From positions 1-33,299 of IMG/VR virus record IMGVR_UViG_3300037558_002251: DNA of 33,299 nucleotides, one strand, 5' to 3'. Source of the stretch: a virus. The notes beneath the pieces were generated by a model. It saw only the letters and a list, made by a program, of their open reading frames with translations. It searched no databases and had not been told where the DNA came from. Shown here piece by piece: positions 1 to 33,299 of this stretch. The position numbers and the translations under genes are program-made. Every line of letters begins with the position of its first letter. Positions within the stretch are counted from its first letter, which is position 1.

Positions 1-1779
1 ATTTCCTTTATACGCACTTATTTCATGATTTCCATCAACATAAACTTTTATTGTGTCTCCTGTCCATTGACCAACAATGAAATGCCAATTTCCGTCAGCA
101 ACATTTGTAGTCCCTAAAGCACTTGTGGTACCAATCGTACTTAAACTTACTTCCATTCTAACTTTACCGGTATCTTGTTGAATAAATAAACTGTAACCAT
201 TTAGTGTTGAAGACGAAAACTTATCTACTACCGCACGCCAACTTGAAACATCTGTAAGTTTTACCCATGCTGCTATAGTGATAGCATTCGTAATCTGTAA
301 GCTTGCATCATTGCCACAATCAACATAATCATCCGTACCATCAAAACTCAACCCTCTCAAACTTCTCATTACTTTATCCTCAACCCGTCGCTCTGGCTTT
401 CTTAATAAATACGCCTTCCCATACTTCATCACATCTACATCATATCCACTTGTCCAACTCGCCCCGTACACTGTTCCATGATTATGCAAACCACTCCTAT
501 CATAAACCGTTGTGCCACTTCCCTCCTCGAACGGCAACCATAACACCAATCCATCACTCACATGCCCTCTGTTGTACAAAGTTGTAATTTCATCTGAGCT
601 TAAAGCTCTATTGTAGATACGGACTTCGTCGATGATACCATCGAAAACACCACCTGGGTCAATTGATGGATCATTCGAACCAACATACACTGGTGTTAAT
701 GCATAAACTGGGTCTGGAACACCTGTTCTTTGCCCTATTAACTCTGAATCTACATAAAGCTTCATTTCCCCGCTTGAGTATGTAGCAGTTATTAGATGCC
801 AATTACCATCCATGTAATTATTATTAGTTGTGACTGAATACGCTGAACTATCAACCATAATCAGAAACGACAAATATGGTGCTGTTGATCTAAAATAAAT
901 TCGTATGTAGTTAGAAGTTCCATTCCATTTACTCATTATAATTTGATTCGCAACAACATCTGTTTTAACCCATGCTAACCATGTAAAACTTAATGCATTA
1001 AGAGATGATGATGATACAGTCTCAACATAATCATCCGTACCATCAAAACTCAACCCTCTCAAACTTCTCATTACTTTATCCTCAACCCGTCGCTCTGGCT
1101 TTCTTAATAAATACGCCTTCCCATACTTCATCACATCTACATCATATCCACTTGTCCAACTCGCCCCGTACACTGTTCCATGATTATGCAAACCACTCCT
1201 ATCATAAACCGTTGTGCCACTTCCCTCCTCGAACGGCAACCATAACACCAATCCATCACTCACATGCCCTCTGTTGTACAAAGTTGTAATTTCATCTGAG
1301 CTTAAAGCTCTATTGTAGATACGGACTTCGTCGATGATACCATCGAAAACACCACCTGGGTCAATTGATGGATCATTCGAACCAACATACACTGGTGTTA
1401 ATGCATAAACTGGGTCTGGAACACCTGTTCTTTGCCCTATTAACTCTGAATCTACATAAAGCTTCATTTCCCCGCTTGAGTATGTAGCAGTTATTAGATG
1501 CCAATTACCATCCATGTAATTATTATTAGTTGTGACTGAATACGCTGAACTATCAACCATAATCAGAAACGACAAATATGGTGCTGTTGATCTAAAATAA
1601 ATTCGTATGTAGTTAGAAGTTCCATTCCATTTACTCATTATAATTTGATTCGCAACAACATCTGTTTTAACCCATGCTAACCATGTAAAACTTAATGCAT
1701 TAAGAGATGATGATGATACAGTCTCAACATAATCATCCGTACCATCAAAACTCAATCCATACCTACTCACTAACTTCAT
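1..1779 (-). CDS. LamG-repeat tail/fibre-like protein, 3' end outside window
   Basis: The reading frame is open from the ATG at 1779 to the window edge (593 codons) without a stop, so the C-terminus is missing. The start follows a GAGGTGG ribosome-binding site. The protein is a chain of concanavalin A-like/LamG domains. Each shows the usual order: a GLSFDGTDDYV-type first strand, a W-V-K strand, the DGNWHLITATY/DGNWHFIV strand, the KLYVD strand and the GIIDEVRIYNRALSSDEI end, followed by LVLWLPFEEGSGTTVYDRSG. Residues about 19-252 and 253-486 appear identical; the next domain (487-593) is a diverged relative. LamG domains bind glycans or proteins, and in viruses they commonly decorate tail fibres, so host-surface recognition is the likely role; this is inference. 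The coding strand is less purine-rich than neighbouring genes, consistent with separate origin or frequent exchange. Confidence 0.85.
   Translation of the reverse strand, partial: MKLVSRYGLSFDGTDDYVETVSSSSLNALSFTWLAWVKTDVVANQIIMSKWNGTSNYIRIYFRSTAPYLSFLIMVDSSAYSVTTNNNYMDGNWHLITATYSSGEMKLYVDSELIGQRTGVPDPVYALTPVYVGSNDPSIDPGGVFDGIIDEVRIYNRALSSDEITTLYNRGHVSDGLVLWLPFEEGSGTTVYDRSGLHNHGTVYGASWTSGYDVDVMKYGKAYLLRKPERRVEDKVMRSLRGLSFDGTDDYVETVSSSSLNALSFTWLAWVKTDVVANQIIMSKWNGTSNYIRIYFRSTAPYLSFLIMVDSSAYSVTTNNNYMDGNWHLITATYSSGEMKLYVDSELIGQRTGVPDPVYALTPVYVGSNDPSIDPGGVFDGIIDEVRIYNRALSSDEITTLYNRGHVSDGLVLWLPFEEGSGTTVYDRSGLHNHGTVYGASWTSGYDVDVMKYGKAYLLRKPERRVEDKVMRSLRGLSFDGTDDYVDCGNDASLQITNAITIAAWVKLTDVSSWRAVVDKFSSSTLNGYSLFIQQDTGKVRMEVSLSTIGTTSALGTTNVADGNWHFIVGQWTGDTIKVYVDGNHEISAYKGN
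321..1755 (-). repeat. Apparently perfect 702-bp tandem duplication inside the LamG gene
   Basis: Positions 321-1022 and 1023-1724 appear identical over 702 bases by eye, and a third partial copy of about 31 bases continues to about 1755. The unit is 234 codons, so the frame is kept and one complete LamG domain with its linker is added. Outside these limits the sequences diverge at once. The lack of substitutions indicates a very recent duplication, gene conversion, or an assembly artefact. Confidence 0.93.
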
Positions 1780-1891
1780 CCCACCACCTCGCCATTCTCA
1801 TTAAAGACGCCATCCCTTGCTCACTTTCCACCACAAACCTTCCATAATACTCTTCCCTTGCAATATTAAATAAATCAACTATCTGCCACAT
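1763..1891 (-). CDS. Small protein of 42 aa, unknown
   Basis: The ATG at 1891 follows GTGATTGGT. The frame encodes MWQIVDLFNIAREEYYGRF and continues to a TAG that lies inside the start of the LamG gene (17-base overlap). The product is acidic and probably helical. Tight coupling to the LamG gene and purine-rich codons support it as a gene, but there is no recognisable domain. Confidence 0.5.
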   Translation of the reverse strand: MWQIVDLFNIAREEYYGRFVVESEQGMASLMRMARWWDEVSE

Positions 1892-1900
1892 ACCAATCAC

Positions 1901-2029
1901 TCACTTACCGCCCAATCTATTCTTTGCGACCAATAACCATTTACCAATTACACCATGCGAACTTCCATCCAACCCGCCAATATACCAAGTCTTTTCGTTT
2001 TCATCCTTCACCATTATATTCAGCTCCAT
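1901..2029 (-). CDS. Small protein of 42 aa, unknown
   Basis: The ATG at 2029 is preceded by in-frame stops and begins MELNIMVKDENEKTWYIGG. The product looks like a short beta-rich protein. It starts seven bases after the stop of the upstream 45-aa gene and ends nine bases before the next start, as expected for the packed operon. It lacks a strong ribosome-binding site and may depend on translational coupling. No family recognised. Confidence 0.5.
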   Translation of the reverse strand: MELNIMVKDENEKTWYIGGLDGSSHGVIGKWLLVAKNRLGGK

Positions 2030-2035
2030 TCAATA

Positions 2036-2173
2036 TCAACTCGCAAACATTAATATCGTATCTATCCCATTATCTCTCAACAAACTCGCCGCTATCACAT
2101 AAAGATTCTTGTAGTATATACTATTCTCCATCCAGTACTCTGCTTTATAATCTCTCTTTTTTCTCAACCGCAT
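2036..2173 (-). CDS. Small basic N-terminus protein of 45 aa, unknown
   Basis: The ATG at 2173 overlaps the end of the upstream gene by ten bases. The product starts MRLRKKRDYKAEYW and is followed by a hydrophobic, helical half. An internal ATG at 2131 could give a 31-residue form. No family recognised. Confidence 0.5.
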   Translation of the reverse strand: MRLRKKRDYKAEYWMENSIYYKNLYVIAASLLRDNGIDTILMFAS

Positions 2174-2367
2174 ACTTCACACACACCCATTACATCACAA
2201 CTTTCTACTTCATTATATTTATTTTTTCCTCTACCATTATTACCATTCAATAAAACACTGCACATTGCCATTGCATTTCTCACCGCCACTCTCTCCACTT
2301 CATTACCAGCTTCTTCATAAAGCTCTTGTAATGTATATATAACCATCTCAATTTTCCTTGTGTCCAT
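2164..2367 (-). CDS. Small protein of 67 aa ending in Cys-rich tail, unknown
   Basis: The ATG at 2367 follows GGTGAGAGG directly. The first 35 residues are helical (MDTRKIEMVIYTLQELYEEA). The C-terminus ends in CDVMGVCEVCG, which could bind a metal together with a partner. It lies in the chain of micro-genes that leads to the LamG gene. No function assigned. Confidence 0.6.
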   Translation of the reverse strand: MDTRKIEMVIYTLQELYEEAGNEVERVAVRNAMAMCSVLLNGNNGRGKNKYNEVESCDVMGVCEVCG

Positions 2368-2371
2368 CCTC

Positions 2372-2497
2372 TCACCCCCATTCTTTATTACTAATCATTA
2401 TTCCTAAAACTTGCCAAAACTCATTCTCTGTATCATAATACGATAACAAATTGCTATACCTTCCCTCGTCCCAAATAACATAATATCTATATCTCAT
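2372..2497 (-). CDS. Small aromatic-rich protein of 41 aa, unknown
   Basis: The ATG at 2497 immediately follows the TAA of the upstream gene. The product starts MRYRYYVIWDEGRYSNLL and is rich in Tyr and Trp. Its end carries the GGTGAG element used by the next gene. No family recognised. Confidence 0.5.
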   Translation of the reverse strand: MRYRYYVIWDEGRYSNLLSYYDTENEFWQVLGIMISNKEWG

Positions 2498-2593
2498 TTA
2501 CCACACCATCCCCCTCGTTAACCAAAACCTCTTCTCATCATCGCCATACTTTCCATGAAATATCCACTCACCTATGTAATACACGACTCTCAT
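2498..2593 (-). CDS. Very small protein of 31 aa, unknown
   Basis: The ATG at 2593 follows GGAGGGAGAGAG, a good ribosome-binding site. The product is MRVVYYIGEWIFHGKYGDD and on to W-TAA. It overlaps the upstream gene by 26 bases. The MRVVYYIGEW start resembles other short openings in this window, so the micro-genes may include diverged paralogues. Confidence 0.45.
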   Translation of the reverse strand: MRVVYYIGEWIFHGKYGDDEKRFWLTRGMVW

Positions 2594-2729
2594 CTCTCTC
2601 CCTCCATATCTCTATAATAGACTTTCTAACCATAAATGACTCTGTTATATAACTGTAACTGAAAGGAATAGATGTTCCTCTTGACACTTTCTCATCACCA
2701 TACCACACTATCTTACATCTCACTCCCAT
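2568..2729 (-). CDS. Small protein of 53 aa, unknown
   Basis: The ATG at 2729 overlaps the end of the 196-aa gene by ten bases. The product starts MGVRCKIVWYGDEKVSRG and has a charged helical C-terminus. The start lacks its own clear ribosome-binding site, so coupling to the upstream gene is likely. No domain recognised. Confidence 0.5.
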   Translation of the reverse strand: MGVRCKIVWYGDEKVSRGTSIPFSYSYITESFMVRKSIIEIWRERDESRVLHR

Positions 2730-3310
2730 ACCACCCAGCACCATGAATCATTTAGCACATCACTATCCTTTGCCATCCCAGTCAACTTATACTTAACCTT
2801 CTCATCATCACTCTTTTCCAAAATCTCTAATCGTATTTCATTTATCCACTCACTATCAATCAGCTCTTTTATATTATTTGCCTTCCTAATAAATATCAGC
2901 ACATCACATGCCTCTCTAATCTCATCTTCACTTGCACTCCCTTCCTTCAATTTCTTCCTGAACTCTATCAACCACTTAAGCACTCGCCTCTTTGTTAAAT
3001 AAAATTCTAAATCAAGCAACTTCTCCTTTCTCATCCTTTTTATCCATAGCCATTTTGCACTGTTAACTATATCTAACTCCTTCGCTGAACACTCTATATC
3101 AAACACAAGCATCCTATCCGCACAATTCATTATATCCTCATAATACAACAGCTCATCCTTCAGCGCGTTTTTCTCTGACATTTCTGTATTATATATTGCA
3201 ATATACATATTCACCACAGCACTCACAAACTCTTTCTCATCAATCCTTCTCTCTCTCACAGCCATTGCCATATGTTGTAATTTAGTAAACATATCTACAT
3301 ACACTTCCAT
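2720..3310 (-). CDS. Helical protein of 196 aa, unknown
   Basis: The start is placed at the ATG at 3310, right after GGGGTGAGTGAA; an ATG at 3328 would add six residues. The protein is acidic and almost entirely helical, with charged heptad-like stretches (for example LYYEDIMNCADRML and KRRVLKWLIEFRKKL). I see no catalytic motif, metal site or membrane segment. It directly follows the TFB-like gene, with five bases between them, so the two are probably translated from one transcript. It could be an adaptor or DNA-packaging accessory, but nothing in the sequence decides this. Confidence 0.75.
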   Translation of the reverse strand: MEVYVDMFTKLQHMAMAVRERRIDEKEFVSAVVNMYIAIYNTEMSEKNALKDELLYYEDIMNCADRMLVFDIECSAKELDIVNSAKWLWIKRMRKEKLLDLEFYLTKRRVLKWLIEFRKKLKEGSASEDEIREACDVLIFIRKANNIKELIDSEWINEIRLEILEKSDDEKVKYKLTGMAKDSDVLNDSWCWVVWE

Positions 3311-3315
3311 TTCAC

Positions 3316-3789
3316 TCACCCCTTCCACTTTTTAAGCAATTTCCTTATCGCCGTCTCACTTACTCCATACATCTCACTCACTTCCCTTTGTGTTACTCCT
3401 CCCTCAATATACTTTGCTGTTGCCAAAGCCAAACTTGTTATATTAGTATGTTTCATTAATTCCTTGACAATCTGCCTAACACTCTCACTCTCATTCTTCA
3501 AATAGTCATCTAATGTGTACCACTTAATCAACCCCTGCCTTTTTAACATTTTCTCTTGTCGTAACAGATATTTTAACTCATATCCCATAATATCACTTAT
3601 CGCCGTACATACCATCCGCGCTGGTAAAATCACTCCATTCTTATCTAAAATCTCCCTCACCACACAAAGCACTTTACCATACACTCCTAAATTCTTCTTT
3701 TTTACCTCACTGTACACTTCCTTCACTTCGCTAACACTAACATCCACCCCAAGCCTTTTCAACACTCTAACAATATCATCCATTTTCAT
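3316..3789 (-). CDS. TFB-like (TFIIB core-like) protein without zinc ribbon
   Basis: The start at 3789 follows GAGGTGAGGACA. The 157-residue product appears to hold two cyclin-like helical repeats (about 18-87 and 95-155). The second ends in SLALATAKYIEGGVTQREV and a SEMYGVSETAIRKLLK helix-turn-helix. This matches the layout of the second TFB repeat, where an A-A-x-Y-I-A helix is followed by a TQRE(I/V)AE recognition unit and a V-T-E-V-T-I-R-N-R-like helix. The N-terminal zinc ribbon and B-finger that recruit and activate RNA polymerase are absent. In archaea TFB contacts the BRE upstream of the TATA box. A core-only version could compete with host TFB or target it to viral promoters. A generic helix-turn-helix regulator is the alternative. 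Confidence 0.5.
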   Translation of the reverse strand: MKMDDIVRVLKRLGVDVSVSEVKEVYSEVKKKNLGVYGKVLCVVREILDKNGVILPARMVCTAISDIMGYELKYLLRQEKMLKRQGLIKWYTLDDYLKNESESVRQIVKELMKHTNITSLALATAKYIEGGVTQREVSEMYGVSETAIRKLLKKWKG

Positions 3790-3810
3790 TGTCCTCACCT
3801 CTCTCGCTAT

Positions 3811-3829
3811 TAATTAAAAAATAAAATAT
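3811..3829 (-). promoter_or_regulatory. AT-rich junction: possible weak promoter or T-tract terminator
   Basis: Between the 191-aa gene and the TFB-like gene the minus strand reads GATATTTTATTTTTTAATT. The T-rich tract resembles an archaeal terminator for the MoxR/VWA transcript. It also lies 25-40 bases before the ATG at 3789 and could act as a TATA box. The sequence cannot decide between the two. Confidence 0.3.
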
Positions 3830-3836
3830 CCGTGTG

Positions 3837-4412
3837 CTATCTACTCTCATCCACACCATCTATGATAATATATGCCAACTCCCTATCCACCTTTTCCTCG
3901 CCAAACAAAAGTTTCGTAAACTCAAGCTCTCCATTGTTCGCATTCCTCCGTGATATTGCAAATGCTGTATCTCTATCGCTGTCAAACTCAACCTTCTCAA
4001 TTATGTAGAACTTGTTAGTCGCCCTTGACAAAAATGCCTTCACATACACAGTCCCTCTCCCTCTCGTCTTCACTAACTCATAGTCATCTGCAAGTTCCAT
4101 GTCGTTGCTATTATATGCATTCTCTATCGCAAACTTCCACAGTCTACCTATTTTCTCACTGTTCTCGTCGTCATACACTAAAACAACTTTATCCACATTC
4201 CAAATCTGCGCAAACACATCCTGCCATACATTCCACATATGTTCAAAGATATTTCTCTGCCCATCCCAGCAAATTTTGTTCTGTGCCTCTTCTAAATATT
4301 GCTCATTCACTGCATAGTCATTTCCCAAATACACCATCTTCCACTCCGCAAACTCTCCAAACCTATTCACATCCTTCTCATACTCTCCCAAACTCATACA
4401 AACTACTTCCAT
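3837..4412 (-). CDS. Protein of 191 aa, unknown, MoxR/VWA operon
   Basis: The ATG at 4412 follows a very strong GGAGGTGAGTGAA site; a GTG at 4421 is less likely. The acidic protein has alternating beta and alpha segments, including a KVVLVYDDEN strand and VYVKAFLSRATNKFYIIEKVEF. It shares a loose arrangement with the upstream 198-aa protein: a GEF/GEY plus VYLG/VYVG opening and a VVLVYDDEN / CVVVCDEKN strand followed by a basic helix. They may be ancient paralogues. Its place directly after the MoxR and VWA genes suggests a partner or substrate of that ATPase. No domain recognised. Confidence 0.7.
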   Translation of the reverse strand: MEVVCMSLGEYEKDVNRFGEFAEWKMVYLGNDYAVNEQYLEEAQNKICWDGQRNIFEHMWNVWQDVFAQIWNVDKVVLVYDDENSEKIGRLWKFAIENAYNSNDMELADDYELVKTRGRGTVYVKAFLSRATNKFYIIEKVEFDSDRDTAFAISRRNANNGELEFTKLLFGEEKVDRELAYIIIDGVDESR

Positions 4413-4413
4413 T

Positions 4414-5010
4414 TCACTCACCTCCTAATAAAATTCTCGCCCATACCTTATCTATATCTCCCCATACATGCTCACAAACTTCAGCTCTTACCAACCACTT
4501 CCCTAAATCAAACGCCCAATACCTACATCCCCCATCTGCTAATAATAAAACACCAGCGTCTTCATATCCAAATCTCAAAAATACTAAAGTCTTTTCCTCT
4601 TTTCCTATCACTATCGTATCCCACCTTGAATACATTAAATCCTTCTCGCTAACCATTTCCAATAACTCTACCACCTCATCATCCACACTCCCCTTACCCA
4701 AAATCCTCTCCCCTAAATCTTTATACACTCTCCTCATACAAAGCTCTTCATTCTTCTCATCACACACTACCACACAATTCAATCCTCTTAACCTTGCACT
4801 ATCCATTTCCATTAAAATATACTTCACTATACCTATCCCTGACCACACCTTCCTCCATACATCATCTACCTTCTTGCAGTCATAATGATAAATGTTATAT
4901 CTCCTCTTCTTTTGCCAATGATATCCGACATACACCAATCCACAATCCCTATACTCACCCTCTTCGAACCTTCTTTTATAGCTACTCAAATAATCTGTTA
5001 AAATTTGCAC
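4414..5010 (-). CDS. Protein of 198 aa, unknown, MoxR/VWA operon
   Basis: The likely start is the GTG at 5010, which comes right after the stop of the VWA gene and behind GAGGTGG; an upstream ATG at 5034 would lie inside that gene. The protein has mixed alpha/beta character: EYRDCGLVYVGYHW, GLNCVVVCDEKNEEL and TLVFLRFGYEDAGVLLLAD. It has several cysteines but no paired zinc motif. It is a weak candidate paralogue of the next gene. No function assigned. Confidence 0.7.
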   Translation of the reverse strand: MQILTDYLSSYKRRFEEGEYRDCGLVYVGYHWQKKRRYNIYHYDCKKVDDVWRKVWSGIGIVKYILMEMDSARLRGLNCVVVCDEKNEELCMRRVYKDLGERILGKGSVDDEVVELLEMVSEKDLMYSRWDTIVIGKEEKTLVFLRFGYEDAGVLLLADGGCRYWAFDLGKWLVRAEVCEHVWGDIDKVWARILLGGE

Positions 5011-5011
5011 A

Positions 5012-6211
5012 TTACCACCTCTCATCTCCTTCAATCTTAATCACTTCAAATCCTTCCCTCCCCCTATGCGTCGTTACCATTATTTTTCTTCCCGCCCCAC
5101 CTTTCACCATAAATCCTTCATCATCAAACCACTCGCCGTCAGTAAGCACTACCATTAAATCCTGCCTCTTCATCTTGTTCTTGTACTCATCCCATACTGG
5201 TTTAAACATCGTCCCTCCACCCTTCTCCCAATTCACTAACACATCACTTTTCTTCTTAATCACTCTATCCTCGCACACACCAACATTCCAAGTTATCACT
5301 CTCACCTCTTCGACAAAGTCCATTATCCTCACTATCTCACTAATAAATTGTTCAAACTCCCTTTCACTTATACTCCCACTCACATCCACGAACACCCAAA
5401 CCCTTGGTTTGCTTATCATCTCCCTCCCTGGAAAATCTCTCATCTTTCTATTCAACTTTCTCCAAGTCCCTATCGCATTCTTTGCTAAATAATTATGTAA
5501 CATTCTTCTTAATACTGCTCTCCAATCCACCTTGCTCTTGAGTAATTTATCCAATATCATCTTGTCCAAAGCTCCTAAATCCTGTCCCGCTACCTTAGCC
5601 GCTAATAAACTTTGCTTCACTAAATCCTTCACATCATCACTTGTCTGTAAATCTTTCTCTCCCTTTTGCACCATTGTCCCATTGTAACTCTTACTACTAT
5701 CGTCGCCATCTCCATTATCACTACAACCTGAACAATCCATCCCCGCCTCTAACGGCACTGATATAATTTGCACCTTACCCTCATTCACTAACCTATCAGC
5801 CAACTCCTCAGCACTACACTTCACTAAATCATCTCTGTTAAAAAACTGCTCTGGCTCAACTTTTGGTCTCAAGCCCAATTGCTTTATATGATAATTGACC
5901 TTTAAGTCCATTGCCAACTGTAACACTTTTATCCTTGCCAAATCACTCTCATGTTTTAATCTAAATGGATGTAACAATTTCACATGCCCAATCTCATGTA
6001 CTAATGTAACCAAACACTGCACATCCTCTTGTCCCATCCACATCTTTCCAAGATAAATACTCCTGCCATCCGTGTACCCAGTCCCTCCAAACCTATCGTC
6101 ATAGTACACACTAATCCCTTTCAAAATAAAATAATCGATTGGCGACTTGTGCGCCAGCATTGTTCTTATATCATCCAACCTTCTTTGAACTTTTCTTGCC
6201 TCTTCACTCAC
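5012..6211 (-). CDS. Metallopeptidase-like plus VWA domain protein (DUF2201/COG3864 type)
   Basis: The likely start is a GTG at 6211 that overlaps the MoxR stop as GTGA and follows GAGGTG; the product is then 399 aa. The N-terminal domain has a zinc-protease signature, HEIGH, near residue 72, within a TLVHEIGHVKLLHP helix. The C-terminal von Willebrand A domain has the MIDAS DVSGS motif near 276-280, a GGGT threonine near 334 and a TDGEW aspartate near 358. The linker has a CSGC pair. This arrangement is known for VWA-like proteins encoded beside MoxR ATPases. The ATPase is thought to remodel a client or insert a metal while the VWA protein holds the target. The client in this virus is unknown. 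Confidence 0.85.
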   Translation of the reverse strand: MSEEARKVQRRLDDIRTMLAHKSPIDYFILKGISVYYDDRFGGTGYTDGRSIYLGKMWMGQEDVQCLVTLVHEIGHVKLLHPFRLKHESDLARIKVLQLAMDLKVNYHIKQLGLRPKVEPEQFFNRDDLVKCSAEELADRLVNEGKVQIISVPLEAGMDCSGCSDNGDGDDSSKSYNGTMVQKGEKDLQTSDDVKDLVKQSLLAAKVAGQDLGALDKMILDKLLKSKVDWRAVLRRMLHNYLAKNAIGTWRKLNRKMRDFPGREMISKPRVWVFVDVSGSISEREFEQFISEIVRIMDFVEEVRVITWNVGVCEDRVIKKKSDVLVNWEKGGGTMFKPVWDEYKNKMKRQDLMVVLTDGEWFDDEGFMVKGGAGRKIMVTTHRGREGFEVIKIEGDERW

Positions 6212-7332
6212 GCCAAACACCTCTTATACAAACTCTTCAGAAACTCTTTGTACTCTTGCCCCTCTTGCTTATACAATCGAACCAATTTTACCTTGTATGC
6301 TTTCTTCATGAACATGTTTATCAACACTAAGAACTCTCTATCATTGCTCAGTAAATAATCAAAGAACTTTCTCACATTCTTCAACCCCTCTCCATTATCA
6401 ATGTCCTCCGCCAATTTACTCGTCACTTGCAAACTCATGAAATACTTCGCATTCGTGTCAAACCTCTCCCATATGGCTGGATTACTCAAAAGCACATTTA
6501 CATCTGGTAAGTTCATATTAACAAATGCCAAAAAGTGACTTGCTGCTCTCCCTCCAACAGTTCCGTATGCAACTGCCTCAAGCTCACTCCCGCTCAATTC
6601 GTGACTCACTTTTGCCAATGCTGTCCATGTCCTCGGTACAGCAAACGCCTCTAAAGTCTCGCCCTCTTCCGGTGGACTATAAAACAACTCTCTGTTCTTT
6701 GCTAAAAACGCAATCACTCTTCTATCCCACTTGTCGCCATATGTCTCATCCATATACTCACTCCACATCTCCAAACTTGGCACTTTACATCTCAAAATCC
6801 TCACTCGCCCAATTGCTGGTGTTGGTAGTTCAACTGCTAAACTCGAATCCTCTGGTCTATTCCCTGCCGCTATCACAAACACATCCTCATGCATTTTAAT
6901 AAATCCAACCTTCCTATCCAAAAGCAACTTGTACATCGCACTCTGCACATCCAACCTCTGTACATTTGTAATCTCATCAAGAAATAGTATCCCTGCGCAC
7001 TTGCTCAACACTTTGCCCCATAGTAGTGGTTTGAATCTAACACTCCCATCATCATCTCTTGGTACTCCAATTAAATCACTTGGCTCAACTTCCGTCAGTC
7101 TTAAATCCACAAACACAAAATACTTGTCCGGCTCACTCAGTATTTCATTTGCTATATCATCGTGGTAATCTACAAACTCTTTCCCTATCTCACTTGCCAA
7201 CTCTCTCGCCACTTGCTTCACTATCTCACTCTTACCTATCCCTGTCCCTCCTAACAATAAAGTTGTCGTTCTATCTCCTAACTCATACAACCTCTTTATA
7301 ATCCTTCCCGCCTCCTCAATTCTCACTTCCAC
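6208..7332 (-). CDS. MoxR-family AAA+ ATPase
   Basis: The start is placed at a GTG at 7332 behind GGAGGTGAGAGA (374 aa); an ATG at 7353 would overlap the upstream gene more. Walker A is GGTGIGKS at about 28-35, Walker B is ILFLDE at about 115-120 and sensor 1 is AAGNRP at about 155-160. The segment between (FVDLRLTEVEPSDLIGVP) is the typical MoxR insertion, where clients are engaged. The stop overlaps the VWA gene as GTGA, so the two proteins are probably made in fixed ratio and work as a chaperone-like pair in the cytoplasm. Transcription likely starts at the promoter at 7781-7800. Confidence 0.9.
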   Translation of the reverse strand: MEVRIEEAGRIIKRLYELGDRTTTLLLGGTGIGKSEIVKQVARELASEIGKEFVDYHDDIANEILSEPDKYFVFVDLRLTEVEPSDLIGVPRDDDGSVRFKPLLWGKVLSKCAGILFLDEITNVQRLDVQSAMYKLLLDRKVGFIKMHEDVFVIAAGNRPEDSSLAVELPTPAIGRVRILRCKVPSLEMWSEYMDETYGDKWDRRVIAFLAKNRELFYSPPEEGETLEAFAVPRTWTALAKVSHELSGSELEAVAYGTVGGRAASHFLAFVNMNLPDVNVLLSNPAIWERFDTNAKYFMSLQVTSKLAEDIDNGEGLKNVRKFFDYLLSNDREFLVLINMFMKKAYKVKLVRLYKQEGQEYKEFLKSLYKRCLA

Positions 7333-7463
7333 TCTCTCACCTCCTCTACACATTCATTTAATTTGACCATCTCCTCATTGCCTAACACTCTTGGCACAAA
7401 ACCAACAATTACCTCATCTCCAAACCTAATTTCCACATCCTTCCAATACATTACCTTCCTCAT
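7323..7463 (-). CDS. Small protein of 46 aa, unknown
   Basis: The start at 7463 (MRKVMYWKDVEIRFGDEV) lies 13 bases after the upstream stop and behind a GGAG element; the longer ATG at 7535 would run through the upstream gene. It overlaps the MoxR start by ten bases. The product is mixed beta/helix with no domain recognised. Confidence 0.55.
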   Translation of the reverse strand: MRKVMYWKDVEIRFGDEVIVGFVPRVLGNEEMVKLNECVEEVREWK

Positions 7464-7476
7464 TTGTCCACAACTC

Positions 7477-7740
7477 CTACTTCTCTGTCTTCTTAAAAAT
7501 CCAATCTGACCCATACTTCCTATACATTTTTTCATATGCTTGTAAAAGATTCATCTGTTTTGTTGTTAGTCCTCTCCCACTCCAAATCCGCTCCCTGAAA
7601 GAATGAAGTATGTCAAGTCTTCTTCCGAACTTACCACATATATGTGTGTTGTTTATCAAGAACTCGATTCTGTCAAGAACTTCTAAATCCTCTTCTCTTA
7701 CATCTGGATAATGTTCCTTGAACTCCTTCCAATCTCTCAT
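7477..7740 (-). CDS. First gene of MoxR operon, 87 aa, unknown
   Basis: The ATG at 7740 follows GGAGGCGAGAAAA. It is the first gene after the promoter at 7781-7800. The product starts MRDWKEFKEHYPDVREEDLEVL and is helical and charged, with a GRGLTTKQMNLLQAYEKMYR C-terminal helix. The end resembles the short helical wing often found in single-strand-DNA enzymes, but this is not enough for an assignment. Confidence 0.7.
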   Translation of the reverse strand: MRDWKEFKEHYPDVREEDLEVLDRIEFLINNTHICGKFGRRLDILHSFRERIWSGRGLTTKQMNLLQAYEKMYRKYGSDWIFKKTEK

Positions 7741-7780
7741 TTTTCTCGCCTCCTTCATTAATTATTATTTGTCATTTGTT

Positions 7781-7800
7781 GTATATAAATGTTTTGGTTT
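7781..7800 (-). promoter_or_regulatory. Archaeal BRE/TATA promoter of the MoxR/VWA operon
   Basis: On the minus strand the segment reads ACCAAAA (BRE-like) then CATTTATATAC (TATA box). It differs at one base of 20 from the promoter at 9411-9430. The first start codon is about 40 bases downstream of the TATA box behind GGAGGCGAG. The BRE end overlaps the stop of the upstream 41-aa gene, so there is no spare spacer. Confidence 0.75.
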
Positions 7801-7924
7801 ACATCTGCTTCTCCATCATCGTCGCTATCTTCTCTATAACCTCTCTCAACTTTCTCAACTCTTCAACTATCCCACTCACATCCACACTTACACTCTCCGC
7901 CTTCCTTCCTTTCTTCTCACTCAT
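7799..7924 (-). CDS. Small coiled-coil-like protein of 41 aa
   Basis: The ATG at 7924 follows GGGGTGATGTGGA. The product begins MSEKKGRKAESVSVDVSG and ends in a single long amphipathic helix (IVEELRKLREVIEKIATMMEK), which suggests a coiled coil for dimerisation. Its TAA falls within the promoter of the next operon. Confidence 0.6.
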   Translation of the reverse strand: MSEKKGRKAESVSVDVSGIVEELRKLREVIEKIATMMEKQM

Positions 7925-7943
7925 TCCACATCACCCCCTACAC

Positions 7944-8177
7944 TTAACATTTCTCAATCACCTCTAATAATTCAAATAATTTACTTTGCTCTCCCTTTCT
8001 CCTCTCCTCCTCTTCTCGCAACATCCTATACAACTCACTCCATTCTAAATTAGTATAACCAAAGTGGCATTTTCTGTATCCATATCCGTTCTTGTGTACT
8101 ATCACTATCCGCCTGTGCTTTCTACTTGACCAATTTAAACTCCCTTCTTCTCTGCACCTTGGACATATTATTTTCAT
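7944..8177 (-). CDS. Small zinc-ribbon-like protein of 77 aa
   Basis: The ATG at 8177 follows GGTGATAGTG. The N-terminus MKIICPRCREEGSL holds a CxxC knuckle; a KCHFGYTNLEW segment supplies further Cys/His. The C-terminal half is a charged helix. Probably a metal-binding nucleic-acid or protein-interaction module. Exact family not recognised. Confidence 0.65.
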   Translation of the reverse strand: MKIICPRCREEGSLNWSSRKHRRIVIVHKNGYGYRKCHFGYTNLEWSELYRMLREEEERRKGEQSKLFELLEVIEKC

Positions 8178-8211
8178 TCACTATCACCAACCATTCATTA
8201 AAATAAAAAAA

Positions 8212-8355
8212 TCAATTAATTTCTACAACCTCTTTTAACTCCTCCCCACACTCCCCGCAGATTATACAAGGGTGCGTTATACTTCCATCTTCCCAGTCTT
8301 CATACTCTCCAATGAATCCGAAAGTTTTTCCGCAACTGACTCTTAGTCTTACCAT
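8212..8355 (-). CDS. Small Cys-rich protein of 47 aa
   Basis: The ATG at 8355 has an ideal GGAGGTGATAGAGA site. The product opens MVRLRVSCGKTFGFIGEYED and carries CIICGECG near residue 33, so three or four cysteines could bind zinc. The stop is followed by a seven-T run on the minus strand, a possible terminator. Confidence 0.6.
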   Translation of the reverse strand: MVRLRVSCGKTFGFIGEYEDWEDGSITHPCIICGECGEELKEVVEIN

Positions 8356-8368
8356 TCTCTATCACCTC

Positions 8369-8605
8369 CTATCCCAACAGAACAATACCCTTTCCACCAC
8401 ACGCCGGACAATACTCTGCACTCTCCTTGCTCACAAACTCATTACCACACCACCCACATTCATACGCCCACATCTCCTCGCCACTTACATCACACTTGTG
8501 TACTGGAAATTCTTCAATCTCAACCTCGCCATGCTCAAGATAATATGTGCCACTCACATATCCAATTACTCCATCTGAATCTGGCTCAACTACTATTCTC
8601 TTCAT
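8369..8605 (-). CDS. Zinc-ribbon protein of 78 aa
   Basis: The ATG at 8605 overlaps the upstream stop as TGATG and follows GGTGGTGAGTG. The N-terminal 35 residues are beta-rich. The C-terminus has a clear zinc ribbon: ECGWCGNEF then YCPACGGKG. Such ribbons bind nucleic acid or RNA polymerase parts; the partner here is unknown. Confidence 0.7.
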   Translation of the reverse strand: MKRIVVEPDSDGVIGYVSGTYYLEHGEVEIEEFPVHKCDVSGEEMWAYECGWCGNEFVSKESAEYCPACGGKGIVLLG

Positions 8606-8688
8606 CACTCACCACCTCTAACACTCAAACCACAACCATACAACATTTCCTTCCTACCATCTCTATATCTTATCTCTACCCACATCAT
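8605..8688 (-). CDS. Very small protein of 27 aa
   Basis: ATG-ATG at 8688 follows AAGGAGGTGGAGAGGT, one of the best ribosome-binding sites of the region. The product is MMWVEIRYRDGRKEMLYGCG and a short tail. It overlaps the next gene as TGATG. The strong site argues that it is translated, either as a real peptide or as a leader that couples translation. Confidence 0.45.
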   Translation of the reverse strand: MMWVEIRYRDGRKEMLYGCGLSVRGGE

Positions 8689-8715
8689 ACCTCTCCACCT
8701 CCTTTATAAAATAAA

Positions 8716-8934
8716 TTACGAAATGTAAATTCTAACCAACCCTTCCTTCAATCCATTGTAATCAATCCTAAACTCATCGTCTGTATAGAACTCTCCGCTG
8801 GTAAGTAAACCTATCTCAAGACCATCTTTGTATATCATTGCTCTGTTAGCATTGTACGCTATCGATATCTCTTGTATCCTACCACCTCTAACCTTCCAAA
8901 TCCTAACACCCTCACTCCCGACTTCAATTTTCAT
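8716..8934 (-). CDS. Small beta-rich protein of 72 aa, unknown
   Basis: The start at 8934 (MKIEVGSEGVRIWKV) lies eight bases after GGAGG. An ATG at 8949, overlapping the upstream stop as TAATG, would add five residues. The product alternates short strands (RIQEISIAYNANRAMIYKDG) like a small beta-barrel. No family recognised. Confidence 0.6.
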   Translation of the reverse strand: MKIEVGSEGVRIWKVRGGRIQEISIAYNANRAMIYKDGLEIGLLTSGEFYTDDEFRIDYNGLKEGLVRIYIS

Positions 8935-8948
8935 CACACATTCCTCCA

Positions 8949-9044
8949 TTACAATATATTTGGTATACACACTACACATTGTTCACAATCTCCTTTACAC
9001 TTCTCAACCACAATACTTTTCAGCCAAACTTCACTTCCATACAT
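8949..9044 (-). CDS. Very small Cys-rich protein of 31 aa
   Basis: The ATG at 9044 follows AAAGGAGGTAGTGGAA. The product starts MYGSEVWLKSIVVEKCKG and contains CKGDCEQCVVC, four cysteines within ten residues, enough for a metal site. It overlaps the upstream gene by 14 bases. Confidence 0.5.
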   Translation of the reverse strand: MYGSEVWLKSIVVEKCKGDCEQCVVCIPNIL

Positions 9045-9177
9045 TTCCACTACCTCCTTTATAAATCTCGTAAAACTCATATCCGCACTCCGCACATTTA
9101 TACTTCTCATAAATCCTCTTGCCCTCTACTACATCAACCACTTCAACCGCCCCGTTACATTCCTTACATGTTATCAT
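9031..9177 (-). CDS. Zinc-ribbon protein of 48 aa
   Basis: The ATG at 9177 follows AAGGAGGTAAGTAAA. Two knuckles, MITCKECNG at the start and KCAECGYEF near residue 28, are spaced as in a minimal zinc ribbon. Reminiscent of archaeal ribbon proteins that bind RNA polymerase or DNA; its target is unknown. Confidence 0.65.
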   Translation of the reverse strand: MITCKECNGAVEVVDVVEGKRIYEKYKCAECGYEFYEIYKGGSGNVWK

Positions 9178-9190
9178 TTTACTTACCTCC

Positions 9191-9361
9191 TTACTTTCCT
9201 ATTACTGGACACTTACCCCTTCTCAAACACGCTGCACAACTTATCTCTACCTTCTCTTTCAACCAAACTTCTAACTTTGGATGCCAAGTATAATCTGGTA
9301 TAAAACAATTATATACTACCGCACCATCCCCATCCCATCTCACTTTTCTTATCTCCTCCAT
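9191..9361 (-). CDS. Small Cys-rich protein of 56 aa
   Basis: The ATG at 9361 lies behind AAGGAGGCGAACAAAA, downstream of the promoter at 9411-9430. A longer open frame to 9466 would run through that promoter and is rejected. The C-terminus CAACLRRGKCPVIGK has a C-x2-C-x5-C arrangement. First gene of the transcript. Confidence 0.65.
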   Translation of the reverse strand: MEEIRKVRWDGDGAVVYNCFIPDYTWHPKLEVWLKEKVEISCAACLRRGKCPVIGK

Positions 9362-9410
9362 TTTTGTTCGCCTCCTTACTTTTTCTCTAATATATTGTAT
9401 GACACTCATG

Positions 9411-9430
9411 GTATATAAATCTTTTGGTTT
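9411..9430 (-). promoter_or_regulatory. Archaeal BRE/TATA promoter
   Basis: The minus strand reads AAACCAAAAG then ATTTATATAC, nineteen of twenty bases identical to the promoter at 7781-7800. The first gene starts 50 bases downstream. The intervening leader contains CATACAATATATTA (9388-9400), an element shared with the 30.4-kb promoter leader. Positions 9431-9489 contain no gene I can support. Confidence 0.75.
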
Positions 9431-9489
9431 TGTACTGCACCATATGTCAAATAGTTCCGTAAACACTCAATACATCCATTACTTTCATC

Positions 9490-9657
9490 TCACACCACCT
9501 TCCAAACCACTCCAATTTCTCTCTGACACTTACTCTCTACTCTTTTAAAAACTCTTGCCATCGCCCGTAACTCTTCACTACTAAAATCATAAACCTTTTT
9601 CACTATCAACTTACCGCACCTTCCACATTTAGTAAAAATATAAATAACCTCTTTCAT
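9490..9657 (-). CDS. Small protein of 55 aa with CxxC
   Basis: The start at 9657 follows GGTGAGGAT. The product opens MKEVIYIFTKCGRCGKLIV, with a CGRC knuckle, and goes on with a helix (SSEELRAMARVFKRVE) and a last Cys. A half ribbon; could bind zinc as a dimer. Confidence 0.6.
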   Translation of the reverse strand: MKEVIYIFTKCGRCGKLIVKKVYDFSSEELRAMARVFKRVESKCQREIGVVWKVV

Positions 9658-9812
9658 ATCCTCACCCACATACACCGCCCACTCTCGTCATACTTAACAT
9701 TTCTCATCACACTCACCAAATCATTAACCAACTCACTATATCTGTTAAGACAAAAACCTATTAAAGATATAATATCATTACACTCGCCCCACACATCCAA
9801 CTCCATATACAT
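9654..9812 (-). CDS. Small helical protein of 52 aa, unknown
   Basis: Several starts are possible behind GGGAGGTGG (9836, 9815, 9812, 9806); 9812 gives normal spacing. The body DIISLIGFCLNRYSELVNDL is an amphipathic helix. It overlaps the next start by four bases. No family recognised. Confidence 0.55.
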   Translation of the reverse strand: MYMELDVWGECNDIISLIGFCLNRYSELVNDLVSVMRNVKYDESGRCMWVRI

Positions 9813-9826
9813 CATCCACCTCCCTC

Positions 9827-10063
9827 TCACTTCCACCTCTCTAATACTTTCATCTTCTCTTCAATTCTTTTTCTCTCTTCCTCCAGCTCATAAACTCTCT
9901 CTATTAAAAGATAAGTGTTAACCAATTCGCCCACCAACTCCTTGTAACTCTTGACATTCTGAAGTCTCCAAGTCTGCCATCCCATTCCAATAAAATCCCA
10001 CCACCTCCCCAACATATCAACACATTCTCTATCACTCGCCAACACTACAATCCCAACTCTCAT
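9827..10063 (-). CDS. Protein of 78 aa with C-terminal coiled coil
   Basis: The ATG at 10063 follows GGTGAGAAGAG. The N-terminus is a short strand (MRVGIVVLAS). The last 35 residues form a heptad-like helix (YLLIERVYELEEERKRIEEK), probably a coiled coil. No known family. Confidence 0.6.
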   Translation of the reverse strand: MRVGIVVLASDRECVDMLGRWWDFIGMGWQTWRLQNVKSYKELVGELVNTYLLIERVYELEEERKRIEEKMKVLERWK

Positions 10064-10069
10064 CTCTTC

Positions 10070-10267
10070 TCACCATTTCATTAGTAAATATTGTCGATGC
10101 TTTAATGCCAATACTTCATTTATCGCTTCATATGTCATTTTCCAACGCATTTCATTCGTATCGAATCTCATATAATCCATTACTATTTCCCACACCCAGT
10201 TCTCAATCTCTTTTCTAACTTTCTCTTCAACCTCTCTATCCAAACTCAATTGCACAAACATATACAT
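10070..10267 (-). CDS. Small helical protein of 65 aa, unknown
   Basis: The ATG at 10267 follows GGTGAGGGAA. The product MYMFVQLSLDREVEEKV starts with a strand followed by helices. The strand-helix-helix layout resembles RHH proteins, but the key residues are not clear. Confidence 0.55.
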   Translation of the reverse strand: MYMFVQLSLDREVEEKVRKEIENWVWEIVMDYMRFDTNEMRWKMTYEAINEVLALKHRQYLLMKW

Positions 10268-10272
10268 TTCCC

Positions 10273-10431
10273 TCACCACTTTAAAAGCTCTAATAATTCT
10301 CTATAATTCAATTTAATTAAACCTTTTATTCTACTCATACCATTACCATAAAATCTGTAACTACTAAACCTCCCAGTTATCCATACAACGCCATTTATCA
10401 CTTCATACTCTTCGTACACACCTATCAACAT
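10273..10431 (-). CDS. Small protein of 52 aa, unknown
   Basis: The ATG at 10431 follows GGAGGGTGGACG. The product MLIGVYEEYEVINGVVWITG is beta-rich, followed by a basic helix (SRIKGLIKLNYREL). It overlaps the upstream gene by 29 bases. No domain recognised. Confidence 0.55.
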   Translation of the reverse strand: MLIGVYEEYEVINGVVWITGRFSSYRFYGNGMSRIKGLIKLNYRELLELLKW

Positions 10432-10558
10432 CGTCCACCCTCCATACTATAGCATCCCACTCCCAATTCTCATACCACTTGCCGCCATAACAATGATAAA
10501 GAACTTCCTTTGCCCCGACATCCCAAAACTTACCATACACCTTTATTTTCGCAAACAT
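10403..10558 (-). CDS. Small aromatic-rich protein of 51 aa, unknown
   Basis: The ATG at 10558 is preceded by GGAGGTGTAGTG. The product begins MFAKIKVYGKFWDVGAKEV and is rich in Trp and Tyr. Second gene downstream of the 10.84-kb promoter. No family recognised. Confidence 0.55.
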   Translation of the reverse strand: MFAKIKVYGKFWDVGAKEVLYHCYGGKWYENWEWDAIVWRVDDVDRCVRRV

Positions 10559-10576
10559 CACTACACCTCCACTTCT

Positions 10577-10768
10577 TCATCTTTCCAACCTCTCAACCAA
10601 TCTACAACTTAATTTCGATAAGACCGCTATCATCTCATTACCTTTGTAGAAAATCCACGAATACTCGTCCTCCTTTATCTCATCAAAAAGAACATGTATA
10701 CCATTCCTTACCAGCACCTTACCATACTCATATTCTCTTATCTCATATCTCTCCTTTCTACTCTGCAT
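10577..10768 (-). CDS. Small protein of 63 aa, unknown
   Basis: The start at 10768 lies behind AAAGGAGGTGAATACA; the longer frame to 10810 has no such site. The product opens MQSRKERYEIREYEYGKVLV and is charged and beta-rich. First gene after an AT-rich promoter region. Confidence 0.65.
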   Translation of the reverse strand: MQSRKERYEIREYEYGKVLVRNGIHVLFDEIKEDEYSWIFYKGNEMIAVLSKLSCRLVERLER

Positions 10769-10840
10769 TGTATTCACCTCCTTTACTTCAGTACTATTTT
10801 TGTCACTCACTGTATTTAATACTTTTTTATTTCTTAACTC

Positions 10841-10856
10841 TTATAATTATATAGTC
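10841..10856 (-). promoter_or_regulatory. Probable TATA promoter for the 10.8-9.5 kb micro-gene operon
   Basis: The minus strand reads GACTATATAATTATAA, 70-90 bases before the first start; a second AT-rich element (GTATTAAATACA) lies at about 10811-10822. The BRE-like ACCAAAA of the other promoters is missing, so this may belong to another expression class. Positions 10857-10923 hold no gene I can support. Confidence 0.45.
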
Positions 10857-10923
10857 TTTTAAACTTAACTAATGTATTTTTAGAGTACCCTCCCACCTAT
10901 ACCTACTCTCTCTATGTTGTGGG

Positions 10924-11064
10924 TCACTTTAGTCCTCTCACCATTGCCCATCTCCTAACCATTGATAAAATCTCCTCCGCCATGTCCTCATACCTCGTTG
11001 CACTACTCCCTACTATCCGCCCACACTCTACACATTCACCATAAACTACTCTTATTATATCCAT
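10924..11064 (-). CDS. Small protein of 46 aa with CxxC
   Basis: The ATG at 11064 overlaps the upstream gene by 29 bases. The product MDIIRVVYGECVECGRIVG has one CVEC knuckle followed by a helix (MAEEILSMVRRWAMV). Its stop is the last in the operon before the 10.84-kb promoter. Confidence 0.5.
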   Translation of the reverse strand: MDIIRVVYGECVECGRIVGSSATRYEDMAEEILSMVRRWAMVRGLK

Positions 11065-11161
11065 CCTCTATCACACCCATAACATGCACAATCTTATCAA
11101 TATCATTTTTATTCACCTTGCATGTAAATTTCGTCTCGTAAGAGATTTGACTCAAACACAT
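11036..11161 (-). CDS. Small protein of 41 aa, unknown
   Basis: The ATG at 11161 follows GGGGAGGTATATAGTTAT. The product MCLSQISYETKFTCKVNKND has two cysteines. The 73 bases upstream (11162-11234) hold only a possible 11-codon frame. Confidence 0.45.
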   Translation of the reverse strand: MCLSQISYETKFTCKVNKNDIDKIVHVMGVIEDGYNKSSLW

Positions 11162-11234
11162 ATAACTATATACCTCCCCACATCACCTTTGCCCACACGC
11201 TATTTAACACACCTATCCTTACACTCCATAACCA

Positions 11235-11378
11235 TTACCCCACTAATTCCATACCAGTCTCGCACCTATCAGATACACTGCACTCATTGCAATCGATAAA
11301 AAGACACTTGTCATTATACAACCCATCCCAAACAAAAAATTTAATGCCTAAATAAAACACTTTGTAGACTGCCCTCAT
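11235..11378 (-). CDS. Small Cys-rich protein of 47 aa
   Basis: The ATG at 11378 follows GGAGGTAAGTGAT. The product starts MRAVYKVFYLGIKFFVWDG and includes CLFIDCNECSVSDRC, four cysteines spaced C-x4-C-x2-C-x5-C, a likely metal site. Confidence 0.55.
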   Translation of the reverse strand: MRAVYKVFYLGIKFFVWDGLYNDKCLFIDCNECSVSDRCETGMELVG

Positions 11379-11383
11379 ATCAC

Positions 11384-11572
11384 TTACCTCCACTTCACAT
11401 CATCCTCGCCATACTTCTTAATACACTCTCCACACGACAAAGCCACACACTCTCCCACATACCTACAAGTCCATCCACCTAATAAAATTGCATCCTTGTC
11501 AGTCAATACCTCGCCGAACACTTCAATCCATTCGCCATCTTCCACTGCCCATATCTCAATATCACTCTTCAT
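11384..11572 (-). CDS. Small Cys-rich protein of 62 aa
   Basis: The ATG at 11572 lies five bases after the stop of the membrane-protein gene. The product MKSDIEIWAVEDGEWIEVFG is beta-rich, followed by CRYVGECVALSCGECIKKYG with four cysteines. Likely zinc-binding; no family recognised. Confidence 0.6.
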   Translation of the reverse strand: MKSDIEIWAVEDGEWIEVFGEVLTDKDAILLGGWTCRYVGECVALSCGECIKKYGEDDVKWR

Positions 11573-11577
11573 AAGCT

Positions 11578-11730
11578 CTACCTACTCAACTCCCTTCCTA
11601 TCCAATAAACACCAACCATCAACACTAACAGTCCCAATAGTATCCCACCTATAACTACACCTATCAATCCTCCAACCCATACTGCACTTATCATACCTAC
11701 TACCTTCACTAATTTCTTTAACCTTCCCAT
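11578..11730 (-). CDS. Small membrane protein of 50 aa, holin-like candidate
   Basis: The ATG at 11730 overlaps the upstream gene by 13 bases, behind GGTGAGAGT. A basic N-terminus (MGRLKKLVK) is followed by about 33 hydrophobic residues rich in Gly and Val (for example GGLIGVVIGGILLGLLVL), then RELSR. This fits one long or two short membrane segments. A role in lysis or in the virion membrane interface is possible, but small membrane proteins are common in viruses. Confidence 0.6.
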   Translation of the reverse strand: MGRLKKLVKVVGMISAVWVGGLIGVVIGGILLGLLVLMVGVYWIGRELSR

Positions 11731-11945
11731 ACTCTCACCTCTCTTACCATACACTCTTTACTCTCACCCTTGTCACTGTTAATATATACCTCCCGCCACA
11801 TTGCCCTACCATCACTCTCAAAATTATGCACTCTCCACGCCATATATTCTCCCACCTCTCCATATGTTAAAATAAAAACATCTCCCGCCATGTCATCATA
11901 CACCTTCCCGCCATCACATACTCTCATACTACACTTTACTTTCAT
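11718..11945 (-). CDS. Small protein of 75 aa, unknown
   Basis: The ATG at 11945 overlaps the upstream stop as TGATG. The product MKVKCSMRVCDGGKVYDDMA is followed by beta-like segments (DVFILTYGEVGEYMAWRV). A few cysteines, no paired knuckles. No family recognised. Confidence 0.55.
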   Translation of the reverse strand: MKVKCSMRVCDGGKVYDDMAGDVFILTYGEVGEYMAWRVHNFESDGRAMWREVYINSDKGESKECMVREVRVWEG

Positions 11946-12313
11946 CACACCCTCTCCCCGTCAACCTTCAACACCTTTCTCTGATGTCCAAGCTTATGCC
12001 AAGTACATTTAATACACACTCGCCCATCATAAATCACATATGGTCTAAAAGTCATCCTTCCGCACACTTGACACTTCTCTCCCCACAAGTTCACTGGTCT
12101 CCTATACTTCATATACGCATTTGCATTAATGCCCTTACTCGCACACTTATCACATACTCTAATCACTCCACTCAACGGCCACACTTGCTCATATCTCCCA
12201 CATAACATACACATCCCTTCCATCTTGTAAGTATCTAACTGCCTCTTATACCAATTGTATCCTTTCATCTTCAGTAACTTTTTCCAACTATCCATATCTA
12301 TTAAATTCGCCAT
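11945..12313 (-). CDS. Double zinc-finger protein of 122 aa
   Basis: The ATG at 12313 follows GGTGATAGGAC. After a helical N-terminus there are two four-cysteine modules: CMLCG with CDKC (about 35-57) and CQVCG with CIKC (about 81-103). Each looks like a treble-clef or zinc-ribbon unit of the type found in HNH endonucleases and DNA-binding proteins. No HNH catalytic residues are obvious; the C-terminus (WHKLGHQRKVLK) is basic. Probably a nucleic-acid-binding protein. Confidence 0.7.
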   Translation of the reverse strand: MANLIDMDSWKKLLKMKGYNWYKRQLDTYKMEGMCMLCGRYEQVWPLSGVIRVCDKCASKGINANAYMKYRRPVNLWGEKCQVCGRMTFRPYVIYDGRVCIKCTWHKLGHQRKVLKVDGERV

Positions 12314-12435
12314 GTCCTATCACCTCTATCAGCACCTCTTCTCATTTCCATAATTTTCTTAACTACCCATAAAAGCCCTGCCACAAACAACCCAAATATC
12401 CACCAAGTAATGTAGTACGAGTCAATAACTATCAC
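12301..12435 (-). CDS. Small single-pass membrane protein of 44 aa
   Basis: Starts with GTG at 12435 after GGGAGGGTGGATAAA. A hydrophobic segment (YYITWWIFGLFVAGLLWVV) is followed by a basic tail (KKIMEMRRG), so an N-out/C-in topology is likely. Only 44 codons, overlapping both neighbours. Together with the gene at 11578-11730 it could be part of lysis or host-membrane modification. Confidence 0.5.
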   Translation of the reverse strand: MIVIDSYYITWWIFGLFVAGLLWVVKKIMEMRRGADRGDRTWRI

Positions 12436-12527
12436 TTTATCCACCCTCCCATATGCCTATATGATATCCACCTAATTCTTAACTTATCTCTACTTCCTTC
12501 TCTATATATTCTTAACTCTGCTCTCAT
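12432..12527 (-). CDS. Very small basic protein of 31 aa
   Basis: The ATG at 12527 overlaps the RHH gene stop as TGATG, behind GGTGGGAG. The product MRAELRIYREGSRDKLRIRW is strongly basic and could bind nucleic acid or simply couple translation. Confidence 0.4.
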   Translation of the reverse strand: MRAELRIYREGSRDKLRIRWISYRHMGGWIK

Positions 12528-12814
12528 CACTCCCACCTTAATGGTCTAAACATTCCACTCTCCCATTCTCCAAATAAAATTCGCCGCATTGCCTCATTGC
12601 CTCTATTTCTCTTCTTGACCTTTGGCTGTAACTTTCTCTTCTCTCTCTCAACATACTCTAAATAACTATTTATCCCTCTCCTCACAATCTCCTCTAATAT
12701 CTGACTTCTTGATTTCTTCTTCCCAATCTCATGCTCCCATACAAACTCTAATTCAGCTAACAAATCTTCTATATCCTTTCCCAAAGTAAAACTCAACTTC
12801 GACTTTCTTGTCAT
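12527..12814 (-). CDS. Ribbon-helix-helix-like regulator, 95 aa
   Basis: The start at 12814 follows GGAGTGGTGGGT. Residues 1-55 show the RHH pattern: a basic strand (KSKLSFTLG), helix A (DIEDLLAELEFVWEHEIG), then SRSQILEEIVRRGINSYL as helix B. The rest is basic and helical (EREKRKLQPKVKKRNRG). RHH proteins dimerise and read short DNA repeats, so this is a likely viral repressor or activator acting on promoters in the window. Its operator is not identified. Confidence 0.7.
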   Translation of the reverse strand: MTRKSKLSFTLGKDIEDLLAELEFVWEHEIGKKKSRSQILEEIVRRGINSYLEYVEREKRKLQPKVKKRNRGNEAMRRILFGEWESGMFRPLRWE

Positions 12815-12829
12815 ACCCACCACTCCATT

Positions 12830-12955
12830 CTACTCTACCTCCAATAAACCTTTTGCATACTCCTTCCAATCAGTAACTCCTTCCTCTAATGAGCATGCCC
12901 TCCAACAAATCACTCCATTCCTAAACATCTCACTCACATATATCTCATTCTTCAT
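12830..12955 (-). CDS. Small protein of 41 aa, unknown
   Basis: The ATG at 12955 overlaps the upstream gene by 11 bases. The product is MKNEIYVSEMFRNGVICWRA and a helical tail. No strong ribosome-binding site; expression probably by coupling. Confidence 0.45.
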   Translation of the reverse strand: MKNEIYVSEMFRNGVICWRACSLEEGVTDWKEYAKGLLEVE

Positions 12956-13082
12956 ACCCATACAACTCCAAATACTCTATCCATTCCCTCCACCAACTTG
13001 CCTCGTCACTCTTAGAATCTATAAAACCAAAAACTTCCCCTACTCGCCCATTATCTGACCATATCCAATACTCTCCCCACAT
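12945..13082 (-). CDS. Small Trp-rich protein of 45 aa, unknown
   Basis: The ATG at 13082 follows GGTGGTGATGGGCG, which lies in the end of the upstream gene. The product MWGEYWIWSDNGRVGEVFG is acidic with seven tryptophans. Sequences of this style recur among the micro-genes, suggesting duplicated families. Confidence 0.5.
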   Translation of the reverse strand: MWGEYWIWSDNGRVGEVFGFIDSKSDEASWWREWIEYLELYGYEE

Positions 13083-13088
13083 CGCCCA

Positions 13089-13247
13089 TCACCACCATTC
13101 CAATCTCCTGACTTCGCTCAATATCTCTGTTACATAAATATTCAACCATATCCCTTCCCAAAACTCACTTCGCCCATCATATCCAATAAATGCTAACCTT
13201 GTTACTTCTCTTAGATTCTCATCAAACACTTTCATACCTATTTTCAT
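13089..13247 (-). CDS. Small protein of 52 aa, unknown
   Basis: The start at 13247 overlaps the upstream stop as ATGA and follows GGGCGGGAGAGTT. The product MKIGMKVFDENLREVTRLAF is mainly beta, then helical. No family recognised. Confidence 0.5.
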   Translation of the reverse strand: MKIGMKVFDENLREVTRLAFIGYDGRSEFWEGIWLNIYVTEILSEVRRLEWW

Positions 13248-13345
13248 AACTCTCCCGCCCATTCTACCCATTTTTCTTTACTAAATTTATGCAAATCCCA
13301 CTCAAACCAAAACCTATCACTATATAAGTCATAAATTCTCTTCAT
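13244..13345 (-). CDS. Very small protein of 33 aa, unknown
   Basis: The ATG at 13345 follows GAGGTGTGAAAA, just after the terminase stop. The product MKRIYDLYSDRFWFEWDLHK is helical and aromatic-rich. It may be translated by coupling with the terminase gene. Confidence 0.45.
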   Translation of the reverse strand: MKRIYDLYSDRFWFEWDLHKFSKEKWVEWAGEL

Positions 13346-13348
13346 TTT

Positions 13349-15697
13349 TCACACCTCTATATCCAACACACTTACCACCGCTCCAGTATATTTCTTTGCC
13401 CCCCAACATGCCAAACACAATGCATCGACTACATCACTTCCCTCTGCCTTCTTTATCATAACTGTCCCATCACTCCTATAACTCGTTGTATACTTGTCAA
13501 ACTGCCTCACCATCTTTTCATCATCTAATAAAATCACCTTCCTATCCTCTAACAACTTCTTCATATTGTAATAAAGCTCATATCTCATTTTACTCGAAAA
13601 TGTTATCCCCTGCACATTATCCAACTTCTCATTTAACAATTGTTTTGCACCAATACCTAACCCAGTCTGGTCTACTATTATCTGCTCTGGCTGCCATTGC
13701 GCATTCAAATTCTTTATCCATCCAACTGTCTCTGTTATTGCAAACTTACTCCTATACCAATAATTATGCACCTCCAGCGGCATATTCTCGTCATACTTAT
13801 GTTTTCCAACCACACACACTACAGTCTCACTTGTCCCTGAAGCCGCTATATCCACTCCAAAGTAATATTCATACTCATCCAATGGCTCTTTCTTTCTACT
13901 CAACTTCGCAAGCTCTTTCACTCTCTCCAAATCAAACCACATCTCACTATAATCAATAAATTCTGCGAATATCTCCCGTCTGAAATCCACTTCTGTATGC
14001 GTCATCTTATACTCCTCAATAAATCCATCTGGCACAAAAGGACTCTCTATCGTCGGCACTCTATACTTACTCCATTCCTTACTCTCCCATGCTTTATAGA
14101 AAAACCCCTCCTTCCCCTTCGGTGTACTCATCAAAATTAACTGCCCATCCTTCACAGCCAACGCTGGAAATATTGCCACATACACTTCATCCGGCACATA
14201 CGCTGCCTCATCCACTATAACCATGTCGGCAGTGTTTCCACTAACTACTACTTTTCCATTTCTTCTTACCACCACCCATGTCGTTGGCACTTTCACAGAA
14301 TAAATATAACCATTATACTCTTCTTCTTCTACATCCTTTATCTCAAACATTGCATCCACTCTATACTTTCCTTTTTCATCTATATTTTCATATATCTCGT
14401 AACCTTCATCATAACTGACAATATTAGCTCTTCTTCCCAACTTTGCCATCATTTCTTGTATATCATCCATGAGCTGTTTTGAATATGACCTATATCTCAT
14501 CCTCCCATTTCTGATACTACCATCGCCCATTCCAAACCAATCCAAGAAAATTTGCAGTTGCTTCTTAGTAGCATTTTTTATCTCAAAAGGAACAAATTTC
14601 GCTCTCGCCTTGCCAAACTGCTCTAAATACAATGCTAAATCTTTATTATAAAACTGAAACTGTCTGTTCTTCTCATTATAGCTATAATTCATACCAAGTC
14701 GGTCTAACAGACCTTTGATTTTTCTCCATTTTTCATAATTCGTCTTCTTACATTGTGATATCGTAATTCTATAATACCTACTTTCACGCCGCCACTTTCC
14801 CTTCTTTAATCCATTATACACACTTCCTTCAGCAAGCCATATTCCCATAAATCTTACCCAATCATCTCCATTAACTATCAATTCTCCAAACTTCTTTTCT
14901 TTTATCTCCTCTCCTAACCATCTTCTTGCCCCTTTCATCATCCACCCAGAAAAATGCTTACCTTTTTTCTTTATTTCAATTAAATCTCCAGCTCTAATTT
15001 CAATAAAATCATTACCAACATCATATCCCATCTCACGCAAAATTCTTTTTCCTGACTTCACCTTAACAAGTAATCTATGCTCCCAACTAACCAATAAATC
15101 TATTTGTCTGTTCTTTATTCTTATCATCTTACCTTTTGCTGGCAATTTTACAATTTTCTGTACATCTGTCCATGAAAAACTACCGTCCTTCGCAACTTGC
15201 ATCACCACACTGCACTCGTCTAAATCCCTAAACCTCTTCCAACCATCTAATGTTAAGATTTCCGTATCTTCCGAATAACAAAATCCCCTGATATATTCAC
15301 CCGTCTTACCAGCTGGCAAACACCTTATCACACTACCATTCTTAAACCTTATCTCATTAATCGTCAACTTCACTGTCTCGCTCATCAAAATCTCATTCAA
15401 ATAAATAGTCTCATAAATCTTATCAAATACAATCTTTGCCTGTCGCTCAGTTGGTCCAAGCACTAATATCTCTTGCCTTGGATGACAAAACGCTCTCCAT
15501 AATGCCTTCAACGACACAATTGTACTCTTACCCACTTGCCTTCCACTATTCAATATAATCCTTTTACTCTCATCTAATAAAATATCCCGCTGGTACTTTG
15601 CCAACTCAATACCACACAATAACCTCACAAACTTCTCTGGTTCTTTTCTAAACACTTCTAACACTCTTTCCTTTACACTTTTCTCTTCGCCGCTCAC
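13349..15697 (-). CDS. terL: Terminase large subunit with intein
   Basis: The GTG start at 15697 overlaps the upstream gene as GTGA. After removal of the 349-residue intein the host protein is 433 aa, the normal size for a terminase large subunit. The ATPase part has Walker A SGRQVGKS (51-58) and, after the intein, Walker B MVIVDEAA (492-499) with the MSTPKG coupling motif. The RNase H-like nuclease has YFGVDIA (D616), IIVDQTG (D676) and GSDVVDAL (D755/D758). It packages DNA into procapsids. Directly upstream is the DpdA-like gene, not a recognisable small terminase. Confidence 0.95.
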   Translation of the reverse strand: MSGEEKSVKERVLEVFRKEPEKFVRLLCGIELAKYQRDILLDESKRIILNSGRQVGKSTIVSLKALWRAFCHPRQEILVLGPTERQAKIVFDKIYETIYLNEILMSETVKLTINEIRFKNGSVIRCLPAGKTGEYIRGFCYSEDTEILTLDGWKRFRDLDECSVVMQVAKDGSFSWTDVQKIVKLPAKGKMIRIKNRQIDLLVSWEHRLLVKVKSGKRILREMGYDVGNDFIEIRAGDLIEIKKKGKHFSGWMMKGARRWLGEEIKEKKFGELIVNGDDWVRFMGIWLAEGSVYNGLKKGKWRRESRYYRITISQCKKTNYEKWRKIKGLLDRLGMNYSYNEKNRQFQFYNKDLALYLEQFGKARAKFVPFEIKNATKKQLQIFLDWFGMGDGSIRNGRMRYRSYSKQLMDDIQEMMAKLGRRANIVSYDEGYEIYENIDEKGKYRVDAMFEIKDVEEEEYNGYIYSVKVPTTWVVVRRNGKVVVSGNTADMVIVDEAAYVPDEVYVAIFPALAVKDGQLILMSTPKGKEGFFYKAWESKEWSKYRVPTIESPFVPDGFIEEYKMTHTEVDFRREIFAEFIDYSEMWFDLERVKELAKLSRKKEPLDEYEYYFGVDIAASGTSETVVCVVGKHKYDENMPLEVHNYWYRSKFAITETVGWIKNLNAQWQPEQIIVDQTGLGIGAKQLLNEKLDNVQGITFSSKMRYELYYNMKKLLEDRKVILLDDEKMVRQFDKYTTSYRSDGTVMIKKAEGSDVVDALCLACWGAKKYTGAVVSVLDIEV
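14234..15280 (-). mobile_element. Intein with LAGLIDADG endonuclease in terminase
   Basis: The element covers terminase residues 140-488. It starts at Cys140 with CYSEDTEILTLDGWKRF, a classic block A, and has block B VSWEHRLLVKV. The endonuclease carries the motifs IWLAEGSVY (about 287) and WFGMGDGSIR (about 387), the first with Glu in place of the catalytic Asp. It ends VVVSGN before Thr489. The residue before the terminal Asn is Gly instead of the common His. It sits between the ATPase Walker motifs, in a conserved G-F/T-A-D segment. Confidence 0.93.
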
Positions 15698-16869
15698 TTC
15701 TCCTCACCTAATGCATTCAATAACTCATCCCATTTACTTACTCCTTTTTCAATCACTTTTACATTACCATATCGCTCTGGATACTTTAACTTCAGATACT
15801 TCTCAATTAAGTTTGCTATTCCATCTTCCAACTGCGTGACATGTTTATCTAATATTCCTCCTTCCAAATCCTCAAACACTCTTGCTCTTATATATCTTTC
15901 TAATCTTTGCTCTATCACATACTTAATTGTGTCTTCTAAAACATTGTCTGTGACTATACTCTCCATCTTTTTCTTTATTAACTTACACTCTGTCGCTTCT
16001 TCATCGTAATCCGAACAATTCACTCCAACCGGACATATTTTGCAACAAAAACTCCCTACTCTTTCTGTCATATCTCCCACCTCTTTCCTCTCGTAATACT
16101 CTTGTAATTTCTTCCACTCTCGCACCGTTATCTCATTCAAAAATTTACCCTTTCCTTTCTTCACTTCATTTTCATCTAACTCATACTCTCTCGCTAACGC
16201 CACCAATTTCGGTATGTTGTCTTTCCAATAAAAGCGCTCAATCTCACCATTCTTGAAATATGAAATATCGCCATATTTACTTCCTATCCATCCAGTACTA
16301 TCACAACTATACGCCATCGTTGAAATCTTTCTAAAATTTGCCGTATAACCAAACACATGCAACTTAACACCTTCGTTGTAGCTCCTTGCCTTTCTCAAAG
16401 TATTAACTATTCTCTGTTCCAACACACTTCTGTCTGCCCCACTCCCTGCAAATCCTCCTAAACACACATAATCATATGTCTCGCAATACTCTTTTAGTAT
16501 ATCATAAGACTCTCCATAATGCCACACCGGCAATGGCGATAAGCCATATTCGTTCTCTAAAATTTTCATATTTTTCTTACTTTCATCCACATCTAACACA
16601 TCAACATTCGCATAAGCAAAAATATAATCTTCGTTCTCTTTAATCCACTCTCCATACTCTCTTATATAACTTTCTGGCACACTATCAACTTTATGTTTTG
16701 TTCTAAAAGTAAACCCACCACTATCTACAAACACTCTCATTCCTTCAAAATCTGCCATGTTAAAATTCTTCTGTTGATTAATATAATAAAACGATACTAA
16801 TACTGAATATGGCTTGACACTCTTCATTAATTTTACAAATGCCTCCGCCCCAGCCAAAAATATTATCAT
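15694..16869 (-). CDS. dpdA: DpdA/TGT-like DNA transglycosylase with extra C-terminal domain
   Basis: The ATG at 16869 overlaps queC as ATGA behind GGAGGTGAGTG. Residues 1-about 230 look like the tRNA-guanine transglycosylase barrel: VFVDSGGFTF with catalytic-type Asp49, AYANVDVLDVDE, LPVWHYGES, CLGGFAG, HVFGYTA (171-177) and SCDSTGW (188-194). Viral DpdA proteins exchange guanine in DNA for a 7-deazaguanine base; the neighbouring preQ0 genes support this. An extra part (about 270-391) has SFCCKICPVGVNC and C295, a candidate metal site, followed by long helices. This tail could contribute small-terminase functions because it directly precedes terL; that is inference. Confidence 0.75.
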   Translation of the reverse strand: MIIFLAGAEAFVKLMKSVKPYSVLVSFYYINQQKNFNMADFEGMRVFVDSGGFTFRTKHKVDSVPESYIREYGEWIKENEDYIFAYANVDVLDVDESKKNMKILENEYGLSPLPVWHYGESYDILKEYCETYDYVCLGGFAGSGADRSVLEQRIVNTLRKARSYNEGVKLHVFGYTANFRKISTMAYSCDSTGWIGSKYGDISYFKNGEIERFYWKDNIPKLVALAREYELDENEVKKGKGKFLNEITVREWKKLQEYYERKEVGDMTERVGSFCCKICPVGVNCSDYDEEATECKLIKKKMESIVTDNVLEDTIKYVIEQRLERYIRARVFEDLEGGILDKHVTQLEDGIANLIEKYLKLKYPERYGNVKVIEKGVSKWDELLNALGEEK

Positions 16870-17660
16870 TCACTCACCTCCAACGCTCTCAATGTCTCCA
16901 TTATCCTCTTTTCTGAATAATGACTAAAATCTTTCTTTCTCTTTGCTTCTTCATATCTCTTTATTAAATCTCTTGCTACCTCACTCTCTCTGGGATTTAC
17001 TTTCCAGTACTTTCTCCAATTTAACCCAGCATTTACATACGCCACCCATCTCTTAAAACATGTACTACACTCTCCACATGCCCAGTTCCTCTCGTCATAA
17101 CAAGTTACTGTTTTATCCAAGACCTTCTGTGCCTTTTCTCTTCCCAATAAATCTACAAACCATTTTGCAATTTCACTCTTACTCATCTCTTTAAAAGGTG
17201 TTTCTACAATAATATCTCTATCCATCACATAACTCAATACTCCCGACGCCAATTCAAAAAATGTATGATTCTTGTCCGTCATATACCTATGCATCTCTCC
17301 ATCCAAAGCACATATCCATACTCTATCAGCAAATACACTCCCCACATATGCCATTAATAGATTCCTGCCTGGTATCACTTGTTTTTCTGGTGTTGGTAAA
17401 TTCTTTAACTCTTCTCTCAGCAAATTGAACTTAAACTCCAAATAATTCATTTCTCCAATTTCACTTCTAATCATATCTATTGCATTCTTTTCTTTCCACT
17501 CATATGGCTGTCCAATATCAACATGTATCATCACTATATCGTCGTTCTTATAGCCACTGTCTAACGCATAATAATATGCTATCGTTGTATCCATTCCTCC
17601 GCTCCACATTATTGCCAATTTATATCTTTTATACTTTACCACACTATCCCAAATGCTCAT
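16866..17660 (-). CDS. queC: QueC-like 7-cyano-7-deazaguanine (preQ0) synthase
   Basis: The ATG at 17660 follows GGAGATGAGCGGAA (264 aa). The N-terminal PP-loop has SGGMDT (20-25), and PGRN (97-100) is also typical. Zinc ligands are C187, C195, C198 and C201 in CYDERNWACGECSTCF. QueC converts 7-carboxy-7-deazaguanine to preQ0 using ATP and ammonia. A C-terminal basic helical tail is present. A glutamine-amidotransferase fusion, as in some Gat-QueC phage proteins, is absent. It lies between the HAD gene and dpdA and should supply the base that DpdA inserts. Confidence 0.88.
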   Translation of the reverse strand: MSIWDSVVKYKRYKLAIMWSGGMDTTIAYYYALDSGYKNDDIVMIHVDIGQPYEWKEKNAIDMIRSEIGEMNYLEFKFNLLREELKNLPTPEKQVIPGRNLLMAYVGSVFADRVWICALDGEMHRYMTDKNHTFFELASGVLSYVMDRDIIVETPFKEMSKSEIAKWFVDLLGREKAQKVLDKTVTCYDERNWACGECSTCFKRWVAYVNAGLNWRKYWKVNPRESEVARDLIKRYEEAKRKKDFSHYSEKRIMETLRALEVSE

Positions 17661-17961
17661 TTCCGCTCATCTCCTCTATCGCCATTAACTTTCTTTTTTC
17701 ATCAACATAATAATCGAATCTCAACTTCTCCAATACCAAAAAATCGTACTTCACTCCATGTTCTTTCAACCATGCTTCAGTCCAATATCTATCTTCTTCT
17801 CTTCTCGCTGTATATATCACTATTATATGCCCCTGGTCAAATAGCTTATTCACTTTTTCTATGTTTTCAATTATTGGCTCTCTTTCCAAAAAATCTTTCA
17901 CATCCCATCCTCCTTCTTCGCACAAAACCCCATCCAAATCAACCGCAATCACTTTCTTCAT
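17644..17961 (-). CDS. HAD-superfamily phosphatase-like protein
   Basis: The ATG at 17961 follows GGGGAGGATAAC (105 aa). Motif I is DLDGVL (D8/D10), motif II is the VIYTARR segment, and the C-terminus has LRFDYYVDEKRK, which replaces the usual DD motif. The length and the TARR motif fit small phage HAD hydrolases or nucleotidases. It sits between the phosphoribosyltransferase and queC inside the deazaguanine cassette and may dephosphorylate a pathway nucleotide. The substrate is unknown. Confidence 0.75.
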   Translation of the reverse strand: MKKVIAVDLDGVLCEEGGWDVKDFLEREPIIENIEKVNKLFDQGHIIVIYTARREEDRYWTEAWLKEHGVKYDFLVLEKLRFDYYVDEKRKLMAIEEMSGNEHLG

Positions 17962-18407
17962 GTTATCCTCCCCCTACTATACCCTTTTCTCTCACCTAAA
18001 ACGAAATCTATCAAATCCCAAGGAAATAGCACCCACACATCTTCACTCTCTCTCATCACAAAATAATCTTCTTTTACATTAACCTCTCTTCTACTCTCAT
18101 CACTCAAGAAAACAAACACTTTATAATTATAACCTCTCAGTTTACTTGTTACCAATTTCATTGTCTTTCCCGTCGCTATCACATCGTCTACTACCAAGAT
18201 TTTTTCTTCTCTCTTCGGCTGTGGCAAAAACTCACACTCATTATTTGATATATGACAATATGAAAACCTCTTATCGTATTTAGTCGCCAACATAGACCCC
18301 AATATCGCTCCAGCCCTCCCAACTCCTACTATTCTATCAAACTCTTCTACTTTTACCTCTCTCAACATCTCAAATATCTTGTTATAATCTAAATATTCAA
18401 CTCTCAT
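17958..18407 (-). CDS. Purine phosphoribosyltransferase-like protein
   Basis: The ATG at 18407 follows GGTGAGTGATTG (149 aa). The PRPP-binding motif LVVDDVIATGKT (71-82) is clear, and FDRIVGVGRAGAILGSMLA gives the pyrophosphate loop. This is a type I phosphoribosyltransferase fold. Substrate is not determined by the sequence; hypoxanthine/guanine types are the closest pattern. Location inside the preQ0 operon suggests that it could join a 7-deazaguanine base to PRPP or recycle displaced guanine. That is inference. Confidence 0.8.
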   Translation of the reverse strand: MRVEYLDYNKIFEMLREVKVEEFDRIVGVGRAGAILGSMLATKYDKRFSYCHISNNECEFLPQPKREEKILVVDDVIATGKTMKLVTSKLRGYNYKVFVFLSDESRREVNVKEDYFVMRESEDVWVLFPWDLIDFVLGERKGYSRGRIT

Positions 18408-18922
18408 CAATCACTCACCTTCAATAATGCCAAAACCTCCTCTTTTGGAATATATCCTCTTATCGCACTCGTCACAATCACTCCTTTATTTCTTACGCCC
18501 CTCATTTTCATACATAAATGCTCTGCTTCTACTATTACCATCACCCCTTGTACACTTGGTACTTTCTCAAATAAATAATCCGCTATCTCATGTGTTAATT
18601 TCTCCTGTAATTGTGGCCTACTCGCAAATTTCTTCACTATCCTCACTAATTTACTCAATCCAAGCACATAACCATCCGGCAAGTACGCTATATGCACTTT
18701 CCCATAAAACGGTAGTAGATGATGACTACAAAAACTAAAGAACTCGATGTCCTTCTCAATCACTAAATCATTATACCCATCATATTCAAAAATTCCTCTA
18801 TCCAGTTCCCACTCTCTCCACTTCTTGAACTCATCCATCATTCTCTTAATTCTCTTTGGCGTATTTTTCTTACTCTCGTCGTCAAATAAGTCCTTGTCAA
18901 AATAAATCCCTATAGTTTCCAC
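18407..18922 (-). CDS. folE: GTP cyclohydrolase I (FolE)
   Basis: The GTG at 18922 follows GGAGGTGAATAT (171 aa). Zinc and active-site motifs are complete: FCSHHLLPFYG (C65, H67, H68), FASRPQLQE (99-107) and EAEHLCMKMRG (132-142, with C137). It makes 7,8-dihydroneopterin triphosphate from GTP, the first step to preQ0. Most euryarchaea use a different type (MptA), so a FolE-I in an archaeal virus gives the pathway independence from the host. Confidence 0.93.
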   Translation of the reverse strand: METIGIYFDKDLFDDESKKNTPKRIKRMMDEFKKWREWELDRGIFEYDGYNDLVIEKDIEFFSFCSHHLLPFYGKVHIAYLPDGYVLGLSKLVRIVKKFASRPQLQEKLTHEIADYLFEKVPSVQGVMVIVEAEHLCMKMRGVRNKGVIVTSAIRGYIPKEEVLALLKVSD

Positions 18923-19281
18923 ATATTCACCTCCGCACTTGCCTTTCTACTCTCCCAACACTTCACATTCACACTTTTCACATTCTTAAATCTTTCAATT
19001 ATCTCCCTCGCAATTGCCTCAGACAAAACCTCTACTGTTGGCATTTCAAAGAAATCGTTCAAATTCTTGTGGTCATACTTCATCACTATCTCATCCAATC
19101 TATGAAAATCAACTATCATTCCATTCTCGTTCAACTCTCCACACAACTGCACTTCTATCTTCACATTGTGTCCATGTAAATTTCTACACCTACTCTCATA
19201 CGGCAAATTTAACTGGTGCGCTACAGCTATCTCATATTCTTTTGATATTGTTCTCACTACACTAATATTCTCTCCTCCCAT
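18910..19281 (-). CDS. queD: 6-carboxytetrahydropterin synthase (QueD)
   Basis: The start at 19281 follows GGGGTGATGGTA; GTG or ATG alternatives within 30 bases exist. Zinc ligands are H22 with H36 and H38 in CRNLHGHN, and the catalytic Cys is C32. VDFHRLD, DHKNLND (70-76), PTVEVLSE and a WES near the end (E110) match the family. It converts the FolE product to 6-carboxy-tetrahydropterin. It overlaps folE by 13 bases. Confidence 0.92.
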   Translation of the reverse strand: MGGENISVVRTISKEYEIAVAHQLNLPYESRCRNLHGHNVKIEVQLCGELNENGMIVDFHRLDEIVMKYDHKNLNDFFEMPTVEVLSEAIAREIIERFKNVKSVNVKCWESRKASAEVNMWKL

Positions 19282-19286
19282 TACCA

Positions 19287-19589
19287 TCACCCCACATATC
19301 TCAAATCCTCTTTCTTATCCTCTCTCGCACACATACTTATTGCCATTTTTCTTAAATTAATAAAATCCTCCCAACTTTTCAGTCCCCATTTTATCAAAAC
19401 CAAACCAAGAAATACAGCGTCTTCAATCTCTAACTCAATTCTTCTGTTTCCTACACTAAACTCAACCTTCTCTGATTCCATTATATCTTTATCTATATCC
19501 ACTCCAATCTCTTTCTTCATCACTACCATTAAATCACTCTTAGCCTTCTTATTTTTCTTATAGTAAATTATGTCGCCTTTCTCTTCCAT
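19287..19589 (-). CDS. Protein of 100 aa, unknown, in the deazaguanine operon
   Basis: The ATG at 19589 follows GGGGTGATTGA. A basic start (MEEKGDIIYYKKNKKAKSD) is followed by a strand-rich middle (KVEFSVGNRRIELEIEDAVF) and a C-terminal helix. It looks like a small DNA-binding fold, but I recognise no family. Placed between the homing endonuclease and queD. Confidence 0.65.
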   Translation of the reverse strand: MEEKGDIIYYKKNKKAKSDLMVVMKKEIGVDIDKDIMESEKVEFSVGNRRIELEIEDAVFLGLVLIKWGLKSWEDFINLRKMAISMCAREDKKEDLRYVG

Positions 19590-20288
19590 TCAATCACCCC
19601 ACTTCTTTACCCATTCCTCGTCATACAACGCTCTCCATTTATAGTCAAAACAACCCACTTTATATGGTTCTGTCATTTTCAAAAATTCATACACCTGCCT
19701 CTGTCTGTTCAAATGCATCACTAAACCACTCGAGGTACTATGATATATTCTAAAATCGAAATCAAATTCTTCTTCTAACCTCTTTTTTAGAAAACTAATA
19801 TCTTCTCTGATAAAACCGTTCGTAGACATTCCAATAGTATAATAATTACTAAATTGGTTTAGATACCCATCACCCATGTACCAATTAGCTAAACTCATTG
19901 GTGTTAATCTTACATCTCTTGGAACTATCTTCTTACCATTAGAATACCATCTCTTATACTCCATACTCAATATTTTTTTATTCCCCACTGTCCATCTCAC
20001 AGACGGTCTAAATTTTGCAATTTTATTCTTTATTTTATTTTTTTGAGAAGCACTCTTATTTATATGTCCATGCCCAAGAAATCCTAACTTTTTCTTAATA
20101 TAATTCAACCACTCTATAGACTTTTCCGTCAAACCTATACCAAAAACATAAGTCGTTGAATTTAAATACAAATACCCATCACTCAACATCACTCCATCAA
20201 ATACCTCCCACGCCTCATCACTCACATTCAAACTTCCACCATTTCCATTCCACTCAAACCTCTTATCCAATAAAGTACATTGCATCAT
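19590..20288 (-). CDS. Free-standing LAGLIDADG homing endonuclease
   Basis: The ATG at 20288 overlaps queE as ATGA, behind GGAGGGGTGT (232 aa). Two dodecapeptide motifs are seen: VFDGVMLSDGYLY (near 29-41) and SLANWYMGDGYLN (near 131-143), each with the acidic catalytic position. The domain order resembles the LAGLIDADG_2 type (PF03161). No splice blocks flank it and it has its own start and stop, so it is not an intein. It is most probably a mobile gene that cuts and converts this site in related genomes. Confidence 0.85.
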   Translation of the reverse strand: MMQCTLLDKRFEWNGNGGSLNVSDEAWEVFDGVMLSDGYLYLNSTTYVFGIGLTEKSIEWLNYIKKKLGFLGHGHINKSASQKNKIKNKIAKFRPSVRWTVGNKKILSMEYKRWYSNGKKIVPRDVRLTPMSLANWYMGDGYLNQFSNYYTIGMSTNGFIREDISFLKKRLEEEFDFDFRIYHSTSSGLVMHLNRQRQVYEFLKMTEPYKVGCFDYKWRALYDEEWVKKWGD

Positions 20289-20929
20289 ACACCCCTCCTA
20301 TTACCAAATAACCTTATATGCAACCTATCACTATAATTAAATCCATTCTCAATTGCACTCTCCCAGCACTTCACTGCCCATTTATTCACTTCATTTGCAC
20401 TTGCTCCGTATGGCATTAACCATACTTTCTCTCTCGGTAATTTATATTTTTCTATTATCTCATTTACTTCTTTCACACTCCATGTCCATTTCTGTTCACC
20501 AATCACAAACTTGTAATCCACCACCTCCTTCTTGTCTGTCCAAAAACTCCAATCCACATCCGCGCCTTTCTTTGGACTAACCACAAACCTCACACCCCAT
20601 TTACATCGCAATGGTAAAACTGTTCCATTCGTCTCCACTACACACTTATCACCTAACATAAACAATAATTCTCTCAACCCATTCCAATACTGCATTAAAG
20701 GCTCTCCGCCAGTAATCACAACTAAATTCTCATCCTTTACCTCTTCGTATATACTATTCACATCTACTCTGTAATAATTACCATCCCATGTAAATGAACT
20801 ATCACATCCCTTGCATCTCAAATTACAACCATACAACCTCACCATCTTACACTTCCTTCCCATATACCTTCCCTCGCCAGCAATTGCATCATATACTTCA
20901 ACTACTTTCAACATCTTCCCTACAATCAT
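20285..20929 (-). CDS. queE: 7-carboxy-7-deazaguanine synthase (QueE), radical SAM
   Basis: The ATG at 20929 follows GAGGTGTTAGAGT (214 aa). The 4Fe-4S motif CNLRCKGC (C35, C39, C42) has the canonical CxxxCxxC spacing, and the SAM-binding VITGGEPLMQ is at 71-80. VYDAIAGEGRYMG is the usual substrate-binding start. It converts 6-carboxy-tetrahydropterin to 7-carboxy-7-deazaguanine, the substrate of QueC. It overlaps the XPF-like gene by 32 bases. Confidence 0.92.
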   Translation of the reverse strand: MIVGKMLKVVEVYDAIAGEGRYMGRKCKMVRLYGCNLRCKGCDSSFTWDGNYYRVDVNSIYEEVKDENLVVITGGEPLMQYWNGLRELLFMLGDKCVVETNGTVLPLRCKWGVRFVVSPKKGADVDWSFWTDKKEVVDYKFVIGEQKWTWSVKEVNEIIEKYKLPREKVWLMPYGASANEVNKWAVKCWESAIENGFNYSDRLHIRLFGNRRGV

Positions 20930-21515
20930 ACTCTAACACCTCTCTCATCTTTTTATCATCATACTCAGTAAAAATTCTACTCAAATTTCCATACCGCTCA
21001 AACAATTTCTTCGCTGTCTTAAATCCAATCCCATCAAATGCCATCAACACATCATAACACACTTCCTTTGTTGTCCTATTCTTCTTCTTTGTTATTGCTG
21101 GCTTTTCCCATTCTTTCTCTTCCCCCACTCTCTCATTTAGTCGTTTAATAAACATCTCTGCCTCGTTGTCATTCAATGCATAATAAACATGTATCCCCAT
21201 CCTCATAATTGCAATCTTAATACCTACCCACTGTGGCATCGTCAACCTTCTATACTTACTCTTAAATTGCCTATACAAATTACCATGCACCAACACAATT
21301 GGCACATAACCTTGCTCTTTAAACTCTTTCAACCTCTCTAACTGTTTCCAAAACCTACCACCCTCAAAAATACTATTTAATAAATCTTTTAGTGTCTTCC
21401 TCTCTATCACAAACCGTCCAAACTTACCAGTCACAATAAAATCAGCCTGTATATTCTTAACCACATCGCCTATCTCTCGCCACTTCTCCGGCTCTCTTGA
21501 ATCTACTATTATCAT
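20898..21515 (-). CDS. XPF/ERCC4-type nuclease
   Basis: The start at 21515 follows GGGGATGATAGT (205 aa); a longer frame to 21536 would overlap the Cas4-like gene. The nuclease domain has VDSRE (D5) and FVIERKTLKDLL (E38-R-K40, D44), the ERK-x3-D signature. A helix-hairpin-helix domain near the end (LMAFDGIGFKTAKKLFERYG) completes the archaeal Hef/XPF architecture without the helicase. It should cut branched or flap DNA in replication or repair. Confidence 0.9.
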   Translation of the reverse strand: MIIVDSREPEKWREIGDVVKNIQADFIVTGKFGRFVIERKTLKDLLNSIFEGGRFWKQLERLKEFKEQGYVPIVLVHGNLYRQFKSKYRRLTMPQWVGIKIAIMRMGIHVYYALNDNEAEMFIKRLNERVGEEKEWEKPAITKKKNRTTKEVCYDVLMAFDGIGFKTAKKLFERYGNLSRIFTEYDDKKMREVLEYDCREDVESS

Positions 21516-21519
21516 ACTA

Positions 21520-22107
21520 TCATCCCCACACATCACAATCCTCTTTCCAACTACAATAATTACATATCCATCCTTTCACTCCCGCTGGCGGCACTCCCAC
21601 TTCAATCGCAAACATTATCCTATCCCTTTTCCTCTCCATCTCTTTCCATATCTCACTCTTACTTCTCTCAATTGTAAAAATAAATGGTCTAACTTTTCTA
21701 TTTGCCACATCAATATACACTACCCCGCCATACTTTATATCCTCATTGAACTGCTTCCAATACATTGCACTATAATACTCTACCTGCCTCACATGATGTT
21801 CATATGGTCTTTTTGGTATAAACCTTGCTGTCTTCTTGTCAATAAGTATCTTCTCTCCATTAATCACTATCACATCATCAAACTTGCCCACTATCCCTTC
21901 AACTATAAGCTCTTCTTCATGCTCTTCGCCCAACGCTAACTCATGTAATGCCTTCCCCACCCAAAAAGTCACCTTAGTCTCTTCACTTAAACTATTATCA
22001 TGTCCATTCATTAAATTAAAATATGCTCTCCTCGCACAATCATAGACCAAGTCACTCACATGCAATCCCTCCCTATCTTCCGAAAGATACTCATCTACCT
22101 TTCTCAT
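21520..22107 (-). CDS. Cas4-like PD-(D/E)XK nuclease with Fe-S cysteines
   Basis: The start at 22107 follows GAGGTGGTG; an in-frame TTG at 22167 overlaps the upstream gene. The product (195 aa) has a first Cys in DLVYDCARRAYF (C24), then GKFDDVIVINGEKILIDKKT as the D/E-x-K core, QVEYYSAMYW, and a final cluster CNYCSWKEDC. Four cysteines fit the Cas4/AddB-type Fe-S cluster. Stand-alone Cas4-like nucleases are common in archaeal viruses, acting in recombination or end-processing. There is no cas gene nearby. Confidence 0.85.
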   Translation of the reverse strand: MRKVDEYLSEDREGLHVSDLVYDCARRAYFNLMNGHDNSLSEETKVTFWVGKALHELALGEEHEEELIVEGIVGKFDDVIVINGEKILIDKKTARFIPKRPYEHHVRQVEYYSAMYWKQFNEDIKYGGVVYIDVANRKVRPFIFTIERSKSEIWKEMERKRDRIMFAIEVGVPPAGVKGWICNYCSWKEDCDVWG

Positions 22108-22123
22108 CACCACCTCTTTCACT

Positions 22124-22777
22124 TTACTCTCTAACTCTGACAAACTTTGAACCGTCGCCACTCTCAAACACCTCTACATATGGCTCGAATACCTTTATAT
22201 CAAGTCCTCTACTCTTCACCATCTGCCTAAACACACTCAAAGCCAAATCACCTGTCTCTCTCAATCTATTTAATAAAAGCTCAGCTGACTCTGGTAGTCT
22301 CTCAACCTTCTGCCATTCACTAACTTTTAATTCTTTCCGCCCTTTATAACCACTTACAACCTTGCCCTTGACAACTATCTCGTCGCCAATCTTAATATCC
22401 ATTAAGTCATTCTTTGTCTTTGGTAAATCCTCGACATATATCACATCTTCCTCGTCGCCAAGCAAAAATCCTCTATTTATCAATTCCACTTTTCCCTCTC
22501 CACAATCACACGCCTTTCTCCAACACCTTGGACAACCTTGTCTCTTTCTATCTCTTATATCTGCCACTATTCCTTGCAATTCTACGAACTCTCCTACTTC
22601 CACTTCGCCAATCTTCTTTTTCTCGAAACTATTAAATTCACTACCGCCTCTTGCCCTATGCTCCCTTTCCCAAAATATCCTTGCCAACTTAACATTATTC
22701 CAATACCTTGCATTACTCTCCTGTGGAAATTTCTCTCTAAACCACTTCAACACTTCCTCATCACTTGGTACTTGCAT
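22124..22777 (-). CDS. RPA-like OB-fold single-strand DNA-binding protein
   Basis: The ATG at 22777 overlaps the upstream stop as TAATG behind GGGAGGTGG (217 aa). After a helical N-terminus, IGEVEVGEFVELQGIVADI starts an OB fold with an inserted zinc knuckle CPRCWRKACDCG. KIGDEIVVKGKVV is a later barrel strand. This resembles archaeal RPA subunits. It fits with the neighbouring nucleases and polymerase as part of the replication apparatus. Confidence 0.7.
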   Translation of the reverse strand: MQVPSDEEVLKWFREKFPQESNARYWNNVKLARIFWEREHRARGGSEFNSFEKKKIGEVEVGEFVELQGIVADIRDRKRQGCPRCWRKACDCGEGKVELINRGFLLGDEEDVIYVEDLPKTKNDLMDIKIGDEIVVKGKVVSGYKGRKELKVSEWQKVERLPESAELLLNRLRETGDLALSVFRQMVKSRGLDIKVFEPYVEVFESGDGSKFVRVRE

Positions 22778-22974
22778 TAAACCACCTCCCACTTACCATT
22801 AACCATTTTCTCATACACTCTCTTAACCTCATCTGCACTTAATACTCTACACAACTCACCCACTATCCCTGCATACTCATCCTCTCCATATCGATAAAAT
22901 AAAATAAGTCGCAAAGCATCTCTCAAACTCATCCTAACTCTCACCTGTCCATCTAACACAATTCTCTCCATCAT
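22777..22974 (-). CDS. Small protein of 65 aa, unknown
   Basis: The ATG at 22974 overlaps the upstream stop as ATGA. The product MMERIVLDGQVRVRMSLRDA has one strand and several helices (LRLILFYRYGEDEYAGIVGE). A strand-helix-helix fold, perhaps DNA-binding, but no clear family. Confidence 0.6.
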   Translation of the reverse strand: MMERIVLDGQVRVRMSLRDALRLILFYRYGEDEYAGIVGELCRVLSADEVKRVYEKMVNGKWEVV

Positions 22975-23174
22975 ACCATCTTCTGTAATTTCATTGCCAA
23001 CCACGCAATCTCTTTCTCATCTAACTTCATACTTATTTTCTCACTCTCAAGCTGACTTCCCTTTATCCCTTTCTGCATTGATATAAACGCTCCGCCTTCC
23101 GTCTTATCCACTCTCAATGTTCTCCACTCTTTTGTCTTCTCCGAAAACCTAAATATCTTTATCTCCTCACTCAT
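22971..23174 (-). CDS. PC4-like small DNA-binding protein candidate, 67 aa
   Basis: The ATG at 23174 follows GGTGAGTAAAA. The order is four strands and a last helix: IKIFRFSEKTKEWRTLRV, TEGGAFISMQKG, SEKISMKLDEKEIAWLAMKL. This resembles the PC4/Sub1 single-strand DNA-binding fold, including the basic loop and C-terminal helix. Resemblance is weak, but the position beside the RPA-like gene supports a DNA-binding role. Confidence 0.5.
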   Translation of the reverse strand: MSEEIKIFRFSEKTKEWRTLRVDKTEGGAFISMQKGIKGSQLESEKISMKLDEKEIAWLAMKLQKMV

Positions 23175-23180
23175 TTTTAC

Positions 23181-23372
23181 TCACCTCCATTTCTTCTCCT
23201 TTCTCTTCTCTCTCCTCTCATCCTCTTTCGTCTTCTTATCCTTAACCCACCAACCTCCTAACACTGGCTTCCTTACCCAATCTCTACTCTCTCTCCACCA
23301 CCTCCCGCACTTACATAAATATGGAAGACTCTCGCCTATTTCCATTCCGCACTTGCACTCCCATTTACTCAT
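23181..23372 (-). CDS. Small zinc-ribbon-like basic protein of 63 aa
   Basis: The ATG at 23372 begins MSKWECKCGMEIGESLPYLC with CxC pairs (CKC and CKC), which could form a zinc site. The last 20 residues are almost all charged (KTKEDERREKRKEKKW). It may bind nucleic acid. It overlaps the upstream gene by eight bases. Confidence 0.65.
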   Translation of the reverse strand: MSKWECKCGMEIGESLPYLCKCGRWWRESRDWVRKPVLGGWWVKDKKTKEDERREKRKEKKWR

Positions 23373-23538
23373 CTACTATCTCCTCCAATAGTTTAATTAA
23401 AAATTCTCTGAAATCTATCCATATCCTATGCCCATCCACACTCAAAACAATTTCGTCGCCATCCATCTCAATCTCTAATATCTCCCTCTCTAACTCCTCA
23501 CTTCCCTTATCTCCAAAACTACATACCATATCCTTCAT
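23365..23538 (-). CDS. Small protein of 57 aa, unknown
   Basis: The start at 23538 follows GGAGGTGAGAGT. The product MKDMVCSFGDKGSEELEREI is acidic with beta strands (DEIVLSVDGHRIWIDF) and a C-terminal helix. No family recognised. Confidence 0.6.
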   Translation of the reverse strand: MKDMVCSFGDKGSEELEREILEIEMDGDEIVLSVDGHRIWIDFREFLIKLLEEIVDE

Positions 23539-23542
23539 ACTC

Positions 23543-23716
23543 TCACCTCCGTACGAAATACACACAATTACTCCACCACTGAGCACTTGGAATCAACTCA
23601 CATCCTCCTCGCTGTAGTCCTTTCCACCTCTTACAATTAGCACACATAGTCTTTATACCTAATAAGTTTCTTATCGCAATCTCTACCATCCACACATACC
23701 AAGCAATAGTTCTCAT
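23543..23716 (-). CDS. Small Cys-containing protein of 57 aa
   Basis: The ATG at 23716 follows GTGAGGTGGTAGT. The product MRTIAWYVWMVEIAIRNLLG has a hydrophobic helix followed by CANCKRWKGLQRGGC and a last Cys, a possible metal site. Its end carries the GGAGGTGAGAGT used by the next gene. Confidence 0.55.
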   Translation of the reverse strand: MRTIAWYVWMVEIAIRNLLGIKTMCANCKRWKGLQRGGCELIPSAQWWSNCVYFVRR

Positions 23717-23728
23717 ACTACCACCTCA

Positions 23729-25744
23729 CTAACATAATTTCACCTGCCTATACACACCATTACCAGTAATAACACCATCCACACCTATACTCTCAAAAAT
23801 TCTACTTGCCACTGCAACCACCTGCCCTTTCCAGTAATAGTCGTAATCTATCCTATACCTCTTCAAATCACTCTCATTAACCACTGGCTCTACATCTCCA
23901 TTTGCATACACAAACCTCACCTTCCCGTCAATAAAAGCATCTCTCGCCTTCGCCAAAGCTCTCAAATGTGGCAAGTTCAAATTCTTATACTCATCTTTTT
24001 TCTTAAATCCTTTCACTATCACCAACTTACTATCATACTTTCCATTATATAAATCTTTCCTAACATTAGACAAATACTTTAACAATTCACTATCACTCGC
24101 TTCATTAAAAATCATATTTATCAAATCCCTCTGCACATCCTTAGCCAATCTACACCAATCACCGCGCCTAACCTCAACACCTCTTATTATCTCTCTACCA
24201 TCAATAGTCCTTCCCCAATATCTCTTCTTAGCCGCACTATCACCACTCTTAAAGAAAATCATCTTTTCAATCACCTCCTCAACCTTTACTTTGTATGGCT
24301 TAATATAACTATTCAATAACTTTGCCAAACTCTCCGCAACCACCTCATTAACACTCTCACCCACACTTACCATCATACCATCCGTATCAAGATACACAAC
24401 CTCAAAACCATTTTCCTGTAAAAACTTATCTGCTTTCTGTATTATCTCCCTTCCTTTTAAAGTAACCCTCTCTGCCTTATCAAAATCACACCACCTAAAG
24501 TACGAATTCCCAAGACTTCCATAGAATGAGTTTATGACTGGTTTTAACATCTCTTGCATTGTCTTTTCTTTCTTATCTCCTGTCTCTTTCCACTTTCTTC
24601 TATGTCTCTCCCTCTGCTCCATTAGCTTCTTCACTATGTGTGGATACACTTCACCATTAAAACCATCTATATCTATATTCTCATTGACAATTATGTTCGG
24701 ATACAGCGCAACAAAATCTAAATACACTATATTATCAACAACTCCAAATCTCCTTGCATCTACAAACGCACCGATATAATCTCTTTTCTCTACAACTTTC
24801 ACATTCGGCGCAACATATCCTAACTCTCTCAACCTCCTTAACACTAAAGTATCAGCCAACTGAATCGGTGTACACATCTCTAACAATAAGTTACAATAAT
24901 TTGCCAACTCCAATCTCACCTCACTAAATCCATACCTCTCATCAATCTCCCTTACCAACTCAACATCTCTCATATTATACTTAAACAGTTCATCCTTACT
25001 CATCTCACTCACTTTCTTTTTAATACTTACCTTTCCTCCTATTCCCTCATGCTTAGCCACTTCATCCAAACTATATGACTCTAATCCCTTAATCGCAAAC
25101 CTGTACCTATTCAAAATATCAATTTTCTCAGTAAATGCTAACCGCCCATAACTCACACCCAAATACTCACATCTCTTTAATAAATGATAGTAGTCAAATT
25201 CAACATTCCATCCCGCCAACACACCAATCCTCTCTTTCTCCAATAAATCAATAAAATCTCTTAACATTTCTTGCTCAGTATCATAATCCCCTCGCCATAA
25301 CCAATTATCATCTAAACCAATACACAAAATCTCATACTTACCATGTTCGTTCGGCACTCCCTTACTATCATCGACTTCAATATCAATATAACTAACTCCA
25401 TCATACTTTACTTTTAACACTTTATCTATTAAAAGCCGTCTAATAAACTTCAAATCACACTCATATGTCACATATCCTCTTTTCTCCAAATCATCTCTTA
25501 AATACGCTACTTGCGCTGGTTTCTCAGTCTCGAACCTTATAACTCTTTGACCAGTTATACTCTTCAAATCACTATCCTCGACACTCACAACATACTTTAA
25601 TCTATCTATGTCTTTTCTCGCCCCTAAATTCACAAATCCGTATGGTAATACTTTACATGATATCTCTTTATATCTACCATCAAACACACCAATTATCCTT
25701 AGTCCATCTTCATCAACCTTGTACGACGCTCTTCCAGATATCAT
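23729..25744 (-). CDS. polB: Family B DNA polymerase
   Basis: The start is placed at 25744 (671 aa), overlapping a 45-aa gene as ATGA; an upstream frame to 25810 exists but the N-terminus ISGRASYKVDEDGLRIIGVF already aligns with archaeal polymerase starts. Exonuclease motifs: YIDIEVDD (D121/E123), WNVEFDYYHL (N180/D184) and YNMRDVEL (Y256/D260). Polymerase motifs: VYLDFVALYPN (A), KPVINSFYGSLG (B) and YLDTDGMM (C). Motif C has Gly where most enzymes have Ser after DTD. The C-terminal thumb is shorter than in cellular PolB. It replicates viral DNA with proofreading. Confidence 0.95.
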   Translation of the reverse strand: MISGRASYKVDEDGLRIIGVFDGRYKEISCKVLPYGFVNLGARKDIDRLKYVVSVEDSDLKSITGQRVIRFETEKPAQVAYLRDDLEKRGYVTYECDLKFIRRLLIDKVLKVKYDGVSYIDIEVDDSKGVPNEHGKYEILCIGLDDNWLWRGDYDTEQEMLRDFIDLLEKERIGVLAGWNVEFDYYHLLKRCEYLGVSYGRLAFTEKIDILNRYRFAIKGLESYSLDEVAKHEGIGGKVSIKKKVSEMSKDELFKYNMRDVELVREIDERYGFSEVRLELANYCNLLLEMCTPIQLADTLVLRRLRELGYVAPNVKVVEKRDYIGAFVDARRFGVVDNIVYLDFVALYPNIIVNENIDIDGFNGEVYPHIVKKLMEQRERHRRKWKETGDKKEKTMQEMLKPVINSFYGSLGNSYFRWCDFDKAERVTLKGREIIQKADKFLQENGFEVVYLDTDGMMVSVGESVNEVVAESLAKLLNSYIKPYKVKVEEVIEKMIFFKSGDSAAKKRYWGRTIDGREIIRGVEVRRGDWCRLAKDVQRDLINMIFNEASDSELLKYLSNVRKDLYNGKYDSKLVIVKGFKKKDEYKNLNLPHLRALAKARDAFIDGKVRFVYANGDVEPVVNESDLKRYRIDYDYYWKGQVVAVASRIFESIGVDGVITGNGVYRQVKLC

Positions 25745-25878
25745 CTTATCACTCTCTTCGATTTTAAAGTGTAAATCATTCCTCTTATTCCATACATATC
25801 CATCCACCAATGCTCAAACAATTCTCCATACATTCTCCCATCACCCAACACATACCAGACATCATATATCTCTTTCAT
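25741..25878 (-). CDS. Small protein of 45 aa, unknown
   Basis: The ATG at 25878 follows GTGGGAAGGT. The product MKEIYDVWYVLGDGRMYGEL starts in the end of the upstream gene and ends overlapping the polymerase start as ATGA. Because it reads through the longer polymerase frame, it supports the shorter polymerase start. Confidence 0.45.
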   Translation of the reverse strand: MKEIYDVWYVLGDGRMYGELFEHWWMDMYGIRGMIYTLKSKRVIR

Positions 25879-26002
25879 ACCTTCCCACCAGCACATTAAG
25901 CGTTACTAACATCCTTTTCACTATATCCAATGTCTCTCCTCTCACTCTCCTCTTGTATAACTTATTCCTACTCAGATACCATGCTTCTATATTATGCTTC
26001 AT
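25862..26002 (-). CDS. Small basic protein of 46 aa, unknown
   Basis: The ATG at 26002 follows GGGAGGGATTTCT. The product MKHNIEAWYLSRNKLYKRRV is basic and helical. First gene after the repeat cluster at 26033-26096, and possibly transcribed from an AT-rich element there. Confidence 0.5.
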   Translation of the reverse strand: MKHNIEAWYLSRNKLYKRRVRGETLDIVKRMLVTLNVLVGRYERDI

Positions 26003-26023
26003 AGAAATCCCTCCCTCTCTTCA

Positions 26024-26035
26024 ACATATATTTTT
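26024..26035 (-). promoter_or_regulatory. Possible TATA element upstream of polymerase segment
   Basis: The minus strand reads AAAAATATATGT about 22-33 bases before the ATG at 26002. It lacks the ACCAAAA BRE of the other promoters and merges with the AT-rich repeats, so it may be part of an unwinding region rather than a promoter. Confidence 0.25.
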
Positions 26036-26096
26036 AAAAAATTCATTTAAAAAATTCACCTCATGCCCCTTCACCACTCCATCTCATGCCCCTTCA
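26033..26096 (-). repeat. Two nested direct-repeat pairs between primase and polymerase; origin candidate
   Basis: Two exact, adjacent 13-base repeats (26033-26045 and 26046-26058; minus strand TGAATTTTTTAAA) are followed by two exact 14-base repeats (26060-26073 and 26083-26096; minus strand TGAAGGGGCATGAG) spaced 23 bases. An AT-rich block beside iterated GC-richer boxes in a replication-gene junction is a common origin layout. No function is proven. Confidence 0.6.
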
Positions 26097-26209
26097 ACTC
26101 CTTTTATCCATTCTGTAACTTCGTTGAAATCCCAATTCACGAACCAGACCAGACATCCATTTTCTCCAACCACAATCCTAATTATTTCCAACACAGCACT
26201 CACACCCAT
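26084..26209 (-). CDS. Small protein of 41 aa, unknown
   Basis: The ATG at 26209 lies ten bases inside the end of the primase gene. The product MGVSAVLEIIRIVVGENGCL is hydrophobic at first and continues WFVNWDFNEVTEWIKGV. Its stop lies inside the second 14-base repeat. Weak support from codon pattern only; the frame extends upstream within the primase gene. Confidence 0.4.
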   Translation of the reverse strand: MGVSAVLEIIRIVVGENGCLVWFVNWDFNEVTEWIKGVEGA

Positions 26210-27081
26210 AAATTCACACTTGGATAAAACGGACACTTTTCCATGCAAATCCCTTTCTCCATTGCCGTCTTGCACTTGAACGCTTTTATGTTCTTGCTCA
26301 GAATATACTTTAACTGATAGTCAGTCCTGTCTTCTCTAAAATCACTTGCCATCCTAAACACATCCTTCACATCTTCATAATCCCATACTCTCAATAAAAA
26401 CGCCGCTATGTGCAATCTGTAATCATGCTCTAACTCTCCCGTCCTTGCAAGTATCTCCACACCCTCTTGAACACACCTTGGCATTGAACTCATATCCTTT
26501 ATATTCTCAAATAACCTCTCACTTTCACTCTCACTCCTTTCCATCGTCACACTATCATATTCTTTCAACTCTTTCCCTAACTCCTTACTCACCTTACCTT
26601 TCTCTATTAATATCACCTCTCGACCAACATATCCATTAACCGTACCTGGTATCCTTCCCAACTGCCTCATATTACCAATCCTATCCACATATCCCTTTAA
26701 TCCCATATCACACACCCACTTCCTCACCACCTCATTATAACTCTCCAACCTTGTCAACTCTATCAAAAGGTAAACATGATACCCTCGTCCAGTAAAATAG
26801 ACTCTTGGCTCATACTCATGTAATAAATCTAAAACTCTTTCAAGTTTGTTATTCAAATCACCTCGCCCTTCATGGTCATCAATATCCAACCATACCACAT
26901 CAAACATTCTCCTCACAACCTGCCAATTCGCAAATATACTTGCATAACAATCAATGCCTTTCTGAAACTCAATATAATCATATAAATCTATCATATCATT
27001 CGCCACCCTTCTCAACTTACCAATCTCTCTTGGAAACGGATTATCTACTCTCATCCATTTCAATATTTCCTTGATGTTCAT
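26200..27081 (-). CDS. Archaeo-eukaryotic primase with PriL-like Fe-S domain
   Basis: The start at 27081 follows GGTGAGGGGAAAGAA and overlaps the upstream stop as ATGA (293 aa). The catalytic core shows VVWLDIDDHEG (DID at 66-68), FTGRGYHVYL (98-102) and GRIPGTVNGYV (143-147), the three AEP motifs. The C-terminal part has four cysteines (C203, C270, C279, C283) in MPRC, FKC and GICMEKCPFYP, the pattern of the PriL 4Fe-4S domain. A single chain thus combines small and large primase features. It should make primers for the viral polymerase. Confidence 0.87.
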   Translation of the reverse strand: MNIKEILKWMRVDNPFPREIGKLRRVANDMIDLYDYIEFQKGIDCYASIFANWQVVRRMFDVVWLDIDDHEGRGDLNNKLERVLDLLHEYEPRVYFTGRGYHVYLLIELTRLESYNEVVRKWVCDMGLKGYVDRIGNMRQLGRIPGTVNGYVGREVILIEKGKVSKELGKELKEYDSVTMERSESESERLFENIKDMSSMPRCVQEGVEILARTGELEHDYRLHIAAFLLRVWDYEDVKDVFRMASDFREDRTDYQLKYILSKNIKAFKCKTAMEKGICMEKCPFYPSVNLWV

Positions 27082-27194
27082 TTCTTTCCCCTCACCCAAT
27101 TGAAAAACCAATTGTACCATAAATTCATATCCGCATTCACCAGCAAGTCCAAACCCAACTTGCTCACAGTATAAGTGAAAATCTCGTACTTCAT
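27078..27194 (-). CDS. Small protein of 38 aa, unknown
   Basis: The ATG at 27194 overlaps the upstream gene by four bases. The product MKYEIFTYTVSKLGLDLLVN has a hydrophobic middle and a Trp-rich tail ending RGKK. It provides the overlap into the primase start. Confidence 0.5.
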   Translation of the reverse strand: MKYEIFTYTVSKLGLDLLVNADMNLWYNWFFNWVRGKK

Positions 27195-27424
27195 TCGTCC
27201 TTCACCATCGCCACTAATTTAAACTCAGCCCCTTTACCATCACTCCTATTTGCCATATCCAATACATCCAAAATCTTTTTATCTCCCCAAACTTCCAGTT
27301 CTATAGTGAAATCTTCCATTTTATATCCGCCATAACTATTAGTATTAAAGCCAATTTTACTATGCACTGTCATCTTTCTTATCCTTATTGGCACTTCGAT
27401 GTATGAATTAACTATCTTCATCAT
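27191..27424 (-). CDS. Small beta-rich protein of 77 aa, unknown
   Basis: The start (ATG-ATG at 27424/27421) follows GGTGGTT. Alternating strands (SYIEVPIRIRKMTVHSKIGF, FTIELEVWGDKKILDVLD) suggest a small barrel. No family recognised; close to the primase. Confidence 0.6.
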   Translation of the reverse strand: MMKIVNSYIEVPIRIRKMTVHSKIGFNTNSYGGYKMEDFTIELEVWGDKKILDVLDMANRSDGKGAEFKLVAMVKDE

Positions 27425-27563
27425 AACCACCTATGATTGCTCTCGCTAAAACATCACCATGCACCCAATACATCCACTTTGTCCAAAGCTCTTTGTCATA
27501 CCTGAACAGTCTAACCATCGCTTCCTCTTCCGTCATCACAAATACATATGACCTCTTTTTCAT
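27408..27563 (-). CDS. Small protein of 51 aa, unknown
   Basis: The ATG at 27563 follows GGTGAAGTAAAA. The product MKKRSYVFVMTEEEAMVRLF starts with a strand and continues with an aromatic helix (DKELWTKWMYWVHGDVLARA). No family recognised. Confidence 0.55.
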   Translation of the reverse strand: MKKRSYVFVMTEEEAMVRLFRYDKELWTKWMYWVHGDVLARAIIGGYDEDS

Positions 27564-27582
27564 TTTTACTTCACCATTACCA

Positions 27583-28005
27583 TTATATTTTTAATTTCAT
27601 TAAAGTATCTATTTCACTATCATTCAATTTTGGCATTATCAAAGTCAATTCAGAATATAGCTCTGGCTCTGAACACAATGATGTAAAAAACAAAACTCTA
27701 TACTCACTACCATCATCTACTACTCTCCACATATATCTGCCAATTGGAAGTTTCCGTGTATTATAATATTCCTCTCTCGCCCTTCTGTTTAAAAAACTAT
27801 GTCTATCTCTGTAAAAATCACGAACCTCTCTTAAGATTTGATTAATGTATTTTCCAGCATCTTTGTAATTATAATTTCCTGCCACTATCAACAAATTCAC
27901 CACCCTATACACCATATAATCAACAATACCACTCCTTTTATCGAATCCAAGCCTTTCTAATTTATCTACTACAACTTCTTCCACAGCCTTTACAAAATCA
28001 CTCAT
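27583..28005 (-). CDS. Protein of 140 aa, unknown
   Basis: The ATG at 28005 follows GGGTGAATTGCT. The N-terminal half is helical (SDFVKAVEEVVVDKLERLGF, KDAGKYINQILREVRDFYRD), and the rest has strands (PIGRYMWRVVDDGSEYRVLF). No catalytic or metal motif visible. Located between the SWIM-RecA gene and the primase, it could be a replication accessory. Confidence 0.7.
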   Translation of the reverse strand: MSDFVKAVEEVVVDKLERLGFDKRSGIVDYMVYRVVNLLIVAGNYNYKDAGKYINQILREVRDFYRDRHSFLNRRAREEYYNTRKLPIGRYMWRVVDDGSEYRVLFFTSLCSEPELYSELTLIMPKLNDSEIDTLMKLKI

Positions 28006-28011
28006 AGCAAT

Positions 28012-29079
28012 TCACCCTAACTTCTTCTGCTCTGTTTGCGTAAACACTCTATCAATAATTTTCTCATCTGTCACATCTTCATATCCGAAATCCGTTATCT
28101 TCGCCACCGTCGCCTTGCTCCATGCCTTTATGTCCTCTGCCCTCACAAGCCAAAACCTCCTATAATCACTAAACTCTTTACTCGCCCTTCTGTCAATAAA
28201 AACTATCCGCTTGCTGTAATACTGCACTGCACTTCCACCCCTCATCTGCACCTCACTTTCATACGGATTCGTTGGGTCATGGCTCGCATGATTAACCACT
28301 ATAACAGCTATCCCAAACACCTCCTGTAACTTCGCCAATGTCCTTAAAATATACCCAGCGCAATCACTCTTAGCTGGAAAGCTCTGTCTATCCGTTGTAA
28401 ACACTCTCAGCGGACTACTCAGACTATCCAATATCAATACATCAATCTTTGCACTCGCAATATCTTTCATTATCTGCACATCCTCATCCCTTAGCGTCTC
28501 TAACACCTTAAACTCTAACTTACCTTTCTCCTCTTTCTTACCACCTCCCGCACTCTTAAACACTACTTGCACTCTAAAACCTAAATACTCCATTAGTGTC
28601 TCAATACTCTTCTTACTCACCATATACACTTTACCTTTCTTCTCACCAAACCTCGCCACAAACACATCATGCCATTTTCTAATAAATTGACTCATTCCGC
28701 CTTCTGTCTCTAAGTACAGCACATTCAACCCTTGACTTGCAAACCACATTGCCTCTTGATAACATAATAAACTCTTTCCAATTTTTGACATCCCGTAATA
28801 TGCAAATATCTCATCACTATTGTACGCACTCTCACCAAATAAATCATTCACTGCACTTAAACTACTCTTAAATTCTCTCACACCCTTCCCGTTTACAATT
28901 TCCTCAACCTCTATCATCCTCAACTCCTCCACATGCCTACATTTCTTTCTAAACTGAAACCCAACACATGTACAAAAATCCTCTTCCGTAACATGCAATC
29001 CACTCCTCCCCACATACAAACCACTCCTTTTTCCATTAATATATCTTAAGTCTATCCACCTCTCGCTCTGCAACCACAT
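28012..29079 (-). CDS. SWIM zinc finger fused to RecA/RadA-like ATPase
   Basis: The ATG at 29079 follows GGTAGGAGGGT and overlaps the CARF-like gene by 44 bases (355 aa). The N-terminus carries a SWIM finger, FCTCVGFQFRKKCRHVEEL (C36, C38, C47, H49). A RecA-type core follows: Walker A GMSKIGKS (96-103) and Walker B VLILDS (213-218), with VIVVNHASHDP as a motif-3-like strand. There is no RadA helix-hairpin-helix domain. SWIM proteins are known partners in archaeal and eukaryotic recombination (Shu2/SWS1 type). Here a finger and an ATPase are combined in one chain, probably for strand exchange or replication-associated repair. Confidence 0.83.
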   Translation of the reverse strand: MWLQSERWIDLRYINGKRSGLYVGRSGLHVTEEDFCTCVGFQFRKKCRHVEELRMIEVEEIVNGKGVREFKSSLSAVNDLFGESAYNSDEIFAYYGMSKIGKSLLCYQEAMWFASQGLNVLYLETEGGMSQFIRKWHDVFVARFGEKKGKVYMVSKKSIETLMEYLGFRVQVVFKSAGGGKKEEKGKLEFKVLETLRDEDVQIMKDIASAKIDVLILDSLSSPLRVFTTDRQSFPAKSDCAGYILRTLAKLQEVFGIAVIVVNHASHDPTNPYESEVQMRGGSAVQYYSKRIVFIDRRASKEFSDYRRFWLVRAEDIKAWSKATVAKITDFGYEDVTDEKIIDRVFTQTEQKKLG

Positions 29080-29464
29080 ACCCTCCTACCTTATTCTCCC
29101 ATATCAACAACTTCACATTGAATCCTTCATCTCTCAATAAAGCATACGCCCATAATGTCATTGTCGTCGGCCCACTTGCTACCAAATACACATCATTTAC
29201 ATCTGCCTCTGCACTAAACTCTTCAATCTTTTCTCTCATCTCACCATACACACTATTTACCTCTTCCTCATTACTATAATTCGCCACCTCCCTCTTACTC
29301 GATAAAAACACCACCTTCGCATTAGGAAACACTCCCAACACACTTTCATAGACCAACTCTTCCTTCTTCCTGCTCGGCACAAACACTACCACTTCCTTAG
29401 ACTTTCCCTCACTTCCATTCACAAACTTCTCTATATACTCTTCCACACTCCATAAATCAACCAT
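29036..29464 (-). CDS. CARF-like Rossmann-fold protein, 142 aa
   Basis: The start at 29464 follows GGGGTGGTAGTGCTG. A first strand (KEVVVFVPSRKKEELV), a second (NAKVVFLSS), a long helix and then DVYLVASGPTTMTLWAYALL followed by NVKLLIWENKVGGYVV give the order of a CARF/Rossmann domain. The SGPTTM element (97-102) sits where CARF proteins have their G-x-(K/T)-x-M ligand-binding motif. No effector domain (HEPN, nuclease) is attached. It could sense or destroy a cyclic oligoadenylate or other nucleotide signal; an unrelated Rossmann protein is the alternative. Confidence 0.55.
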   Translation of the reverse strand: MVDLWSVEEYIEKFVNGSEGKSKEVVVFVPSRKKEELVYESVLGVFPNAKVVFLSSKREVANYSNEEEVNSVYGEMREKIEEFSAEADVNDVYLVASGPTTMTLWAYALLRDEGFNVKLLIWENKVGGYVVAEREVDRLKIY

Positions 29465-29469
29465 CAGCA

Positions 29470-29592
29470 CTACCACCCCCTATACAATGATTTTAATAAA
29501 ATCTCAAACTCATCGTAACTCGCATTCCACCCATTCCAACAACTTTCCAACCTATTCTCATTAATTCTAAAAAACTTGAACTCGCCCTTCAT
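29470..29592 (-). CDS. Small protein of 40 aa, unknown
   Basis: The ATG at 29592 overlaps the DUF932-like stop as ATGA. The product MKGEFKFFRINENRLESCWN is aromatic-rich. Its TAG lies five bases before the start of the CARF-like gene and carries the GGGGGTGG site for it. Confidence 0.5.
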   Translation of the reverse strand: MKGEFKFFRINENRLESCWNGWNASYDEFEILLKSLYRGW

Positions 29593-30353
29593 CCTTGCCT
29601 CACCAACTCCATTATAAACATCACATTCTCATTCAACTCTCTAAATAAATGTATCTTTGTTGTCATCTGTGTATCCGCACTCCATATTCTTCTCGCAATA
29701 TCCTCATACACATGTGCCAATGTCAAATGTCCATTATCAAAACTATATTCGACTCTCTTAATCACATCTGCTACATACTTCTTCGGCATTAAGCTAAACA
29801 ATTCCTTTACATCATCCTTCACATCCTTCACCTTAACCTTTCCCATGTCCCTCAACCACGCCTTATACTCCTTACACTCATCTATCACCTCACTCAACAT
29901 ACCCATTAAATTCTCCATCACGCCCTCTGCACTCCTGAAATGCTTTTTCTTCACTTGTTTCAATTCTTTCACATCATTGCTCATTCTCAAAATCAATGGC
30001 ACTCCATTTGTATAAATCACTGCATCTACAAACAAACCCATCGTCCCATCAATACTGTTTCCAACCAAAACACCAATATCCTCATTCTTCACCAAAACAA
30101 AAACCTTATTCCCATTCACATCCACATTATACTCATATCCTCTACTTCTTGCCCATGCCCTCACAATATCTATTACCTCTTCATTAGTAATTAATCTATA
30201 TTTTCTGCTCACAATCGCCTTCAACTCGCCATTCTTCACAATCGCCTTGTATGGTATACTTTCCCCCTTAAACCTCAACAACTTCTCCTCATATCCATAC
30301 TTCCTCTTTATGTTCTCCTCTACTCCAAACTCAACTAAGAGCCTTTCCTCCAC
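29589..30353 (-). CDS. DUF932-like protein
   Basis: The most likely start is a GTG at 30353 behind GGAGGTGGAGAAA (254 aa). An ATG at 30398 lies at or before the expected transcription start. YKAIVKNGELKAIVSRKYRL, then ITNEEVIDIVRAWA and GVLVGNSIDGTMGLFVDAVI fit the DUF932 pattern (vS-x2-Y-x-lv-n-e-ev and vg-x-NS-x-DG). DUF932 proteins are frequent in phages and plasmids and their function is poorly defined. It opens the long early operon. Confidence 0.72.
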   Translation of the reverse strand: MEERLLVEFGVEENIKRKYGYEEKLLRFKGESIPYKAIVKNGELKAIVSRKYRLITNEEVIDIVRAWARSRGYEYNVDVNGNKVFVLVKNEDIGVLVGNSIDGTMGLFVDAVIYTNGVPLILRMSNDVKELKQVKKKHFRSAEGVMENLMGMLSEVIDECKEYKAWLRDMGKVKVKDVKDDVKELFSLMPKKYVADVIKRVEYSFDNGHLTLAHVYEDIARRIWSADTQMTTKIHLFRELNENVMFIMELVRQG

Positions 30354-30415
30354 TTTCTCCACCTCCTTCTCTCTCATTAATATATTGTGTATGGTCATTG
30401 TATATATATTTAATG

Positions 30416-30435
30416 GTATATAAATGTTATGTTAT
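30416..30435 (-). promoter_or_regulatory. BRE/TATA promoter of the long replication operon
   Basis: The minus strand reads ATAACATAAC then ATTTATATAC, matching the TATA half of the promoters at 7.79 and 9.42 kb but with a weaker BRE. A second AT stretch (TAAATATATATACAATG) follows. An ACAATATATTA element (30378-30388) is shared with the 9.4-kb leader. The first start with a good ribosome-binding site is 60-65 bases downstream. The BRE end overlaps the connector gene stop. Confidence 0.65.
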
Positions 30436-31055
30436 AGCGAAGACCTAACCACATGTATCGCTCTTACCATCTCCTCAAGCTCACCTATCCTCTTATTCAA
30501 CCAATCCAACATATCTCTAAAACTTATCCCTTCATATCCCTCTGGTAAAGCGAACATCTTCCTCTCATTCACAACCAAATCTCTCACAACCAAAAGCCTT
30601 GTCAATTCTTTAATATAATATGGTAAATCATCCCGCCCATATGTATATGTCACTATCACCTCTTCTCCACCATACCAAAACATCAACCTATTCAAATAAA
30701 TTATGCCTTCTTGATAGTTAATATAATAATCCTTTCCCCTCCCCTCAGTCTTATTACCAATCCACTCCTCATACTCATCGCCATTAAAAATTTTTAAGCT
30801 ACTAACCGTTTTTACACTACTATGCTGTAAATGAATCGGAATTCCCAATAGCCCAAAGTAATAGCCGCCTTTGAATTTAGTAATATCATGCCTTTCTGTC
30901 ACTGTCTCTGTCTCACCATTCCAACACATATTACTCAATCTATTAACATAACCCATCTTCTCAGTTATCAGACTTGATAAAAAAGTATCATCATACTTGC
31001 TACTATCAACTCCCAGCCAGCTCCGTATCTCACTGGCTGTTATGTAGGCTGTCAT
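30432..31055 (-). CDS. Head-tail connector/adaptor-like protein
   Basis: The ATG at 31055 follows GGTGATGAT (207 aa). MTAYITASEIRSWLGVDSSK with a first helical bundle, then beta hairpins such as GKDYYINYQEGIIYLNRLMF and EVIVTYTYGRDDLPYYIKEL, matches the layout of gp6-like head-tail connectors (for example HK97 gp6/SPP1 gp15 types), with a C-terminal helix. Placement directly downstream of capsid genes supports this. It would form the ring that joins portal to tail. Confidence 0.7.
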   Translation of the reverse strand: MTAYITASEIRSWLGVDSSKYDDTFLSSLITEKMGYVNRLSNMCWNGETETVTERHDITKFKGGYYFGLLGIPIHLQHSSVKTVSSLKIFNGDEYEEWIGNKTEGRGKDYYINYQEGIIYLNRLMFWYGGEEVIVTYTYGRDDLPYYIKELTRLLVVRDLVVNERKMFALPEGYEGISFRDMLDWLNKRIGELEEMVRAIHVVRSSL

Positions 31056-31078
31056 ATCATCACCAAAAAATTAAAAAT

Positions 31079-31420
31079 TTATGGTTCTAATACGACAACC
31101 TTATAAGTGTTATCTGCTGTTGCTGCTGCTGCCAATGTTATTGTAACACTACCATCTGCATTCAATACAACATTATCAATAAATGCATCCTGATTCCCTG
31201 CTGGATACACTCCAAGTATCTCTCCACCAACTAAATCACTATCTGCTGCACTTGAACCACTTGTAGCCGAAGCAGAAACAGTCACTGTCACTACCTTATA
31301 CGCCAACTTAGACTTGCCTATACTTGAATCCTTTACTGATATCTTGTTGCTACTATCCAATGTTACAGTCGTATCATCTAACTCTCTCCCTGCACCACAT
31401 AACTCTATCACTCTTACCAT
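31079..31420 (-). CDS. Small Ser/Thr/Ala-rich structural protein of 113 aa
   Basis: The ATG at 31420 follows GGTGAGATGA. The product is low in charge and rich in Ala, Ser, Thr and Val (VVTVTVSASATSGSSAAD, SVTITLAAAATADNTYKVVV), with beta character typical of capsid decoration proteins or fibres. Its base composition is more balanced than that of most genes here. Location between capsid and connector supports a virion role. Confidence 0.65.
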   Translation of the reverse strand: MVRVIELCGAGRELDDTTVTLDSSNKISVKDSSIGKSKLAYKVVTVTVSASATSGSSAADSDLVGGEILGVYPAGNQDAFIDNVVLNADGSVTITLAAAATADNTYKVVVLEP

Positions 31421-31433
31421 TCATCTCACCTCA

Positions 31434-31469
31434 ATAAAATAAAATGTTCTTATGGGCTTACCGCCCAGT
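31434..31469 (-). terminator. Hairpin with T-rich tail after the capsid gene
   Basis: Right after the capsid stop, TGGGC (31463-31467) and GCCCA (31453-31457) on the minus strand form a five-base stem with a five-base loop, followed by TTTTATTTTATT about 7-10 bases downstream. This may reduce transcription after the capsid gene, giving high capsid and lower downstream expression. Confidence 0.45.
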
Positions 31470-32615
31470 CTACTTGAGGTCTCTTAAACTACCCTGTGCC
31501 TTCAAGAACCTTGCCACAAGCTCTCCAACGAATCTATACACTCCCTTGATTGCAAACTTGCCAACGACGAATGGGTCTCTTGTCTCAAAATACTCTGATG
31601 GTCTAAGTACTGAAATAGCCAGTCTTGGTAAACCATATCCCTCTGGGTCTGAAGTATCAAGAGCATACAATCTACTAATAGTATCTTTCGGAGTATCTAC
31701 TGCCCCTATGAGCGGTATCCCTTCAACAGCACTCACAGTTATACCAACATCATAACCCTTTGCACTCTCAATACCATTTAGACCCATTGTAACCTTGGCG
31801 TCCTGCATTGGCAGATACCTTACCATGTTATTATACAGCCCCTGAATCTTTGCAATTGTATCATAACCAGTAAGAAGCACAGTTGTATTTGCACCTGCTT
31901 CCTTACAAGTCCTTAGCAAATCTCTTATCAAAGTTGCAGTTATGTCTCTATCAGTACCACTATTATGCAGACATGTACCATCTGCCCATGAGTTTGCAGA
32001 CCTATCAATTCCGTAGATATCTTCATCTCCTGCTGTATAACCAACTGCTGTTATATATGCACTTGAAGCAGTAACTCTATCAATACTCTCAAGCCTGTTG
32101 CTTGCCAATGTATCACAATCCTTAAGCAATTGCTGATTTATTCTCTTTGCAAACTCAACACCACTCTCTGCTCTAAGCTGATTTGCACTACCCCAAATGT
32201 CATCCTCTGACACATTTGCCAGTTGCTCAGTTATGTCTGAAACTTCGAAAGTCATTGCTTCAGTCTTTGGAGTAGCATAAACCGTTGTGACTGTCGGATA
32301 AACTGCACTTGGAAGTGTACCAGTCTCAGTTATACCAATATCTTCATCACTTGTTGCAAAAGCAGTCTTAACTCTCCATCCACTTCTCACCCAAGTCGTC
32401 TTTGGCAGAAGTCCAAATGCATTTGCCTCTTGGTTCAACTGACTCCATACATAAGCACCATACACTTTGTTATACACAGCCGTACCAATACCAGTACTAA
32501 CAGTTCCTGCCGTCTTCTCAAACTCTATCAAATCTCCCAAATCCAGAAACGGATGTCCCGCATATCCTTTATAGAACGCCTCTATATCCCAAACCGTTAA
32601 CGGTCTCACATTCAT
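31470..32615 (-). CDS. HK97-type major capsid protein
   Basis: The ATG at 32615 follows GAGAGGGTGATGTGTT (381 aa). After MNVRPLTVWDIEAFYKGYAG the sequence has beta segments (TYVRSG-like, TTVYATPKTEAMTFEVSDI) and helices (AESGVEFAKRINQQLLKDCD) resembling the HK97 E-loop and spine helix. The last part, LPRLAISVLRPSEYFETRDP with YRFVGELVARFLKAQGSLRD, is like capsid proteins of archaeal tailed viruses. Base composition is more balanced than in early genes. No protease gene is visible here. Confidence 0.8.
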   Translation of the reverse strand: MNVRPLTVWDIEAFYKGYAGHPFLDLGDLIEFEKTAGTVSTGIGTAVYNKVYGAYVWSQLNQEANAFGLLPKTTWVRSGWRVKTAFATSDEDIGITETGTLPSAVYPTVTTVYATPKTEAMTFEVSDITEQLANVSEDDIWGSANQLRAESGVEFAKRINQQLLKDCDTLASNRLESIDRVTASSAYITAVGYTAGDEDIYGIDRSANSWADGTCLHNSGTDRDITATLIRDLLRTCKEAGANTTVLLTGYDTIAKIQGLYNNMVRYLPMQDAKVTMGLNGIESAKGYDVGITVSAVEGIPLIGAVDTPKDTISRLYALDTSDPEGYGLPRLAISVLRPSEYFETRDPFVVGKFAIKGVYRFVGELVARFLKAQGSLRDLK

Positions 32616-32621
32616 AACACA

Positions 32622-33167
32622 TCACCCTCTCAACCTTTTTGGAAGCTCACCAATTGTCACTCTACCCTTCAGCACTTCTTCAATAAGTTTGTCAACTTCA
32701 CTTCCGCTCTTTGGAATCTCACTCCCCACCGCTGGCTCTGGTGTCTTGACCTTCTCCACACTCTCTATCTTCTTCTCTGTATCATAACTCTCTGGCTGTA
32801 GATGTTCATCTTTATACTCTACTTCATCCGCACCCTCTGCTGGCTTTGGCTCTTCTGGCTTCTTCTTCTCTTCCTCTTTGTTCGCATCCTCTGGCGGCTT
32901 AAATACTTCCTTCAAAGTCTCAATCTGCTTCTCCATCGCCTCTTCAATCTTTTTGCCAACAACATCTGCAATCCCTTCATGAACTTCAACTGCACTCTTA
33001 ACTGCCTGCGCAAGCTCAGAAACCACTTTAGCCAAATCTGTCACTTTCGCCATAACTTCATCTATCTTGTCGTTCACCATAGTCTTCTCTTCTTCCTCTT
33101 CCTCTTCCATTTCGTCTGGCTTCTTCTCTTCTTCTTCCTGTTTCTTAATCTCTTTCTTCTTCACCAT
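32622..33167 (-). CDS. Scaffold-like acidic coiled-coil protein
   Basis: The ATG at 33167 follows GAGGTGGTGGCG (181 aa). A Lys/Glu-rich start (residues 1-30, with long Glu runs) is followed by a coiled coil (DEVMAKVTDLAKVVSELAQA) and a Pro/Glu/Lys-rich linker. The C-terminus ends VDKLIEEVLKGRVTIGELPK. Position directly before the capsid gene, strong charge and predicted disorder all fit a scaffolding protein. It does not show a protease domain. Confidence 0.7.
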   Translation of the reverse strand: MVKKKEIKKQEEEEKKPDEMEEEEEEEKTMVNDKIDEVMAKVTDLAKVVSELAQAVKSAVEVHEGIADVVGKKIEEAMEKQIETLKEVFKPPEDANKEEEKKKPEEPKPAEGADEVEYKDEHLQPESYDTEKKIESVEKVKTPEPAVGSEIPKSGSEVDKLIEEVLKGRVTIGELPKRLRG

Positions 33168-33201
33168 CGCCACCACCTCACATTATTATTCTATCCTTTC
33201 A

Positions 33202-33222
33202 CATATTTATAATTTACCACAA
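33202..33222 (-). promoter_or_regulatory. Probable TATA promoter of the head module
   Basis: The minus strand reads GGTAAATTATAAATATGT about 35-50 bases before the scaffold start. It lacks the ACCAAAA element of the early-type promoters, so it could represent a late class. Positions 33223-33299 contain another AT-rich stretch and no gene I can support. Confidence 0.5.
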
Positions 33223-33299
33223 CTGTTAACACTTTTGTACTTTTCTATTAGACTACTCCTATATTTATGATTAATTAATTTAAAATCTTGAAATAATTC

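Follow-up and report, generated by a model that had tools for sequence, protein, structure and literature searches.

A virus-encoded 157-residue protein with a predicted TFB-core-like fold and no zinc ribbon is a probable regulator of transcription

Results

Gene, gene run and promoters

The window analysed here is the whole 33,299-nucleotide stretch of an incomplete linear IMG/VR virus record (IMGVR_UViG_3300037558_002251). A reading made from the letters of this DNA alone (the sequence-only reading) had proposed a core-only TFB-like gene at positions 3316–3789. The open reading frame there is real and translates to 157 amino acids; its coding strand is the minus strand, the plus-strand frame being riddled with stops. 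We call its product TFB-core-like after its AlphaFold model and the Foldseek matches of that model to TFIIB/TFB. The frame starts at ATG 3789 and is preceded by a Shine-Dalgarno sequence, GAGGTG, at 3796–3801 (minus strand), while an in-frame upstream GTG at 3798 would give an alternative 160-aa product. The 157-aa protein is basic (pI 9.5). Its neighbours lie on the same strand and are densely packed; 47 T-rich nucleotides separate the frame from the upstream gene and may hold a terminator or an internal promoter.

The gene is the seventh in a collinear minus-strand run that extends from 7758 to 2720 and is headed by a canonical BRE/TATA promoter, ACCAAAACATTTATATA, at 7782–7798 (minus strand), about 25–30 nt upstream of where the run begins. 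Two small genes are followed by a MoxR-type AAA ATPase (6208–7353, minus strand; Pfam AAA, PHROG 1297), a DUF2201 metallopeptidase-like/VWA protein (5012–6220, minus strand; Pfam DUF2201_N, E 2e-17), two proteins without a family match, of 206 aa (4414–5034, minus strand) and 194 aa (3837–4421, minus strand, directly upstream of the TFB-core-like gene), the TFB-core-like gene itself, and one further open reading frame of 196–202 aa directly downstream (2720–3310, minus strand). This last product, which has no assigned function, is helical in a low-confidence model (pLDDT 61), and its gene overlaps the TFB-core-like gene if GTG 3328 is its start. The MoxR ATPase and DUF2201/VWA genes form a pair (5012–7353, minus strand), and the ATPase is 27–31% identical to ATPases of numerous tailed phages that infect bacteria (Pantoea, Klebsiella, Vibrio).

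A second BRE/TATA promoter, ACCAAAAGATTTATATA, lies at 9412–9428 (minus strand). The motif ACCAAAA occurs 14 times in the window against 7.1 expected, and a good TATA box adjoins just two of these copies, those of the ACCAAAACATTTATATA and ACCAAAAGATTTATATA promoters. The ACCAAAA-BRE promoters that had been proposed at 7.79 and 9.42 kb are therefore present, both on the minus strand. The shared BRE had also been linked to a possible redirecting of polymerase to viral promoters, and here we disagree: host TFB would itself use a BRE that adjoins a perfect TATA box, so these promoters are in themselves no argument for redirected specificity or a virus-specific factor.

The virus

The capsid protein encoded in the window is related to those of the druskaviruses HVTV-1 and HCTV-1/5 and of the Methanofastidiosa-associated virus vir519, and two relatives were found in archaeal genome bins; for these reasons this is most likely a tailed archaeal virus. 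The protein composition of the window (IVYWREL 0.469) points to a hyperthermophile host. Other viral genes encode a terminase, PolB, a RadA-like ATPase, and ERCC4 and Cas4-like nucleases.

Several further features were observed. The terminase large subunit (13349–15697, minus strand) is a 782-aa single frame whose LAGLIDADG-bearing insertion looks like an intein. A 7-deazaguanine cluster (15694–20929, minus strand) comprises QueC, GTP cyclohydrolase I, a QueD-like PTPS and a radical-SAM QueE-like protein, together with a 391-aa protein without a Pfam or NCBIfam match that may be a transglycosylase. The preQ0/G+ pathway is common to all Druskaviridae (PMC8651126), and the Que genes of the window match that pathway. 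Among them lies a free-standing LAGLIDADG-like ORF of homing-endonuclease type (19590–20288, minus strand), recognised from sequence only, as is a similar free-standing ORF among the capsid genes of record IMGVR_UViG_3300004069_000017 (8660–9409, plus strand). That record is identical to the window over 31583–33299 and runs about 9.3 kb further, adding portal, protease and other structural genes; it represents the same or a near-identical virus. The protein at 26200–27120 (minus strand) matches PriL at its C-terminus (NCBIfam E 6e-12) and looks PriS-like by eye in its N-terminal part, and is possibly a fused minimal archaeal primase. Two identical direct repeats of 300 bp each (320–619 and 1022–1321) lie 702 bp apart close to the contig's left end.

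Predicted fold

From the single sequence, AlphaFold2 produced a model of ten helices arranged as 5+5 (pLDDT 91.9, pTM 0.78; other four models, 77–82). DSSP places the helices of repeat 1 (residues 1–88; 3526–3789, minus strand) at residues 3–12, 19–30, 36–50, 57–68 and 72–84, and those of repeat 2 (residues 89–156; 3322–3525, minus strand) at 93–97, 102–111, 118–129, 134–141 and 145–156. When the model was compared with the PDB using Foldseek, ranks 1–21 were all TFIIB, TFB or Brf1 (probability 0.90–1.00), the TFB of P. woesei (1AIS, 1D3U) among them. The best DNA-bound TFIIB/TFB cores reached a TM by query of 0.49–0.56, above apo TFIIB and true cyclins at about 0.33. In a viral structure library the TFIIB family likewise leads, including giant-virus TFIIBs and the TFB of rudivirus SSRV1. 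The E-values of the TFIIB-family matches, about 5e-3, are modest and not decisive; the assignment of the model to the TFIIB/TFB fold is strong through consistency rather than through any single score. The two cyclin-like repeats that had been read from the letters thus reappear as two five-helix domains in the predicted structure, with TFIIB/TFB as the best match.

We also considered a sigma factor and rejected this identity. Sigma factors match the model poorly (TM about 0.24, probability 0.16), and in a search for sigma-70 regions 2 and 4 the Sigma70_r4 and sigma70-ECF matches fell below the Pfam and NCBIfam cut-offs, leaving a single sub-threshold region-4 helix-turn-helix (HTH).

Sequence kinship with TFB

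Pfam recognised the C-terminal HTH alone (best HTH_24, E 7.6e-5) and gave no match to the TFIIB repeat, PF00382, in the protein or elsewhere in the window. Searched with PHROG and NCBIfam, the protein matched generic HTH or sigma-4 models, again without a TFIIB repeat. At the level of sequence families, then, the expectation of best matches beyond a generic HTH was not borne out. Among the controls, PF00382 gave 49 bits for the divergent viral TFB of ARV3 and 64 bits for that of a Halorubrum virus, and viral and plasmid TFB controls together span 49–103 bits.

Alignment to a TFB profile gave a more graded picture. With hhalign, the HTH alone was aligned (P 1.4e-4, 40% identity over 25 columns). 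Global alignment, which we used since the version with free end gaps was uninformative, scored 44 against −15.5 ± 11.9 for shuffled sequences (z 5.0, 0/200) and exceeded all 162 length-matched background ORFs. When the HTH was kept and the rest shuffled, z was 2.1 (7/200), and when repeat 1 alone was shuffled it was 1.4 (18/200). Given this drop, likeness to TFB appears to have fair sequence support in repeat 2 and little, apart from the fold, in repeat 1. The profile alignment of repeat 2 reads DDYLK...SESVRQIVKELM...TQREVSEMYGVSETAIR, and its likeness to TFB lies at DY...SE.VR...I..L...TQREV. Common descent with TFB is partly supported by these results.

It is possible that the protein is a generic all-helical tandem-HTH DNA-binding regulator without TFB descent, whose fold is merely similar to that of a TFB core. 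Generic HTH and sigma-4 models alone match it, the N-terminal half is weakly similar to TFB in sequence, the Foldseek E-values are modest, and residues 57–90 admit a winged-helix-like reading as well. However, the TFIIB family stands at or near the top in both structure libraries, each half consists of five helices with a terminal HTH as in TFB, and the repeat-2 similarity extends across the positions given above. We consider such an origin rather unlikely.

Conserved and missing elements

The C-terminal HTH (residues 133–156; 3322–3393, minus strand; HTH_24, hhalign) corresponds to the HTH that reads the BRE in TFB, and it resembles TFB TQREVAE..VTE.TVR. We mapped residue correspondences by hand. 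The counterpart of human TFIIB R286 is kept as R149 and that of V283 is T146; both human residues are ones that we take to contact the BRE.

Repeat 1 appears to differ from TFB at the surface that contacts TBP. By hand and profile alignment to the P. woesei TFB core, it is without the GR-containing (GRS) loop that joins helices 2 and 3 in TFB. The counterpart of R169 is N51 or K50 and that of K188 is Y70 in a hand alignment that is uncertain there; an alternative alignment with a six-residue loop insertion puts R45 at R169. The GR motif is present in most of the TFBs that we compared, and R169 in nearly all, including both viral TFBs. Mutations of R169 and K188 reduce TFIIB-TBP binding (PMC6004067). 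These TBP-contact residues are probably changed in repeat 1.

The open reading frame begins directly at repeat 1, leaving no B-reader or B-linker, and profile searches found no TFB zinc ribbon (PF08271) in the ORF, upstream of it or anywhere in the window. An N-terminal ribbon or B-linker cannot fit upstream, as the gap is only 47 nt. The proposal that the protein is without zinc ribbon and B-finger therefore agrees with what we found, whereas the ribbon-bearing second factor that had been invoked to direct polymerase was not detected by PF08271 in the window. We looked at small cysteine-rich proteins of the virus as candidate split-ribbon partners, and they were not supported. A 122-aa protein (11945–12313, minus strand) carries two C-x2-C-x15-C-x2-C motifs with TFB-ribbon spacing and is unrecognised by the TFB ribbon model.

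The missing ribbon and linker, and helices and loops shorter than in TFB cores, would also be expected of a functionless, decaying remnant of a captured full-length TFB. Against such decay stand the intact ORF with its good Shine-Dalgarno sequence in a compact gene run, the well-packed, high-confidence model and the lack of any ribbon remnant upstream, and we regard it as very improbable.

Taken as anatomy, the core-only TFB-like description holds for the fold and the missing ribbon and fails for the sequence, which has no PF00382 match. Because neither PF00382 repeats nor a ribbon were found, the protein is TFB-core-like and is not classed as a TFB under strict criteria.

Search for homologues

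We found no homologues of the 157-aa protein in viral contig or genome contig collections, in pattern scans that are insensitive when started from a single sequence. A tblastn search against phages gave just one 31-residue HTH match. No homologue was found in 48 records sharing the capsid protein or in six further records, nor in 87 genomes of one archaeal phylum, where two weak partial matches were seen. A plasmid protein of Actinarchaeum halophilum (NZ_CP071309.1, 505–1158) was considered as a core-only TFB and rejected, for a zinc ribbon lies in frame upstream; the annotated start is wrong, and the same open frame includes the ribbon. Profile patterns brought up four viral TFBs, each with a ribbon. 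The ribbonless form thus differs from the viral TFBs compared here (ARV3 gp32, the Halorubrum virus TFB and these four), all of which are ribbon-bearing.

Discussion

The 157-aa viral protein probably regulates transcription. The likeliest function, to which we give a probability of about one half, is to bind promoters directly and thereby repress or modulate them; the retained HTH, the basic charge and the weakened TBP surface are our reasons for favouring it. We envisage a virus-encoded, stripped-down TFB core that would serve as a DNA-binding transcription regulator, keeping the two five-helix cyclin-like domains and the BRE-type HTH in the second. Without zinc ribbon, B-reader or B-linker it should be unable to recruit RNA polymerase, or to open it, in the manner of TFB. 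The repeat-2 HTH would grip promoter DNA with the help of the basic repeat 1, and occupancy of BRE/TATA-region DNA would repress or tune host or viral promoters. TBP is not assumed to be necessary, since in repeat 1 the features that contact TBP look degraded. We infer descent from TFB, the DNA target and the repressive direction.

A different possibility is a true core bound to TBP-TATA, which would either compete with host TFB as a dominant negative or select promoters together with a separate ribbon-bearing factor. The fold matches TBP-bound TFB cores, the BRE-type HTH is retained and the virus has canonical BRE/TATA promoters; there is also a precedent, for in vitro the truncated Sulfolobus TFB known as TFB3 is a competitor of TFB1 for RNAP (PMC2246294). 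However, the repeat-1 GRS loop is deleted, the hand alignment replaces R169 and K188, the window yielded no ribbon partner, and with host-like viral promoters a general TFB blocker would harm the virus as well. We judge this reading improbable, and TBP binding and host-TFB blocking are somewhat disfavoured. That a ribbonless mini-TFB core on host or viral BRE/TATA promoters blocks or redirects initiation is conceivable, if doubtful. A compact TFB-core-like regulator is more likely to act via its HTH at promoters than as a full TBP partner.

Little is known about how archaeal viruses that lack a polymerase of their own redirect host transcription. We found no archaeal-virus precedent for takeover by a ribbonless core in the literature searched. 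If this reading is correct, a TFB core that lacks its ribbon by nature would be a ready tool for separating promoter binding from polymerase recruitment, and a route to takeover unlike that of RIP.

Among known systems, the closest in fold are P. woesei TFBc (1AIS/1D3U) and the TFIIB core, which share the two five-helix cyclin-like repeats and the C-terminal HTH. A TFB core has about 195 residues compared with 157 in the viral protein, whose helices and loops are shorter; unlike the TFB core, the viral protein is without the repeat-1 GRS loop, ribbon and linker and is unrecognised by PF00382. Sigma-70 region 4 and generic HTH regulators match at the C-terminal HTH, yet the overall fold agrees poorly with sigma.

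TFB-fold proteins are likewise encoded by other archaeal viruses, namely rudiviruses (ARV3 gp32, SSRV1), a Halorubrum tailed virus (ORF43) and Aoguangviridae. Virus-encoded TFBs are documented in Italian rudiviruses, where a preference for viral promoters is not established (PMC9501531), and in Aoguangviridae (PMC10768690). The ARV3 and Halorubrum virus TFBs are 281–310 aa long and have a zinc ribbon and PF00382 repeats, whereas the 157-aa protein has neither. ATV ORF145/RIP is also an archaeal-virus protein that targets the basal transcription machinery (PMC9501531, PMC5123050), but it sits in the RNAP DNA channel and mimics the B-linker, so that its target is another one, and no shared fold is evident. 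Sulfolobus TFB3, like the viral protein, is truncated relative to TFB, being a TFB paralogue and proposed transcription modulator. The two are mirror images in architecture: in TFB3 the ribbon remains while the B-finger and BRE-binding HTH are missing (PMC2246294), and in the viral protein the HTH remains while the ribbon is missing.
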